From Candidatus Tenderia electrophaga (GTDB taxonomy: Bacteria > Pseudomonadota > Gammaproteobacteria > Tenderiales > Tenderiaceae): 64,000 bases of DNA. Position numbers and translations under genes: made by a program. Positions 1 through 64,000 of the stretch are shown here, one piece after another. The stretch lies in NCBI GenBank assembly GCA_001447805.1, contig CP013099.1, forward strand, positions 2,799,181-2,863,180. Direction: 5' to 3'. Every line of letters begins with the position of its first letter. Within the stretch, counting starts at the first letter, position 1. Under the pieces are notes generated by a model. The model was not told the origin of the DNA. It made no database searches and saw nothing but the letters and a program-made list of their open reading frames with translations.

Positions 1-2
1 CG

Positions 3-164
3 GTCTTAGTTGAGGCCTTGGTCGATCCCCACGAACCGCCGCTGCCGCCATCGGTGGACTTAAAAGACGCTAAGCATTTCGCCCAAGCCCTGATCAAGGG
101 CCAACCCAACCGCAAGAAGATCGCGCTTACCGCCCTCTCGGACAAGGTGCGGGAATTGATCTAG
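3..164 (+). CDS. C-terminal end of a TPP-dependent pyruvate oxidase/dehydrogenase-like enzyme (partial)
   Basis: The window opens inside a gene; frame 3 is open for 53 codons up to a TAG stop. The tail, with AKHFAQAL followed by NRKKIALTAL and SDKVRELI, resembles the C-terminus of quinone-dependent pyruvate oxidases and related thiamine-pyrophosphate enzymes. Those enzymes decarboxylate pyruvate to acetate and pass electrons to the quinone pool at the membrane. No catalytic residue lies in the visible part, so the family is inferred only from this tail. The next gene, pfkB, follows by 65 bases on the same strand, which fits a carbon-metabolism cluster. Confidence 0.55.
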   Translation, partial: VLVEALVDPHEPPLPPSVDLKDAKHFAQALIKGQPNRKKIALTALSDKVRELI

Positions 165-229
165 CGCCTTTACCTAACATGGATCACGCAGCAGCGTGTG
201 AATGTCACCACAGCACTCAAATTATAAAT

Positions 230-1195
230 ATGAAACCTATCGCCACACTGACCATGAACCCCGCCGTGGATGTGATCGCCGAGGTGGAACAGCTACAGCC
301 GGGCAAGAAACTGCGCAGCCCAAGCCGCACTGATCATCCGGGCGGCGGCGGCATCAATGTTGCTCGAGTCATACGCCGCTTCGGCGGCGAGGTCCGGGCG
401 GTATTCCCCGCCGGGGGCGAGGTGGGCGAGAGACTGTCCCACCTGCTTGAGCGGGAGAATGTTCAGTACCACGCCGTACCGGTAACGGCGCAGCCACGCC
501 AGAACTTTGTCGTGCATGTAAAACAACCCGATGAGCTATACCACTTCGTCATGCCCGGTGCGCCCCTGAGCGAGGCCGAGGCCGAACGCTGCCTGAAGGA
601 GTTGCTGCGACTGCAACCGCGGCCCCGTTATCTGGTGGCCAGCGGCAGCCTGCCACCGGGCGTGGATGAAACGTTCTACGCCCGAGTGGCCCATCTCGCC
701 CATCGACACGACATGCGCTTGATCCTGGATACCTCGGGGGCGCCGCTGCGCGCCGCTCTGGATGAAGGGATCTATTTGATTAAACCCAATCAACGGGAAT
801 TCGCCGACCTGGCGGGAGAACCCCTGGCCGAAGACGAGACGCAGCGGCGCGAGCAAGTCGCGGCCATGTTGGCACAAGGCAATATGGAGACCCTGATCGT
901 CACCTTGGGTGAGGCGGGCGCCATCCTGGCCACACCGCAACAACAGATACGGGTCCGCCCACCTGCCATAAAAGGCGTCAGCCCCGTCGGCGCCGGAGAC
1001 AGTTTCGTCGCCCTGCTGGTCCTGAAGCTGGCGCAGGGTAACGCTATGCAAGAGGCGCTTGGCTACGCTGTGGCCGCAGCCGCGGGGGCGGTCCTCACCC
1101 GCGGTACCGAATTATGCCGAGTGCAAGATGTGGAGCGCATCTATGAACAGATGTCGCACGATGACACCGCCATTCAAATCCATGGCAACCCTTAA
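230..1195 (+). CDS. pfkB: 6-phosphofructokinase II (PfkB family sugar kinase)
   Basis: This is a ribokinase-fold sugar kinase of 321 residues that most likely phosphorylates fructose 6-phosphate in glycolysis. The N-terminal family signature GGGGINVAR is near residues 38-46, and the C-terminal GAGDSF motif carries the catalytic Asp at about residue 257. Length matches E. coli PfkB (309 aa). An in-frame ATG at 179 would add 17 residues with no family similarity, and MKPIATLTMNPAVD is the normal start, so I chose 230. No clear Shine-Dalgarno precedes it. Related 1-phosphofructokinases and tagatose kinases cannot be fully excluded. It lies just upstream of sodB on the same strand. Confidence 0.88.
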   Translation: MKPIATLTMNPAVDVIAEVEQLQPGKKLRSPSRTDHPGGGGINVARVIRRFGGEVRAVFPAGGEVGERLSHLLERENVQYHAVPVTAQPRQNFVVHVKQPDELYHFVMPGAPLSEAEAERCLKELLRLQPRPRYLVASGSLPPGVDETFYARVAHLAHRHDMRLILDTSGAPLRAALDEGIYLIKPNQREFADLAGEPLAEDETQRREQVAAMLAQGNMETLIVTLGEAGAILATPQQQIRVRPPAIKGVSPVGAGDSFVALLVLKLAQGNAMQEALGYAVAAAAGAVLTRGTELCRVQDVERIYEQMSHDDTAIQIHGNP

Positions 1196-1209
1196 AGGAG
1201 GCGAGCACC

Positions 1210-1797
1210 ATGCCCATTGAACTGCCATCCCTACCCTATCCCAAAAACGGCCTGGAACCCTATCTCAGCGCCGAGACCCTCGAGTTTCATCATGACAAAC
1301 ATCATCAAAAATATGTATCCAAACTCAATGGGCTGATCAAAGACACAGAGTTCGCCGCGCAGTCCTTGGAAACGATTATCACCACGGCCCCCATCGGTCC
1401 GATTTTCAACAACGCCGCCCAGGTCTGGAACCACAACTTTTACTGGCGCTGTCTCACGCCTAACGGTGAACAACAACCGGAAGATCCCTTGGCCGAGGCC
1501 ATCGACTCGAGTTTTGGTTCCTATGATCAATTCAAGGCGCAATTCAACCAGGCCGCCACCGACTTGTTCGGGGTGGGATGGGTATGGTTGGTGAAGGATG
1601 GTGCCGGCGTGGTCTCCATACTCGCCACCAAAGACGCCGACAATCCATTAAAACACGGGCGCATTGCCCTGCTCACCTGCGATGTCTGGGAGCATGCCTT
1701 TTACATCGATTATCGCAACGACAAGGCGCGCTATATGCAGGCGTTCTGGCAGGTGTGCAACCTACGCTTCGCCGAGGAACGCTATCGCGCCAATTGA
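1210..1797 (+). CDS. sodB: Superoxide dismutase [Fe]
   Basis: The 195-residue product is a cytoplasmic iron-type superoxide dismutase converting superoxide to oxygen and hydrogen peroxide. The metal ligands are recognisable: a His in HHDKHHQKYV, a His in VWNHNFYW, and the Asp and His in DVWEHAFYIDY. FNNAAQ and the overall length are typical of Fe-SOD rather than longer Mn forms. A strong AAAGGAGG Shine-Dalgarno sits just before the ATG and overlaps the end of pfkB, so the two genes are probably co-transcribed. Confidence 0.95.
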   Translation: MPIELPSLPYPKNGLEPYLSAETLEFHHDKHHQKYVSKLNGLIKDTEFAAQSLETIITTAPIGPIFNNAAQVWNHNFYWRCLTPNGEQQPEDPLAEAIDSSFGSYDQFKAQFNQAATDLFGVGWVWLVKDGAGVVSILATKDADNPLKHGRIALLTCDVWEHAFYIDYRNDKARYMQAFWQVCNLRFAEERYRAN

Positions 1798-1863
1798 CCG
1801 GCCTGTGCCGGGTCGAGCAACGCGGCAGATCGGTAAATATTTAAAGGAAAAACGGAGGCGTAT

Positions 1864-2289
1864 ATGACTAAAGTCGCCATCAACGGCCTGGGCCGCATCG
1901 GCCGGGCCACCTCCACCGGGGCCGCCAGCGCCACCATCGATGTTTTGCCGAACTATCGCGGCAAGTTCGACGGTCTGGCCATTCGCGCGCCGGTGGTGGT
2001 GGGTTCCATCGCCGACATCACCTTCGTCACTGAACGCAGCACCAGCGTCGAGGAGGTCAACGACATCTTTCGCGCGGAGGCGCAAGGTGAACGCTATCAA
2101 GGGGTGCTGGGGGTCACTGAGGAATCCATCGTCTCCGCCGACATCATCATGGATCCGCGCGCCTCTATCGTTGATCTGACGCGCACGCGCGTGGTCGACG
2201 GTGATCTGGTCAAGATCATGAGTTGGTATGACAATGAATGGGGGTATGCCAGTCAAATGGTGAAACAGGCCCACACCCTGTTGCAATAG
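1864..2289 (+). CDS. Internally deleted glyceraldehyde-3-phosphate dehydrogenase (remnant)
   Basis: The frame encodes 141 residues. The first 15 (MTKVAINGLGRIGRA) are the start of the GAPDH Rossmann domain. The sequence then jumps directly to STGAASATIDVLPNYRGK, which in a full-length enzyme lies near residue 185, and continues normally to the C-terminal YDNEWGYASQMV. About 170 codons, including most of the NAD fold and the catalytic Cys of the SCTTN motif, are missing while the frame stays open. It cannot have normal GAPDH activity. It has a start, an upstream purine-rich AAGGAAAAACGGAGG and an intact stop, so a short protein could still be made. Best read as a decayed gene. Confidence 0.8.
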   Translation: MTKVAINGLGRIGRATSTGAASATIDVLPNYRGKFDGLAIRAPVVVGSIADITFVTERSTSVEEVNDIFRAEAQGERYQGVLGVTEESIVSADIIMDPRASIVDLTRTRVVDGDLVKIMSWYDNEWGYASQMVKQAHTLLQ

Positions 2290-2392
2290 AAATAGCGGCA
2301 TCTGCGCTTCCGCAAGGCTCATTGACCGATCGCAATGCATTCACCGCTTAGCTGGGCGATACTTCGTTGATTGAATTTAAGAGAGAACGCTC

Positions 2393-3091
2393 ATGATCGG
2401 AGTATGCGGCATCACGCACCAATGGCAACAGGACTTCCATGCATCATTGCGACAACACAGCGGCGTCGACTTACGCGGCGTGGCACTTCGTGTCAAGCAG
2501 GGCGGGCAATGCCTTATCCTGGAAGGCTCGGTGGCCCACATCGCAGCGAAGCGGATGGCACTGACTAAACTGCGGCAGTTGGCCGGAAAGCATCGACACG
2601 TGGACGATTGCCTGAACATCAAGACCAGCCAGCAGGACAGCGGCGCGTTACGCAATAAAGTGGCCCGGGTCCTGCTTAGCGAACCCGAATTCGAGCGTTA
2701 CAACCTCATCGTCAGCAGCCCGGAGAGAAGCCAGCGACTGCGCCCGCGGGGCTTTCAGGGGCAGGGTTTAATCCATGCGCGCATCCTCGAGGGAACGGTA
2801 AGCTTGGCCGGACAGGTCACCGGCGCCAGCCAGTATCACTTGGCGGAATTGGTCATGTGGTGGATCCAAGGGTGCCGCGATGTCATTAATCGTCTGCGCA
2901 TCATAGGCAGTGACACTCGCGCGGGGCAGCCGCCGGGCGGGACCGCTAACTGCGCCTCCATATCGGAACGCAATGCCGAGCCGCGTTCCGGTAAGCCTGT
3001 AGGCGGCAATCCCCCGCAACGATTACCGGCCAACGCATTGCGCCCTTGCGCGCTCACTTCGACGCGCCGGCGCTGGCCCCCCGTTCACTGA
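2393..3091 (+). CDS. BON-domain protein
   Basis: The 232-residue product carries BON-type segments. The first (about residues 25-65) includes LRVKQGGQCLILEGSV, and a second (about 95-165) contains GTVSLAGQV and ends in WWIQGCRDVINRLRI. BON domains are small modules linked to membrane or phospholipid binding and osmotic or envelope stress. The last 70 residues are Arg/Pro/Gly rich and unlike a folded domain, so the original C-terminus may have been lost by frameshift. No signal peptide is seen. The start is supported by AGAGAGA eight bases upstream. Neighbours (SOD, STAS-like, PRPP enzymes) suggest a stress cluster. Confidence 0.7.
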   Translation: MIGVCGITHQWQQDFHASLRQHSGVDLRGVALRVKQGGQCLILEGSVAHIAAKRMALTKLRQLAGKHRHVDDCLNIKTSQQDSGALRNKVARVLLSEPEFERYNLIVSSPERSQRLRPRGFQGQGLIHARILEGTVSLAGQVTGASQYHLAELVMWWIQGCRDVINRLRIIGSDTRAGQPPGGTANCASISERNAEPRSGKPVGGNPPQRLPANALRPCALTSTRRRWPPVH

Positions 3092-3125
3092 AACCAGTAT
3101 GCGGTAGACAAAGGAGGGCAAATTT

Positions 3126-3503
3126 ATGATCAATGCAGAATTGTTGCGAGACAAGGGCATCCTCGTGGTAATGCCGGTGGACACATTGGAGAAGGCCGAT
3201 TTCGAACGTCTGAATCTACTGGTCGATCCCTATATCGAGGAACACGGCAAGTTGACCGGCATATTGATCGACGCCGAGTCCTTCCCCGGCTGGGACGACT
3301 TCGCCAGCATGCTGACCCACATCCGTTTCATTCGCCATCACGAAAAGAAGGTGGAACGGGTGGCCGCGGTCAGCGACCAGGGCTTTCTGGCCATCCTCCC
3401 CAAGGTGGCCGATTACTTCGTCTCCGCCGAGGTGCGTCACTTCGAATATCAAGAACGGGACCGGGCCCTGGCCTGGTTGGAAACGGGACTCAAAGTGGAC
3501 TAG
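3126..3503 (+). CDS. SpoIIAA-like (STAS/SEC14-type) protein
   Basis: The 125-residue protein matches the SpoIIAA-like family: a beta strand start GILVVMPVDTL, a central GILIDAESFPGWDD, and a C-terminal segment ending in RALAWLETGL. Members resemble anti-sigma-factor antagonists and lipid-binding SEC14 folds; their biochemical role in proteobacteria is mostly unknown. AAAGGAGGG is well placed before the ATG. Only eight bases separate its stop from the next start, so it is probably translated from the same transcript as the ligase fusion. Confidence 0.8.
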   Translation: MINAELLRDKGILVVMPVDTLEKADFERLNLLVDPYIEEHGKLTGILIDAESFPGWDDFASMLTHIRFIRHHEKKVERVAAVSDQGFLAILPKVADYFVSAEVRHFEYQERDRALAWLETGLKVD

Positions 3504-3511
3504 GGCATCAG

Positions 3512-6205
3512 GTGTCGGCCGCCACGACAGCGGAGGATCCGGCCACCGGCTCGTCCTTGGACCGTTTCATCGATGCTCTGACTGAGCGGGGTCAACACCC
3601 CTTGCTGCAGCAGTTCCAGGCCCAGCAGTCGCAACGACACACCTATGGTCAGATCGGGGAACAGGTTCTGGCCCTGGCCCGGGGCGTGCAACGGCGGGTG
3701 GAGCCGGGTGAGGCGGTGGCCCTGCTCGGGTCCGAGGGACCGGCCTGGATCATCGCCGCCTTGGCCATCCTGCGCAGCGGTGCGGTGGTCATGCCCCTGG
3801 ATGTGCAGCTCGGTGACGATACCCTGGCCCACGTGCTGGAGGACAGCGGCGTACGCTGGATCTTCACCACCACCCGCCAGCGCGAACGGCTGACGCGGCA
3901 GGCACCCCAGGCCCACCTGGTCATGCTGGATGAAGAAGATGAAGAGGCGCGCGTGAGCTGGCGCAGCCTGATGCAGAAGGATGGCAGCTTACCCGCCAAT
4001 GACAGCGCTGCGCCCGCCGCCCTGTTCTATACCTCCGGCACCACGGGTCCCCCCAAGGGAGTGCCGCTAAGCCACGCCAATCTGGCCTTTCAATTGGATA
4101 CCCTGGCCCGGACAGACATCACCCACCCCGGCGACCGCGTGCTATTGCCCCTGCCCCTGCACCATGTCTATCCCTTTGTGATCGGCATGCTCGGCCCCCT
4201 ATCCCTGGGCCTGACCCTGGTCATTCCCTACGCCCTCACCGGGCCGCAATTGATGCGCGCCATCCGGGACGGCCATGCGACGGTCATCATCGCTGTGCCG
4301 CGGCTCTATCGCTCCCTATTCGACGGCATCACCGCCCGCGTGGCCCAACGCGGGCGCATGGCCCGGGCCCTGTTCCAGGGACTGTTGCATCTCAGCCTGG
4401 TGGCGCGAAAACGCTGGGGAGTCTATCTGGGCCGCGTCCTGTTTCGCCCCCTGCACGCCCAAATGGGCGGCCAATTGAGGGTCCTGGCCAGCGGCGGCTC
4501 GGCCCTGGATCCGAGCCTGGCCTGGCAATTGGAGGCTCTGGGCTGGCAGGTGGCGGTGGGCTATGGCCTCACCGAGACCGCCCCGCTGCTCACTGTGGAC
4601 CCGCCCGGTCAGCTCCGTCCCGGCACCGTGGGCAAGGCGGTACCGGGGGTGGAATTGCGCATCGATCCACAGGCCGCCCCCGAGGGCAGCAAAGACGGCG
4701 AGGGTGAGATCCTGGCGCGGGGCCCGAACATTTTCGCGGGCTATCGCAACCAGCCCGACAAGACGCGGGCGGTGCTCAGCGACGATGGCTGGTTTCGCAG
4801 CGGCGACCTGGGCTGGCTGGATGCGGACGGCTATCTGCACGTCAGCGGCCGGGTCTCCACCCTGATCGTCACCGAAGGGGGCGAGAATATTCAGCCCGAC
4901 GAGCTGGAGGCGCGCTATGCCGAGCACCCGGCCATCAAGGAGCTGGGCATCCTGCAGCGCAACAATCAGCTGGCGGCCCTGATCGTGCCCAGCGCCGGTG
5001 GCGGCGACAATATGCGCGCGCGCATCCGCGACGCCGTCGGCCACATCGCCGCTGAACTCCCCTCCTATCAACGCCTGGCCGAGTTCGCCTTGAGCGCCAA
5101 GCCCCTGCCGCGCACCCGCCTGGGCAAGATCCAGCGCCACTCCCTGGAACAACGCTATGAACAGGCCCAGGCCGAAGGCGACCAGGCCCTGCAGCGCGAA
5201 CCCCTGGCGCTGGAGGAGATGTCCGCCGAGGATCGCAACCTGCTGGAACACCCGGCGGTTCGGCGCAGCTGGGAGTGGCTGGCGCAGCGCTATCCCAAAC
5301 GGGGCCTGACCCCGGACAGCCATCTGCAACTGGAGCTGGGCGTGGATTCACTGGAATGGCTCAACCTGACCCTGGAGCTGGGCCAACGGACAGGGGTGGA
5401 ACTCAGTGATGAGGCCATCGGCCGTATCGAGACGGTGCGTGATCTGTGGCAGGAACTCATCGACGCTCGCGGCGGCGCGGCCACCCTGGCCGATCCGATT
5501 GAACACCCGGAACGGGTACTGGATGAGAAAAAGCGCCGTTGGCTGCAGCCCCGCCATGGGGTGGTGCGCGCCAGCGCCAGTACCCTCTATGGCCTTAACC
5601 GGCTGCTGATGCGCGGCCTGTTTCGGCTCCGCGTCTACGGCCGGGAGCAACTGCCCGAGCAGGGGCCGATGATTCTGGCCTGCAACCATGCCAGTTATCT
5701 CGACCCCTTCGCCGTCGGCGCGGCCCTGCCCACGGCGCGACTGCATACCCTCTATTGGGGCGGCTGGACCGGGGTGGCCTTTAGCAACCCCCTGACCCTC
5801 ATGGGCAGCCGCATCGTGCAGATCATCCCCATCGATCCGGAGCAGGGCGTGCGCAGCAGCCTGGCCCTGGCCGCGGCGGTGCTGGAACGGGATCAGGGCC
5901 TGATCTGGTTCCCGGAGGGCGGACGCTCGCCCAGCGGCGAGTTACAGGATTTTCGACGGGGCATCGGCATGCTGTTGCAGCGTTTCTCCGTGCCCGTGGT
6001 CCCGGTCTATATCCGCGGCAGCGAGAAGGCCCTGCCGCTGGGCCGACGCCTGCCGCGCCTGACGTCGATCAAGGTGCACTTCGACGCAGCCCTGGATCCC
6101 AAGCAGCTGGCGCAACAAGGCGAAGGGGAGGACGAGGCGGCGCGCATCGTGGCCGCCCTGCACCGACATATGGCCCGGGGTTTGGCCGAATCAGGTCGGG
6201 GCTGA
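3512..6205 (+). CDS. AMP-dependent ligase / acyl carrier / PlsC acyltransferase fusion
   Basis: This 897-residue protein has three domains in order. The AMP-forming acyl-CoA/acyl-ACP synthetase domain (about 1-545) has the P-loop YTSGTTGPPKG near 173 and GYGLTE near 349. A phosphopantetheine-carrier domain follows (about 570-650), with LGVDSLEW and the attachment Ser near 613. A PlsC-type 1-acylglycerol-3-phosphate acyltransferase domain (about 680-890) has NHASYLDPF with the catalytic His near 726 and FPEGGRSPSG near 800. Such a chain could activate a fatty acid, hold it as a thioester and transfer it to a lysophospholipid. E. coli Aas has the opposite domain order and no carrier. The start is GTG, coupled to the upstream gene. 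Its last 15 bases overlap the convergent transporter gene. Confidence 0.85.
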   Translation: MSAATTAEDPATGSSLDRFIDALTERGQHPLLQQFQAQQSQRHTYGQIGEQVLALARGVQRRVEPGEAVALLGSEGPAWIIAALAILRSGAVVMPLDVQLGDDTLAHVLEDSGVRWIFTTTRQRERLTRQAPQAHLVMLDEEDEEARVSWRSLMQKDGSLPANDSAAPAALFYTSGTTGPPKGVPLSHANLAFQLDTLARTDITHPGDRVLLPLPLHHVYPFVIGMLGPLSLGLTLVIPYALTGPQLMRAIRDGHATVIIAVPRLYRSLFDGITARVAQRGRMARALFQGLLHLSLVARKRWGVYLGRVLFRPLHAQMGGQLRVLASGGSALDPSLAWQLEALGWQVAVGYGLTETAPLLTVDPPGQLRPGTVGKAVPGVELRIDPQAAPEGSKDGEGEILARGPNIFAGYRNQPDKTRAVLSDDGWFRSGDLGWLDADGYLHVSGRVSTLIVTEGGENIQPDELEARYAEHPAIKELGILQRNNQLAALIVPSAGGGDNMRARIRDAVGHIAAELPSYQRLAEFALSAKPLPRTRLGKIQRHSLEQRYEQAQAEGDQALQREPLALEEMSAEDRNLLEHPAVRRSWEWLAQRYPKRGLTPDSHLQLELGVDSLEWLNLTLELGQRTGVELSDEAIGRIETVRDLWQELIDARGGAATLADPIEHPERVLDEKKRRWLQPRHGVVRASASTLYGLNRLLMRGLFRLRVYGREQLPEQGPMILACNHASYLDPFAVGAALPTARLHTLYWGGWTGVAFSNPLTLMGSRIVQIIPIDPEQGVRSSLALAAAVLERDQGLIWFPEGGRSPSGELQDFRRGIGMLLQRFSVPVVPVYIRGSEKALPLGRRLPRLTSIKVHFDAALDPKQLAQQGEGEDEAARIVAALHRHMARGLAESGRG

Positions 6206-7507
6206 GGCCTTATCCGAGGCCGGGGCGTGTCGCGCTGCGGGCACCGTCAACATCAGCACAAAGCCCACCGCCAGCAACACGATGATCACGCTCATGCCGG
6301 CGCGCTGGCTGTCGAACCAGCCGGTCACCCAGCCCACCAACAACGGCCCCATGAAGGCGGTGGCCTTACCCGAGAAGGCGAACAGACCGAACATCTGACT
6401 GCGCAGATGGGCCGGGGCCGTGTGTCCCAAATAAGAGCGTGAGGCGGCCTGCACCGGGCCGACGAAGATACCCAGGGCCACGCCCAGCCCCCAGAACATC
6501 AAGGTGGATTCTACCCAGAGCAACAGCGTGCCGGGAATCATAAGACCGATCAGTGAGACCAGGATAGTGCGCTTGCTGCCCAGCCAGTCATCCACCCAGG
6601 CAAAGGCCACCGCCCCCAACCCGGCGCTGACATTGAGGGCGATGCCGAACATCAATACCTGGGTCTCATTCAGACCGAAGGTGCCGGCGGCATAGACGCC
6701 GCCAAAGGCAAACAGGGTGGCCAGGCCGTCGATGAAGATCATGCGGGCGATCAAGAAACGCAGGATGTGGCGATAGTCACGCACCTGACGCAGGGAGTCG
6801 CGCAGCTGGCCCAGGCCCTCGGTTACCGCACTGCGCAGCCGGATCTGACGCGCTGGCGCGTCGGTGGTGAACAGGAGCATGGGCACGGCGAACACGGCAT
6901 ACCACAGGGCCACCAGCACAAAGGTGGCGCGCACATGCTGGGCCTCGTCGCGCGGCAGGTCCAACCAGGCCGATTCGTGCACCAGGCCGAACAGGGCCAA
7001 CAACAAAGAGGCAATCCCGCCGGCATAGCCCAGCCCCCAGGCCCAACCGGACCAGCGCCCCATGCGCGCGCCGCTGGTGAGCGCGGGCAGCATGGCGTTA
7101 TAGAAGACAAAGGCGAACTCAGCCCCCACAGTGGCCAGGCCGGCCAGCAACATGGCCGGCAAGACCCACTCGTTGTGCGGCTGCACCCACCACAGGGCGG
7201 CAGTGGCCAGGACACACAGCAGGGTGAATGCGCCGATCCAGGGCTTGCGCCTGCCGGTTTGATCCGCGATGGCCCCCAATAAGGGTGCACTGAGCGCCAC
7301 GATCACACCGGCGATGCCGACGGTATTGCCCCATTGGGTGGTGCCGATCGTCTCGTTCTCCGCCACTTGGCGGGCGAAATAGGCGGGGAAGACAAAGGTA
7401 GAGATAATGGCGGCGAAGCTACTGTTGGCCCAATCATACAAGGCCCAACTGAAACGCCCCTGGCTGCGAGCCTCGATGGCGGGCGTATTTTCGACGTCAT
7501 TGGACAT
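6191..7507 (-). CDS. MFS transporter, UMF1 (Atg22-like) family
   Basis: The 438-residue protein is a 12-helix major facilitator in the inner membrane. Characteristic family features are the N-terminal WALYDWANSSFAAI and the loop GAIADQTGRRKPW between helices 2 and 3. Proteobacterial members have uncertain substrates; the yeast homologue Atg22 exports amino acids from the vacuole. The stop lies inside the end of the convergent ligase fusion gene, overlapping by 15 bases. No transcription terminator is visible between the two, so transcripts may collide there. Confidence 0.87.
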   Translation of the reverse strand: MSNDVENTPAIEARSQGRFSWALYDWANSSFAAIISTFVFPAYFARQVAENETIGTTQWGNTVGIAGVIVALSAPLLGAIADQTGRRKPWIGAFTLLCVLATAALWWVQPHNEWVLPAMLLAGLATVGAEFAFVFYNAMLPALTSGARMGRWSGWAWGLGYAGGIASLLLALFGLVHESAWLDLPRDEAQHVRATFVLVALWYAVFAVPMLLFTTDAPARQIRLRSAVTEGLGQLRDSLRQVRDYRHILRFLIARMIFIDGLATLFAFGGVYAAGTFGLNETQVLMFGIALNVSAGLGAVAFAWVDDWLGSKRTILVSLIGLMIPGTLLLWVESTLMFWGLGVALGIFVGPVQAASRSYLGHTAPAHLRSQMFGLFAFSGKATAFMGPLLVGWVTGWFDSQRAGMSVIIVLLAVGFVLMLTVPAARHAPASDKASAPT

Positions 7508-7533
7508 GACGTTTATTATACGGCGATGCGAAG

Positions 7534-8172
7534 CTAAATCTGATCCGAATTCATGATGCGGACATTCGCCTCGCTGAGTTCCTGGCGCAGCTCATCGTCT
7601 ACGCTGGGGTCCACGGCGCGGGTCAGATCCCACAAGAAATAGGTATTGAAACCGGCATCGGCCGCATCGATGGCGGAGAACTTGGCGCAGATATCGCGCG
7701 CCAGTCCGCACACGTAGACGTCCTCAATGCCACGCTCATGCAGATACCCCGCCAGACCGGTGGCGGGGCGCTTACCCTCGGGGTTCCAGTTATTGCGAAA
7801 ACCGCTATAGGAGTCCACGGCGGGGTCGGTGCCTTTGCGGATAATGGCCTCGATGCGATTCAGGGCCAGGCCTTCGTGCAGTTGCGCGCCGCGCGTCCCC
7901 TGCACGCAATGATCCGGCCACAAGGTCTGTGCATGACCATACAGATCAATACTGTCCATGGGCTGGGCATCCGGGTGATGACTGGCGAAGGAGACGTGGT
8001 CAGCGGGATGCCAATCCTGGGTGGCCACACAGTATTCGAAACGCCCGCTTTCCATCAGCACCTTTACCGGCGCCACGATCTGATCGCCCTGCTCCACCGC
8101 CAAGCCGCCACCGGGCATGAAGTCGGGCTGAATATCGATCAGCAGCAGAACACTACGGTGCTTCGATGCCAT
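7534..8172 (-). CDS. pncA: Nicotinamidase (isochorismatase family)
   Basis: The 212-residue enzyme hydrolyses nicotinamide to nicotinic acid for NAD salvage. It starts with VLLLIDIQPDFMPGGGLAV, which holds the catalytic Asp, has TQDWHPADHVSFASHH for metal binding, and carries the catalytic Cys in VYVCGLARDICAKFSA. Length matches E. coli PncA (213 aa). The frame is open further upstream, but the ATG at 8172 has an AGGAGGT Shine-Dalgarno and the family N-terminus, so the 128-residue extension is spurious. Confidence 0.92.
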   Translation of the reverse strand: MASKHRSVLLLIDIQPDFMPGGGLAVEQGDQIVAPVKVLMESGRFEYCVATQDWHPADHVSFASHHPDAQPMDSIDLYGHAQTLWPDHCVQGTRGAQLHEGLALNRIEAIIRKGTDPAVDSYSGFRNNWNPEGKRPATGLAGYLHERGIEDVYVCGLARDICAKFSAIDAADAGFNTYFLWDLTRAVDPSVDDELRQELSEANVRIMNSDQI

Positions 8173-8257
8173 GTGGACCTCCTGGGTGCGAACAGGCGCG
8201 CGCTGCATAAACCCATGCAAATAGGATACATCCTGTCGAGCCCCCGAGTCGATTGCA

Positions 8258-8271
8258 TTGACATATCTCAA
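8258..8271. promoter_or_regulatory. Possible FNR/Anr-type operator
   Basis: The sequence TTGA-CATATC-TCAA matches the FNR core TTGA-N6-TCAA and is nearly palindromic. It lies about 90 bases upstream of pncA, in a cluster of stress genes often linked to low oxygen. A single short match can arise by chance, and no FNR gene is in the window. Confidence 0.3.
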
Positions 8272-8318
8272 TGTCGAGCGGCGCAACGGGTCGCTACCGT
8301 GTCTCGCCGTGAAAGGCG

Positions 8319-8459
8319 GCTCACATCGGCGTGGCCATGGGTCAAGGCGGCACCGATGTGGCACGCCGCGCCGCCGCCCTGATCCTGTCCGACGACAACT
8401 TCGCCTCCATTGCCCACGGCATGGAGAAGGGCCGCACCGCCTATGACAAGGTACGCAAG
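8319..8459 (+). pseudogene. Fragment of a cation-transporting P-type ATPase
   Basis: Forty-seven codons on the plus strand read [18 protein letters not shown], then [27 protein letters not shown]. This is the end of the hinge region of calcium/magnesium-type P-ATPases, just before the last membrane helices. No other part of the roughly 900-residue protein is present on either side, so it is a deletion remnant. The adjacent 8460-8570 reads as [16 protein letters not shown] in one frame, which I do not recognise. Together these fill most of the 420-base gap between pncA and the phosphoribosyltransferase gene. Confidence 0.72.
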
Positions 8460-8592
8460 TCGACCTGCTGGTGTTTGACGAGCTGCCCAAGTGGCTGCCG
8501 CCAAGATTTAAATCCGTCAATGACAGCGGGGTGACACGGTTTATCCTAGAGGCCATTGATAATGGTCACTGGAGCAGCAGGAGGATCCCATC

Positions 8593-9258
8593 ATGCGACT
8601 ACCCATCGAAAACCGGCAGACGGCGGGCCAGGCCTTGGCCGACGCCCTGGGCGACTACGCCCAGCGGGATGATGTACTGATACTGGCCCTGCCGCGCGGC
8701 GGCGTGCCTGTCGCCTGCGAGGTGGCCGAGGCGCTGCAGGCGCCCTTGGACCTCATGCTGGTGCGCAAGTTGGGCACGCCGGGACAACAGGAGTTGGCCA
8801 TGGGGGCCATCGCCACCGGCGGAGCCCGGGTGATGAACCCGGACATCGTCTCCGCCCTGGCCATCGACCAACAGACCATCGACGCGGTGGCCGAACGGGA
8901 ACAACGTGAACTGGAACGTCGCCAACAGGCCTACCGCGGTGACCGACCGTTGCCGCGCATCGATGGCCGCTGCGTCATCCTGGTGGACGACGGCGTGGCC
9001 ACCGGTGCCACCATGCGCGCCGCCGTTGCCGCCCTGCGCCAACAACAACCGGCGCGCGTGGTGGTGGCCGTGCCCATCGCCCCCGCCGAGACGGTGGCCA
9101 AGATGGAACAGGGGGCCGATGAAGTAGTTTGTCTGGAGACCCCGGAGCCGTTCATAGCCATTGGCCGGTGGTACGCCGACTTCCCCCAGCTCAGCGATGC
9201 AGAGGTACGCCAACAATTGGCACGCCTGTGGGACAAAGAGACCGAGGCAACGACATGA
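8593..9258 (+). CDS. Phosphoribosyltransferase-domain protein
   Basis: The 221-residue product has a type I phosphoribosyltransferase fold. The PRPP-binding loop is VILVDDGVATGATM (about residues 129-142), and LPRGGVPVACEVAEAL near residue 35 is typical of this orphan family. The base or acceptor used is unknown. AGGAGG precedes the ATG. Its stop overlaps the next start by four bases (ATGA), and the third gene of the set is a PRPP synthetase, so the three probably form one operon that makes and uses PRPP. Confidence 0.85.
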   Translation: MRLPIENRQTAGQALADALGDYAQRDDVLILALPRGGVPVACEVAEALQAPLDLMLVRKLGTPGQQELAMGAIATGGARVMNPDIVSALAIDQQTIDAVAEREQRELERRQQAYRGDRPLPRIDGRCVILVDDGVATGATMRAAVAALRQQQPARVVVAVPIAPAETVAKMEQGADEVVCLETPEPFIAIGRWYADFPQLSDAEVRQQLARLWDKETEATT

Positions 9259-9926
9259 GCAGACCCGACATCACCCCCGAGGAAGTCATCATCCAGACCG
9301 AGGACGCCCAGCTCAGCGGCAACTTGACGGTACCCGCGGATGCCGTCGGCCTGGTCATCTTCGCCCACGGCAGCGGCAGCAGCCGCCATAGCCGGCGCAA
9401 TCGCTATGTGGCGCAGGTACTGAACCAGGCCCAACTGGGCACCTTGTTATTTGACCTGCTTACCGAGGACGAGGAGCGCATCGACAACCGCACCCGGGAG
9501 TTGCGTTTCGACATTCCACTGTTGAGCCAGCGCCTCATCGGCACCATCGACTGGACCCGCCACAACGCGGAGCTGAACGGTCTGCACATCGGTCTGTTCG
9601 GCGCCAGCACCGGCGCCGCCGCGGCCTTGAATGCCGCCGCGGCACGACCCCAGCAGGTCGGGGCGGTGGTCTCCCGGGGCGGACGCCCCGATCTGGCCGC
9701 CGACGCCCTGGCCCAGGTTAAGAGCCCCACCCTGTTGCTCGTCGGGGGCAACGATCCACAGGTCATCGAATTGAATACCCAGGCGGCGGACCAGCTGGTC
9801 GCGCCCCATACCCTCCACATCGTGCCCGGGGCCACTCATCTATTCGAAGAGCCGGGCAAGTTGGAAGAGGTGGCCGGTCTGGCGCGGGACTGGCTGCGGC
9901 GCTACCTGGTCCGGAATGAACACTGA
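9255..9926 (+). CDS. Alpha/beta hydrolase (dienelactone hydrolase-like)
   Basis: The 223-residue protein is an alpha/beta hydrolase. The oxyanion segment is [13 protein letters not shown], the nucleophile elbow is [12 protein letters not shown] with the Ser near residue 117, and the catalytic His is in [10 protein letters not shown] near the C-terminus, with an Asp in VGGNDPQVI. The substrate is not known. I chose ATG 9255 because it forms an ATGA overlap with the upstream gene; an upstream extension in this frame only shadows that gene. The downstream PRPP synthetase start lies inside this gene, giving tight translational coupling. Confidence 0.85.
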
Positions 9927-10908
9927 GCACCCCCTCCTCTTCGCCCTGAGCGAAAGCCGGGCCTTCGGCGACCGGGTTGCCGCCACCCTGGGCCTGTCCC
10001 TGGGCGAGCACAAGGAGCGTGAATTCGAGGACGGCGAACACAAGATCCGGTCGCTGGAAAACGTGCGTAATCGCGACGTCTACGTGATCCAGTCACTCTA
10101 CAGCGACCCTGAGCGCAGCGTGAACGACAAGCTCTGCCGCCTGCTGTTCTTCCTGGGCGCCTTGCAGGATGCCTCGGCCGCGCGGGTGAGTGCGGTCCTG
10201 CCCTACCTCTGTTATGCGCGTAAGGACAGAAAGACCAAGCCGCGTGACCCGGTGACCACGCGCTATCTGGCCCAGCTGCTGGAGTCCATGGGGACGCACC
10301 GGGTAGTCGCCCTGGAGGTGCACAATCCCGCCGCGTTTCAAAACGCCTTGCGCTGCCGCAGCGATCATCTCGAGGCGCGCCGGCTATGGGTGGACCACTT
10401 CGCCCCACGGCTGGCGGAGCGTTCGGTGGTAGTGGTCTCACCGGATGTCGGCGGCGCCAAACGGGCCGAGGCGTTTCGTCAGATGCTGTCCCGACGCCTG
10501 GCGCGCGAGGCCGACATGGCCTTTCTGGAAAAATACCGCAGCGCGGGCGAGATAAGCGGTCAGGCGGTGGTGGGCGATATCCACGACAAGGTGGCCATCA
10601 TCGTCGATGACCTGATCAGTAGCGGCAGCACCCTGGTGCGGGCCGCGCGCGCCTGCCGCGCGGCCGGCGCCCGCGAAGTCCATGCCGCCGCCAGCCATGG
10701 CCTATTCGTCGGTGACGCAGATCAAACCCTGACCGAGCCGGCATTGGATCAGTTGGTCATCACCAATACCATCCCGCCGTTTCGCCTCACGGCCAAGGCG
10801 ATCCAAGACAAGTTGACCGTGTTGGACGCCGCCCCGCTCTTCGCCGAGGCCATCAGGCGCATCCACAATGGCGCCTCCCTGGTCGAGCTGGTGGAGGACA
10901 ATGCCTAG
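9916..10908 (+). CDS. prs: Ribose-phosphate pyrophosphokinase-like protein
   Basis: The 330-residue protein resembles PRPP synthetase, which makes 5-phosphoribosyl diphosphate from ribose 5-phosphate and ATP. The PRPP loop [19 protein letters not shown] is near residues 227-245, and the ATP-site segment [18 protein letters not shown] is near 95-112. The region around [14 protein letters not shown] differs from the DLHAGQIQGFF of housekeeping Prs, so this is likely a divergent paralogue of the kind found in such stress clusters. It overlaps the hydrolase gene by 11 bases. Confidence 0.82.
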
Positions 10909-10945
10909 AAACGGGCTGTGGCCGCGCCAGAGCGCCTGTTAATGC

Positions 10946-11974
10946 TTAACTGGCATCGATGTGATGCAGCGCCAGCTCGAGATAATCGCGGGCGCGAGTG
11001 CGCCACTTGTCGTGATCATCGACCGTGTCATCGTCCGTATGCCAGATCGCCAGTGTAGCGCGCAGACAGGCGCGATAAACCGTATAGAACCGCATCAGGT
11101 CGGCCTCGGACCGGTCACCGCTGACATCGATGTAATAGTTCAGCACCCGCGCGCCGAGGGCGGGGGCGCCCAGGCGTTCGCATTCCAGAGCCAGGTAGGC
11201 CAACTCATCCAGGGGATCCAGGATGCGCAGGTCGCGATTGAACTCGAGGCAATCAATCACCACCGGCTCTGCGATCAAGCAGATGTGTTCGGGGCGCAAA
11301 TCCCCATGCCCCTCTACCAGGCGGGCCTGTTGCGCACGGCGCATCAGCAACACCGCCCGCTCGCGGATAAAACCGCGCTGCCAGTCAGCCAGGCGCTTGA
11401 GTTGCGTCATAGGCAATCCATACTCGGCCTGGCCTAAGACGTCGAGATTGGCTTCAATATCCGCCGCGAAGCGCTGCACATAGGCGTCCGGCGCCATGGC
11501 CACACTCGCCGCACGATGCCGATAAAAATCCGCCAGTAATCGGCATACGCCGATGAGGTCCGCGCCCTTCACGGTGTTGTCCAGGATGGCCGCATCCAGC
11601 ATCCGCGCCGCCGGCAGACGCCGCATCTTCACCAGCCAATCGACGACCTGCCCCGCCGGCGCCAACATCAAGCTGCCATCGGCTTGCCGGCGCAGCGCAA
11701 CGACGCCGAGATAGACACCATTGGCCAGGCGGCGATTGAGTTCGACCTCACACTCGCAGTCGCGGCGCCTGAGCTCAAGGGTACTGAAATCGAGAAAATC
11801 GTAGCGCACCGGCTTTTTGAGTTTGTAGACAAACTCTTCGCCCAGGAACACCCAGGACATGTGGGTCTCCTTCACCTCGACGCGTCCCGGTGGCGCCATG
11901 TAGGCCTGGGGACCACGCAATGCCGCCACCTTGTCTTCAATGGAGGGGTCGGAGAACTGTGCCGATCGATTCAT
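10946..11974 (-). CDS. Aminoglycoside phosphotransferase-like kinase
   Basis: The 342-residue protein has the choline/aminoglycoside kinase fold. The nucleotide-binding lysine lies in EEFVYKLKKPVRYDF, the catalytic loop is EGHGDLRPEHICL (HxD with His instead of the usual Asn five residues on), and the metal-binding Asp is in PVVIDCLEFN. Related proteins are often fused to a P-loop kinase domain; that part is absent here. The substrate is unknown, and I see no reason to predict antibiotic resistance. It is convergent with prs, 37 bases away. Confidence 0.8.
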   Translation of the reverse strand: MNRSAQFSDPSIEDKVAALRGPQAYMAPPGRVEVKETHMSWVFLGEEFVYKLKKPVRYDFLDFSTLELRRRDCECEVELNRRLANGVYLGVVALRRQADGSLMLAPAGQVVDWLVKMRRLPAARMLDAAILDNTVKGADLIGVCRLLADFYRHRAASVAMAPDAYVQRFAADIEANLDVLGQAEYGLPMTQLKRLADWQRGFIRERAVLLMRRAQQARLVEGHGDLRPEHICLIAEPVVIDCLEFNRDLRILDPLDELAYLALECERLGAPALGARVLNYYIDVSGDRSEADLMRFYTVYRACLRATLAIWHTDDDTVDDHDKWRTRARDYLELALHHIDAS

Positions 11975-12227
11975 ACAGGGATTTCACCGCAGCGCTGATT
12001 CAGTAGAGCAATAAACAAAGCCGCCGGAGGGCGCATTGATTTTCCGCAATCCCGGCACCGGGCGACGGGCGATTGAAATTTTTCATGGAGCTCGCGTCAT
12101 GGCCGCCAACCTGGAGTGGCATCGGGCGCACAACACCACCTTTGAAGCGGCGCCCGTCCTCGCTGGCAAGTTTCGCAGCAATGTCTATGCTTGAAATTCG
12201 TTACCAATTACACGCAGGGGGGCTGCC
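11975..12227. other. Intergenic region, no clear gene
   Basis: A 31-codon frame from an ATG at 12100 to a TGA at 12195 (MAANLEWHRAHNTTFEA...) has protein-like composition but no family I recognise; it may be a gene remnant. The rest shows no terminator or RNA I can identify. Confidence 0.3.
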
Positions 12228-13190
12228 ATGAATCATCTCGTACGCTGGATAGTTGTGTTCTTAGGCTTAAGCATGACCTCCGCGCTGCTGCTGCGGCCGG
12301 CAGTGGCCGGACCCGGGGCCCTGTTTCCCGAGGTCATCCCACTGCCCAATGGCTTTCAACCTGAAGGTATCGCGGCCGGGGTCGGACTGAATGTCTACGC
12401 GGGCGCCATCGGCGACGGTGCCGTGGTGCGGGCGCAGGTGCTGACCGGCGAGGTCGAGCCGGTCGTCCCGCCGCAGGCGGGAAGATCCGCTGCCGGACTG
12501 AAGTTTGACCTGCCCTACCGTCGACTGTTCGTCTCCGGGGGTGCCACCGGGCAGGCCTACGTCTACGATGCCGGCAGTGGCCTGGAGCTAGTCTCTTATC
12601 AATTGGGGCCGGCAAGCGGGAGTTTCATCAACGATGTGGTGATCACTCGCCGCGGCGCCTATTTCACTGATTCATTCCGCCCCGTGCTATACCGCCTACC
12701 CTTTTCCGTGGGCGGCGCACTGCCCACCCCCTCGGATGCACAAGAGATCGCCCTGGGCGGCGATTTCGTCCAGGTTCCCGGCGCCTTTAATGCCAACGGC
12801 ATCGCGGCCATAGGCGCTGGCAAAGAATTATTGCTGATCAATAGCACCACGGGAATTCTGTATAAGGTCGATCCAGACACCGGCGTTGCCACCGAGGTGG
12901 ATCTGGGCGGTGCCACACTGAACGGCGGCGACGGCATCTGGCTACGCGGCCACACCCTCTACGTGGTGCAGAACGCCTTGAACCAAGTCACGCTGGTGAA
13001 ACTCTCGGGCAAATACGAGCGCGGCGATGTCATCAATGTCATCACCTCCGCGGCACTGCGTTTTCCCACCACGGTGACCGGCACGGGGCCTTATCTCTAC
13101 GTCGTCAACGCGCGCTTCAATGAAGTCGCTCCGGGCACGGCCGGACCGACGGATGAGTTCGAGATCGTGCGTCTGCCCCGGCTGCGTTGA
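12228..13190 (+). CDS. Secreted beta-propeller protein (SMP-30/gluconolactonase-like)
   Basis: The 320-residue protein begins with a signal peptide (hydrophobic stretch about residues 6-26, with a likely cleavage after AVAG). The rest is made of repeated beta-blade segments such as YVYDAGSGLELVSY, LYRLPFSVGG and ILYKVDPDTGVATEVDL, as in six-bladed SMP-30/NHL-type propellers. It is probably periplasmic or secreted. The family includes lactonases and many non-enzymatic binding proteins, and no metal-ligand set is obvious, so the function is open. The start is preceded by a run of six G residues acting as Shine-Dalgarno. It stands alone. Confidence 0.75.
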   Translation: MNHLVRWIVVFLGLSMTSALLLRPAVAGPGALFPEVIPLPNGFQPEGIAAGVGLNVYAGAIGDGAVVRAQVLTGEVEPVVPPQAGRSAAGLKFDLPYRRLFVSGGATGQAYVYDAGSGLELVSYQLGPASGSFINDVVITRRGAYFTDSFRPVLYRLPFSVGGALPTPSDAQEIALGGDFVQVPGAFNANGIAAIGAGKELLLINSTTGILYKVDPDTGVATEVDLGGATLNGGDGIWLRGHTLYVVQNALNQVTLVKLSGKYERGDVINVITSAALRFPTTVTGTGPYLYVVNARFNEVAPGTAGPTDEFEIVRLPRLR

Positions 13191-13357
13191 GCGACGGATC
13201 GTCCCTTGGTCCAGTGAGAGTTATTGTTTCGACAAATCTAGGATTTTAATTGCTGACCGCGACCACAAAGAAATCAAGGCAAAGCGGGCTGGCGTTTGCG
13301 CACGACCGGCCAGGGGGTGACGAAATAATCCCTCTGTCCCCATTCGCCCGAAGAACC

Positions 13358-13771
13358 AATAAAAAAGCCCTGCTGTCTTCCAGCAGAGCCTCTATTGTAT
13401 ATGGCGCGCCCGGCACGATTATTCGCTAAGCTCACCCTGGCGGGCCAGCATCGCTGACGCGCTGCTGTTCTCCTTCGCTACCGCTCAGTCGTCGAACGTC
13501 ACTGAATATATATGTCGCACGTTCGAACCGTGCCGCGGGGGCAATAAAAAGGCCCTGCTGTCTTCCAGCAGAGCCTCTATTGTATATGGCGCGCCCGGCA
13601 CGATTATTCGCTAAGCTCACCCTGGCGGGCCAGCATCGCTGACGCGCTGCTGTTCTCCTTCGCTATCGCTCAGTCGTCGAACGTCACTGAATATATATGT
13701 CGCACGTTCGAACCGTGCCGCGGGGGCAATAAAAAGGCCCTGCTGTCTTCCAGCAGAGCCTCTATTGTATA
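13358..13771. repeat. Tandem 185-bp repeats containing tRNA-Arg 3' ends and terminators
   Basis: Two full 185-bp units start at 13358 and 13543 and a third, partial unit at 13728 runs into the real tRNA-Arg; the copies differ at only a few positions. Each unit begins with the tRNA terminator hairpin and the last 19 bases of tRNA-Arg up to CGGCACGATT. It then has ATTCG, a conserved core including GCTGTTCTCC and CGCTCAGTCGTCGAACG, and finally an inverted copy of the tRNA T-arm (GCACGTTCGAACCGTGC). The ends of each unit are thus imperfect inverted repeats. On the tRNA strand the units lie directly downstream of the tRNA. The preceding 13191-13357 shows nothing recognisable. Confidence 0.9.
13736..13760 (-). 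terminator. Terminator of tRNA-Arg
   Basis: On the minus strand a stem GGCTCTGCTG pairs with CAGCAGGGCC around a GAAGA loop and is followed by TTTTTATT. It begins 12 bases after the CCA end. Copies lie at 13551-13575 and 13366-13390 inside the tandem repeats. Confidence 0.85.
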
Positions 13772-13848
13772 TGGCGCGCCCGGCACGATTCGAACGTGCG
13801 ACCGCCTGGTTCGTAGCCAGGTACTCTATCCAGCTGAGCTACGGGCGC
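13772..13848 (-). tRNA. tRNA-Arg (anticodon ACG)
   Basis: The minus strand folds as a 77-base tRNA: acceptor GCGCCCG pairs with CGGGCGC followed by encoded CCA. The D-arm is AGCTCAGCTGGATAGAGT, the anticodon loop CTACGAA gives anticodon ACG, and the T-loop is TTCGAAT. Position next to tRNA-Ser and csrA matches gammaproteobacterial synteny. Confidence 0.96.
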
Positions 13849-13864
13849 TTATATAAGGGCGGGG

Positions 13865-13893
13865 ATTATCCCGTCTATGGCGCTGACTGTCAA
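13865..13893 (-). promoter_or_regulatory. Sigma70 promoter of tRNA-Arg
   Basis: Reading on the minus strand, TTGACA and GATAAT are separated by 17 bases, followed by a GC-rich stretch typical of stable-RNA discriminators. The -10 element is 17 bases upstream of the tRNA. Confidence 0.75.
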
Positions 13894-13974
13894 GATAACC
13901 GCCTGAAAGGGGTAAACATCCCGACGTTAAATATGGCACGGAGCGGGATCACCGGCCTGCGGCTTCCAGTGTCA

Positions 13975-14017
13975 CGACACTATTCTCTCGCTGGCGCTCG
14001 GTCGTCACAGCGCTTGA
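13975..14017. repeat. Degenerate copy of the tRNA-linked repeat core
   Basis: The stretch with CTATTCTCTCGCTGGCGCTC and then GGTCGTCACAG parallels the core of the tRNA-Arg repeats and of the unit at 40751. It lies between tRNA-Ser and tRNA-Arg, downstream of tRNA-Ser on its strand. No tRNA 3'-end fragment or terminator copy is obvious beside it. Confidence 0.5.
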
Positions 14018-14098
14018 TTTATAACATCGATGTTTCGGATCCCGCGCTTGCGGGCAACACCGGCGCCGTGCTCCGGCCACTTACATCCAATATCAAAA

Positions 14099-14189
14099 TG
14101 GCGGAGAGAGAGGGATTCGAACCCTCGATGGGCTTTTGACCCATACTCCCTTAGCAGGGGAGCGCCTTCGGCCACTCGGCCATCTCTCC
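14099..14189 (-). tRNA. tRNA-Ser (anticodon GCT)
   Basis: This 91-base class II tRNA on the minus strand has acceptor GGAGAGA paired with TCTCTCC and an encoded CCA. It has a long variable arm (GGGAGTATGGGTC...) and anticodon loop CTGCTAA, anticodon GCT. It lies between csrA and tRNA-Arg as in many gammaproteobacteria. Confidence 0.96.
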
Positions 14190-14201
14190 GTAAAGTGGGG
14201 A

Positions 14202-14230
14202 ATTATACCTGATGCAGTTTGGATTCCGAA
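14202..14230 (-). promoter_or_regulatory. Promoter of tRNA-Ser
   Basis: On the minus strand a perfect TATAAT lies 12 bases upstream of the tRNA. The matching -35 position 17 bases away is a weak TTCGGA. Confidence 0.6.
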
Positions 14231-14350
14231 CCCGGAAACCGAGCGAAATGCGTTAAACCAAAGCATCCCTCCATACGAGGGCGTAAGGATACCGTTTGAC
14301 GCTGTGATCGTAAAGTATCTTGTTATTTATTAAGGCTGATTTGGAAAATT

Positions 14351-14584
14351 TCAGGAATTGCCGGAGGCATCCTGGGCGTCCGACTGATCGCCGGCTAGAG
14401 AGGGGTTTGGCGCTTCGCCTTTTTCCTGCTGGATGCGCTGATAGATCTCTTCACGGTGGACCGAGACTTCTTTCGGGGCATTCACGCCGATACGCACCTG
14501 GTTACCTTTTACGCCGAGCACGGTAACGGTAACGTTATCTCCTATGATCAGCGTTTCTCCTACACGCCGGGTCAAAATCAGCAT
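14351..14584 (-). CDS. csrA: Carbon storage regulator CsrA
   Basis: The 77-residue RNA-binding protein begins [16 protein letters not shown] and contains [19 protein letters not shown], both diagnostic of CsrA. As a dimer it binds GGA motifs in mRNA leaders and controls translation of carbon-storage, motility and biofilm genes. The tail after residue 62 is longer and more acidic than in E. coli (61 aa), as is common in this class. AGGAGA precedes the ATG. Confidence 0.97.
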
Positions 14585-14775
14585 ATCGGTCTCCTTGTCT
14601 ACATGTTCCTGTAGGTCCTTCCGTCAAGCATTTCGACTCGACCAGGCAGTCCCTACCCGTCATGCATAAGTTATCGACCGAGGATTTGAGAACTGTAGAA
14701 AAAGCCAATAATTCAACACCCTGCGTCAAATGTCCGCCGTGAGCAACAGACACATAAAAATAACATATTGATTTA

Positions 14776-15996
14776 TTATGATTTATTCTCTAGCCCAAAG
14801 GCGCTGTGCAACGCCCGCACACCTAATTCGAGGTATTTTTCGTCGACGACGACTGAGATTTTGATCTCGGAGGTGGAGATCATGCGGATGTTAATCCCTT
14901 CATTGGCCAGGGCCTCGAACATGGTGCCAGCGATGCCGGCATGTGAGCGCATGCCCACACCGACCAGGGAGATTTTGACGATCTTGTTGTCGCCGCTGAC
15001 TTCGCGCGCGCCCAGTTCCTGCTTGATCTGCTCCAGAATGGACAGCGCCTTGTCATAATCGTTGCGGTGCACGGTGAAGGTAAAGTCGGTGGTGCCGTCG
15101 ACGCCGACATTCTGGATGATCATGTCGACTTCGATGTTGGCCTTGCCGATGGGGCTGAGAATCTTCGAGGCCACCCCGGGTTGGTCGGGCACGCCGACAA
15201 TGGTCAGCTTGGCCTCGTCGCGATTAAAGGCGATTCCGGAAATCAGCGCTTCTTCCATTCCCTCTTCCTCATAGCTAATCAGGGTGCCTTCACCCTCTTC
15301 GAAACTGGACAGTACCCGCAGGGGTACATTGTATTTGCCGGCGAATTCCACCGAGCGTATCTGCAACACCTTGGAACCGAGACTGGCCATCTCCAGCATC
15401 TCTTCGAAGGTGATGCGTTCCAGGCGCCGGGCCTCGGGCACGACACGGGGGTCGGTGGTATAGACGCCGTCCACATCGGTGTAGATCTGACATTCCTCGG
15501 CCTTAAGCGCCGCGGCCAAGGCCACCGCCGTGGTATCGGAACCGCCGCGTCCCAGGGTGGTGATATTGCCTTCTTCATCCATGCCCTGAAAACCGGCCAC
15601 CACCACCACGCGGCCTTGGTCCAGATCGTGGCGGATACGCTTGTTATCGATGTCGAGGATGCGCGCCTTGTTGTGCATGTTGTCGGTGCGGATGTGCACC
15701 TGATGGCCCGTGTAAGAGCGTGCCGGACAACGGCGTTTGTTCAGCGCCATGCTCAGCAGGGCGATGCTGACCTGCTCGCCGGTGGAGAGCAGCACATCCA
15801 GCTCGCGCGGCACGGGGGTGTCCTGGATGGCCTTCGCCAGTGCCACCAGGCGGTTGGTCTCGCCGCTCATGGCGGAGACCACCACCACCACGTCGTGACC
15901 CTTGTCGCGCCAGCTCTTGACCTTGTCGGCCACCGCCTCGATGCGCTCGATGCTGCCCACCGAGGTGCCGCCGTATTTTTGTACGATTAACGCCAT
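14776..15996 (-). CDS. lysC: Aspartate kinase
   Basis: The 406-residue cytoplasmic enzyme phosphorylates L-aspartate, the first step to lysine, threonine and methionine. The N-terminus [14 protein letters not shown] is the kinase signature. [14 protein letters not shown] and [14 protein letters not shown] mark the two C-terminal ACT domains that bind feedback-inhibiting amino acids. No homoserine dehydrogenase fusion is present. It lies between alaS and csrA, as in pseudomonads. No lysine riboswitch is visible in the 73 bases between it and alaS. Confidence 0.97.
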
Positions 15997-16069
15997 GCCG
16001 TTCTACTTCTGGGAAAGGGCGTGATCATACTCAAGTCGTGGCAAGAAATCATCTGAGTCAAAGCGAGTC

Positions 16070-18691
<2,622 letters not shown>

Positions 18692-18701
18692 TGCTTACTT
18701 G

Positions 18702-19154
18702 TTAATCCCAATCGTCCTGTTTCATGGCGCCGTTGATGTGTTCCGACTCAAAGCCACGGTATTGCAGAAACCGCATCTGCCGGGCGCGCTCCTCGAAACT
18801 CTCGGGCAGGGCCGGACCGAAGCGTTTTTGCCGCACCTGCGCCGCCAGCGTATGCCAGTGCCGCTCATGCAGATAACGATGGATGGTGTCGTCGTCGATC
18901 CGGTGCTCGCGCAGGTCCCGCCGCAGCCGCACCGGGCCAAGGCCCTTCGCCACCTTGGCGCGCACGTAGCTCTCGGCAAAGCGCTCATCCGAGAGCAAGT
19001 TGTCGGCCTGCAATTCGGCCACCACCGCGTCGATGGTATCGGGATCGAAATCCCGCGCCAGCAATTTTCGACACAGCTCTTGGCACGAGTGTTCACGCCG
19101 GCTCAGCAGTCTCACCGCCGCCGCCTGACATTGCTGCTTCTGAGAATCCGACAT
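18702..19154 (-). CDS. recX: Regulatory protein RecX
   Basis: The 150-residue protein inhibits RecA filament extension. It is built of RecX-type helical repeats; AVRLLSRREHSCQELCRKL and DERFAESYVRAKVAKGLGP are conserved. It lies downstream of recA on the same strand, with a terminator between them that would limit its expression relative to recA, as in other proteobacteria. It ends ten bases before alaS. Confidence 0.93.
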   Translation of the reverse strand: MSDSQKQQCQAAAVRLLSRREHSCQELCRKLLARDFDPDTIDAVVAELQADNLLSDERFAESYVRAKVAKGLGPVRLRRDLREHRIDDDTIHRYLHERHWHTLAAQVRQKRFGPALPESFEERARQMRFLQYRGFESEHINGAMKQDDWD

Positions 19155-19290
19155 CCGTGACTAGATTTAGCGCCTCGCCTTGCCGCCGATGGTAGAGAAA
19201 TCTCCCCTATTAGGCAAGCGACGCGGAGCTAAGTTCTTGATCTCGCGAATCGCCACGGCGTGTTGCCGGCGGTGGCGTGAAGGCACAAAG

Positions 19291-19316
19291 AAAAACGCCC
19301 GCAAAAGGGCGTTTTT
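19291..19316 (-). terminator. recA terminator
   Basis: A perfect stem AAAAACGCCC / GGGCGTTTTT around a short loop lies 33 bases after the recA stop. It ends in a T-run on the minus strand; partial read-through would feed recX. Confidence 0.9.
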
Positions 19317-19348
19317 GACCAACGGACAGACACTGCACCTCAAGGGCT

Positions 19349-20389
19349 TCAGGCTTCCACCTCTTCCTCGATCGGCGCCTCCTTCTGGGCGGGTTTGGCG
19401 CTGACCACTAATTTAGTGCGGATCTTGTCCTCGATATCCCGGGCGATCTCGGGGTTCTCCTTGAGGAAGTTGCGCACATTGTCTTTGCCCTGACCGATGC
19501 GATTGCCGTCGTAGCTGTACCAGGCACCGGACTTTTCCACAAAACCTTCCTTGACGCCGATATCGATGATTTCACCCTCGCGGGACACGCCCTCGCCGTA
19601 GAGGATGTCAAATTCGACCTGCTTGAAGGGCGGCGCCACCTTGTTCTTGACCACCTTGACGCGGGTCTCATTCCCCAATACGTCGTCGCCCTTCTTGATG
19701 GCGCCGATGCGGCGGATGTCGAGACGCACGGAGGAGTAGAATTTGAGCGCATTACCGCCGGTGGTGGTTTCGGGGCTGCCGAACATGACGCCGATCTTCA
19801 TACGAATCTGGTTGATGAAGATCACTAGGGTGTTGGAGCGTTTGATATTGGCGGTGAGTTTACGCAGCGCCTGCGACATCAGGCGCGCCTGCAGGCCGAC
19901 GTGGGAATCGCCCATGTCGCCTTCGATCTCGGCCTTGGGCGTCAGGGCGGCGACCGAGTCGATTACCACCACGTCCACGGCGCCGGAACGCACCAGCATG
20001 TCGGTGATCTCCAGCGCCTGTTCACCGGTGTCGGGCTGCGACACCAACAACTCGTCCATATCGACCCCCAGCTTCTCGGCATATTGGGGATCCAGGGCAT
20101 GCTCGGCGTCAACGAAGGCCGCCGTGCCGCCGAGCTTTTGCGCCTCGGCCACCACCTGGAGAGTGAGGGTGGTTTTGCCGGAGGACTCCGGGCCGTAGAC
20201 CTCCACCACCCGGCCGCGGGGCAAACCACCAATGCCCAGGGCGATGTCCAGTCCCAGGGAGCCGGTGGATACGGCGTCGATATTGCGCACCACGCCCTCG
20301 TCGCCCATGCGCATGATGGAGCCCTTACCGTATTGGCGTTCGATCTGGCCCAGCGCCGCATTCAGCGCCTTACGCTTGTTATCATCCAT
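19349..20389 (-). CDS. recA: Recombinase RecA
   Basis: The 346-residue ATPase drives homologous recombination and LexA self-cleavage. It shows Walker [11 protein letters not shown], the DNA-binding loop 2 around [20 protein letters not shown], and the C-terminal EIEDKIR-like helix with an acidic end. I chose ATG 20389, which has GGGGAG five bases upstream; a GTG two codons earlier is in frame. Regulation is by the LexA box and promoter directly upstream. Confidence 0.98.
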
Positions 20390-20409
20390 ATTCACTCCCC
20401 GTTAATTAA

Positions 20410-20425
20410 CTGTGTAAACGTACAG
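20410..20425. promoter_or_regulatory. LexA (SOS) box of recA
   Basis: CTGT-gtaaacgt-ACAG is a perfect match to the E. coli-type CTGT-N8-ACAG operator. It lies just downstream of the recA -10 element, where bound LexA would block transcription. Confidence 0.93.
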
Positions 20426-20426
20426 T

Positions 20427-20455
20427 ACTATACAAGCAAAGCTTGCAGCTGACAA
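20427..20455 (-). promoter_or_regulatory. recA promoter
   Basis: On the minus strand TTGTCA and TATAGT are separated by 17 bases. The LexA box begins immediately after the -10 hexamer. Confidence 0.82.
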
Positions 20456-20485
20456 TGCCCTGCATTATCACATATCTGCGCCGTG

Positions 20486-21013
20486 TCATCCCAGGCGCCA
20501 GCGGCGCAGAATTTCGTACCGGGCCCCGTCGGGCAGCAAGGTCGAGCGCACCAAAACGAACGCCTTTACCGGCCAGACCTGGACCTCGGCCTGCAGCCGA
20601 CCGGGATTGCGCTTGAGCTTACGCGCCAAGGTCAAATGGGCCTGGTACGGGCGGGTATCCACCTCCAGACCGCAGGCCCGCGCGGCGCGACGCAAGGCCT
20701 CGACCAGCTGCTGCAGGGCGGGCGGGGTCTCATGCGGCCCCCACCACAGCACTTGAGGCCGGCGCCAATGGCCGAAACGCGCCAATCTCAGCTCGAAAGC
20801 CGGGGCGTGAATGGCATCCACTTTGGCCGCCAGGGCCCGGCGCGTCTCGGGGTCGACCTGGCCCAGATAAAGCAAGGTGAGATGTAGATTCTGCGGCGGC
20901 ACCCGCCGACCATTACCGGACGGCAGCAGCTGTTGCGCCAAAGCAGCCCAGCCATGCTGCTGCTGGGCCGTGGGCCAGAGGGCAAAAAATAAGCGCTCGT
21001 GCTCAGCCGTCAT
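20486..21013 (-). CDS. thpR: RNA 2',3'-cyclic phosphodiesterase
   Basis: The 175-residue 2H phosphoesterase opens 2',3'-cyclic phosphates to 2'-phosphates. The two HxTx motifs are HLTLLYLG and HLTLARK. The N-terminus RLFFALWPT is typical. The open frame extends 59 codons further upstream, but that part only shadows the CinA-type gene; ATG 21013 fits the family start and overlaps that gene by 11 bases. Confidence 0.92.
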   Translation of the reverse strand: MTAEHERLFFALWPTAQQQHGWAALAQQLLPSGNGRRVPPQNLHLTLLYLGQVDPETRRALAAKVDAIHAPAFELRLARFGHWRRPQVLWWGPHETPPALQQLVEALRRAARACGLEVDTRPYQAHLTLARKLKRNPGRLQAEVQVWPVKAFVLVRSTLLPDGARYEILRRWRLG

Positions 21014-21491
21014 CCGCCAGCAAATCGAGCACGCCCTGCAGGGCGATGGCGACGGCCTGGCGCCGCACCGCCTCGCGATCGCCACCCAGATGTTCGGTGC
21101 GGCTGATCGGTTCACCGCCGCTGCGGGCCCAGCCGAAGCAGACCGTACCCACCGGTTTCTGCGGCGAGCCGCCGCTGGGGCCGGCCACACCGCTGACCGC
21201 CAAGGCCACCTGGGCGCGGCTGTGCGTCAGGGCGCCGGCGGCCATCTCGCGCACCGTCTGTTCGGAGACGGCGCCGTCCTGCGCCAGGGTGTCCTGAGAC
21301 ACCCCCAGCATCTCGTGCTTGGCGTTGTTGGTATAGGTGACAAAGCCGCGCTCGAAGGAGCTGGAGCTGCCGGGTACGGCGGTCAATGTCTGCGCCACCC
21401 AGCCGCCGGTGCAGGATTCCGCCGTGCTCAGCATCAAGCCCAAATGATCCAGGCGTTCGCCGACGGCCCTCGCCAACTCCACCAATTCCAT
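21003..21491 (-). CDS. pncC: CinA-family nicotinamide-nucleotide amidohydrolase
   Basis: The protein (162 residues from this start) matches the stand-alone CinA C-terminal domain, which hydrolyses NMN to nicotinic acid mononucleotide. STAESCTGGWVAQTLT, GFVTYTNNAKHEMLGV and GVAGPSGGSPQKPVGTV are the three diagnostic motifs. ATG 21491 has GGAG eight bases upstream; an ATG at 21512 is in frame but lacks one. The CinA gene often sits next to recA. With pncA at 7534, this window holds two pyridine-nucleotide salvage enzymes. Confidence 0.9.
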   Translation of the reverse strand: MELVELARAVGERLDHLGLMLSTAESCTGGWVAQTLTAVPGSSSSFERGFVTYTNNAKHEMLGVSQDTLAQDGAVSEQTVREMAAGALTHSRAQVALAVSGVAGPSGGSPQKPVGTVCFGWARSGGEPISRTEHLGGDREAVRRQAVAIALQGVLDLLADDG

Positions 21492-21604
21492 TGCTTCGTC
21501 TCCGTGTGCCATGAAGTTTTGTGAATTTCACAGGATAGGGTAGGATACGCAGCCTTGCCGTTTGCCTCGACACGCGTAATTTATTGTCTCAACACAACCC
21601 GCCC

Positions 21605-22471
21605 ATGTCACTGTCCGACCGTTTAATTGCCCTGATACAGTATCCCCTGCCGCATCATCTGTTATCCAAGCTGATGTATCTGGCCACCCGGATCCGCTGG
21701 CGGCCACTCAAAAACGCCATGATCCGCTTCGTCATTAAGCATTTCAATGTCGACATGAGCCTGGCCCAACGACCGTCGCCGCACGACTACGCCAGCTTTA
21801 ATGATTTCTTCACCCGCGCCCTACGACCGGAGGCCCGCCCCATCGCCCCCGCCGCGGATGCCATCGCCTGCCCGGTGGACGGCACCATTAGCCAGGTCGG
21901 CCCGATCCAGGAGGGCCGCATCTTCCAGGCCAAAGGTCATGATTACAGCCTCGAGGCCCTGGTCGGCGGGCTGCAGCACCTGCGCGACTGTTTCGCCGAC
22001 GGCCAGTCCGCCACCATCTATCTATCGCCGCGGGATTACCATCGCATCCACATGCCCCTGGACGGCGTATTGCGCGAAACCGTCTACCTGCCCGGCCGGC
22101 TGTTCAGTGTCAATGCCGCCACCACCCGGGCCATCCCCGGGCTGTTCGCGCGCAACGAGCGCTTGGTGACCGTCTTTGACACGGCACAGGGGCCGATGGC
22201 GGTGATCCTGGTGGGGGCCATCTTTGTCGCCGGCATCGAAACGGTATGGCACGGCGATTATGGCGATAAGACCTTCCGCCCCTTTGAACATCATCGCGCC
22301 CCCGAGCTGCCGCCACTGTCTTTAAAGAAGGGGGAGGAACTGGGGCGCTTCAATATGGGGTCGACGGTCATCCTACTGTTCCCGCCGGGCACAGTGCGCT
22401 GGCAGGAAACCCTGCGGGCGGAACAGACGGTGGTCATGGGACAAAGGCTGGGCCGCATCGGCACGCCTTAG
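21605..22471 (+). CDS. psd: Phosphatidylserine decarboxylase proenzyme
   Basis: The 288-residue proenzyme makes phosphatidylethanolamine at the inner membrane. The self-cleavage motif is FNMGSTVILLF near the C-terminus (LGST in most relatives, MGST here), with the pyruvoyl-forming Ser after Gly. PSPHDYASFNDFFTRALRPE and YLSPRDYHRIHMPL are conserved. The ATG at 21605 gives the family-like start MSLSDRLIALIQYPLP; a TTG at 21584 adds seven residues. Neither has a good Shine-Dalgarno. It is divergent from the CinA-type gene. Confidence 0.93.
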   Translation: MSLSDRLIALIQYPLPHHLLSKLMYLATRIRWRPLKNAMIRFVIKHFNVDMSLAQRPSPHDYASFNDFFTRALRPEARPIAPAADAIACPVDGTISQVGPIQEGRIFQAKGHDYSLEALVGGLQHLRDCFADGQSATIYLSPRDYHRIHMPLDGVLRETVYLPGRLFSVNAATTRAIPGLFARNERLVTVFDTAQGPMAVILVGAIFVAGIETVWHGDYGDKTFRPFEHHRAPELPPLSLKKGEELGRFNMGSTVILLFPPGTVRWQETLRAEQTVVMGQRLGRIGTP

Positions 22472-22497
22472 ATGCGTTGCGCCGCGCACGCCGGCGC

Positions 22498-22806
22498 TCA
22501 GCTCTGCAACACCTCGCGCAATGACCGGAATGAGGAGATATCCAATTCCTCGAACATCACCCCGATGCCTTCGCCGGTCGCCCGGGCCACCTTGCCCGGC
22601 ACCTTGTATTTGGTGCAGCGCCCCGGCTCACCGAGACGAAACACCAAATCGATGGGCGCATTGACGCTCGGCTGCAATTGCTGCACCTCGACGAATGCAC
22701 CGTTCAGACTGATATCCCGTGTCTGACAATTCACCACTTCTATATCCTTATAACGCAGGTCGACGCTGACATGGACGGGTCGCCTTGCGGCCCAACGCTT
22801 CTCCAT
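22498..22806 (-). CDS. PilZ-domain protein
   Basis: The 102-residue protein is a single PilZ domain. An N-terminal RRPVHVSVDLRY stands in for the RxxxR arm and DISLNGAFVEV matches the (D/N)xSxxG motif; together these bind cyclic di-GMP. The RxxxR spacing is weak (KRWAARRPV), so binding is likely but not certain. ATG 22806 has GGAG nine bases upstream and is preferred over a TTG five codons earlier. Its target is unknown. Confidence 0.8.
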   Translation of the reverse strand: MEKRWAARRPVHVSVDLRYKDIEVVNCQTRDISLNGAFVEVQQLQPSVNAPIDLVFRLGEPGRCTKYKVPGKVARATGEGIGVMFEELDISSFRSLREVLQS

Positions 22807-23102
22807 AAGACTTATCTCCAAGGCCCGTTATTTTTATTATTCATATTCGAACACCCGGATACAGAATAGTAAATAGGTATTTATTATGAGCCGCTTAGCG
22901 CAAGATAGTGATGCAATTAGTGGGCCGACTATGCAGTACTTCGGCGATAATTTCGATATACACTTTTTTCCCTAACCGAATCATGAGATTGTCATTAACT
23001 GAGTACGCAGGTCGCGGCGCGCGCGATCGAAATGCACTTCAGTACATCACTATATTGTTAACAATTTCGACAGTCCCCGACGCGCCCGCATTTCTCGCCG
23101 GG
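22807..23102. other. AT-rich intergenic region
   Basis: About 300 bases between the PilZ gene and epmA, clearly more AT-rich than the flanks. I see no gene, tRNA or strong terminator. Confidence 0.4.
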
Positions 23103-24077
23103 CTAACTGCGCTCGATGGGAAAGCTCACCACCTCGGCGATACAATCCGTCTCTGCCGCCAGCATCAGCAAACGATCCAGCCCTAATGCCACACCGGCGC
23201 AATCAGGTAAGCCGTGCTGCAAGGCGTGGATCAGGGTTTCGTCCATGGGGACCTCGGCCAGGCCGTGACGCCGCCGCTGGTGCCGATCCTGTTCGAAACG
23301 GCGGCGCTGTTCGGCGGCGTCAGCGAGTTCATGGAAGCCATTGGCCAGTTCTACCCCGTCGACATACAACTCGAAGCGCTGCGCCCGCGGCGGATCATTC
23401 CCATCCAGGCGCGCCAGCATGGCCTGTGAGGCGGGGAAATCATGAATGAACACGGCACCCGGGCCCAAGCGCGGCTCGAGGATGTGCGTTAGGATCAGGG
23501 CCAACCAATCGTCGCGCGTGGTCTCATCCAGATTGACGTTGACGCCGTGCTCACGCAGACAGGCGCGCGCCTGATCGACGCTGAGGCGGAATACATCCAG
23601 GCCCAGCGCCTGCTCAAATAAGGCCTCATAGCTCATGCGTCTGGCCGGGCCGGTGTGCAGCAAGGCGTCGATCAGGGCCTCCACCTCATCCATTAAGCCG
23701 TGGTGATCAACGCCGGGCCGGTACCACTCCAGCAAGGAGAACTCCGGGTTGTGGCGGCGCCCCGCTTCGCCGTTACGAAACGCCTTGCAGATTTGATAGA
23801 TAGGCCCGCTGCCGGCGGCCAGCAGGCGCTTCATGGCGAATTCAGGCGAGGTCTGCAGATACAGGTCGCATCCCTGCGGGGCATGAGGGCCGTGATAGCG
23901 GCAGGCGAAACTGTCCAGATGGGGATCGGTGGCGGCGGCGGCGCCAAGCAGCGGTGTCTCCACCTCCATCACCGAGCGCGCCGAAAAAAAGGCCCGAATC
24001 TCGGCCAAGATGCGGGCGCGCAATTGTAAATTTTCCCGCGGCGCTGAGGGCCGCCAGTCGCGCGGCGGCGTCACCAC
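23103..24077 (-). CDS. epmA: EF-P--(R)-beta-lysine ligase
   Basis: The 324-residue protein is a class II lysyl-tRNA-synthetase paralogue that attaches beta-lysine to EF-P. Motif 2 is around FRNGEAGRRHNPEFSLLEWYRPG, and the C-terminal motif 3 is GVALGLDRLLML. It lacks the tRNA anticodon-binding domain, as expected. The start is a GTG three bases after the efp stop, so the two are co-translated. Confidence 0.96.
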   Translation of the reverse strand: MVTPPRDWRPSAPRENLQLRARILAEIRAFFSARSVMEVETPLLGAAAATDPHLDSFACRYHGPHAPQGCDLYLQTSPEFAMKRLLAAGSGPIYQICKAFRNGEAGRRHNPEFSLLEWYRPGVDHHGLMDEVEALIDALLHTGPARRMSYEALFEQALGLDVFRLSVDQARACLREHGVNVNLDETTRDDWLALILTHILEPRLGPGAVFIHDFPASQAMLARLDGNDPPRAQRFELYVDGVELANGFHELADAAEQRRRFEQDRHQRRRHGLAEVPMDETLIHALQHGLPDCAGVALGLDRLLMLAAETDCIAEVVSFPIERS

Positions 24078-24080
24078 GCT

Positions 24081-24650
24081 CTACTCCTTGGCGCGGGAGA
24101 CGTATTCGCCGCTGCGGGTGTCGATCTTGAGCACATCGCCGACATCGATGAACAGCGGCACGCGCACCACGGCACCGGTCTCCAGCGTGGCCGGCTTGCC
24201 GCCGCCGCCTGAGGTGTCGCCGCGCACACCGGGATCGGTGTCGGTGACTTCCAGAATGGCAAAGTTGGGCGGGGTCACCGCCAGCGGTACGTTGTCCCAC
24301 AGGGTGACGGTGCACATCTCTTCGCCCTTGATCCACTGCGCCGCATCGCCAACGGCCTCGGTGCTGGCGGCATACTGTTCAAAGGTGTCTGGCACCATGA
24401 AGTGAAAAAACTCACCGTCGTTGTAGAGATACTGCATCTCGGTATCGAGGACGTCGGCGGACTCCACCGTCTCATTGGATTTGAAGGTACGCTCGACGAC
24501 ACGGCCGGTCTTGAGATTGCGGATCTTGACGCGATTGAAGGCCTGGCCCTTGCCCGGCTTAACGAACTCATTTTCGACAATGGTACAGGGATCATTGTCG
24601 ATCATGATTTTCAGTCCGCTCTTGAATTCGTTTGTGCTATAAGTCGCCAT
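24081..24650 (-). CDS. efp: Elongation factor P
   Basis: The 189-residue, three-domain factor relieves ribosome stalling at polyproline. The modified Lys is K34 in VKPGKGQAF, and the C-terminus has the conserved [17 protein letters not shown]34 with both epmA and epmB adjacent implies beta-lysylation, as in E. coli, rather than rhamnosylation. It is transcribed with epmA and divergently from epmB. Confidence 0.97.
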
Positions 24651-24744
24651 ATCGTCCTCGTTTTCTCAAACTGATCAGCCGGGCTATACTGCCCGTCAAG
24701 CTGAGCGCCCGCAAAAGCGCGTTATTTTAGACAATATTCACGCC

Positions 24745-25749
24745 ATGTTACAGCATAAACTCATTCCCGCCGCGCGGCACAACTGGCAACGGCAAATGGC
24801 CGAGGCGGTGCGCGATCCCGCCGAACTCCTGACATTGCTGGAATTACCGCACGATTTGCTGCCCGTCAGCGCCGCGGCGGCGCGCCAATTCGCCCTGCGG
24901 GTGCCGCGCGGCTTCGTGGCGCGCATGAAAAAGGGTGACCCGAACGACCCCCTGTTGCGTCAGGTGCTACCCCTGGACGCCGAGATGCGACAGGCACCCG
25001 GTTTCGATCGCGACCCGGTGGGCGATCACGCCGCCGTCGTGCAACCGGGCCTGCTGCAAAAATATCAAGGCCGGGTGCTGGTGATGACCACCGCCGCCTG
25101 CGGCATCCACTGCCGTTATTGTTTTCGCCGCCATTTCCCCTATCAGGAACAGGCCGCCCGGCCATCGCGCTGGCAAGCCATCTGCGACACCATCGCCGCC
25201 GACACATCCATCCACGAAGTCATCTTGAGCGGCGGCGATCCGCTTTCTTTGGCGGACGCCCAATTGACCCAACTGGTGCAGGGCTTGGAACAGATCCCGC
25301 ATCTGAAACGGCTGCGCATTCACAGCCGTCAGCCCGTCGTGTTGCCGCAACGCGTCGATGATGCGCTGCTAAGCTGGCTGGGTCACTGCAAGCTCAAGAC
25401 CGTCATGGTCATCCATTGCAATCATGCCAATGAGATTGACGCCTCGGTACGCAGGGCCTTGGCAAAATTGCAAGCCATTGGCGTCCCGCTGTTCAATCAA
25501 GCCGTGCTGCTACGTGGGGTGAATGATGATGTGACGCAACTGTATCGTCTGAGTGAGACGCTGTTCGAGTCCGGGGTAATGCCCTACTACCTGCATCTAC
25601 TGGACAAGGTGCAGGGCGCGGTCCATTTTGAAGTCGACAGGCAAACGGCCCAGGCGCTGGTCATGCAACTGCGCCGCCGGCTGCCCGGCTATCTGGTGCC
25701 GCGTTTGGTGGAGGAAGTGGCACAGGCGGCTTACAAACAGCCGCTGTAG
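24745..25749 (+). CDS. epmB: EF-P beta-lysylation protein (lysine 2,3-aminomutase-like)
   Basis: The 334-residue radical SAM enzyme converts L-alpha-lysine to (R)-beta-lysine for EF-P. The iron-sulfur motif CGIHCRYCFRR (CxxxCxxC) is near residue 115, followed by GGDPLSLAD. It lacks the C-terminal extension of clostridial aminomutases. The 94-base gap to efp holds both divergent promoters. Confidence 0.95.
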   Translation: MLQHKLIPAARHNWQRQMAEAVRDPAELLTLLELPHDLLPVSAAAARQFALRVPRGFVARMKKGDPNDPLLRQVLPLDAEMRQAPGFDRDPVGDHAAVVQPGLLQKYQGRVLVMTTAACGIHCRYCFRRHFPYQEQAARPSRWQAICDTIAADTSIHEVILSGGDPLSLADAQLTQLVQGLEQIPHLKRLRIHSRQPVVLPQRVDDALLSWLGHCKLKTVMVIHCNHANEIDASVRRALAKLQAIGVPLFNQAVLLRGVNDDVTQLYRLSETLFESGVMPYYLHLLDKVQGAVHFEVDRQTAQALVMQLRRRLPGYLVPRLVEEVAQAAYKQPL

Positions 25750-25755
25750 ACTGGA

Positions 25756-27537
25756 TCAAGGCTGTTTTTTCTTGTCGTGCTTGTCATCGTCGTCTGCGGC
25801 AATATCGCCGAAACCGCCCAGGCCGTCTAGTCCATCGTCCTCGTCCAGGCTGGCCAGCTGCGCCAATAATTCATCTTCGTCGATGTCCGTGCCGTCGCCC
25901 GCCTGGGCTTGAGGCGCTGTCGCCGAAGGTGTCTCTTCTTCCATCACCGCCTCGCCAAGCAGTTCGTCGGCGGCGGAGGCTTCAGCCTCGGACACCACGA
26001 TGTCTTCGTCCTTGGACAGATCGATCACCGGGCCGCGGGCCTCCTTCCCGCCAGGTGCATCGGCGGCATCGGCCGGTTTTTCCTTAATCTGTTGCTGCTG
26101 GCGCTGCGCGGCGCTTTCCTCGGCCATGGCATGAAGGACCACATCCTCCAATGACTGGTCATCATTGACGCCCATCTCGCGCAATAGGCCGGCTTCGTTT
26201 TTGGGTTCAGCTTCGGGTTCAGCTTCGGGTTCAGCTTCGGGTTCAGCTTCGGGTTCAGCTTCGGGCTCGGCTTCGGGCTCGGCTTCGGGCTCGGCTTCGG
26301 GCTCGGCTTCGGGCTCGGCTTCGGGCTCGGCTTCGGGCTCGGCTTCGGGCTCGGCTTCGGGCTCGGCTTCGGGTTCAGCTTCGGGTTCAGCTTCGGGCTC
26401 GGCTTCGGGCTCGGCTTCGGGCTCGGCTTCGGGCTCGGCTTCGGGCTCGGCTTCGGGCTCGGCTTCGGGTTCAGCTTCGGGCTCGGCTTCGGGCTCGGCT
26501 TCGGGCTCGGCTTCGGGCTCGGCTTCGGGCTCGGCTTCGGGCTCGGCTTCGGGCTCGGCTTCGGGCTCGGCTTCGGGCTCGGCTTCGGGCTCGGCTTCGG
26601 GCTCGGCTTCGGGCTCGGCTTCGGGTTCAGCTTCGGGTTCAGCTTCGGGTTCAGCTTCGGGTTCAGCTTCGGGTTCAGCTTCGGGCTCGGCTTCGGGCTC
26701 GGCTTCGGGCTCGGCTTCGGGCTCGGCTTCGGGCTCGGCTTCGGGCTCGGCTTCGGGCTCGGCTTCGGGCTCGGCTTCGGGCTCGAGCGTGGCCCCTGAT
26801 TCAGACTCAGCCTGCTCTGAAACAGCCGCTTCTTGGCCCACTGTTTCAACTGCGTCCGTCGCGGCTTCGGACACATTCTCGGCCGCAGGCGGCACGCCGG
26901 CTGCGGCAGGCGCTTCTTTCTCGCCCTTGGCCGCCGAGCCGGTCATGCCCCCCGGCCGGAAGGCTTGGCTGTATTCAGCCATGGCCTGCTCGATCTCGTT
27001 ATAGGCCTGCCCCAGTTCTTTGGACAAACGCTGATTCTCGTTTTTCAGGTTCTCCACTTCGGAGGCGAGCTTGTGACCGTCTTCTTCCAGCCGCTGCAGT
27101 TGTTGTTGCATCGCTTCCGAGAAATCGGCCTCCTCGCCCTCAACCCGGTCACGCATCAGGGCGACTAAGTCCATATAGGACGAAGTATGTTCGTGCAGCA
27201 GCTTGTCCAGAGTCTTCAGGGCGCTGGAGTTGCGCTGCATGTACATTTCGACCAGGCGGTTGTAAAACTTATTTTCCTTGTCCACCCATTCCTGAGCCAA
27301 GTCCCTATTGCTGCCGTCTTCGTCTTCGCCGTCGGCGCCGGTCTTGCTGAGCAGTTGTTCAAACGTCGCTTTGCGCTCAGGGACGTTGTGTTCCAAACGT
27401 CCCTGCAGGGTTGCGGCCGCTTGCTTGTCGCGCTTTTTCAACTTTATGAAATACACCGCCGCGACAACAATCACCACCAGCAAGGCGAGTATCACCTCGC
27501 CCATCAGGATGAGGATAGTCGGATCAATCGTTATCAT
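25756..27537 (-). CDS. Membrane-anchored protein with 49 tandem EAEP repeats
   Basis: The product is about 593 residues. An N-terminal membrane helix (about 5-33, [16 protein letters not shown]) is followed by a mostly helical, coiled-coil-like region (to about 200, [20 protein letters not shown]). A very acidic, Pro-rich stretch of roughly 196 residues made only of Glu-Ala-Glu-Pro repeats follows, then an acidic C-terminal tail with short helices. It recalls the spacer regions of polar-hub or tether proteins such as FimV-like proteins, but I recognise no defined domain. ATG 27537 lies inside the upstream vWA gene (14-base overlap). Repeat copy number probably varies between strains. Confidence 0.8.
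26199..26786. repeat. 49 tandem 12-bp units encoding EAEP
   Basis: The plus strand consists of units CTTCGGGTTCAG (T type) and CTTCGGGCTCGG (C type), the first unit slightly divergent. In order they read 5T-9C-2T-6C-1T-12C-5T-9C. The block 5T-9C (168 bp) occurs at both ends, which suggests a segmental duplication inside the array. All units keep the reading frame. Confidence 0.93.
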
Positions 27538-29410
27538 CGTCGCCCCCTTTTTCCTCGGCGTCCTCTGCATCGTCCTGTTTCGGCTTGGGTGTACGGAACC
27601 ATTTGCGGTAAACAAAGAAGGCAATACCGATCAGCAATGCATTGACACCGATGATCTTGGCCGCCACCAGCATCCAATTCGGCGATTCCTCTTCGGCTGC
27701 ATCCTCAGCGGAGGCCTCATCCTCCGGCGCTGCTTCGGCGTCGGTCGAATCTTCAGCAACAGGCTCTGCGCCGGTATCTTCCGCGGCTTTCTCAACGACC
27801 GGTTTGGCATCGGCCGGCGTCTCATCGGGCTCATCAAAGGCCACGTCCTTAGAGCCGCTGCCGAGTTCGAAACTGCCGAGCTGGTACAGGCCCGGGCGCC
27901 CGTCCTGGCGTTCCGCCTGCACCTCGATTTCAAGCTGATAAATATCACCGGCGCTGACCTTCATATCCAGCCGCCATTCACTCGGTCCGGTGCGCGGAAT
28001 CGTCACCGACTTGGCCGCCCCGCCCTGTTTCGCCACCGTGGCGTCGATGAGCATGGAATCGGGTTTGATGAGTTCTGCGAAGGGCACCAGGCTGAGCGAG
28101 TATTGCGCCGGATCACCCGCCGCTTCTTCCTTGACGGTCACCGCCACGGGCTTGTCCACCACCTTCACGGTGTCGCGCTTGGAACGCTTGAAGGTCATCC
28201 CGTCGACCACTAACTCGTATTCATATTCGCCCGGGGCGAGTTCACCGCCCACCTTGGTACTGAAACGGCCGTCATGGGCGCTGCGATCGATGCCCGTGCC
28301 GTCGTCTTCGACCGGGATTTGTGTCTGCTCACCGCTGCCGGAACGTTCCAAGGTCACGTGGACGAAATCCAGGAATTCCGGGGTGCGAATCACCTCGCCA
28401 TGCTCTTCCAGTTCCACGTAGTAAGGCATGACGTCCTGGCTCATCATCACATTGGGCAGGCGGCTGGCGCGCACCTTGAGATCGGTGACCACCATAACGC
28501 GGTTGTCCGGATCCAGCTCGGCATCCACGCCCCATTCGCCGGCCATGGGTGCGTCGATGGTGATCAGGTCATAGCGTTCTTCGTGGCGCCAGCGCAGGTT
28601 CTCCGTTTCACTGCGATGATCGACTTTCTCGCCGCTGGGCATGTGCAGTACCGCCGTTTGCGCCCCCGGCTTTTTGAATATCAACAGGGTCAGTTCGCGT
28701 ACCGAGTCATCCACCAGCACACGGTTGTCGGTGAGCGGCAGGGTCTCCACCGGGACGGCCTTTTCAAACAGCTTGAGAAAGATGCGTTCCAGTTGCGAGG
28801 CGTCCTTGGCGACCTCGTTCCACCCTTCCGTGGTGGAGGCAAGCTGACGCAAGAAGGCCTTATCCGCTGCGTCGGAGAGCGCGATGGTGTGGATGGTGGC
28901 ACCGGCGGCTTTGAGTCGCGGCAGGGTCTCATTCAAGATGCGACCGCGGGCTTTTTCATTGGCGCCCGGCGTCTTGGAGATGTCCACTACACCGTCGGTG
29001 AGAAAGATAATGCTGCGCTTGGTGTTGGGGTCCGGCGCCTTCCAATCCCAGGTGGATTTCTCCAGCACACCTTCGATGTTGGTGAACAGCCCCTTGGAGT
29101 TGATCTGGCCGGCGGCCTGGTAGGCCTGCTCTTTCCACACGGCATCCACTTCGCCGTGCTTGACCAGCATATTGACGTACTGACCGAAGGTCCAGACACC
29201 GGCCTGTTGGCCCTCGGGGATGAGTTGGGTGATCAGGCGCAGCGCCGGGATGCGCAGATTGTTGGGATCATTGTCTTTCATGCTGCCCGAGATATCGATC
29301 AGCACGCGCACATCGCTGCGTTCGGGCGCCGGGTCGGCGCCCATGTCTGCGGCAACGGAAACGCTAGTCCACAATCCGAGCGCGAACCACAGCATGAGTC
29401 TAAATTTCAT
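27524..29410 (-). CDS. Von Willebrand factor A domain membrane protein
   Basis: The product is about 628 residues. It has a signal peptide (MKFRLMLWFALGLWTSVSVA) and a vWA domain (about 30-215) with the MIDAS motif DISGSMKDND and FLTDGVVD. Beta-rich domains follow (220-520), then a Glu/Ala/Asp-rich spacer and a C-terminal membrane helix (MLVAAKIIGVNALLIGIAFFVY) with a short charged tail. It should be periplasmic and anchored at its C-terminus. ATG 29410 gives the clean signal peptide. The overlap with the EAEP-repeat gene suggests the two proteins act together at the inner membrane. Confidence 0.83.
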   Translation of the reverse strand: MKFRLMLWFALGLWTSVSVAADMGADPAPERSDVRVLIDISGSMKDNDPNNLRIPALRLITQLIPEGQQAGVWTFGQYVNMLVKHGEVDAVWKEQAYQAAGQINSKGLFTNIEGVLEKSTWDWKAPDPNTKRSIIFLTDGVVDISKTPGANEKARGRILNETLPRLKAAGATIHTIALSDAADKAFLRQLASTTEGWNEVAKDASQLERIFLKLFEKAVPVETLPLTDNRVLVDDSVRELTLLIFKKPGAQTAVLHMPSGEKVDHRSETENLRWRHEERYDLITIDAPMAGEWGVDAELDPDNRVMVVTDLKVRASRLPNVMMSQDVMPYYVELEEHGEVIRTPEFLDFVHVTLERSGSGEQTQIPVEDDGTGIDRSAHDGRFSTKVGGELAPGEYEYELVVDGMTFKRSKRDTVKVVDKPVAVTVKEEAAGDPAQYSLSLVPFAELIKPDSMLIDATVAKQGGAAKSVTIPRTGPSEWRLDMKVSAGDIYQLEIEVQAERQDGRPGLYQLGSFELGSGSKDVAFDEPDETPADAKPVVEKAAEDTGAEPVAEDSTDAEAAPEDEASAEDAAEEESPNWMLVAAKIIGVNALLIGIAFFVYRKWFRTPKPKQDDAEDAEEKGGDDDND

Positions 29411-29541
29411 TTGACTGCTCCACATGAGTCCATTCATACCCCGAGAGGTATCCACCTTCTTTGTCTATCGACCTTTATTAACAATGCTTTAAAGCGGAAT
29501 CTTGCAACAAATCCGCTGCAGGAAAGAGTGCCGCGGAAGGC

Positions 29542-31731
29542 TTACTGATGCCGGATGAGCCAGCAGTGGTGGATTTTGGGATTGCGGGCGAAATCGCGCG
29601 GCAGGGTGCGGGGGGTAATGTCCTCGACGGCGAAACGCGCCTCGAGCTCAGGATCAATCTTGAACTTCCTGAAATTATTGGAAAAAACCAGCGTTCCGCC
29701 GGCATCGAGCAGGGCCATGGCGGCCCCGATCACGGCCGGATGGTCACGCTGTACATCAAAGGTATCAGTCATGCGCTTGGACGATGAGAAGGTGGGGGGA
29801 TCGAGGAAGATCAGGTCGAATTTCGCCCGTTTGTAGACACCGCCCTGTTTGAGCCACTCCAGGCAGTCGGCCTGAACAAACTGGTGTTGCTCCCCATCAA
29901 AACCGTTCAGGGCCATGTTCTGCCTGGCCCAGTCCAGGTAAGTGTTGGACATATCCACGGTGAGGGTCGATTTCGCTCCGCCTCTGGCGGCGTAGACACT
30001 GACCGTGCCGGTATAGGCGAACAGGTTGAGGAAGCGCTTGCCCTTGGCCATGTCGGCCACCATTTGACGGGTGATACGGTGGTCCAGGAACAGGCCGGTG
30101 TCCAGATAGTCAGTGAAGTTGACCAGGAAGCGGCAACCGCCCTCCTCGATCTCAAAAAACTGCTTCTCCTCGGCTTGGCGGGTGTACTGGGCCGCCCCCT
30201 TCTGGCGCTTGCGCACCTTGAAGTAGACATTTTCCTGCGGCAGTGCCAGCACCTCGGGGATCACCGCCATGGCCTCGCGCAGGCGAAGTCGGGCCTTGCG
30301 CTCATCCACTGTCTTGGGCGCCTCGTATTCCTGCACATGCACCCAGCGCTGTTCGCCCTGATAGAGATCCACGGCCAGCGCGTATTCGGGCATGTCGGCG
30401 TCATAGAGTCGGTAGCAGCTCACCCCTTCGCGCCGCGCCCAACGGCCCAGCTCCTTCAGGTTCTTGCGTAGCCGGTTGGCCAGCATCTCGGCGCCGGGAC
30501 CCAGCTCCTCGGGTTTGGCCGGGCGCGGGCCGCGCTGCTCGGTCATGTACCACTCGGGGTCGATGTGAAAGCGCAGCAGCTTGCACGGCAGGGCGCCGTT
30601 GAACATGTTGTGCTGTTTTTGCGCCCGGATGCCCATCAGCTTGGCCAGCTCCGGATTGCCGGTGAAGACCGCTGCCTCCCAACCGCTAAACTCAGCTTTT
30701 AAACGCTCGCCCAGCTGGCGATAGAGTGGCTCCAGGGTTTCGCGCTCGCCCATGCGTTCGCCGTAGGGCGGATTGACCACTACCAGTCCCTGTTCCAGCT
30801 GTGCGGGTTTGCGCAACTCGGCGACGTCACGTTTGGCCAGACGAATATGCTCATCCAGCCCGGCGGCTGTTATGCTGGCCTGGGCGAACTGAATCGCCTT
30901 GCCGTGGCTGTCATAGCCGAAGATGGGGGGCAGATGCTCAAGACCGGTGTCGCGACGCTGTGCTGCCTCATCCGTCAGGCGCTGCCATAACGCGGCATCA
31001 TGTTGCTGCCAGGCCAAAAAGCCATAGCGCTCGCGCAGCAGACCGGGGGCCCAGTCGGCGGCGATCATGACGGCCTCGATCAGCAGCGTGCCCGAGCCGC
31101 ACATGGGGTCCACCAGCCCCCCGCCCTCCGCCGCAATGCGTGGCCATTCGGCGCGCAGCAGGATGGCGGCGGCCAGATTCTCTTTCAGCGGCGCCGCGCC
31201 CCCCGCCTGGCGATAACCGCGCTTGTGCAGGCTGTCGCCGGACAGGTCGAGATAGAGCGTGGCCTGGTCGCGCTGCAGAAAGAGGTTGATGCGCATGTCG
31301 GGATTCTGGATATCGACGGAAGGACGCTCGCCACAGGTCGCGCGGAATTGATCCACGATGGCGTCCTTGACCTTCTGTGCCCCGAACTGGCTGTGCTGAA
31401 TCTGGGAATTGCGCGCAACGAAGTCGATGGCCAGGGTCTCGCTCGGAGTGAAGTGTGCCGACCAGTCGACGCTCTGCACCCCTTCATACAGCGCCTCGGG
31501 CGTTGGGGCCGCAAATGTAGCCAGCGGCAACAGAATGCGGTTGGCGCAACGCGACCATAGACAGGCACGGTAGGCGGTTTCCATATCGCCGGAAAATTCA
31601 ACGCCGGCGGGTTGTTCGCGCAGCTGCGTGGCACCGAGTGCTTCCAGCTCGGACATGAGGAGCGCCGCCACACCCTTGGGCGCGGTGGCAAAAAAGCGGA
31701 GTGCCTCGTCCCCGGAGATTACGTCGGACAC
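29542..31731 (-). CDS. rlmL: 23S rRNA (guanine-N2/N7) methyltransferase RlmKL
   Basis: The 729-residue fusion methylates G2445 (N2) and G2069 (N7) of 23S rRNA. A THUMP domain (about 45-155) precedes the RlmL methyltransferase with NPPYGERMG. The RlmK domain follows, with FLNLFAYTGTVSVYAA and DPPTFSSSKRM. Start is GTG 31731; the only Shine-Dalgarno is a G-run provided by the adjacent palindromic repeat. Confidence 0.95.
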   Translation of the reverse strand: MSDVISGDEALRFFATAPKGVAALLMSELEALGATQLREQPAGVEFSGDMETAYRACLWSRCANRILLPLATFAAPTPEALYEGVQSVDWSAHFTPSETLAIDFVARNSQIQHSQFGAQKVKDAIVDQFRATCGERPSVDIQNPDMRINLFLQRDQATLYLDLSGDSLHKRGYRQAGGAAPLKENLAAAILLRAEWPRIAAEGGGLVDPMCGSGTLLIEAVMIAADWAPGLLRERYGFLAWQQHDAALWQRLTDEAAQRRDTGLEHLPPIFGYDSHGKAIQFAQASITAAGLDEHIRLAKRDVAELRKPAQLEQGLVVVNPPYGERMGERETLEPLYRQLGERLKAEFSGWEAAVFTGNPELAKLMGIRAQKQHNMFNGALPCKLLRFHIDPEWYMTEQRGPRPAKPEELGPGAEMLANRLRKNLKELGRWARREGVSCYRLYDADMPEYALAVDLYQGEQRWVHVQEYEAPKTVDERKARLRLREAMAVIPEVLALPQENVYFKVRKRQKGAAQYTRQAEEKQFFEIEEGGCRFLVNFTDYLDTGLFLDHRITRQMVADMAKGKRFLNLFAYTGTVSVYAARGGAKSTLTVDMSNTYLDWARQNMALNGFDGEQHQFVQADCLEWLKQGGVYKRAKFDLIFLDPPTFSSSKRMTDTFDVQRDHPAVIGAAMALLDAGGTLVFSNNFRKFKIDPELEARFAVEDITPRTLPRDFARNPKIHHCWLIRHQ

Positions 31732-31733
31732 GA

Positions 31734-31840
31734 TCCCCCCCTTTGAAAAAGGGCGGTTAGGGGGGATTTAAAAATCAATGAGGATTTAAATTTACGCCGC
31801 CTGGAAATCCCCCCCAGCCCCCCTTTAATAAAGGGGGGAG
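31734..31840. repeat. Composite palindromic repeat (MITE/REP-like)
   Basis: Two halves, each with a C-run, CTTTGAAAAAGGG or CTTTAATAAAGGG, and a G-run, face each other: one ends in TTAGGGGGGATTT and the other begins with AAATCCCCCCCAG. Halves can fold separately or as one long hairpin around an AT-rich centre. Elements of this composition are scattered in many proteobacterial genomes. It separates fabB from rlmL. Confidence 0.8.
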
Positions 31841-31865
31841 CCGAGGTCATCGCATGCATCATGGC

Positions 31866-33092
31866 CTAGCCGTGATAACGGCGGAATACCAAACAGGCAT
31901 TGGTGCCGCCGAAACCGAAGCTATTGGAGAGCATGAGCTCGGCGCCGGCCTCGTCCTTACGCTCCAGCAGGATGGGCATGCCCGCGGCGGCCGGGTCCAG
32001 GGTTTCGATATTGGCCGAGGCACAGAGAAAATCGTGCTGCATCATCAGCAGAGAATAGATGGCCTCGTTCACGCCCGCCGCCCCCAAGGCATGGCCGGTG
32101 AGCGATTTGGTGGAGCTGATGGCCGGCATGTCGTCGCCGAACACCGCACGGATCGCCTCCAGCTCCTTCATGTCGCCGGCCGGGGTGCTGGTGCCGTGGG
32201 CATTGATGTAATCCACCCGGCCTTCCACACCGTCCAGGGCCAGGCGCATGCAGCGCGCCGCCCCCTCGCCGGAAGGCTGCACCATGTCGAAGCCGTCTGA
32301 GGTGGCGCCGTAGCCCACCAGCTCGGCATAGATGCGGGCGCCGCGCGCCTGGGCGTGCTCCAGCGCTTCGAGCACCAGCACACCGCCGCCGCCGGAGATG
32401 ACAAAACCGTCGCGCTCCGCGTCATAGGCGCGCGAGGCCTTGTCGGGGGTTTCATTGTACTTGGATGACAGGGCCCCCATGGCGTCGAACATCATGCTCG
32501 ATTCCCAGCCCAGCTCCTCGCCGCCGCCGGCGAAGACCAGGTCCTGCTTGCCCAGCTGGATCTGCTCCATGGCGTTGCCGATGCAGTGAGCGCTGGTGGA
32601 ACAGGCCGAACTGATGGAATAGTTGACGCCCTTGATCTTGAAGGCGGTGGCCAGGTTGGCCGAAGTGGTGCTGCCCATGGTGCGCGGCACCATGTAGGGA
32701 CCAACGCGGCGGATGCCCTTTTGGCGCAGGGTGTCGGCCGCCAGCACGGTGTTGGCGTGGGAGGCACCACCGGAGCCGACGATGAGGCCGGCGCGGGGAT
32801 TGGAGATAAGGGTCTCGTCCAGCCCGGCATCCGCGATGGCCTGCTGCATGGCGATGCAGTTATAGGCCGCCGCATCGCCCATAAAACGGCGCAGCTTGCG
32901 ATCGATCAGCGCCCCGATATCCACATTGACGGATCCGTGCACATGGGAACGAAATCCAAGCTCGGCATATTCCTCGCTGAATTCGATGCCCGAGCGACCG
33001 GCCCGGAGGGAGCCGGTCACTTCGTCCTTGTTATTACCGATACTGGAAACAATCCCCAGCCCTGTGACAACCACTCGTCTCACTGCTGACAC
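31866..33092 (-). CDS. fabB: 3-oxoacyl-ACP synthase I
   Basis: The 408-residue condensing enzyme elongates acyl-ACP in type II fatty-acid synthesis and is needed for unsaturated chains. The active-site Cys is in [14 protein letters not shown]. The two His are in [11 protein letters not shown] and [12 protein letters not shown]. Only two bases separate it from fabA, forming the classical fabAB operon. Confidence 0.97.
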
Positions 33093-33094
33093 CC

Positions 33095-33610
33095 TTACAT
33101 GTTTTCAGTAGAAGTAAACAGTCCTACGCGCAGATCTTTGGCAGTGTAAATCACCTTGCCATCCACTTCCAATTCCGCATCCGCCACGCCCATATAGAGC
33201 TTGCGCATAATGACGCGGGTCATGTCCACACGATAGGTCACCAGTTTCTTGTCCGGCGTCACCTGGCCGCGAAAGCCGACTTCGCCCACGCCCAGGGCGC
33301 GACCGCGGCCGGGACCGCCGCTCCAGCCGAGAAAAAAACCGATCAATTGCCACATGGCGTCCAAACCGAGACAGCCGGGCATGACCGGATCACCATGGAA
33401 ATGGCATTCAAAAAACCAGAGCTCAGGCTTGATGTCGAGCTCGGCAATAATCTGGCCTTTGCCATGAGCACCGCCGTCGCTGGATATCGTAGTGATGCGG
33501 TCGAACATCAGCATCGGCGGCAGCGGCAGCTGGGCATTGCCCGGACCGAACAACTCACCGCGGCCGCATTGCAGCAGCTCTTCCCGTGTAAAGCTTTCCT
33601 TATTGTGCAT
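33095..33610 (-). CDS. fabA: 3-hydroxydecanoyl-ACP dehydratase/isomerase
   Basis: The 171-residue hot-dog-fold enzyme dehydrates 3-hydroxydecanoyl-ACP and isomerises the product to cis-3-decenoyl-ACP, which starts unsaturated fatty acids. Catalytic His and Asp are in [22 protein letters not shown] (His near 70, Asp near 84). First gene of the fabAB operon; no FadR or FabR site was confidently found in the 190 bases upstream. Confidence 0.97.
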
Positions 33611-33800
33611 AAATGACTGTTTTGTTGTTATTTCGCCGCCAGCGAGGGGCGGTTGATGACAAGAACGCCGCCGCCGGCGAAGCGCCCTTTCCCCACTTAT
33701 AATTTAGCCGCACATAATAACAGAAATGAATTACCCGCAGCGCGCCTAATTGCGTCCCCCTGAATGGCGGCAAAAATGATTTGTATAGCAGCAAGTCAAC

Positions 33801-34526
33801 TCAATGCCATCTACCCCGCTCGGCGGGCTCGATGGCATCGACCTCGATGACGTGCTCGGCCACCACTGACCAGCGCACATCCAGACCGTAAAGCGTAACC
33901 ACGTAAGGCTTGGCGCCGCGCCTGCCGGCATGATAGGCGGGGCGGGGATCAAGGCTGAGGACCGCCTCGATCAGTTCGGGCAGGTCCGGATAAGCGGCGG
34001 CATAACGGCGGCACTGCCGCTGTGCCAGGGCGCCAAACCGCACTTGAAACCGAGCCTCCGGCGGCTCTGCAGCATAGTCGGCCCGGGCCCCGGCGACAGC
34101 ATCCTCAGTCGCCAGGTAGGGCTTGATGTCGAGCACTGGTGTCCCATTCACCAGGTCCACTCCGCGCAGCAATAGGGAAACACCCTCCTCATCGCGTTCC
34201 ACACCTGCCAACGCCACTACGGACAGGCCAATAGGATTGGGACGGTGAGTGGCGCGGCTGGCGAACACCCCGACCCTGCGGTTACCCCCCAACCGCGGCG
34301 GGCGCACGCTCAAACGCGCCTGCTGTCCGAGACAATGATGAAACACGAAACTAATCCATACATGGGAATACCCCTCCAGACCGGCGCAGACCTCGGGCCG
34401 ATCATAGGGCGGCAGCAACTGTAACCGGGCGCAGGCCGATGCCACCAGCCGCGATTGCCGCGGCACGCCGAACTTGTCACTGAAACAGGAGTGGATGATC
34501 CCGACGGGCTCGATTGAAAAGGTCAT
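33801..34526 (-). CDS. trmO: tRNA (t6A37 N6)-methyltransferase TrmO
   Basis: The 241-residue protein belongs to the TsaA/TrmO family, which methylates N6-threonylcarbamoyladenosine in tRNA-Thr. SDKFGVPRQSRL, VGVFASRATHRPNPIGLS and LDIKPYL are diagnostic. ATG 34526 gives the family start (MTFSIEPVGIIHS); a frame extension to 34568 is not conserved. Confidence 0.93.
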   Translation of the reverse strand: MTFSIEPVGIIHSCFSDKFGVPRQSRLVASACARLQLLPPYDRPEVCAGLEGYSHVWISFVFHHCLGQQARLSVRPPRLGGNRRVGVFASRATHRPNPIGLSVVALAGVERDEEGVSLLLRGVDLVNGTPVLDIKPYLATEDAVAGARADYAAEPPEARFQVRFGALAQRQCRRYAAAYPDLPELIEAVLSLDPRPAYHAGRRGAKPYVVTLYGLDVRWSVVAEHVIEVDAIEPAERGRWH

Positions 34527-34568
34527 GAACGATGCGCTGTTTACAAACCGACCCCCAGGATAAAACAA

Positions 34569-34596
34569 AGGGCCGCTGCTGAGCGGCCCTTCTTTT
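34569..34596. terminator. Hairpin terminator
   Basis: GGGCCGCT-GCTG-AGCGGCCC is followed by TTCTTTT on the plus strand and by TTTGTTTTA on the minus strand, so it could stop transcription either way. Confidence 0.6.
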
Positions 34597-34663
34597 AAAT
34601 TCGCAGTCTTGGCTAGCTTAGCCGGACCGCGTAATCAACATTGAGAAAACATATCAACCAAAT

Positions 34664-34873
34664 CTAGAAAATCGCCACATTACCCAAAACAGCTAGCAGC
34701 AAAAAAATTAGGCATACGCCCGCCACTATGGGCACATCATCTTCTGACGCTAAACGTCCTATCATAATTCCTCCCGAGATATTGTCACGTGTTGACGAAA
34801 GTACTACCACCGAGGTGCGCATCGCATTCGCCCATAGAGATATGGCGAATCCAATGAGGCCTACATAAATCAC
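34664..34873 (-). CDS. Small hypothetical membrane protein
   Basis: A 69-residue frame with a GTG start has two hydrophobic segments (IYVGLIGFAISLW near the start, VAGVCLIFLLLAVLGNVAIF at the end), so it could be a small inner-membrane protein. No good Shine-Dalgarno is present and I know no family. It lies in an AT-rich 476-base gap (34527-35002) that otherwise holds only a terminator, so it is uncertain. Confidence 0.3.
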   Translation of the reverse strand: MIYVGLIGFAISLWANAMRTSVVVLSSTRDNISGGIMIGRLASEDDVPIVAGVCLIFLLLAVLGNVAIF

Positions 34874-35002
34874 GGCGTGAGGTACCCTTTAGGGCGGCAA
34901 ACGCTTACTAAGCCCTCTATAAATTTAGTAAAACGCTAGATGATTACAAAGAATAAAATCAGATATTGAAAGACGAATTTACTATAACAATTGCTAGCCT
35001 CG

Positions 35003-35929
35003 TCAAGGCGTTGGTTCCAACGCCTCCAGCCGCGCCTCGAGCGCCTCCGCTGGCATCACCGACAAACCCAATCGGCGGGCAATGGCGGTATTCAATTTAA
35101 CCGAAAAATACTCGGGATGCTGCTCCGTGGCCGAGGGCAGCCGACAATCACTCATGAGGCAATTGACCATTTCGGCGCTCTGACGCCCAAGTTGCTCGGG
35201 AGATGAATACAGCGCCAACAAAGCGCCCGCTTTGACATAGGATTCAGAATAGGCGATCAGGGGCTTGCGCCCGCGCAGGCTGGCCAACAGCAAGGCCTGG
35301 ACGGCGCGGCGGTTGAACAGATAGGGATCGGGCAATACCAGGATGGCGTCATTGTTGCGCACCGCGCCCTGCAAGGTGGTCACCAAGCGCCGGTCGTCGT
35401 GCAAGGGTACCGGCTGTAACTCCAGGTGTTGACGGCCGGCGGCACTAAGCAGCTGGGCGGTGTGTTCGGCGGAGACCTCACCGTAGAGAAAGCCCAAAGA
35501 TTGAAGCCCCGGCAGCGCGATCTTGGCCAGATTGATAAAGCGATAGGCCGGCTGGTCGATAAAGACCACTCTGTGGTCTTTGGCCAACATGTCCTGGTCA
35601 CGCAACCAGTGATAACTGCTCAGCGGCAACATGGTGTAGATCACCCGCACCTCGGCCAAATCGGCGGCCGCCAAGGTCTTGGCCGCCTCCACACCGGCGG
35701 CGACGATCACACCGCCCGGCGCCGGGCTCATGCCCGAGGTAAAATTTTCGGCCCGCAGATAACGCATCCCCTGTACTGTTTCGCCGGGCGCCAGCGCCTT
35801 CTCAAACCCTTGACGAAATGAACTGTAGAGGGGGGATTCCTGGCTCACCAGAAGCAGCAGACGAGCCTGGGCATTGGCGCTTAATACCAACCCGACGATA
35901 ACTATCCAGACTGCCTTATTAGCCATCAT
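35003..35929 (-). CDS. ABC transporter substrate-binding-like protein
   Basis: The 308-residue protein has a signal peptide (VWIVIVGLVLSANAQA) and a two-lobed periplasmic-binding fold of the ABC_sub_bind type, with GGVIVAAGVEAAKTL, SLGFLYGEVS and RKPLIAYSESYVKAGALLALY. No permease or ATPase gene is adjacent. It lies 49 bases downstream of a TonB-dependent receptor gene on the same strand, so it may serve as that receptor's periplasmic partner or as a sensor. The ligand is unknown. Confidence 0.75.
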   Translation of the reverse strand: MMANKAVWIVIVGLVLSANAQARLLLLVSQESPLYSSFRQGFEKALAPGETVQGMRYLRAENFTSGMSPAPGGVIVAAGVEAAKTLAAADLAEVRVIYTMLPLSSYHWLRDQDMLAKDHRVVFIDQPAYRFINLAKIALPGLQSLGFLYGEVSAEHTAQLLSAAGRQHLELQPVPLHDDRRLVTTLQGAVRNNDAILVLPDPYLFNRRAVQALLLASLRGRKPLIAYSESYVKAGALLALYSSPEQLGRQSAEMVNCLMSDCRLPSATEQHPEYFSVKLNTAIARRLGLSVMPAEALEARLEALEPTP

Positions 35930-35978
35930 ACGTTATTCGCGCGCCTACCTGCGCCGGCCCCCACGGCGCAAGCTCTGT

Positions 35979-38069
35979 TTACAAGCTCGCCTTAATCGTC
36001 AGATACGCTGATGACGCCGCCTCGGTTTGCTGGGGATAAAAGGACTGATGCCTCAAGAGCTCCATCTCCGGGTATCGTCCCAGCACATTGCGCGCCGCTA
36101 AGGCCAGCTCAAGATCATAGCTATCCATCCTGAATTGTCTTGCCACTTTCACATCCAGGCGCCGCACCGGCTCGCGAAAATTGACTTCCCGCGCCGATTC
36201 CCATCCCTGTACTCGATCCATGAAGTAGTAACCGATCCCGGCACTGTAGCCGCGCTCGAAATCCATCATATAGAGCAGACTAAAGGTGTGCCGCGGCGCC
36301 TCGACGGCGTTTTTTGTATGTAAGATCGCCCCATCGAAAGCCAGCACCCTCTCATCTATATCGGCGAAGGCATAGCCCATATACAGACTGGATTTGTCAA
36401 CAAACGTAAATTTTGTTTCCACTTCCAGCCCCCTGACGATGAAAGAGTAGCGGTTGTGGTAAATGCCGCGGTCTCCGGTGAAATCATCCGCCGACACTGT
36501 GGACAAGCCGATCAAGCGGTGCATATCGTCGTAATATAATTTGACGTCATATTCCGCCATGCCCCGAGAGGACAGCCCGTGGTAACCCAGTTCATAGGAA
36601 GTGATCTCCTCCACGCGGGTATCGCGCAGCCCGGCCCAGAATTCATCATAGATATCCGGTCCAGGGCCTACCAAGGTGCCATTGTTATAGAAATTGGTCG
36701 TGCCGTCGTAGTGGTACAGCGAGGTCCATTCGAACATGGAGGGCGCACGAATCGCCTGAGAACCGGTTAGGCGCAGGCTTTTGCCGGGGGAAAACCGATA
36801 ATTGGCTCCGACGCGCGGCGAGATGTGGGTGCCGATGGTACTGTAATCCTCCAACATGGCGCCGCCGTTGAACAGCCAGGCGCGGCTGGCGGCCCATTCC
36901 AGATTGGCGAAGGCATATTTGAGATGATTATGTATCTCACCGCCGGGCATCAGGTTCTGTCCGCCCCAGACTTGATCGTCGCGCGCGCCCGCGCCCCAGA
37001 CCATGCGCAGCTCATCAGTAAGCCCAACGTTGTGCTGCAATTCCAGCTCGTAACGATGGGTACGGCGGCTGAAATCCACGCGCATGGGCTCCACCACCAG
37101 ATCGTTGCCCCCAATCGTGCCAAGCGTGACCTGTTCGGTCACAAAGACCTCATCGACACGCTGGAAGATATGATAAAACTGCAGCGAAACGCTCTCACCG
37201 ATCCCCAGTGTGCGTTCCCAACGGATTTGCTCATAGTGATTCAGCTCGCTCTTTTCGCGATCGGGACTCAAGCCCGGAAACGCGGTGGTGCGGTTCTCGA
37301 CACCGCGAGGGCCCTCAGCGACACCGGCCTCAAAGGTCATCACATCTGTGTTACTTAAAGCGTAATCGCCCCGCATGGAAAGGATGCGGGTGCGTTTGTA
37401 ATCGAATCGCTCGGGAAAACCGTCATCCTGAGTAAACGCCGCCGTGACACGATAATCGAGCTTTCCCACAGCGTCACCGTGACGCAGAAATACTTCACGT
37501 ACATCCTCGTCCCCCAGATTGGTTTTTATCATCGTCCCTTTGTCCAATACCGGGTGACGGGTAATGATGTTGATCACGCCAAGAAAGGAATTGGCGCCGT
37601 AACTGGCAGAGTTCGGACCCCGCACGACTTCGATGCGCTCGATATCGTCCAGCGTGATGGGCAGAGTGGCCCAAGGCACGCCGCCGATGGCCGTGGTATA
37701 AACGGAGCGACCGTCGATCAGCACCTGCATCTGACGCACGAAACGGTCCTTGGTATAGTGGTAACTAACGCCGGGCGTATGGCCGTCGTGATAGCCGACG
37801 ATAAAGCCCGGCACCAGACGGAACAGTTCGGGTATTTCACGCGCGCCGGAGGCTTCGATCATGCGCCGGTCGATTACCGTCACCGCCTGGGGTGCATCGA
37901 CCACCGACTGCGGCATGCGGGTCGCGGACACCACCACCGGCACATCCTGCCAAAAGGCCTCCTCCGACAACGGTGGTTCAGTCTCGGCGACACAATTGAG
38001 CGGGAGGATGGTTAAGGCGGCTAGAAATAGGCGATTCAGCGATACACGCTTCCCCGGGGCGTTCTTCAT
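35979..38069 (-). CDS. TonB-dependent outer-membrane receptor
   Basis: The product is about 696 residues. After a signal peptide ending near NCVAE it has a plug domain (about 30-150) with VVVSATRMPQSVVDAPQAVTV, VEVVRGPNSASYGANSFLGVINI and a TonB-box-like VPVVVSA. A 22-strand barrel follows, ending in YLTIKASL. The cargo cannot be read from the sequence. ATG 38069 has GAGGAGA upstream and gives the signal peptide; the 31-codon upstream extension is rejected. Probably one operon with the substrate-binding-like gene. Confidence 0.9.
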   Translation of the reverse strand: MKNAPGKRVSLNRLFLAALTILPLNCVAETEPPLSEEAFWQDVPVVVSATRMPQSVVDAPQAVTVIDRRMIEASGAREIPELFRLVPGFIVGYHDGHTPGVSYHYTKDRFVRQMQVLIDGRSVYTTAIGGVPWATLPITLDDIERIEVVRGPNSASYGANSFLGVINIITRHPVLDKGTMIKTNLGDEDVREVFLRHGDAVGKLDYRVTAAFTQDDGFPERFDYKRTRILSMRGDYALSNTDVMTFEAGVAEGPRGVENRTTAFPGLSPDREKSELNHYEQIRWERTLGIGESVSLQFYHIFQRVDEVFVTEQVTLGTIGGNDLVVEPMRVDFSRRTHRYELELQHNVGLTDELRMVWGAGARDDQVWGGQNLMPGGEIHNHLKYAFANLEWAASRAWLFNGGAMLEDYSTIGTHISPRVGANYRFSPGKSLRLTGSQAIRAPSMFEWTSLYHYDGTTNFYNNGTLVGPGPDIYDEFWAGLRDTRVEEITSYELGYHGLSSRGMAEYDVKLYYDDMHRLIGLSTVSADDFTGDRGIYHNRYSFIVRGLEVETKFTFVDKSSLYMGYAFADIDERVLAFDGAILHTKNAVEAPRHTFSLLYMMDFERGYSAGIGYYFMDRVQGWESAREVNFREPVRRLDVKVARQFRMDSYDLELALAARNVLGRYPEMELLRHQSFYPQQTEAASSAYLTIKASL

Positions 38070-38319
38070 ATAGTGATTCTCCTCATTATCATGACCAAAT
38101 GTGCGACCTGGCTGTAAGCGAAACAACCAAAACCGGGTCGGACCAACCCGAATTGAATACATCAGAGCATGTAATATTAATCAATTGTTAAATAGTTATG
38201 CTCCTGAAATCCTATATCCGTCAGGCAATTGTTAATTTATTAGTAATTAATGAATGATACATGAGCGGCCAAGCCGGCGAGCGGTGGGGAGAGGGTGTTG
38301 ATGGGCATTCAGCCCTGTT

Positions 38320-38640
38320 TCAGAGGCGATGCGGCTCCAATTCGATGCGTTCCAGGCGCTGACCCAACATCCATACCTCGCCGCGATAACGCTCCGCACC
38401 GGTGCTGGAGAATTCAAATGCAAACTTGCGCCTTACCGAAAGCCTGCCGCCGGCGCCGCGCTTGAATCCTACGACGGCCCGCATCATGATGCTTTGATCC
38501 AGCAGCTGCAGTCCCAACTCGTCACAGCGACGTTGGGCGGCACGCAAGGCGAGGTGTTTAATCCCTTGGCTTTTCCACCAAAACACGAAGCCGAACGCCA
38601 CCCCGGCCAGCAGCATGAGATTGAATAGATAGGCCGCCAT
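38320..38640 (-). CDS. DUF3301-family protein
   Basis: The 106-residue protein has an N-terminal membrane helix (LFNLMLLAGVAFGFVFWW) and a cytoplasmic part with RRCDELGLQLLDQSI, RKFAFEFSSTGAERYRG and MLGQRLERIELEPHR, as in DUF3301. Function unknown. Its ATG overlaps the stop of the upstream gene by one base, so it is translationally coupled. Confidence 0.8.
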   Translation of the reverse strand: MAAYLFNLMLLAGVAFGFVFWWKSQGIKHLALRAAQRRCDELGLQLLDQSIMMRAVVGFKRGAGGRLSVRRKFAFEFSSTGAERYRGEVWMLGQRLERIELEPHRL

Positions 38641-39578
38641 CAGGGCGCCGCCCGCCAACCGATTTCCAGCGCCGTGTGCGCGCCCACCAGGGTCTGGCTC
38701 AAATGCGTCGGCATGTTTGCCTGCGTCTCGGACTCCGGAATATAGGCCCCCATGATCTCAGCATAACGCTGCGGCAGCAGGGGCGCACGCTCCGGCTCGG
38801 CATAGCCCTGCGGGAAGATGGGCTGACCGCTGGCCAGGTCGTACTTGTCGGTCGCCCCCAGGGTATGGAGCACCTCGTGGGCGATGACCACGTTGTTGCT
38901 GCCCTCCATTTCGGCGGCGGCAAACACGTGCACCACGCTCACCATGCCTTTTTGCAGACCGGTGGAATGCGCCAGGCGCCGCCCCGCCTCGGCCGGGTAA
39001 TACAGGGCGAACACCCGGATATCCGGCCGCGGCCCCTCATAGGCATCGTTGACGGCGGCCCAGTAACGCAACTTCAGACTCCAAAGCATGGTCGCCAACA
39101 GCTCACCCGGGCGTGGCGGCAGCGGCGGTGACTGCGTGAGTTCAGGCCCCAGGCGCACCTGCAGCGGGTGTTTCAGCGGCACGCCGTAGCGCCTGATCTG
39201 CTGTGAAAAATAGTGCTGGATCGAGGCGAAACCGGCGTCATCAAGGGTGCGCAGATAGCTACTCACGCCGGCCCCCTGATCCAGGTTAATAGGATAGACC
39301 ACCACCCACAGGGGCTCAGTCCAGTCGGTGGAACGCAATACCGTCAACCAGCTGTCCAGCGCCACCGCCGCCAATATAATCAACAGCAGGGCAATTCTAA
39401 ATTTTCTGAAACCGCCGCTGGATGCAGTCATCCCCGGGACTGAAGTTCGTTCAGTGGGGATAACTGTGGCAGCGCGTTTGGATCCAAGCTTGTCGTAGGC
39501 GATGCCGCAGGCAGGACACTGCCACGCCGGGGCCCGCTCATCTGTGCCGCGCTCATGGCCGCACTTGGGACACGTCAA
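38640..39578 (-). CDS. Zinc-ribbon, membrane-anchored putative metallopeptidase
   Basis: The 312-residue protein starts with a zinc ribbon (Cys 3, 6, 21 and 24), followed by a membrane helix (about 60-80, IALLLIILAAVALDSWL). The extracytoplasmic domain contains an HExxH motif in IAHEVLHTLGATDKYD near residue 233. A third metal ligand is not obvious. I recognise no named family. It sits in an apparent operon with an Ig-like protein upstream (18-base gap) and the DUF3301 gene downstream. Confidence 0.72.
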   Translation of the reverse strand: MTCPKCGHERGTDERAPAWQCPACGIAYDKLGSKRAATVIPTERTSVPGMTASSGGFRKFRIALLLIILAAVALDSWLTVLRSTDWTEPLWVVVYPINLDQGAGVSSYLRTLDDAGFASIQHYFSQQIRRYGVPLKHPLQVRLGPELTQSPPLPPRPGELLATMLWSLKLRYWAAVNDAYEGPRPDIRVFALYYPAEAGRRLAHSTGLQKGMVSVVHVFAAAEMEGSNNVVIAHEVLHTLGATDKYDLASGQPIFPQGYAEPERAPLLPQRYAEIMGAYIPESETQANMPTHLSQTLVGAHTALEIGWRAAP

Positions 39579-39596
39579 CGACGCTCCTCCGCCGGG

Positions 39597-40379
39597 CTAA
39601 CGCACATCGATCACCAGCCCCTCGCTGGGCCGGCCGAACAAACCGTCGCGCGCGTGGTGCAGCTGCCACTGAAACGGATAGTGGCCGGGGTCCGGCGGCG
39701 CCTGAACATTGAAGCGAAACACCAGAAACGCGCCCGGTTCGATTACCTGCCCCGGCGCCATCTCCACATGGTCCAGCGCCCAGATCAGCCCCTCGCCCCG
39801 GGGACTGGCCAACGACACGCGGCCGGCGCGCCAGGCGCTGCGGCCGATGTTCTTAAATTGGATCGCGACCTGATGGGTCTCCCCCGCCAGCATGGTCTGG
39901 CTGACATCCTGAAACACAAACTCGGCGTCGTCGCGGGACAGGTCCCGTGGCAGCACCGTCACCTCGAGTCGCGGCGCCGCCTCCCCGAAGGCGCCGGCAG
40001 CGCGGCGCATCTGCCACTGAAATACATGCTCGCCCGGCGCGTCGGGGGCCGTCAGTTGCGCTTTGAAGGTGGCCGTTTCATCGCTTGCCACCGGGCCGGC
40101 CAACTCAATGCGCTTAACGCCCCAGTCGGCGCCGCCGACCGTGGCCAGGTGATAACCGGCGTCGCGCGTCCAGGTATTCGCACCGGTATTTTTGATTTGA
40201 ATCACAGCGGCGAACTGCTGACCGGCATAGACCTCTCCGGGAATCAGCTGCATCACCACGCTGGCCTGGTCGTCGGCCGCGGCGGCCGGCATCGCGCAAA
40301 GGACGGCCAATGAGAACCCCATCACAATTAATGAGCGCTTACCGCCCCACGTGTTGCTGAAACTTGAAACTGCGTTCAC
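39597..40379 (-). CDS. Secreted protein with two NBR1-Ig-like domains
   Basis: The 260-residue protein has a signal peptide (SLIVMGFSLAVLCAMPAAA) and two similar beta-sandwich domains (about 38-145 and 155-260). Each has the pattern AGQQFAAVIQIKNTGANTWT / AGETHQVAIQFKNIGRSAWR and ends in HVFQWQM / YPFQWQL. This is the pattern of NBR1-Ig-like domains, which bind partner proteins. No enzyme domain is attached. Likely periplasmic. Confidence 0.75.
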   Translation of the reverse strand: MNAVSSFSNTWGGKRSLIVMGFSLAVLCAMPAAAADDQASVVMQLIPGEVYAGQQFAAVIQIKNTGANTWTRDAGYHLATVGGADWGVKRIELAGPVASDETATFKAQLTAPDAPGEHVFQWQMRRAAGAFGEAAPRLEVTVLPRDLSRDDAEFVFQDVSQTMLAGETHQVAIQFKNIGRSAWRAGRVSLASPRGEGLIWALDHVEMAPGQVIEPGAFLVFRFNVQAPPDPGHYPFQWQLHHARDGLFGRPSEGLVIDVR

Positions 40380-40711
40380 CCAAAACCTCCAACTTGTGCC
40401 CCTTCACCCCGGACGACGAATCCATTGCAAAATAACGGCAGAAAAGCGGAAAACTGCACGCCGCCCCGTGCCCCACAGCATAGCGTCAACCGGGATCTGT
40501 ATCACTGCAATTGAAGCCCGGATAATGCGTTCGGCAGCGGCGTGGTCGAAATTGCTCGAGATCCTTCGATACCCGGGATAGAGGGCCGGGGCGCGTCGAT
40601 CGGTGTCGACGGCGGCGGTTGGTCGGCGTTTTTGCCTTGCACAGCGGCATCGATCCATTGCGACACGGCTTGCAGCATGGTCAGCTTGGCACCCTCAGTA
40701 ACACTGGGCAT
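40380..40711. other. Intergenic region upstream of the Ig-like gene
   Basis: A 69-codon minus-strand frame (40502-40711) contains LTMLQAVSQWIDAAVQGKN but begins right at a terminator, has no Shine-Dalgarno and matches no family I know; it may be a gene remnant. Nothing else is recognisable. Confidence 0.3.
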
Positions 40712-40745
40712 AACAAAACCCGGCCCTCATCAGGCCGGGTTTTGT
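40712..40745. terminator. Bidirectional terminator
   Basis: AACAAAACCCGGCC and its complement flank a short loop, giving a long stem with A- and T-runs at both ends. It stands where the terminator stands in the tRNA-Arg repeat unit. Confidence 0.85.
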
Positions 40746-40750
40746 TATAT

Positions 40751-40870
40751 TGGCCTCCCCAAGGGGATTATTCGGCCCTTCCAGGGCCTTACCCTACGGG
40801 GCCAGCGTCGCCAAGCTCCGCTGTTCTCCCTCGCTTTCGCTCGGTCGTCGAACCCGAAAGGCTCCTGCAA
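40751..40870. repeat. tRNA-Glu-linked member of the tRNA 3'-end repeat family
   Basis: It starts with a 19-base copy of the tRNA-Glu 3' end (TGGCCTCCCCAAGGGGATT, one mismatch), followed by ATTCG exactly as in the tRNA-Arg units. The shared core includes GGGCCAGCGTCGCC, GCTGTTCTCCCTCGC and CGCTCGGTCGTCGAACC. A terminator precedes it and another follows before the next tRNA-Glu 3' copy at 40932, a period of 181 bases against 185 at tRNA-Arg. Confidence 0.82.
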
Positions 40871-40898
40871 GACCCTTAAGTGACAAATATAAAAAAAA

Positions 40899-40922
40899 GC
40901 CCAACCTTGGCAGGCTGAGCTT
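40899..40922 (-). terminator. Terminator next to the left attachment site
   Basis: On the minus strand AGCTCAGCC pairs with GGTTGGGCT around TGCCAA and is followed by eight T. It was probably the native terminator of tRNA-Glu before the element inserted. Confidence 0.75.
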
Positions 40923-40929
40923 TTTGTAT

Positions 40930-40977
40930 ATTGGCGTCCCCAAGGGGATTCGAACCCCTGTTACCGCCGTGAAAGGG
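40930..40977. repeat. Left attachment site (attL)
   Basis: These 48 bases are identical to 56815-56862 and equal the 3' part of tRNA-Glu through the anticodon-stem side (GTGAAAGGG). Beyond 40977 the tRNA sequence stops. Confidence 0.93.
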
Positions 40978-41075
40978 AAACAGATCGGACTTTAACGGAC
41001 GTAAACGGAATCATTTATCTTCCTGTTTTATATTGATTTTATTTGGTCTTGGTGTATTATGGTCCGAAGCAGTTT

Positions 41076-41105
41076 GGTAACATCTGTTACCCACGAGTTA
41101 CCCAC
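41076..41105. repeat. Left-end GTTACC repeats, probable integrase arm sites
   Basis: A palindrome GGTAACATCTGTTACC (41076-41091) overlaps the 20-base sequence GTTACCCACGAGTTACCCAC (41086-41105). The latter recurs exactly at 56752-56771 near the other end of the element, next to another GTTAC-containing hairpin. Position beside int and att suggests integrase or excisionase binding. Confidence 0.6.
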
Positions 41106-41120
41106 GGACGAGAATCCCCT

Positions 41121-42389
41121 ATGGCCAGATCCGTCAGAAGCAATCCGCTGGCAACCCGCACCAACCGCCTGAAACTGGTCACCGGGAAGCGCGTCTATGT
41201 CACTATCGGTGAGGGGCTGGCCCTGGGTTATCGCCGCCCGGCCAAAGGCAATGGCACCTGGCAGGCGCGCCTATGGACGGGCGAGCGCTATATAAAGCAC
41301 GTGTTGGGCGAAGCGGACGATTATATGGACGCGGACGGTTCGCACGTGACCACATTCTTCCAAGCGCAGGAAAAGTCCCGGCTGTTTGCCCAAGAAGCAC
41401 GCTCCCCCTCCAGTCCCACGGTGACTCGCCCTACTACTGTGGGCGAAGCTGTCGACCACTACATGTACTGGTTTCGGGAAAACCGTAAGTCGGTCAATGA
41501 GACCGAGGCATGCATCAACGCGCACATCCTCCCCCACTTTCGGGACACACTGGTCTCCGAACTGAGATCAAGCGAAATTAAGGCATGGCTTCATGCCCTG
41601 GCGGCGAAACCCGCCCGGCGCCGTAGCCGCAAGGGTGGCCAGCCGGCCTACCGCGCGGCACCAAAAACGGAAGACGAAAAGCGCTCCCGCAAAGCCAGCG
41701 CCAACCGCATATTCACCATTCTGAAGGCGATTCTGAACAAGGCTTTTGAGGACGGACTTGCTTCCAGCGATACCGAATGGCGCCGCGTCAAACCCTTCGA
41801 AAAGGCCGATGAGCCACTCACACGTTTCCTGACCACCGCCGAGGCCGAACGTCTGATCAATGCCTCGAGTCCGAATTTTCGCCTGTTGGTCAAGGCCTCC
41901 CTTTTTACGGGCGCCCGCTACGGCGAACTGGCTCGCCTCAACGTTGAACACGTCAACCTGGATACCGGACAGGTCTACATCACCCCGTCGAAATCAGGCA
42001 AAGGCCGCTATATCCCCCTCTCCCACGAAGGCCTGGATTTCTTCACCACCGTAATCGCCGGCAAACTGCGGCGCGACTTTGTCTTCACCCGCGAAGACGG
42101 CGAGGCATGGGGAAAAAATCATCACACCCGGCATATGAAGGCCGCCTGTGCAGCCGCCAAGATTGAACCGGCCATCAGCTTTCACGAGCTGCGCCATACC
42201 TATGCATCCCTGCTGGCCCAGGCCGGGGCCGACTTGCTGACCATATCCAGGCTGCTGGGACATGCGGACACCCGGGTCACATCGAGACACTATGCCCACT
42301 TGTGCGACAACACGCTGAAGAACGCCGTAACCACGCTGCTGCCCAGCTTTGGTCACCAAGCGGATAAAACCATAAAGGCCATTCGCTAG
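41121..42389 (+). CDS. int: Tyrosine recombinase (phage-type integrase)
   Basis: The 422-residue integrase has the catalytic residues Arg in GARYGELARL, His-x-x-Arg in HELRHTYASLLAQAG, His in LLGHADTRVTSRHYAHL and the nucleophilic Tyr in the same segment. An N-terminal arm-binding domain with GTWQARLW is followed by a SAM-like core-binding domain (about 110-220). ATG 41121 is preferred; 26 more codons are open upstream but cover the arm-site repeats. It catalyses recombination between the tRNA-Glu att sites. Confidence 0.94.
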   Translation: MARSVRSNPLATRTNRLKLVTGKRVYVTIGEGLALGYRRPAKGNGTWQARLWTGERYIKHVLGEADDYMDADGSHVTTFFQAQEKSRLFAQEARSPSSPTVTRPTTVGEAVDHYMYWFRENRKSVNETEACINAHILPHFRDTLVSELRSSEIKAWLHALAAKPARRRSRKGGQPAYRAAPKTEDEKRSRKASANRIFTILKAILNKAFEDGLASSDTEWRRVKPFEKADEPLTRFLTTAEAERLINASSPNFRLLVKASLFTGARYGELARLNVEHVNLDTGQVYITPSKSGKGRYIPLSHEGLDFFTTVIAGKLRRDFVFTREDGEAWGKNHHTRHMKAACAAAKIEPAISFHELRHTYASLLAQAGADLLTISRLLGHADTRVTSRHYAHLCDNTLKNAVTTLLPSFGHQADKTIKAIR

Positions 42390-42452
42390 GGCCCCTTAGG
42401 GATCAGCCCAAAACAGACTTGAATATAACTAAATATAACCGATAATATAACC

Positions 42453-42713
42453 ATGACCTACACCCTCTTGATACACAAGGACGCGGACAAGGTGTTACGC
42501 AAGATGGACCGTCCGACCCGATACCGGGTCGCCGAGAAGATCCAGGCCTTGGGCGACAACCCGGACGATCCGGCCTTGGATATCAAGCGACTGACGGGAA
42601 TGGACCGTTACCGCATGAGGGTGGGCGACTGGCGCATCATCTTCGACCGGCAAGATGCCGTGAGGGTGATTGCAATTGAGAAGATCAAGCCCCGTGGGAA
42701 CGTGTACAAATGA
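42453..42713 (+). CDS. RelE/ParE-superfamily toxin
   Basis: The 86-residue protein matches RelE-type toxins: VLRKMDRPTRYRVAEKIQAL, then LTGMDRYRMRVGDWRIIFD and a basic C-terminus. Members usually cleave mRNA on the ribosome. Its stop overlaps the antitoxin start (ATGA). Three TATAAC repeats lie in the 35 bases before the start and may be the operator for autoregulation. Confidence 0.9.
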   Translation: MTYTLLIHKDADKVLRKMDRPTRYRVAEKIQALGDNPDDPALDIKRLTGMDRYRMRVGDWRIIFDRQDAVRVIAIEKIKPRGNVYK

Positions 42714-43045
42714 GCTCAACAGCAAAGAAGATCCAGGTCATCCAATCCCTGGACGGCAAACCAGAATACGTGCTGGTGCCGTATAGCGTTTATCGCGCCC
42801 TCAAAACCAAGATCGATGACGCCTTGGCCAAACAGCCTGCAGATGAGGACTTCCACCCCTTCAGCCTGGACGAATATGTCGACAACCCCGTGGCCCTGGC
42901 CCGGATCAAGGCGCGACTCTCCCAGCAAGAACTGGCAGAGCGAATGGGCATCAGTCAAGCGTATATCAGCAAAATTGAGAACCAAGAAAAGGTAACCGCC
43001 AAAGTCATGGGCAAGGTAACCGCGGCCTTGAAACGAAAATCGTAA
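42710..43045 (+). CDS. XRE-family antitoxin
   Basis: The 111-residue protein has an N-terminal toxin-binding half and a C-terminal helix-turn-helix (about 58-108) with LSQQELAERMGISQAYISKIEN. With the toxin gene first it has the HigBA-like order. It should neutralise the RelE-like toxin and repress the operon, stabilising the element. Confidence 0.9.
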   Translation: MSSTAKKIQVIQSLDGKPEYVLVPYSVYRALKTKIDDALAKQPADEDFHPFSLDEYVDNPVALARIKARLSQQELAERMGISQAYISKIENQEKVTAKVMGKVTAALKRKS

Positions 43046-43163
43046 CCCACTCGAATGCCGGCGGGTAGATCTACAGTACTAACCCGGCATGATAAGACGG
43101 GCAGCGACGTGCAGTCACACGCCGCCACCCTAACCACAACCCACCTACACAGGAGGTGCAGTC

Positions 43164-43433
43164 ATGGCTAACACCGATTCTACAGCACTACCCCCCAGCC
43201 CAACGCAATTCGATGGCGACTACCGAATCAGGGAAATCGCCGATCAAACCGGAGATGCTTCCAGCGATATCAGAGCCGTCGTTGAGATGATCAACGATGT
43301 CATCGAGGCACAAAATACTAACTGGCAGTCGCACGTGTTGATGCTAACCCGGCTGCTGGGGTCAATCGCCAACAACATCGACGAAGCCTCGAACGTTGCC
43401 TACTCAATTCTGCATAGCAACGAGAGTCACTAA
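43164..43433 (+). CDS. Hypothetical protein of the integrative element
   Basis: An 89-residue acidic, helical protein (ASSDIRAVVEMINDVIEAQN, LLGSIANNIDEASNVAYSIL). I recognise no family. An excellent ACAGGAGGTG Shine-Dalgarno supports that it is expressed. Confidence 0.65.
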   Translation: MANTDSTALPPSPTQFDGDYRIREIADQTGDASSDIRAVVEMINDVIEAQNTNWQSHVLMLTRLLGSIANNIDEASNVAYSILHSNESH

Positions 43434-43453
43434 ATAGGGCAACAAGAGTACCG

Positions 43454-43513
43454 CCAAGCCTAGGGTAGCTCCCGAACGGTCGGAAGCCTTCGCCGGCCTG
43501 GCTTGGTGTTTTT
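43454..43513 (+). terminator. Branched hairpin with T-run
   Basis: CCAAGCC and GGCTTGG close a structure that contains the inner stem GGTCGG / CCGGCC, followed by TGTTTTT. It lies right after the 89-residue gene and works as a terminator or a structured leader for the next gene. Confidence 0.6.
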
Positions 43514-43542
43514 CTATGAAGGCGCGCATAGAAGGAGCGTGT

Positions 43543-44154
43543 ATGCTTAATATAAGTATACTGCAACAGCGACATGAAGCCCGCCTGTCTAAACTACGCG
43601 ATGTTATCGATAAGGTTCTACCCGTCGACGTAAAAAATCGGGGAGATGCTGTCGATGAACTCGCGAGAATTGTAAGCGAATTGGAATATTATCTCCTTGT
43701 AGACAAGAGCCCATCCGAAGATAAAGGAACGACGCACAAACTCCTTCAGAAATCTGCCAAAGACATGGCCGTGCTGGCCAATCACTTAGAAAAGATTGAT
43801 GAATTGCTTGAGCAGTCTGCGCCGGCAACACAGATCACTATCGCTCAAGAGTTAGAAAAGAGGGGCATTTCCCCTGACATTCTCTCCAATGCAATGACCA
43901 TCCTGCACGAAATCGCCGTCAATCACTCAAAACCACCACCCCCCCTCCAACAAGGAAACACCAAAACTGCTATTGGTCTTTATACTGCAACGGTGTATCG
44001 CCATCTCAATACAGTAGGAATATGCAAAATGCGTGCTGCATCACGCATTGTGGCAAGCCTCCTCATTTCAACAATACCCCAGTATCACGAACACGACCCC
44101 GACAAACTAGCCGACAGCTGCTATCAACTTATCCGTGAGAGCGTTTCCCGGTAG
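43543..44154 (+). CDS. Hypothetical helical protein of the integrative element
   Basis: A 203-residue protein with LSKLRDVIDKVLPVD and LELLVDKSP-like helical segments, then a C-terminal region ending in DSCYQLIRESVSR. No known domain. GAAGGAG precedes ATG 43543, which I prefer over an in-frame ATG nine codons earlier. The base composition is more AT-rich than the flanking chromosome. Confidence 0.6.
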   Translation: MLNISILQQRHEARLSKLRDVIDKVLPVDVKNRGDAVDELARIVSELEYYLLVDKSPSEDKGTTHKLLQKSAKDMAVLANHLEKIDELLEQSAPATQITIAQELEKRGISPDILSNAMTILHEIAVNHSKPPPPLQQGNTKTAIGLYTATVYRHLNTVGICKMRAASRIVASLLISTIPQYHEHDPDKLADSCYQLIRESVSR

Positions 44155-44318
44155 GGAAAGCATCGCCTCTATAAAATAATTTCTACCAATAACCATTGGC
44201 CCTATTCTTGTCCCATTGAGTACGAGGGGGTGCGGATAACTCCCCTCAACCCTTTTAAAATCATATCGGCATTTAATTTCTTTATGTCCTTACGGGACTA
44301 GCAAGAAGGGGAAGCACA

Positions 44319-44594
44319 ATGGAAAACGCAACCAGGTCATTCTCTATTTGTCGACTGCCTTCCGTCCTCGCGGCAAGAGGGAATAGGTCGCGCTCGTCTC
44401 ATTATGACGATATCAAGAAAGGCCTATGGACTCGACCAGTGAAATGTGCGGCAAGGGCCTGTGGCTGGCCGCAGCACGAAGTAGAAGCACTAAATGCGGC
44501 ACGCATTGCCGGCAAGACAGATGACGAAATAATGGAGCTTGTCGCCAAGTTGGAGGATGAACGCAAGACAGCTCTGGATGAGGCCCTCAAATGA
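44319..44594 (+). CDS. AlpA-like phage regulator
   Basis: The 91-residue protein has RLPSVLAARGNRSRSSHYDDIKKGLWTRPVK, then CGWPQHEVEALNAARIAGK, the signature of AlpA-family MerR-like regulators. These control excision genes in satellites such as P4-like elements and cryptic prophages. AAGGGGAAG precedes the start. The 164 bases upstream are AT-rich and probably hold its promoter. Confidence 0.85.
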   Translation: MENATRSFSICRLPSVLAARGNRSRSSHYDDIKKGLWTRPVKCAARACGWPQHEVEALNAARIAGKTDDEIMELVAKLEDERKTALDEALK

Positions 44595-44896
44595 CAGCGG
44601 CCTCAGGCTTAAAAGCTTGGACACCCGACGGCACCGCCATTCCCCCTCCCCCTTGTGTTTGTTTGCGCACGGTGCGCGAGTGTTGCAGGGCAGCGTGCAA
44701 CATGCAACGACGGGCATATTCGATATGCCAGTCTTGGGGGTCCTCCCTGGGGGGTCCCTTGAGGGTAATTCGAACCTCAATATCTCCCGACTGTGAGGTG
44801 TTGAAACATAGGCAACAGGTTGAATTCAATGACTGCGGCACGGTGACTGGGTTAGCGAATGACCCAACGGGAGTAAGTAGCAGGCACGAAAACTGA
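44591..44896 (+). CDS. Hypothetical Cys-rich protein after AlpA
   Basis: A 101-residue frame begins with ATGA overlap to the AlpA-like gene. It has six or more Cys (PPPPCVCLRTVRECCRAACNMQRR). I have no family for it and composition is unusual, so coding is plausible but not proven. Confidence 0.42.
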   Translation: MTAASGLKAWTPDGTAIPPPPCVCLRTVRECCRAACNMQRRAYSICQSWGSSLGGPLRVIRTSISPDCEVLKHRQQVEFNDCGTVTGLANDPTGVSSRHEN

Positions 44897-44913
44897 AACA
44901 TAGACCCCGGAGT

Positions 44914-45180
44914 AACTACACACCCGTCCAAAAACTACAGGGGCGACTACAGGCAAAACTACACACTAAGTGATTGAAAATGAAAATAACTACAGGAACT
45001 ACAGGCAAACGCGCCCGCGCACGCGGGAGAAAATATTTTTTACACGAGCGTTATAAGTAATTTGTCTCGTGCGTACGACCCCCTCTAGTGTGTAGTTCCG
45101 TAGTTTATAAGCAATATCAAAAGGTTAGTGTGTAGTTTGACTGTAGTATTGGGTGTAGTTCCTTGAAAAGTATGTAGTTC
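44914..45180. other. Candidate replication origin with symmetric iterons
   Basis: The left half carries six copies of an ACTACA-type unit (AACTACACAC or AACTACAGG, starting at 44914, 44933, 44945, 44957, 44988 and 44997). The right half has six in opposite orientation (GTGTAGTT, GTAGTTT and close variants, at about 45088, 45099, 45127, 45141, 45152 and 45172). Between them are a palindrome CCCGCG-CA-CGCGGG (45014-45027) and an AT-rich stretch (45028-45064). The primase-helicase gene follows. Iterons around an AT-rich zone beside a primase are typical of plasmid and satellite origins. It fills most of the 600 bases between the AlpA region and the ParB-like gene. Confidence 0.68.
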
Positions 45181-45204
45181 GGCAGATTTTAAAAGGGCTG
45201 AGTA

Positions 45205-45426
45205 ATGACAAACGCACAAGCGCGCAAGATAGAACACAAACCGGTAGCCGACCTGGCGCCCTATGCCAGCAACGGCCGCTCCTACAGCAACGTCCAGGTG
45301 GCACACTTGGACCGCAGTATTCAGGAGTTCGGGTTTACCGACCCGGTATTGACCGACGCAGACAGCACCAGCATCACCGACCACGGCTGTGTCATGGCGG
45401 CGCAATGGCTGGGTTCTAACGGATGA
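45205..45426 (+). CDS. Truncated ParB N-terminal-like domain protein
   Basis: The 73-residue protein matches only the first part of the ParB/Srx-like domain: VADLAPYASNGRSYSNVQ, then HLDRSIQEFGFTDPVLTD and a degenerate GCVMAAQWLG where family members have GHGRVMAA. In phages this domain often starts a DNA methylase or nuclease, and the rest is missing. Its stop overlaps the primase start by four bases, so it may act as a leader that couples primase translation. Confidence 0.65.
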   Translation: MTNAQARKIEHKPVADLAPYASNGRSYSNVQVAHLDRSIQEFGFTDPVLTDADSTSITDHGCVMAAQWLGSNG

Positions 45427-47972
45427 CCCACGAGAATTACGACGACGTGCTGGCACAGCTACACGCCTACGGCTTAGAGGTGGAAGCGCCCCTGGAAATC
45501 GGCGGCACCAAGCCGGCGCGCTGTTACGAGGCCGGCGGCGACCGGGAAAAGCGCGGCTGGTACTGGCTGCACGAGCTGCGCCTGGATGACGGACTATATC
45601 TGGTGGGCTCTTTCGGTGTCTTTCGCGGCGACGACCCGGGCACGCAAAAGATCGCGCTCAACAAACGCTGCCAGGACTGCGGCCAGATCATGGCCATGCG
45701 CGAGCGCAAGTGCCCCAGCTGCGGCGGCAAGAACATCAAAAAGCGCGAGCTGACCCAGGAACAACAGGCCGCCATCAAACAACGCCAGGCCGAGAACAAA
45801 CGCAAGCTCGAGGCCGCGCGCAAGGTCGAGGCCGACCGCGCCGCCCAATGGGCGCATGCCGTGTGGACCCATTGCCGCGAGGCGGCACCCCGGGAACATG
45901 ACTACCTGGCGCGCAAGCTGCTGAACCACACCGGCGGCGCGCGCATTTTCGACGACCATGACGGCGTCATGCTGCAAGGCGCCGAGCGGCGCGACTATGA
46001 ATACCTGGCCCTGTTCCATGGCGCCCTGGTGGTGCCGATGTGCGACATCGCCACCGGCAACGTGCGCGGCCTGCAGTTCATATTGAGCCGCGAGCACCAC
46101 AAAGAGCGCATCGCCAAGACCGGCCGCGACAAAGAATATTGGCCCAAGGGCATGCAAAAGGACGGCATCGCTCACTTGATCGGCGGCAGCCCCCAGGGCG
46201 TGGCCCTGGTGACCGAAGGATTCGCCACCGCCATCACGCTGCATGAGGCAAGCAACACCCCCGTCGCCATCGCCTTCGACGCCAACAGCGTGCCCAAGGT
46301 GGGCGCCGCCCTGTTCAAACAACACCGCAAGCGGATCCACCTTATTTTTTGCGCCGACGATGATTGGCTGCAAAAGTGCAGCGCGTGCAAGGCCTACACC
46401 CCGGTGGCCGAGATCAAGTGCCGCCACTGCGGCGCGGCGCACGGCAAGCACAATGCCGGGGTGGAGCGCGCCAGCGAGGCGGCGCTTGCCACCGGCGGCA
46501 GCTACATCGTGCCGCAGTTCGCCGACCCGCGGCCGGACGATAAGAAGGGCCCGACCGACTACAACGACCTGCACGCCATCGAGGGGCTGAACACCGTGCG
46601 GGCCCAGATCGAGGCGGCCCTACCCGCCGGCAGGACCGCGCCAGCGGGCGCGCCCATCGGGGGGGAGGGGGAACGGCTAAAGCCCCGTATCTCTATCGAC
46701 GAGGCGGTCGCCCGCTTTGTTGGCACGTACGGCTTCGGCGGGAAAGTTCTGTACGATAAACAAGAGCGGTGTTTGTCTACCAAGGACGATGTTTGCAATC
46801 TGTTGCCGCGCCACGGCTGGGACCAATTGAAGGAGCACCCGGCCTGGGCCGTAGTGCGCCACACAGAGATCGGCTTCGACCCGTCAGAAACCGACCCAGA
46901 GATCATCTGCAACTTATGGGGCGGCTGGCCCACAACACCCGAGAAAGGGCGCTGCGAATACCTGCTCGACCTGCTGGCCCACCTATGCAGCGGCGAGGAA
47001 AACAGCGCCGAGCTATACGACTGGACATTGAAGTGGCTGGCCTATCCCATCCAGCACCCCGGCGCCAAGATGGAGTCGGCGGTGGTGGTGCATGGCCCGC
47101 AAGGCACCGGCAAGAGCCGCTTTTTTGAGGCCTACGCCAAGATATACGGCCCCTATGGCCGGGTGCTGGACCAGTCCGCCATCGAGGACAACTTCAACGC
47201 CGACTGGGCCAGTAAAAAACTATTTATTCTCGCCGACGAAGTGTTGGCCCGCGGTGATATGTATCACCTGAAGAACCGGCTTAAGGGCTTCATCACCGGC
47301 AGCACCATCCGCGTCAACACCAAGATGGTCACCGCGCACATCGAGCGCAACTGCATGAACATCGTTTTCCTGTCCAACGAAAAGATGCCGGTGGTGCTGG
47401 AAAACGACGACCGGCGCCACTGCGTGATCTGGACCCCACCCAAGTTGCCCGATGACATCTACCACGCCGTCAACGATGAGATCGACAACGGCGGCATCGA
47501 GGCCCTGCATGACTATCTGTTGCGCCTGGACCTGGGCGGCTTCAAACCTTGGAGCAAGCCCCCACTGACCAAGGCCAAGCACGAATTAATCGACCTGGGC
47601 ATCGGCAGCGACGAGCGCTTTATTCGCGAATGGCTGGCGGGTGAAACACCACACCCGGTCGGCCCCTGCGCCAGCATGGATCTGTACGCGGCCTATCAAC
47701 GCTGGGCACGCGCCAACGGGGAGAGCAGGCCTCGCAAGTCTAACCAGTTCTTGGGCTATGTAGCCAAGCTTGAGGGCTGGAAGATCCAGCCCAGCAAGAT
47801 ATGGGACAACACCCACTACACCGGCAATTACATAAGCAAGCGCATGGTGATCCCCAGCGAGACCGCCCTGGCTGCGGCGGGTATCCCAGCCCGGCCGCCG
47901 GAAAAGACAGTGGGCCAATGGTTGACTGACGGCTATGCCGAGTTTCGGCTGGCACTCGATGATGGAAGGTGA
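45423..47972 (+). CDS. Toprim primase / SF3 helicase
   Basis: The 849-residue protein has a zinc ribbon (about 82-100, CQDCG...CPSCG) and a Toprim domain (about 255-380) with VTEGFATAITLHEA and FCADDDW. Right after the Toprim acidic motif a second zinc ribbon (CSACK...CRHCG, about 320-340) is inserted. The C-terminal half (about 440-760) is a superfamily 3 / phage D5-like helicase with Walker A GPQGTGKSRFF near 558 and FILADEVLARGD. It should prime and unwind DNA at the adjacent candidate origin, as P4 alpha does. Confidence 0.9.
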   Translation: MTHENYDDVLAQLHAYGLEVEAPLEIGGTKPARCYEAGGDREKRGWYWLHELRLDDGLYLVGSFGVFRGDDPGTQKIALNKRCQDCGQIMAMRERKCPSCGGKNIKKRELTQEQQAAIKQRQAENKRKLEAARKVEADRAAQWAHAVWTHCREAAPREHDYLARKLLNHTGGARIFDDHDGVMLQGAERRDYEYLALFHGALVVPMCDIATGNVRGLQFILSREHHKERIAKTGRDKEYWPKGMQKDGIAHLIGGSPQGVALVTEGFATAITLHEASNTPVAIAFDANSVPKVGAALFKQHRKRIHLIFCADDDWLQKCSACKAYTPVAEIKCRHCGAAHGKHNAGVERASEAALATGGSYIVPQFADPRPDDKKGPTDYNDLHAIEGLNTVRAQIEAALPAGRTAPAGAPIGGEGERLKPRISIDEAVARFVGTYGFGGKVLYDKQERCLSTKDDVCNLLPRHGWDQLKEHPAWAVVRHTEIGFDPSETDPEIICNLWGGWPTTPEKGRCEYLLDLLAHLCSGEENSAELYDWTLKWLAYPIQHPGAKMESAVVVHGPQGTGKSRFFEAYAKIYGPYGRVLDQSAIEDNFNADWASKKLFILADEVLARGDMYHLKNRLKGFITGSTIRVNTKMVTAHIERNCMNIVFLSNEKMPVVLENDDRRHCVIWTPPKLPDDIYHAVNDEIDNGGIEALHDYLLRLDLGGFKPWSKPPLTKAKHELIDLGIGSDERFIREWLAGETPHPVGPCASMDLYAAYQRWARANGESRPRKSNQFLGYVAKLEGWKIQPSKIWDNTHYTGNYISKRMVIPSETALAAAGIPARPPEKTVGQWLTDGYAEFRLALDDGR

Positions 47973-48034
47973 ACCGCTTTTCTCAGATGCGCTGATTTCA
48001 GCGCCTTCATTAATGCAAACAAAGAGGTAATGCC

Positions 48035-48640
48035 ATGAGTGATATCAAAGCAGCACAGAAAGAAATGAACGACGCCTACGCCGACTATGCTGAACTGAAA
48101 AAGCGTCTCAAATCTTTTGGGTCACGTCGAGAGGAAGTAAAGGAGTCAATCCCGCAGCTCACCGCCAAGATAGAAGAGGCGGAAAAACATAAACAAAAGG
48201 CCATGGCGGACTACGCAGCCGGGGTGGTTGATCAGAACGCCGTTACAGAAGCGCGGGCCATGGTTGAGTCAGCGTGCCGGGAAGAAGAGCAAGCCAACGG
48301 AATGCTGGAGGCAATTCAAGGCGAGCATCGAAAAGCGGTCGACGCCCTATATCCGGCCCGTGATCGGTGCCGAGATGCGCGCCGGCGCTATTGTCAAGCA
48401 TGCGCCGAGCCCATCGAAGACCAACTAGCTGGTGATACGAAGATCAGGCGGCAGCTGCTGGATATCTTCGCTGCTGCCGCATTGGAAAACGATGTAGAGC
48501 TTGGATTTGGGCAAGGCCAGGTAGATTGGGAATTGCTGTTGACCAATACCTTCCCAGAGCCCACTAATGATGAAATCGACAAAGCGATCGAGCGCTTTGA
48601 GCGTAACCATATGCAGGATTCCAAGGAAGTGGCTGCATGA
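48035..48640 (+). CDS. Hypothetical coiled-coil protein
   Basis: A 201-residue protein whose first 130 residues are strongly helical and charged (ADYAELKKRLKSFGSRREEV, EEAEKHKQKAMADYAAGV), predicting a coiled coil. The C-terminal part is acidic with no known domain. AAAGAGGTAATG gives the start. Its stop overlaps the next gene by four bases. Confidence 0.68.
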   Translation: MSDIKAAQKEMNDAYADYAELKKRLKSFGSRREEVKESIPQLTAKIEEAEKHKQKAMADYAAGVVDQNAVTEARAMVESACREEEQANGMLEAIQGEHRKAVDALYPARDRCRDARRRYCQACAEPIEDQLAGDTKIRRQLLDIFAAAALENDVELGFGQGQVDWELLLTNTFPEPTNDEIDKAIERFERNHMQDSKEVAA

Positions 48641-49290
48641 GGGTAGAAGACCGCCCGCCCTATCGTTGGCTCCGGCGGGTCGGTGCAATCGCCGACCTGC
48701 CGTCCTGGCCACGTGATCGGCGCACGCTGGCCTACCACGAGGCCGGGCATGCCGTTCTGTCTGAGCTGTGTGGCTTGGCTGTAGACGTGGCCAAGATCAA
48801 CACTGAGGGAAGCAAAGGGGAAATGCGATTCGTAAAGCCTCGGCCCTGCGCAGACGTCCCTGAATTTCCTCAAGCGATGATCGAGAAGGTGGCCGTAGAG
48901 ATGGCGGCCATGTATGTGGGTGGCGTTATGTGCGAGTTGCTGCTCCATGGCAGGGATTTAAAGCCGGGCACCTACCTGCTGTTGAATGATCGGGACTGGA
49001 CCAATGCCAAGCGCATACTGTGGAAGGCGTTCTCAAGCCACACCCCGCTGTTCTACTGCCAGCGCCTGGCACGAGCAGTGCTCTCCGAAAACTGGACATG
49101 GGTGCGAGCCGTGGCGGCTGAGATTGAGGCTGTAGGCATTGCAGACGGCGCCACCGTCAGGCGCCTTCGAGGGGAAAGCGCGCAGGGTATCCCCGCCGAT
49201 GGGGCTGAGCAGTCATTACGAATCAGAGCCCCTAGGGCGGCTGGGGCTGGGGTTGGGGCTGAAGGCCTAGGGCAATGTCAGTCTCTATGA
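48637..49290 (+). CDS. Small M41 (FtsH-type) peptidase-like protein
   Basis: The 217-residue protein contains LAYHEAGHAVLSELCG near residue 32. This is the HEAGH metal-binding motif of FtsH-family zinc peptidases, here without the AAA ATPase domain. The middle (MIEKVAVEMAAMYVGGVMCELLL) resembles the M41 helix that follows the motif. A third metal ligand (Asp in FtsH) may be in LNDRDWTNAKRIL. The last 40 residues are low complexity. Substrate unknown; host or phage proteins are candidates. Confidence 0.72.
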   Translation: MRVEDRPPYRWLRRVGAIADLPSWPRDRRTLAYHEAGHAVLSELCGLAVDVAKINTEGSKGEMRFVKPRPCADVPEFPQAMIEKVAVEMAAMYVGGVMCELLLHGRDLKPGTYLLLNDRDWTNAKRILWKAFSSHTPLFYCQRLARAVLSENWTWVRAVAAEIEAVGIADGATVRRLRGESAQGIPADGAEQSLRIRAPRAAGAGVGAEGLGQCQSL

Positions 49291-49358
49291 GAGGCGCTAT
49301 CGCTCAACAAGGTCGAGCGCCTGAGCGCCGTTTGATAGACCAACCATAGGAGCAACGC

Positions 49359-51476
49359 ATGCTAGATAATCAACTACGTGTTCAAATCGTCGGCGATGAC
49401 CGCGACTTAAGGGCCACGGTGCAGCGCTCCGGGCGCAACCTCAAACAATTGGGCAGTACCGGCAACCGGGCCAACCGCGAACTGGCCGACGGCGCTGAGA
49501 AGGTGCAGCGTTCATATCGGCTGGTGGCCGGGGCTATCGGCCTGGTGACGGCGGGCATCGGCGGGTTTTCGCTGGCGCAGCTGGTGGAGAATACCGTGGC
49601 CGTCACCCGCGAGACCGAGGCCTGGGCCCGCGCCGTTGGCGTCTCAACCAAGACCCTGCAAGCCTGGAACTACGCCGGGGAACAGGCCGCCCTGCAACAG
49701 GGCAAGATCGGCGATATCTTCAAGGACACCGCCGAGAAGATCGCCGACGCCTACACCACGGGCGGTGGCGAGGCCGCAGACGCCCTGGCCCAGCTCAACC
49801 TACGCGCCGCCGATCTGGTGGGGCTGTCGCCGGATCAGCAGCTGCTGGCCATCGGCAACGCCCTGAGTGACCTGGGCACCCAGGGAGAAAAGGTCAAAGT
49901 GATGGAGGACCTGGCCAGTGATGCCAGCCTATTGTTGCCCCTGCTGGATGATAACGCCAAGCATCTGCGCGCATTCATCACCGAGGCTGAAGCCAGTGGT
50001 GTGGCCCTCTCGGCCCTGGATAGTGCCGCCATCTCGGAACTGGGCAAAGAATTTGCCCAGCTCAGGGCTCAAGGTACCGGCTTCGGCAATGAATTGACCG
50101 TGGCCCTGGCCCCAGCCATCCACGGCGTTAATCAGGCGCTGACTGACATGATTGCCGGGTGGGATGGCATGGGCAACGCAGCCACCAAGTCGGTGGAAAT
50201 CGCCGTGACGGGGCTGGGATTCGTGCTGGACGTCGGGCGCGAGTTGCAGACCCTGTTGAAGCTCTCCCAGGTCGGCTGGTTGCAGTTGGGCAAGGCGGGC
50301 GTGGATGCCTTGATAGGCACCGGCGAGGCGGGTATCGAATTGATCAACACTGTGCTCCAGCCGATCCGCGACTTGCTGGGGAACATTTGGGAAATTGAAG
50401 GCGAACTGGTCACCCTTGCCGGCAGGGTGACCGGCATTGATTGGATGCAGCAGTATGGTCAATTTCTACAAGATTTTTCGGCGTCGATGAAAACCTCACG
50501 CCTGGAAATGGAAGACTTCACTGCGCTGCAGGGTCGCCTGCAGCAATCCTTGGCTGGGGCCAATACCGAGTTGCAGGCCCTTATCAACAGCGACGCCCCA
50601 AGCACCGAGCTTCAGGACTGGCTGGAGAGCAACCGCGCGGAGCTGGAAAAGATCGCCGCCGAGGCCGTCGAAGCCAATGCCGCCATGACCGGCCTTGGCC
50701 AGCGTAGCGGGTCCGCCAACGACGCGTTCTATAAACGCCTATCGGCGGCGGAAAGCACCATCCAGGCGGCACGCACCGAGACTGAGAAATTCACTGACGA
50801 GATGCTGCGCCTGAACGCTCAATTCATCGCCGGGGATATCGGCGCCCAGACCTACGAGGTGGCCATCAAGCAGGCGTTCGACGGCATTGAGGCAGAGGGC
50901 ACCGCCAGCTTGCAGGCCTTGATTGACGCCGTGCACGGCTGGGGCCGAGAATTTACTGACACGTTGGCCAAGTCGGTGACCACTGGAAAATTCAACTTTA
51001 AGGACCTGGCCGATTCAATTATTCAGGACCTGTTGCGCATCCAGATACAGCAAAGCATTACCGAGCCACTGCTGGCCGCCGGCGGCGATATCTTCGGCGG
51101 CCTGTTCAGCGCGGGCACCAAACACACCGGCGGTATTGTCGGCAGCGAGAACAGTGGCAGCCGCATGGTGTCGCCGGCGCTGTTCGCCGGGGCGCCGCGT
51201 TATCACACCGGCGGCATTGCCGGGGATGAGGTGCCGATCATCGCCAAGCGCGGCGAGGGTGTGTTCACGCAGGGGCAGATGCGCGCCATGGGCGGCGGCA
51301 ACCAAAACGTGCGCGTGGTGATGGAGAATCGCGGCCAGCCGCAGCAGGTGAGCGACACTGATGTGAGTTTCGACGCTGAAGGCATGGTGGTGCGCATAGT
51401 CACCGACGACATGCGCCGCGGCGGGCCGATTAGCGGCACCATGAGCCGCACGTTTAACCTGCGGCGGGGTGCGTGA
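49359..51476 (+). CDS. Phage tail tape measure protein
   Basis: The 705-residue protein has the lambda-H-like tape measure layout. The N-terminus (LRVQIVGDDRDLRATVQRSG) leads into hydrophobic segments near residues 55-75 and 300-340, then long helices. The C-terminal domain contains LADSIIQDLLRIQIQQSITEPLL and a Gly-rich GIAGDEVPIIAKRGEGVFTQGQ. Length would set a tail of roughly 100 nm if it follows the usual relation of about 0.15 nm per residue. No other tail gene lies in the element. RBS ATAGGAGCAACGC is good. Confidence 0.88.
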   Translation: MLDNQLRVQIVGDDRDLRATVQRSGRNLKQLGSTGNRANRELADGAEKVQRSYRLVAGAIGLVTAGIGGFSLAQLVENTVAVTRETEAWARAVGVSTKTLQAWNYAGEQAALQQGKIGDIFKDTAEKIADAYTTGGGEAADALAQLNLRAADLVGLSPDQQLLAIGNALSDLGTQGEKVKVMEDLASDASLLLPLLDDNAKHLRAFITEAEASGVALSALDSAAISELGKEFAQLRAQGTGFGNELTVALAPAIHGVNQALTDMIAGWDGMGNAATKSVEIAVTGLGFVLDVGRELQTLLKLSQVGWLQLGKAGVDALIGTGEAGIELINTVLQPIRDLLGNIWEIEGELVTLAGRVTGIDWMQQYGQFLQDFSASMKTSRLEMEDFTALQGRLQQSLAGANTELQALINSDAPSTELQDWLESNRAELEKIAAEAVEANAAMTGLGQRSGSANDAFYKRLSAAESTIQAARTETEKFTDEMLRLNAQFIAGDIGAQTYEVAIKQAFDGIEAEGTASLQALIDAVHGWGREFTDTLAKSVTTGKFNFKDLADSIIQDLLRIQIQQSITEPLLAAGGDIFGGLFSAGTKHTGGIVGSENSGSRMVSPALFAGAPRYHTGGIAGDEVPIIAKRGEGVFTQGQMRAMGGGNQNVRVVMENRGQPQQVSDTDVSFDAEGMVVRIVTDDMRRGGPISGTMSRTFNLRRGA

Positions 51477-51543
51477 TCTGGAACGGCCGCAAGTAGCAGC
51501 CACATGGTTTTAAGGCTTCCACCTTGACTGCAGTTGACTGTAA

Positions 51544-53289
51544 TTAGAAATTCAGAGCTTCTATGGCGTCATTACCAAACCAGTTGCGGACCGTCTGCAT
51601 AGCCACATTGGAAAGTTGCTGGGTAAAGAGAATAGTTAAACGTCTCTTCGGTCTGGAACAGGTGACATAGAAAAGGTTTCGATTGCGCTCGAAGGAATCT
51701 TGCTTGTTAGCGGGTATATTTGCTCCTTGCCCTGCCAATTCGAGCATTTCGTTGAAGTTATATCTGTTCCATCCTCGGCCTACAACGACGAGGACATTTT
51801 CGAACTCGGAACCCTTAACGCCGTGCTTGGTCTCGAATGGAGAATGGCCTGACAAGTAGCGGCATAGAGCAACGATTTCTTGATACGCAACAGCCCTAAG
51901 ATCGCCGAGCTCCTTCAGCGCACGCGGCACTTCCTCACCGGCTTCCGGGTTGAGCTCACGCAATTCACGTTCAAGCCGTTCGACGGCATCAGGGAGCCTC
52001 GGACGGCGTACAGCAAGCAAATAATCCACCACGTCGCCGACCGTCCCGCGATCTCTTAACTCTATGAGTTTGCCCATGGCCTCGGACCACTTCTTTTTGT
52101 CAGCCTGGGCACGGACCGCTGGCACATTGGAACCGAGCGCACGGAACATCTCACCGTACTTCCTGGAAAGGTATGCTTCACATGCCGGCTCCAGACAGTC
52201 GGTAAAGTAGGCGATATGTGGGTGCTCCTTATTCGTGAAAGAGTCGTTGAAGGTGAAGACCGTCGGAATACTGTGATATCCCTGCTTGCTGGCAAGAACG
52301 CGATGCGTAAGCATCAAGATCTTAGTACTCTCTGGAGACAAATCCCAATTCTCTTCGGCAAGGCGATCGACGACCATCTGAAGCGCACGGTCAGCGGCCT
52401 CGGAAGGCAGATCGCCACCCCAATGACCGCCGGTTTGACGGCCCCCCTTCCATGTGTTCGTGTGAAAGATATGGACATCGCCCTGTTCGTTCGGATCAAC
52501 GACATGTTGAGGCAGCTCAGGCCTCATGCGATTCAAGCAATCAACAATTGTGGAAACCGACCGGAAGTTCGCTTGCACGCCGACAACTGTCAGGCTCGGA
52601 TGCTCAATTTTCCCGCATCCATCACCGTAAATTTTCTGCCAATGATCGCCGAAGAACCCGAATTGAGGGGCGCCCTCCTGTCCGAGAAAGTGGCTCTTGA
52701 TAGAGTCGATCCAATCAGCGTCGGTGTCCTGATATTCGTCGATCAAAATGATTGGATACTTTTCCCTCATGATGCGCCTAAACTTGGCGTTGTCCATAAG
52801 AGTTATAGTCAAGACAATAACGTCGTCGTGATGAATAGAGACGCGACGGTCGTTGATACTTCTGTGCCCCAACTCATACTCTACAGCGCGCTCGCCGAAA
52901 TCGCCGACTTCGGAAATTCTGTCCGACCAATGTCGAAGCTTCGGCAGCAGTTCCCGGAGCTGTCTTTGAAATCCGCTAATAAGAGACCAGCAGAACGCGT
53001 GGATAGTATTGCAGTAAATGAGTGGGCTCCGGTCGGTCCGTGCGACGATCTCTTCTTTCGCCACGTTGGTGAAGGTGATGCAGGCAATCTTCTGATGCCG
53101 CTGCGGAAAAGTGTGCTGATAGCGGTCAATAAGAAAATGGAGTGCCTTAACAAGCGCATAGGTTTTTCCGGCACCGGCACCAGCCTCAACGAGAAAGCTC
53201 TCCTTGCGTTCCAGGCAACCATACACGTTTGTGAGCGCGCGCTCACCAGCCTCCTTGGCTGGATTGAAGTGTCCCACAACCTCAGCCAT
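51544..53289 (-). CDS. UvrD-like helicase of a Gabija-like system (GajB-like)
   Basis: The 581-residue superfamily 1 helicase has Walker A VEAGAGAGKTYALV (about 33-46), motif II ILIDEYQDTDADW near 183, and C-terminal motifs VKGSEFENVLVVVGRGW and LFYVTCSRPKRRLTILF. It follows the OLD nuclease gene with an eight-base overlap, the arrangement of gajA-gajB. In Gabija the helicase part senses nucleotide depletion or DNA ends and acts with GajA to stop phage replication. ATG 53289 is preferred to an upstream codon at 53319. Composition is lower in GC than in the primase gene. Confidence 0.85.
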   Translation of the reverse strand: MAEVVGHFNPAKEAGERALTNVYGCLERKESFLVEAGAGAGKTYALVKALHFLIDRYQHTFPQRHQKIACITFTNVAKEEIVARTDRSPLIYCNTIHAFCWSLISGFQRQLRELLPKLRHWSDRISEVGDFGERAVEYELGHRSINDRRVSIHHDDVIVLTITLMDNAKFRRIMREKYPIILIDEYQDTDADWIDSIKSHFLGQEGAPQFGFFGDHWQKIYGDGCGKIEHPSLTVVGVQANFRSVSTIVDCLNRMRPELPQHVVDPNEQGDVHIFHTNTWKGGRQTGGHWGGDLPSEAADRALQMVVDRLAEENWDLSPESTKILMLTHRVLASKQGYHSIPTVFTFNDSFTNKEHPHIAYFTDCLEPACEAYLSRKYGEMFRALGSNVPAVRAQADKKKWSEAMGKLIELRDRGTVGDVVDYLLAVRRPRLPDAVERLERELRELNPEAGEEVPRALKELGDLRAVAYQEIVALCRYLSGHSPFETKHGVKGSEFENVLVVVGRGWNRYNFNEMLELAGQGANIPANKQDSFERNRNLFYVTCSRPKRRLTILFTQQLSNVAMQTVRNWFGNDAIEALNF

Positions 53290-55306
53290 CGTCAACACCC
53301 GCCTGGCCGGTCGTCGCATTAGTCTCCGGAGTACCGCTGGCCGCCAACCATCTCAATCCGTCGAGAATGTAACCGGGTGCTGTCCAACTTGTCTCGTCAA
53401 TCGCGTATTTGAGGGCGAACTCAGACTTCTTGATATTGTCGACCTTCCGCCCTGCGCACATAGCCTGCTCGTCGGGCGTATCGCCGTCAATGCCGAACAT
53501 CTCCATATTTGCCAACATGAACGAGTCCTCGAAAGTGCGGCCGCAGGGACCGCCTTGGGCTTCGGGAATTTGATAGGCGATGCGTCGGAGCCCGGCGACC
53601 TTTGAGTCGTCGTCTTTCGCGATAAGAGCTGCGGGTGAACAGTCACCACCCTCGAACCAGGTATTGAGACAGGCGTTGCTCGTGGCCACGCCCTGATGCA
53701 CTGGACATGCGCCACCCCCAGCGGCGACGACGGAATCGAGGTCGGTTATGATGAGGGTACGCAACTCCAGAAAATCGAGGAGACTAAAGAATATGTGCGC
53801 ATAGGCACCGCCGACTTCAATAGTCGTCATATACTGATTGGACAACTTCGGTACATCGGGTTCGGATTCCTCCAACTTTTCTATGATGACGGGCAGCAGC
53901 AGTCGCTCGCCGGTGCCTTCGATCAATACGGCCTTGTCGGCGAAAAACAGGTCACAGCGTGTCAGGATCAGGTACTGGTGGAGAAACTTTCTGTGCTCTT
54001 CCGGCGTTTTGCGCAGCCCCTCTCGTAGGTCCTTGATTTTGGTCTGGCGGACGCTATCAACGGAGGTCGGAAGGAAATACCGAATCGCCTCAAAGCCGGC
54101 CGCGTTAGCAACGTGTGAGGAGTGCGTCGATACGATAAACTGGACTGGCCAGGGCAAGGGAGCGCCTTCGTCGGCGCTGAGCTGCTGGGCGATCTTCGAC
54201 ACCTGACGGATAAACACTTCCTGCATCTGGGGATGCAGGTGAGCCTCGGGTTCCTCGATGAATACGAGATGGACACCGGGAGCTGACGTTTCGGCACGGA
54301 ATGTTCGATAGAAGCTGACGATTTGGAGCAGGATGAAGATGAGATTTCGTACCCCGAGACCGGTATAGGACTCAGGAAGCAGGATTCCATGGTGTCCCGC
54401 ATATCTGACCTTTGTATGCCGCGAAAGGAGGCGTTCGACATCGAGTGTCGTTTCAGTCTCTAGTTCGGAACCGTCAAGGCCAGGATAGCCGAACGTTCGC
54501 AATGTCGGCATCAATTTCCGCAACTCTTCTTTGAAACCTCGGTCGATCGATTGCTGAATATCGCGCACGGCCTCTTGCAGGGCTTCAGCGATGCGCTGTT
54601 CTCCCTCATTCGCAGTTGGCGCCTTCGCAGCGGTAAAGAGACCTTCCAGAATTTTTGCCAGAACGTCTGTGTCTCTCGAAGAGTCGTCGTCTAACCCACG
54701 CTGAGCGTTGACGAAACCGGTCTTCAGGAGTACCCGGAGCGCACTCACGGTCATCTGTTTTTGGTTTATTGGATCACTGGGGTCTTCGGCCCATACTCTG
54801 GCAATGAAAAGAGCGGGAACGCGATCGCGTAGCACCTGGAAGAACGCGAGCCGTTCTTTGTCGGTGAGGTCACCATCTCGCTGGTCAGCGAACAGAGAAT
54901 CAATGGCGCCGTCACGCAACTCATAGCGTGCCACGACGAGTGCTTCGTTGCAGTCTGGGTTGAGATCGATGATGAAGTCACTGAGAGGGCCTAGATCAAG
55001 CTGGTCGGGGTCGTACCTAAATAGGAGACGCAACTCGATGCTCGGTAGCAAAGCGCGAACTATATCATCTTGTTCGCCTCTGTTCTTGGCCTTAAGCGCT
55101 TCGCAAAAGTCATCGTATGAGGCATTCGAGAAGTCTTCGATCTCGAACTTCGGGTTATGGTCTACGAGAAACCGACGAATGGCCTCCGAAAGCGATGTTT
55201 TGCCGCTGTTGTTGCGGCCGACGACCAGAGTCGTTTGGTCCTCAAGCACGAGCTCCACGTCGGCCAGAAGACGGAAGTTTTTAACGGTGACTTTTTGGAT
55301 GTGCAT
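53282..55306 (-). CDS. OLD-family ATP-dependent endonuclease (GajA-like)
   Basis: The 674-residue protein has an N-terminal ABC-type ATPase domain with Walker A VVGRNNSGKTSLSEAI near residue 29 and Walker B VFIEEPEAHLHPQMQEV near 350. A C-terminal Toprim nuclease domain has VLIEGTGERLLLPVI near 460 and IITDLDSVV near 520. This matches class 2 OLD nucleases, which pair with UvrD helicases. It is longer than Bacillus GajA (578 aa). The plus-oriented tape measure gene is convergent. No promoter was pinned down in the 160 bases upstream. Confidence 0.87.
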   Translation of the reverse strand: MHIQKVTVKNFRLLADVELVLEDQTTLVVGRNNSGKTSLSEAIRRFLVDHNPKFEIEDFSNASYDDFCEALKAKNRGEQDDIVRALLPSIELRLLFRYDPDQLDLGPLSDFIIDLNPDCNEALVVARYELRDGAIDSLFADQRDGDLTDKERLAFFQVLRDRVPALFIARVWAEDPSDPINQKQMTVSALRVLLKTGFVNAQRGLDDDSSRDTDVLAKILEGLFTAAKAPTANEGEQRIAEALQEAVRDIQQSIDRGFKEELRKLMPTLRTFGYPGLDGSELETETTLDVERLLSRHTKVRYAGHHGILLPESYTGLGVRNLIFILLQIVSFYRTFRAETSAPGVHLVFIEEPEAHLHPQMQEVFIRQVSKIAQQLSADEGAPLPWPVQFIVSTHSSHVANAAGFEAIRYFLPTSVDSVRQTKIKDLREGLRKTPEEHRKFLHQYLILTRCDLFFADKAVLIEGTGERLLLPVIIEKLEESEPDVPKLSNQYMTTIEVGGAYAHIFFSLLDFLELRTLIITDLDSVVAAGGGACPVHQGVATSNACLNTWFEGGDCSPAALIAKDDDSKVAGLRRIAYQIPEAQGGPCGRTFEDSFMLANMEMFGIDGDTPDEQAMCAGRKVDNIKKSEFALKYAIDETSWTAPGYILDGLRWLAASGTPETNATTGQAGVDDG

Positions 55307-55468
55307 ATTTTGTCTTTTCTGGTCGCAAATTATGCCTCAATTAGGCAAAATCGAGGTTTTCCGTACAAGAGCTATTTACCACCGAGCTCCCGCTTCTGTT
55401 CGATTCGATTCATCTGCGCTTTTGCTAACCTGACAATATCTGTCAGATCAAATGCTGGCTACGCTATA

Positions 55469-55789
55469 CTATTTGTGGTGCCACCAAATCCTGAGCTTGG
55501 TCACCAGATACCACGTCAGGCCCAAGAACATGAGCAGTGGCGGCCATGGACTAGCATGCTGCTCAATGCCCGTCGGCTGAGAGAAGAACCATATTGCACC
55601 GACAAGCAAGAGGAGCACGGCGCCAATGGTGTGGAGCTTTAGGCGCTTACCGGTTTCTTGGATAGTGGTAAGCGGTGTGCCAGCGGCCTGGGTTTCACGA
55701 GCGGAAGCGATGCCGATGCCGCAATTAGGACAGCTTGTTGCGGCGTCTGAGACTTTTTTCCCACATTCCGGGCAGTCGATGAGCGCCAT
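55469..55789 (-). CDS. Zinc-ribbon membrane protein
   Basis: The 106-residue protein has a zinc ribbon at its start (CPECGKKVSDAATSCPNCG) and two membrane segments (TIGAVLLLLVGAIWFF and PLLMFLGLTWYLVTKL). Such proteins are common, small and uncharacterised. It follows the YbjQ-like gene by two bases, so the pair is one operon. Location just upstream of the Gabija-like pair on the same strand may mean shared transcription. Confidence 0.75.
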   Translation of the reverse strand: MALIDCPECGKKVSDAATSCPNCGIGIASARETQAAGTPLTTIQETGKRLKLHTIGAVLLLLVGAIWFFSQPTGIEQHASPWPPLLMFLGLTWYLVTKLRIWWHHK

Positions 55790-55791
55790 AG

Positions 55792-56268
55792 TTATACCCC
55801 CTTGTTGTCGCTTATTTCCACCGCTGTGCCTACAGCGGCAATGAACAGAAACGGATCCCCTTTTCCCGTCATTTGACTATATTCCAGGCTGACACTGATG
55901 ACGGCATTGGCACCCACGGCAAGAGCTTCTTGCTTTAGCTCGGTTATTACAGTCTCCCGCATCCGGCGAAGCTCTTTTTGAATGGTCTTGCTGCGCCCGC
56001 CGAAAGCATCCCGTATGCCGACCATGAGGTCTTTTACAGAATTGAGGGCAAACATGCACTCGGCGGTGATAATTCCCTTGCGGGCCTTGATGGGAAGATC
56101 AGGTGAGGGCTCGGCGGTGACCAGGACGGCGTTTAACTCTTCCTCCTGGGCCTTAAGATACTGCCTGACATCGCCGCGCTGGGCGGCTTGCTCGCACTTA
56201 TAGCAGATCCCTTTTCCTTGCTCGCTGGCAACCAGGCCAACGCCACATTGCGTGCAGCTTGTGTGCAT
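55792..56268 (-). CDS. YbjQ-like protein with N-terminal zinc ribbon
   Basis: The 158-residue protein has a short Cys motif (CTQCG...CYKC) and then a YbjQ/UPF0145-type domain (about 60-155) with KGIITAECMFALNSVKDLM, RRMRETVITELKQEALAVGANAVISVSLEY and FIAAVGTAVEI. YbjQ proteins form ring-like oligomers of unknown role. First gene of a two-gene operon with the zinc-ribbon membrane protein. Confidence 0.8.
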   Translation of the reverse strand: MHTSCTQCGVGLVASEQGKGICYKCEQAAQRGDVRQYLKAQEEELNAVLVTAEPSPDLPIKARKGIITAECMFALNSVKDLMVGIRDAFGGRSKTIQKELRRMRETVITELKQEALAVGANAVISVSLEYSQMTGKGDPFLFIAAVGTAVEISDNKGV

Positions 56269-56750
56269 AACCCCCTCCCCTTTCTTAACCCAAGCCTATC
56301 AGCAACCTTGGCGATGGAGCAAGAAAGGCCGGAAATACAAATTATTGCGCCCTACCAAGTCACGCACTAACAATGAAGTTTGATCATGGCCATCAGATAT
56401 TCACGAAAAGAAGGTGGCAATGCGGATAACCAGTTAGCACATTTAAGGTCTCCGCGAGCACTGGATTTTATTTCCCTCGGATAGGGCACTGAATCCAGGC
56501 TTCATCGCATCCATGGCATTACGCCCACGCGGAGGGCTTACCCTTCTGCTGGGGAGACACAGGCGATACTGGAACTAAATACTTGCTTCGGGCACATGCC
56601 GGGCCCGCTTTGAGGATATCTTCCTGCTCGACTCAAGCCCCTGGCGGGCTGAACAGGCAGATTGTGAGTGCATCAGGTGCTGGAGAGCGCGACATCCCCA
56701 TGGACCTGAGCACAGGCCACCAAGAGAAAATGCCGCGGAAGGGGCACGCC
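56269..56750. other. Right-end non-coding part of the element
   Basis: About 480 bases between the YbjQ-like gene and the right-end repeats. I see no gene with a good start signal, no tRNA and no strong hairpin; sequence required in cis for excision may lie here. Confidence 0.4.
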
Positions 56751-56751
56751 A

Positions 56752-56771
56752 GTTACCCACGAGTTACCCAC
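56752..56771. repeat. Right-end copy of the 20-base GTTACCCAC repeat
   Basis: GTTACCCACGAGTTACCCAC is identical to 41086-41105. It is 43 bases from attR, as the left copy is about 110 bases from attL. Confidence 0.6.
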
Positions 56772-56782
56772 CAGACAATAAA

Positions 56783-56808
56783 AAAGGGTTACATCTCTGT
56801 AACCCTTT
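56783..56808. terminator. Terminator after tRNA-Glu, inside the element end
   Basis: AAAGGGTTACA and TGTAACCCTTT form a perfect 11-bp stem around TCTC, with A and T tracts on both sides. It ends the minus-strand tRNA-Ala/tRNA-Glu transcript, so the element brings a replacement for the displaced native terminator. Confidence 0.85.
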
Positions 56809-56814
56809 GATTTA

Positions 56815-56862
56815 ATTGGCGTCCCCAAGGGGATTCGAACCCCTGTTACCGCCGTGAAAGGG
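56815..56862. repeat. Right attachment site (attR) within tRNA-Glu
   Basis: The 48 bases repeat those at 40930-40977. Because the right copy continues into an intact tRNA, integration kept tRNA-Glu functional. Confidence 0.93.
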
Positions 56863-56892
56863 CGGTGTCCTAGGCCTCTAGACGATGGGGAC
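56817..56892 (-). tRNA. tRNA-Glu (anticodon TTC)
   Basis: 76 bases on the minus strand: acceptor GTCCCCA with TGGGGAC, encoded CCA, anticodon loop CTTTCAC (anticodon TTC), T-loop TTCGAAT. It is the integration target of the 16-kb element. Confidence 0.97.
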
Positions 56893-56937
56893 GTTTTTCT
56901 TAAAACGTCTTCAGGGCTAGGCCCCTGAGAAACTAAT

Positions 56938-57013
<76 letters not shown>

Positions 57014-57099
57014 CGAAAGAGATGCGCATTTTACGAAGGGTGGGGATAGGCGTCAAGTACAAGTTTTAACATTTCTTCAATTTTCCCCTGAACTTAGGC

Positions 57100-58788
57100 T
57101 TAACCGCCGTTTTGTTCAATTTTGGCCCACGTGTCGCGCAGCGTGACAGTACGATTGAACACCGGTCGGCCGCGGGCATGGTCGGCATCGGCGCAGAAAT
57201 AGCCTTGGCGCTCGAACTGAAAGGCCTCGCCGGAACGTGCCTCGGCCAGGATCGGTTCCAGCACACAGCGGGTCAGGGTGCGCAGGGAGTCGGGGTTGAG
57301 ATAGTCGGTGAAATCCTTGCCCTCGCGATTAGCAGCTGCGTCCGGCGTAGGGTGGGCGAACAAACGATCGTAGAGGCGCACTTCGGCCGGGATACCGTGA
57401 CGCGCCGATACCCAATGGATGACACCGCGCGGTTTGCCCACACCCTCGGGTGTCTGGCCGACGGAGTCGGGTACATAGCTGCAGTGCAGTTCGATCACTT
57501 CATCGTGTTCGTCCTTGACCACCGCGTCGCACTGGATGATGTAAGCGTTGCGCAGCCGCACCAGGCCGCCCTTGACCAGACGTTTGAACTTCTTGTTGGC
57601 CTGTTCGCGGAAGTCTTCGCGCTCGATGTAGATCTCATTACAAAACGGCGTCTTGCGCGTACCCATGGACGCGTCCTGGGGATGGTTGGGTGAGTCCAGC
57701 CGTTCTTCTTTATCTGCCGGGTAGTTTGTGATCACCAACTTGAGCGGATCGAGCACGCCCATGCGCCGCGGCGCCTTGACGTTAAGTTCGTCGCGCACCG
57801 TGTTCTCCAGTAATTCCATCTCCACCGTGCCCTCGCTCTTGGTGACGCCGATGCGATGGCAGAACTGGCGCAGGGCGGCGGGCGGATAGCCGCGCCGGCG
57901 CATGCCGGCGATGGTGGGCATACGCGGGTCGTCCCAACCTTCGACGAAGCCCTCGCTTACCAAACGGGTGAGCTTACGCTTACTCATGACGCTGTATTCG
58001 AGATTGAGGCGCGAGAATTCGATCTGCTGCGGATGGCAGTCGATGCCGATGTTGTCCAACACCCAGTCGTAGAGCGGGCGGTGATCCTCGAACTCCAGGG
58101 TACAGAGCGAGTGGGTGATGCCCTCCAGCGCGTCGCTGATGGGATGGGTGTAGTCGTACATGGGATAGATGCACCAGGCCTCGCCGGTCTGGTGATGAAT
58201 GACGCCGTGGCGGATGCGGTATAAAGTCGGGTCGCGCAGGTTCATATTGGGCGCCGCCATGTCGATCTTGGCGCGCAGCACCTTGGCACCGTCTTCGAAT
58301 TCGCCGTTCTTCATGCGTTCGAACTGGTCCAGATTCTCGTCCACCGAGCGGTTACGATAAGGACTCTCTTTGCCCGGCTCGGTGAGGGTGCCGCGGTATT
58401 CGCGCGTCTGCTCGGCCGTCAGTTCGCAGACATAGGCCTTGCCCGCCTTGATCAACTCGACGGCGAACTGGTACAGCTGGTCGAAGTAGTTGGAGGCGAA
58501 ATAGAGGCCGGCCCATTCATAGCCCAGCCAGCGCACGTCCTGTTTGATGGACTCGACGAACTCGGTGTCTTCCTTGTGCGGATTGGTGTCGTCGAAGCGC
58601 AGATTGCAGCGGCCGTTGTAATCCTGGGCGATGCCGAAGTTGAGCACGATGGACTTGGCGTGGCCGATATGCAGATAACCGTTGGGCTCGGGCGGAAAAC
58701 GGGTGACGATAGTGGTGTGTTTGCCCGTCGCCAAATCCTCGTCGATGATCTGGCGGATAAAGTTGCTTGGGGTATTGGTTTCGCTCAT
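57100..58788 (-). CDS. glnS: Glutaminyl-tRNA synthetase
   Basis: The 562-residue class I enzyme charges tRNA-Gln. The HIGH-type motif is [10 protein letters not shown] in [20 protein letters not shown], the KMSKS-type motif is VMSKRKL, and two C-terminal beta-barrels read the anticodon. Length matches E. coli GlnS (554). Presence of GlnRS means tRNA-Gln is charged directly. It follows gltX by 40 bases. Confidence 0.97.
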
Positions 58789-58828
58789 CCTGCCTCTATT
58801 CCTAAATTAACCGGTAAGCGCCGAGCGC

Positions 58829-60232
58829 CTATGCATGCCCTTTGATAAACGCGATCGCCTTGTCGAAGCGGCGCACACAGGCGTCTTTGCCGACCAGGAA
58901 GAGTACCAAATCCAGATCCGGCGACGCAGCGCCGCCGGTGACCGCCAGACGCGCCGGCATGCCGACCTTGCCGAAGCCGACCCCCAGCGTGTCCACGACG
59001 TGTTGCAGCGTGGCGTGGATCGACGCGCGCGTCCACTCGCTCATGGCCGCCATGGCATCGCGCAACTCGGCCAGTACCGTCGCGGCGTCACCGGCGAAGG
59101 CCTTCTTGGCCGACTTGGCATTGTATTCTTCCGGATCACGATAATAAAAGGCGCAGACCTGGGCCAGCTCCACCAGGGTCTTGGCCTTTTCCCGTTGCGC
59201 CTCCACCACGGCGATGATGTCCGGCCCCTCGCTGGGATCGATTTCCAAGCTGCCCAGGTGATAGCTCAGATGATGGGCCACGTGGGCCGGATCGCTGTTC
59301 ATCAGGTACTGGTGGTTGAGCCAGCGCAACTTTTCCGGGTTGAACGTAGCGGCCGCCTTATTGCAGTTGTCCAGATCGAACAGCTCGATCATCTCGCCGA
59401 CGGAGAACACCTCCTGGTCGCCATGGGACCATCCCAGCCGCACTAGGTAGTTCAGCACCGCCTCGGGCAGGTAGCCCTCCTCGCGATACTGCATCACACT
59501 CACCGCGCCGTGGCGCTTTGACAGACGCTTGCCGTCGTCGCCCAGGATCATCGGCAGGTGGGCGTACTTGGGTGGCTCGATGCCCAGTGTCTTGAGAATG
59601 TTGATCTGCCGCGGCGTGTTATTGAGGTGGTCGTCGCCGCGGATGACATAATCAATCTCCATGTCGGCGTCATCCACCACCACGGTGAGGTTGTAGGTAG
59701 GCGAGCCGTCAGGCCGGGCGATCACCAGGTCGTCGAGTTCGGCGTTGCTGATCACCACCCGACCCTTGACCAAGTCGTCGATCACCACCGCGCCCTCCGT
59801 CGGGTTCTTGAAACGCACCACCGGCTCCACCCCATCGCGCGGCGCCGTACGATGGCGGCAACGACCGTCATAACGCGGCTTTTGCTTCTTGGCCATCTGT
59901 TCCTCGCGCATGGCCTCCAGCTCTTCCTTGCTGCAGTAGCAATGATAGGCATGGCCCTGGTCGAAAAGCTGCTGGATCACCTCTTTGTAGCGCGGATAGC
60001 GCTCGGTCTGATAAAACGGCCCCTCGTCGTATTCCAACCCCAGCCAGGTCATACCCTCGAGAATGGCATTGACCGATTCGGCAGTGGAGCGCTCCAGGTC
60101 GGTGTCCTCGATGCGCAGCACGAAGCGCCCGCCGTGTTTGCGGGCGTAAAGCCAGGAGAATAGCGCCGTGCGGGCGCCGCCGATGTGCAGATAGCCGGTA
60201 GGGCTGGGGGCGAAACGGGTGCGTACCGTCAT
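58829..60232 (-). CDS. gltX: Glutamyl-tRNA synthetase
   Basis: The 467-residue class I enzyme has [19 protein letters not shown] (HIGH) and KRLSKRHGA (KMSKS). It charges tRNA-Glu, encoded downstream. The zinc-site-like [11 protein letters not shown]...RYDGRCRHR segment is present. Length is typical. Confidence 0.97.
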
Positions 60233-60336
60233 TATGTTTCCCTAAAGCTGTGGTGAAAACGCAAAGACGACTATTTTAACAAACCGCCTGCCAAGCGGTG
60301 AAAAAATTCATAACCCGCGATAAGCCGAACACAAAA

Positions 60337-60364
60337 AAGGCGCCGCCTGTTCAGGCAGCGCCTT
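60337..60364 (-). terminator. Terminator of the haemoglobin gene
   Basis: GGCGC and CGCCTG on one side pair with CAGG and GCGCC-like bases around TTC; the minus strand then reads TTTTTTGTG. It lies 22 bases after the stop. Confidence 0.8.
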
Positions 60365-60386
60365 GGGTTGGGATCAGCAGTCTAAA

Positions 60387-61202
60387 TCAGCGGCCGAGGA
60401 CGTCGTTGCGGGTACTTTCGGCAATCGCCGCGGCCTCGGTAATCAAGTCATCCGGCACACCCAGTTCTTTCAAGGTGGCGCCCAGATTTTCCATGACCGC
60501 GTCGAAGTGCGAATCATCCAGGCCCTTGGCCACCAGATGGGCGTGGGCGGCGCGCATATCCTTGCCGCTGTAATGGGCCGGGCCGCCGAAGGCGAAGGTC
60601 AGAAAGGCCTTCTGCTTGGCACGTTGTTTGTCCATATCCACCGTTTCGAAAAACTGGTTGATGCGGTCATCGGCCAGCACCTTGCGGTAAAACACGTCGA
60701 CGGCGGCGTCCACGGCCGGCTCACCGCCGATACGCTCGTACAGGCTTTTATCTGCGCTCATGGCCGCCTTCTCTTCCTCGGTATAACCGGCCAGTACGTC
60801 GCCGCGCACACTCTCGGCGATAGCGGCCGCTTCGCCGATCAAGTCATCCGGCACACCCAGCTCTTTCAGCGTGGCGCCCAGGTTTTCCATCACGGCGTCG
60901 AAATGACCGGCGTTCAAGCCGCGTTCCACCAGGTGGGCGTGGCCCAGGCGCATATCTTTGCCGCTGTAATGGGCCGGACCGCCGAAGGCGAAGGTCAAAA
61001 AGGCCTTCTGCTTGGCGCGTTGTTTGTCCATATCCACCGTTTCGAAAAACTGGTTGATGCGGTCATCGGCCAGCACCTTGCGGTAAAACACGTCGACGGC
61101 GGCCTCCACGGCCGGCTCACCGCCGATACGCTCGTACAAGGGCGCTTTGGCCGCGGGCGCCGGCTCAGCACCGCCAAACATCTTTTTTAACCACCCGAAC
61201 AT
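60387..61202 (-). CDS. Tandem two-domain truncated haemoglobin (group I)
   Basis: The 271-residue protein contains two truncated-haemoglobin domains (about 21-138 and 153-271) joined by a 15-residue linker (GYTEEEKAAMSADKS). Each has LYERIGGEPAV, the distal B10 Tyr in FYRKVLADDRINQFF (Tyr 40 and 172), and a proximal His in GHAHLV or AHAHLV (His 88 and 220, by alignment to mycobacterial trHbN). The domains are nearly identical, so the duplication is recent or homogenised. Role: oxygen or NO binding, perhaps NO detoxification. An AGGAGGAGAG Shine-Dalgarno supports the start. Confidence 0.9.
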   Translation of the reverse strand: MFGWLKKMFGGAEPAPAAKAPLYERIGGEPAVEAAVDVFYRKVLADDRINQFFETVDMDKQRAKQKAFLTFAFGGPAHYSGKDMRLGHAHLVERGLNAGHFDAVMENLGATLKELGVPDDLIGEAAAIAESVRGDVLAGYTEEEKAAMSADKSLYERIGGEPAVDAAVDVFYRKVLADDRINQFFETVDMDKQRAKQKAFLTFAFGGPAHYSGKDMRAAHAHLVAKGLDDSHFDAVMENLGATLKELGVPDDLITEAAAIAESTRNDVLGR

Positions 61203-61289
61203 GTTCTCTCCTCCTCGTCTCGATCAAGGCAAATCGTGTAAAGCGATGATAGTACCCATCATAACATGTACTGTAAATATATTTTTTAA

Positions 61290-61306
61290 CCGACTGACGC
61301 AGTCGG
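61290..61306. other. Perfect 7-bp hairpin downstream of the TerB-like gene
   Basis: CCGACTG-ACG-CAGTCGG lies 31 bases past the TerB-like stop and 88 bases upstream of the haemoglobin start. No proper T-run follows on either strand, so it is an imperfect terminator at best, or a regulator-binding palindrome. Confidence 0.4.
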
Positions 61307-61337
61307 GTATTGACGGAAGTACAACGGAAGCGACGGG

Positions 61338-61796
61338 TTACTGGGTTTCGACACGGTGGCGCATGCGCACAAAATCGGAATGGGTGACGTAGATCAGGTC
61401 ACTGATCTTGCGGATCAGGTGTTCCTCGTATTTGTCCTTGTCCAGGTCGGCGTAGCAGACCCGCCACAACAACTCGACGATCTTAAGCTTTTGTTCATAA
61501 TCGAAATGGTCGTTCACCAGACGGGTAAATTCGTAAAGCGAGGTGGCGTCATCGATCTCGCTCTCGGCCAATTCGACGATTTCGCGTGTCTCCTGATGAG
61601 ACAGGGAAAACATATGCTCAACGGCATTCACCACGGCCTCGCGCTCCTCGGCATTGATATGAAAATCGGCGCGCGACACCTCGACCAGCAGGGACGCAGT
61701 GGCCAGTTGTAGCGCCCGCTCGGGCAACTCGCCGTGACGCTCGCCACTCACCGATTTGATGTTTTGATCAAAGAACCGACGTACGCTTTTTAGCAT
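61338..61796 (-). CDS. TerB-family protein
   Basis: The 152-residue, all-helical protein matches the TerB/tellurite-resistance domain: LQLATASLLVEVSRADFHINAEEREAV (Asp and Glu rich metal-binding turn) and LLWRVCYADLDKDKYEEHLIRKISDLI. TerB-like proteins bind metal and attach to membrane stress complexes; their function outside ter operons is unclear. ATG 61796 starts ten bases after the ankyrin gene stop, so the two are probably co-transcribed; the 30-codon extension is not conserved. Confidence 0.88.
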   Translation of the reverse strand: MLKSVRRFFDQNIKSVSGERHGELPERALQLATASLLVEVSRADFHINAEEREAVVNAVEHMFSLSHQETREIVELAESEIDDATSLYEFTRLVNDHFDYEQKLKIVELLWRVCYADLDKDKYEEHLIRKISDLIYVTHSDFVRMRHRVETQ

Positions 61797-61806
61797 CGAC
61801 CTACAC

Positions 61807-63732
61807 TCAATCGATTGCGTTGAGGGTGACGGAATCCACGCCCGAGCCGGGCGACAACAGCTGCACGATGTCACCATAGCCGGCATCGGCAGCCATGTCT
61901 TGGGCGCTTTCGCCGTCGGAGTTGTGGATGTTGGTTTGGGCGCCGGCCTGCAGCAGTTGCACCACCACCTTGTCGTGACCGGCGCGGGCCGCGAACATCA
62001 GCGCCGTCATGCCGGTGCTGGCGCCGGCCTGCACTTCGCGGGCATAGCCCAGTTCGGGCTCTTCGATGGCGTTGACATTGGCATTGTGCTGCAGCAAGTC
62101 GGCGACGATACGGTGGTTACCGGTTTTGGCCGCCTCCATCAAGGGACTCAGGCCGGCCAGGCTTTCGATACTGACATCGGCACCGTGTGCCAGCAGCAAC
62201 TCCACTAGGTGGCGACGGCCGTTTTCCACCGCCACGTAGAGTGGCGTCTTACCCATAAAACCGCGATAATCCACCTCGGCGCCGGCCTCGATCAAGGCCC
62301 GTGCGACCTCTTCATGGCCCTTCTCCACCGCCACGATCAACGCGCTGTCCTTGCCCATGGATTGTTTTGCCATGGCCATGCGGTTGCGCCGATTGTCCTG
62401 TTCCCGGGCGTTGGGATCGGCGCCGTGCTCGAGCAACAACCGCGCCACCTGAACATCCCCGCCAGCGGCGGCCACCAATAACGGCGTCTCACCATGGCGG
62501 TTGGCCAGACCCACTTGCGCGCCATGCTCGAGCAGAAAGCGGACGATGTCCTGATGCCGCTGGCGCACGGCGGCGTGCAGGGCGGAATCACTGCGCGCGG
62601 CGGCCTCCATCAAGTCGCGCTCACGCAAGGGGGCGTGGGATTTGGACAGCGCAAACTGGCTCAATCCGGCGGGCAAGAAATTGATTTCCGCCCCACCCGC
62701 AACCAGCGCCTCGACCGTTTCCAGACGGCCTTCATAGGCCGCTGCCAGCAAGGGCAGAATGCCGTTATTATTGGCGGAGTTGGGGTCGGCCGAGCCGTCA
62801 CCCAACAACTGTTTCACCTTAACCACGTCACCAATGCGTGCCGCCTTGAGCAGGCTCTCGTCGGCATCCAGGCCGGCGTAGACCTGTTCATCCTTGGCGC
62901 CGGCCTGTTTCAGCACCGCGATGAGCTTGGCGTCATCGGTGGTACGGGCATAGTTGAGCGCCGCCTCGCCGTGGTTGCTGGTAAGATTGGGATCGGCGCC
63001 GTTCTGCAATAACAACTGCGCCATAGAGACCCAATCGACCGGCTCGCGGGTCAGACCGTGGGTCGCTGCATACATCAAGGGCGTGAAGCCGCTGTTGTCG
63101 AAATTGGGGCGTACCGTGTTGCGTAGGTTGGGATTGGCGCCGCCGTTGAGCAGCACCTTGGCGGTATCGTAATGGCCGTACCGAACCGCCATGTGCAGGG
63201 CGGTTTCGCCTTCATTGTTGCGGGCGTTGACGGCGGCGCCCTGTTTAATCAGCTGATGCGCCAATTGGTAATCGCCCTTGGTCGCCGCCCCCATGAGGGC
63301 CGTGATGTCTTTATTATTGGCTTCGTCGACGTCGGCGCCGCGGGCCAGCAGCAACAGCGCCATTTGTTTCTGACCGCTGCTGGCCGCGGCGATCAAGGCG
63401 GTGTTGCCGTAGGCGTCCTTGGCGTCCACGTCCATGCCGCCGTCGAGCAGATAGGTCACCGCCTCGGTCTGACCGTAGCGGGCGCCCAGCACCAAGCGTT
63501 CCGGAGACGCATCGACCAAGGGCGAGTCGCCGTCGTCCTCGGTTGCCGAGGCGTGTGCTTGCATCGCGGCCACCGGCGTGGGTGTCGGCGCCGCCGTGGC
63601 TTCGGGGGCCGGGTCGGCACTGTTGACACTGGCGGTCTGTGAACCACTGCAGGCCGTCAGCGCCAGGCTGAGCGCGCCGCTGCACAACAGCACGGCGATC
63701 AATTTGAAAGGCTTGAATGTGTCTTGTTGCAT
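61807..63732 (-). CDS. Ankyrin-repeat lipoprotein
   Basis: The 641-residue protein has a lipoprotein signal peptide (FKLIAVLLCSGALSLALTACSG, lipobox LTAC near residue 28), a Pro/Ala/Thr linker, then about 14 ankyrin repeats in two blocks (about 70-285 and 290-625), for example GNTALIAAASSGQKQMALLLLARGADVD. It is likely anchored in the outer or inner membrane facing the periplasm and used for protein binding. ATG 63732 has GGGGGGAAATACC upstream; a start 21 codons earlier would hide the signal peptide. Confidence 0.9.
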   Translation of the reverse strand: MQQDTFKPFKLIAVLLCSGALSLALTACSGSQTASVNSADPAPEATAAPTPTPVAAMQAHASATEDDGDSPLVDASPERLVLGARYGQTEAVTYLLDGGMDVDAKDAYGNTALIAAASSGQKQMALLLLARGADVDEANNKDITALMGAATKGDYQLAHQLIKQGAAVNARNNEGETALHMAVRYGHYDTAKVLLNGGANPNLRNTVRPNFDNSGFTPLMYAATHGLTREPVDWVSMAQLLLQNGADPNLTSNHGEAALNYARTTDDAKLIAVLKQAGAKDEQVYAGLDADESLLKAARIGDVVKVKQLLGDGSADPNSANNNGILPLLAAAYEGRLETVEALVAGGAEINFLPAGLSQFALSKSHAPLRERDLMEAAARSDSALHAAVRQRHQDIVRFLLEHGAQVGLANRHGETPLLVAAAGGDVQVARLLLEHGADPNAREQDNRRNRMAMAKQSMGKDSALIVAVEKGHEEVARALIEAGAEVDYRGFMGKTPLYVAVENGRRHLVELLLAHGADVSIESLAGLSPLMEAAKTGNHRIVADLLQHNANVNAIEEPELGYAREVQAGASTGMTALMFAARAGHDKVVVQLLQAGAQTNIHNSDGESAQDMAADAGYGDIVQLLSPGSGVDSVTLNAID

Positions 63733-64000
63733 GGTATTTCCCCCCTGATCCGAGCCAGGTGCGCTGCCGTAGTGACTAAGGTGATGCCGGTTCATCCGTG
63801 AGGGGCGGCGTCAATCAACGATTGCAACCACGTGTTTATCCTTATAATTATCAGACCTACTCATAGTAGCACATAGGCAATAAGCCGATATGGCGCGACC
63901 TGCCGCGCGCAGCGTTTAATACCTGACATTATTACAACAGTATAGCCATATGCGATCGAGATCAAATGTAAGGCGGGGTAAAGGCCCGGCCGCGACGCAG
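63733..64000. other. Upstream region of the ankyrin gene
   Basis: About 270 AT-rich bases to the window end. It probably holds the promoter of the ankyrin gene, but I could not fix its elements; no other gene is seen. Confidence 0.4.

Follow-up and report, generated by a model that had tools for sequence, protein, structure and literature searches.

A two-unit array of tRNA-linked repeats behind the tRNA-Arg(ACG) gene of Candidatus Tenderia electrophaga

The tandem array that follows the tRNA-Arg(ACG) gene in the window studied here (the whole stretch of 64,000 nucleotides that was analysed, taken from a 3.76-Mb gammaproteobacterial genome in two contigs) is, on sequence grounds, a set of tRNA-linked repeats (TLR; Rfam RtT, RF00391). 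We consider it probable that this two-unit TLR/RtT locus gives rise to structured RNA cassettes by read-through and processing, in a recombining array whose core has spread, or been homogenised, within the genome with ends matched to each host tRNA. The proposal is built on family membership, host-matched ends, a conserved RNA fold, the similarity of cores within a genome and the existence of empty sites, all of them shown in this analysis; beyond these, we infer that the organism transcribes and processes the units, that their copy number stems from recombination and that they may have a cellular role.

Architecture of the array

Tandem Repeats Finder and a repeat finder gave a period of 185 bp with 99% matches and 2.3 copies. 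Two full units (13357-13541 and 13542-13726) lie 3' of tRNA-Arg(ACG) and are identical at 183 of 185 positions, the differences being at 13366 (A/G) and 13481 (C/T). A previous sequence-only reading had counted three units of exactly this period: the period holds, but the stretch from 13728 taken as the third is no full unit, since positions 13727-13790 (64 bp, 98%) are the tRNA's own 3' end and terminator. Read in the direction of the tRNA, each unit comprises, in this order, an inverted T-arm, CG-TTCGA in direct orientation, a core of hairpins, CGAAT, a tail equal to nt 58-76 of the tRNA (CCA included) and a copy of the terminator (Table 1). The tail is AATCGTGCCGGGCGCGCCA on the minus strand, identical to the tRNA at 19 of 19 positions and directly preceded by CGAAT, which had been noticed on the other strand as ATTCG. 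The T-arm copy is GGCACGGTTCGAACGTGCGAC, of which 14 nt are an exact inverted match to nt 46-59 of the tRNA. The proximal unit begins 37 nt past the CCA of tRNA-Arg on the same strand, one terminator copy separates the two units and terminators flank each of them. Open reading frames in the window units, where a small one such as tpr was considered, are short and overlapping, with no sign of conservation.

Table 1. Coordinates of the array and of related features in the window
Feature	Position	Strand	Evidence
Putative sigma-70-like promoter upstream of tRNA-Arg, TTGACA-17-GATAAT	13865..13893	-	Consensus scan, 11/12 matches
Host gene tRNA-Arg(ACG), nt 58-76 = 13772-13790	13772..13848	-	ARAGORN, Rfam tRNA
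Terminator hairpin T1 (tRNA terminator)	13733..13763	-	Identical to T2, homologous to T3 (scan)
Proximal TLR/RtT unit, with inverted T-arm, core of hairpins and tRNA tail	13587..13734	-	RF00391 1-130/130, 15 bits, below gathering cut-off
Inverted host T-arm copy, 5' end of proximal unit	13699..13719	-	14 nt exact against tRNA nt 46-59
Conserved core, proximal unit	13602..13683	-	Held-out model R3, 49.1 bits, E 5.8e-10
Copy of tRNA-Arg nt 58-76, proximal unit, exact 19 nt	13587..13605	-	Sequence comparison
Terminator copy T2	13548..13578	-	Repeat and sequence comparison
Distal TLR/RtT unit	13402..13549	-	RF00391 end to end, 14.6 bits
Inverted host T-arm copy, distal unit	13514..13534	-	Sequence comparison
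Conserved core, distal unit	13417..13498	-	Held-out model R3, 48.5 bits, E 7.9e-10
Copy of tRNA-Arg nt 58-76, distal unit, exact 19 nt	13402..13420	-	Sequence comparison
Terminator copy T3 (final)	13363..13393	-	Terminator scan, 13-bp stem and T tract
Probable relic core behind tRNA-Ser(GCT)	13932..14011	-	R2, 5.6 bits, E 0.06 in 281 bases; weak
TLR unit of tRNA-Glu	40751..40892	-	RF00391 end to end, 22 bits; tail 18/19
Core of tRNA-Glu unit	40766..40854	-	R3, 63.9 bits, E 1.8e-13
tRNA-Glu 3' part (attachment-site copy) beside TLR unit	40932..40977	-	Comparison with 56818 onward

Family membership

RF00391 aligns end to end (1-130/130) to all three units of the window in a permissive Rfam scan, at 14.6, 15 and 22 bits, but its gathering cut-off of 45 bits is reached by no unit in the window or in the genome (best 34.3). 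At that cut-off Rfam reports only tRNAs and int-alpA in the window, RtT surfacing in the permissive scan alone. Other permissive matches, among them SSRC10, McaS, asX2 and STnc250, were rejected as terminator look-alikes or chance, and BLAST against phage records gave nothing but tRNA matches among the matches listed. A held-out covariance search was made with a model, R3, trained on 37 cores from other genomes, with both this genome and E. coli excluded. It gave the three cores of the window 63.9, 49.1 and 48.5 bits (E 1.8e-13 to 7.9e-10) and placed the units behind tRNA-Ser and tRNA-Gln of the same genome at 64.0 and 58.8 bits. The E-values from this held-out model, 8e-10 to 2e-13, exclude a chance match for the window cores. 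In E. coli the model recognised four tyrT/V units at 49-56 bits and the 5S-linked rrB at 41.7 bits. The core that the sequence-only reading saw in common with the tRNA-Glu unit at 40751 is homologous.

That reading knew of no named element with such a layout, but there is one. The same rule, a terminal stretch of 18-19 bp that exactly repeats the 3' end of the tRNA or rRNA lying upstream, characterises the TLRs of E. coli (Egan and Landy 1978; Rudd 1999; reviewed in PMC8144298). They were first described in 1978, and K-12 has 22 copies of them, distributed over ten loci (PMC8144298). Each E. coli locus has one to five tandem copies, and most TLRs have no known function (PMC8144298). At tyrT-tyrV the layout is that of the window, with GGGGAAGGGUGAGAACC (the complement of the tRNA-Tyr tail), AAGGUUCGA, hairpins and CGAAUAAUCC-tail-CCA. 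E. coli TLRs and the window units share a position immediately behind a tRNA or 5S gene, a tail copy, tandem copies, the core recognised by R3 and a terminator on each side. Unlike the published TLRs, for which conservation is stated within Enterobacteriales, those of the array belong to a host that is no enterobacterium and a tRNA that is Arg(ACG). Rfam's RtT corresponds to rttR of E. coli tyrT/tyrV, to which the window units align at full length but below the cut-off. The RrA, RrB and RrF sRNAs of the E. coli rRNA operons are also comparable, being TLRs between two terminators, with a read-through transcript and a tail copy that serves 3' processing (PMC8144298); the rrB core is recognised by R3, and they differ from the window in having a 5S rather than a tRNA host. 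CsrA and Hfq bind the rrn-linked members, and this binding is predicted to be absent in the tRNA-linked ones (PMC8144298). A role of rtT in amino-acid starvation was dropped from consideration, as it is reported retracted (PMC8144298). The fixed terminal repeats and constant target duplication of MITE-like transposable elements were not found, both ends varying with the host tRNA.

Host-matched tails

A tRNA lies upstream on the same strand in 73 of 79 RF00391 matches, with an exact 19-nt tail in 39 and a tail of at least 18/19 in 53, and when hosts were swapped the tail identity was 12.2 of 19, as against 16.9 for the true host. An independent survey with a DNA pattern on the core gave at least 93 matches in at least 80 loci, and here the exact 19-nt host tail was present in 62 of the 72 units with an upstream tRNA, over 16 tRNA species, among the matches listed. 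Of the 63 matches that a search of relatives with the core alone gave beyond this genome, 43 immediately follow a tRNA on the same strand, 11 have a tRNA close by in some other arrangement and 9 have none in the fetched stretch, although some of these 9 carry a tRNA-like tail. Cores scattered at random away from tRNA genes are not what is observed. The tail is not always kept, since some cores elsewhere lie upstream of tRNAs or convergent with them, with no matching tail. At one locus (L225, G029:C1:458000-461500) three TLR cores stand upstream of tRNA-Ser(CGA) with no tRNA tail, and another core behind the tRNA.

The first proposal from the sequence is borne out in that the unit is a discrete cassette bound to the 3' ends of tRNA genes: the tail starts in the T-loop at nt 58, matches its host and stands beside a terminator, and the arrangement recurs behind Ser-TGA, Gln-CTG and Glu of this genome. 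The accompanying suggestion that the element inserts into a working tRNA and repairs it with the carried tail found no support here. The functional tRNA retains a tail of its own, and its terminator precedes the units.

An inverted host copy at the 5' end

The inverted T-arm seen at the outset in the window is real and has counterparts in the wider family, where the 5' end of a unit holds an inverted copy taken from the T-arm/acceptor part (nt 44-74) of the tRNA that hosts it. The longest exact inverted stretch averaged 10.2 nt against the own host and 7.0 nt against tRNAs of other isotypes (n=91 units, p ~6e-16, a value that is optimistic, as are the other p-values given here, because the units are only partly independent); in the window it is 14 nt. 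This copy can pair with the tail, a pairing that is weak in many tRNA-Ser units. In the few hosts without GG before TTCGA the unit follows its host (Arg CG in the window, Pro AG in genome G053). The (A/G)CG-TTCGA of the unit resembles a direct copy of the T-arm's 5' half. The left flank of E. coli rrB resembles 5S rather than tRNA. Altogether, the inverted host copy, the agreement with the host before TTCGA and the 5S-like flank of rrB suggest that both flanks of the core are host-derived. No description of a host-specific inverted 5' copy was found in the TLR text consulted.

RNA structure

The four helices of the core show 134 two-sided changes vs 49 in shuffles and a covariation score of 0.380 vs 0.141; none of 500 shuffles scored as high, and slid versions reached 0.04-0.10. 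The helix between tail and inverted copy has 80 two-sided cells vs 31. Folding was stronger on the tRNA strand than on the complement in 37 of 43 units (p 1.7e-5), which together with the covariation points to selection acting on an RNA of the same orientation as the tRNA. A DNA search of relatives with the unit found little besides tRNA tails, indicating that the core keeps its structure better than its sequence.

Other units of the genome

Full-length RF00391 matches also occur behind tRNA-Ser(TGA), at 34.3 bits the best of the genome, and behind tRNA-Gln(CTG). A model with the window included in its training, R2, matched exactly five places genome-wide, all of them the Arg, Glu, Ser(TGA) and Gln units, so that the genome has TLRs at four loci, with two copies at tRNA-Arg. 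An RF00391 match at 7805 of contig C1 was discarded, having no tRNA near and not being recovered by R2. The degenerate core reported earlier behind tRNA-Ser(GCT) is a plausible, weakly supported relic. In the tRNA-Gln(CTG) unit (L092:60-480) the tail copy is interrupted after 12 nt by an insert of ~60 bp, beyond which the tRNA's own downstream flank resumes. The tRNA-Glu gene (56817-56892) is parted from its own TLR unit by an integrated element of ~16 kb (40932-56892), which carries a phage-type integrase (41118-42386; PF00589, E 1e-29) and an int-alpA RNA (43453-43522, Rfam).

Two further repeats were met in this genome. Outside the window, behind tRNA-Arg(CCG), there is a tandem array of 4.3 copies of 114 bp (L081:293-779; G000:C1:3382592-3383078), each with the last ~17 nt of that tRNA and a core different from TLR. 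Within the window, a 622-aa ORF on the minus strand (25756-27624) contains 48 copies of a 12-bp repeat (26210-26785) encoding Glu-Pro-Glu-Ala.

Range and turnover

Among 370 gammaproteobacterial genomes, RF00391 was found in 76 at E 0.01, in 25 of them over the cut-off, and R3 cores were found in 63 of 140 genomes at E 0.001, a survey that differs from the former in sample and threshold. R3 also reaches other classes of the phylum, mostly one family, and several of these cores have exact Ser tails. The E. coli tyr repeat occupies from 1 to 9 places per genome. One genome contig (G119:C1) holds at least six dispersed core copies of equal score that lack the first five model positions and are possibly 5S-linked.

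Cores behind different tRNAs of the same genome have a mean identity of 0.78 (15 pairs), those behind the same tRNA in different genomes 0.65 (136 pairs; p 9e-6) and those behind different tRNAs in different genomes also 0.65. In genome G025 the Gln and Val units are 92% alike in the core, with different ends that each match their host. Empty tRNA-Arg(ACG) sites, with a single terminator and no unit, occur in two genomes of the same genus (G001, G002) and two of the same family (G008, G009), and a unit is present in G010, G024 and G029. The pattern of core similarity and the empty sites support turnover together with spread or conversion within genomes, and TLRs seem to have spread between the tRNA genes of a genome.

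Origin and proposed processing

In E. coli, RrA, RrB and RrF are read-through sRNAs between two terminators, whose mapped 3' end lies 3 nt beyond the tail copy and for which a role of RNase E is suggested (PMC8144298), and RtT RNAs have been detected by Northern blot in A. pleuropneumoniae (PMC4986893). On the proposed reading each unit of the array, set between copies of the tRNA terminator, would be a structured RNA cassette. RNA polymerase coming from the tRNA-Arg promoter and reading through T1 would produce the unit RNA, as homology and layout suggest, and RNase E with the tRNA 3'-end enzymes would recognise the tRNA-like 3' end and free a small RNA, as mapped for RrB. The tail would pair with the inverted copy and close the molecule. 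Recombination between the tail-plus-terminator repeats may alter the length of the array and leave the tRNA unharmed, and over evolutionary time the core would spread or be homogenised among the tRNA genes of a genome, its ends taking the sequence of the new host.

A small mobile or amplifying element had been envisaged from the sequence; of this, an apparent spread between tRNA genes within genomes stands. A stronger version, which we treat as tentative, holds that an actively mobile core inserts between nt 57 and 58 (T-loop) of a duplicated tRNA 3' end and gains both ends from the recipient as it arrives, by a route such as template switching with an RNA or ssDNA intermediate. It would account for the excess of core similarity within genomes over that between orthologous sites, for the Gln and Val pair of G025, for the inverted host copy at the 5' end, for the empty sites in the same genus and for the 5S-like, not tRNA-like, left flank of rrB; yet no carrier gene, such as one for a transposase, is encoded in the unit, insertion was not seen directly and gene conversion between loci could yield the same similarity. 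Core similarity and empty sites, as sequence patterns, fit transposition and conversion alike and do not distinguish them. It is rather unlikely, in our estimate, that TLRs as a whole are a class of mobile structured RNAs whose core occupies the T-loop position of a duplicated host RNA 3' end and whose inverted and direct ends come from each new host. If true, this would explain why TLRs are found behind many tRNAs and 5S rRNA, in Gammaproteobacteria and beyond.

Less credit can be given to passive debris, in which the tandem duplication of a tRNA 3' end and terminator took the spacer with it and the RNA serves no function. The partial copy within the array and the apparently unrelated 114-bp array with tRNA tails behind tRNA-Arg(CCG) are in keeping with it, but the strong compensatory covariation of the core and its conservation across families require selection on the RNA or a copying mechanism, which makes this explanation improbable. 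An origin as attachment-site scars, left by elements that integrate at the 3' ends of tRNA genes, comes to mind because the window has such a site at tRNA-Glu, whose 3' end is duplicated. That att duplication (~46 nt), however, exceeds the tail in length and lacks a core, TLR units have exactly nt 58-76 and a family-specific core, and no integrase adjoins the tRNA-Arg array, all of which leaves such an origin very improbable indeed. An assembly error, suggested by the near identity of the two units, is scarcely credible, as two positions distinguish them, the assembly consists of two contigs and unrelated genomes show the same layout at dozens of loci.

Significance

The element itself belongs to the known TLR family; what most deserves further study is the host-specific inverted 5' copy and the spread within genomes. 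The range of TLRs now extends far beyond Enterobacteriales, with many members placed below the cut-off by the standard Rfam model. Host-derived sequence at both ends, round a covarying core, is a rule that any account of their origin must explain, and it makes the question of TLR mobility testable by comparison of strains.
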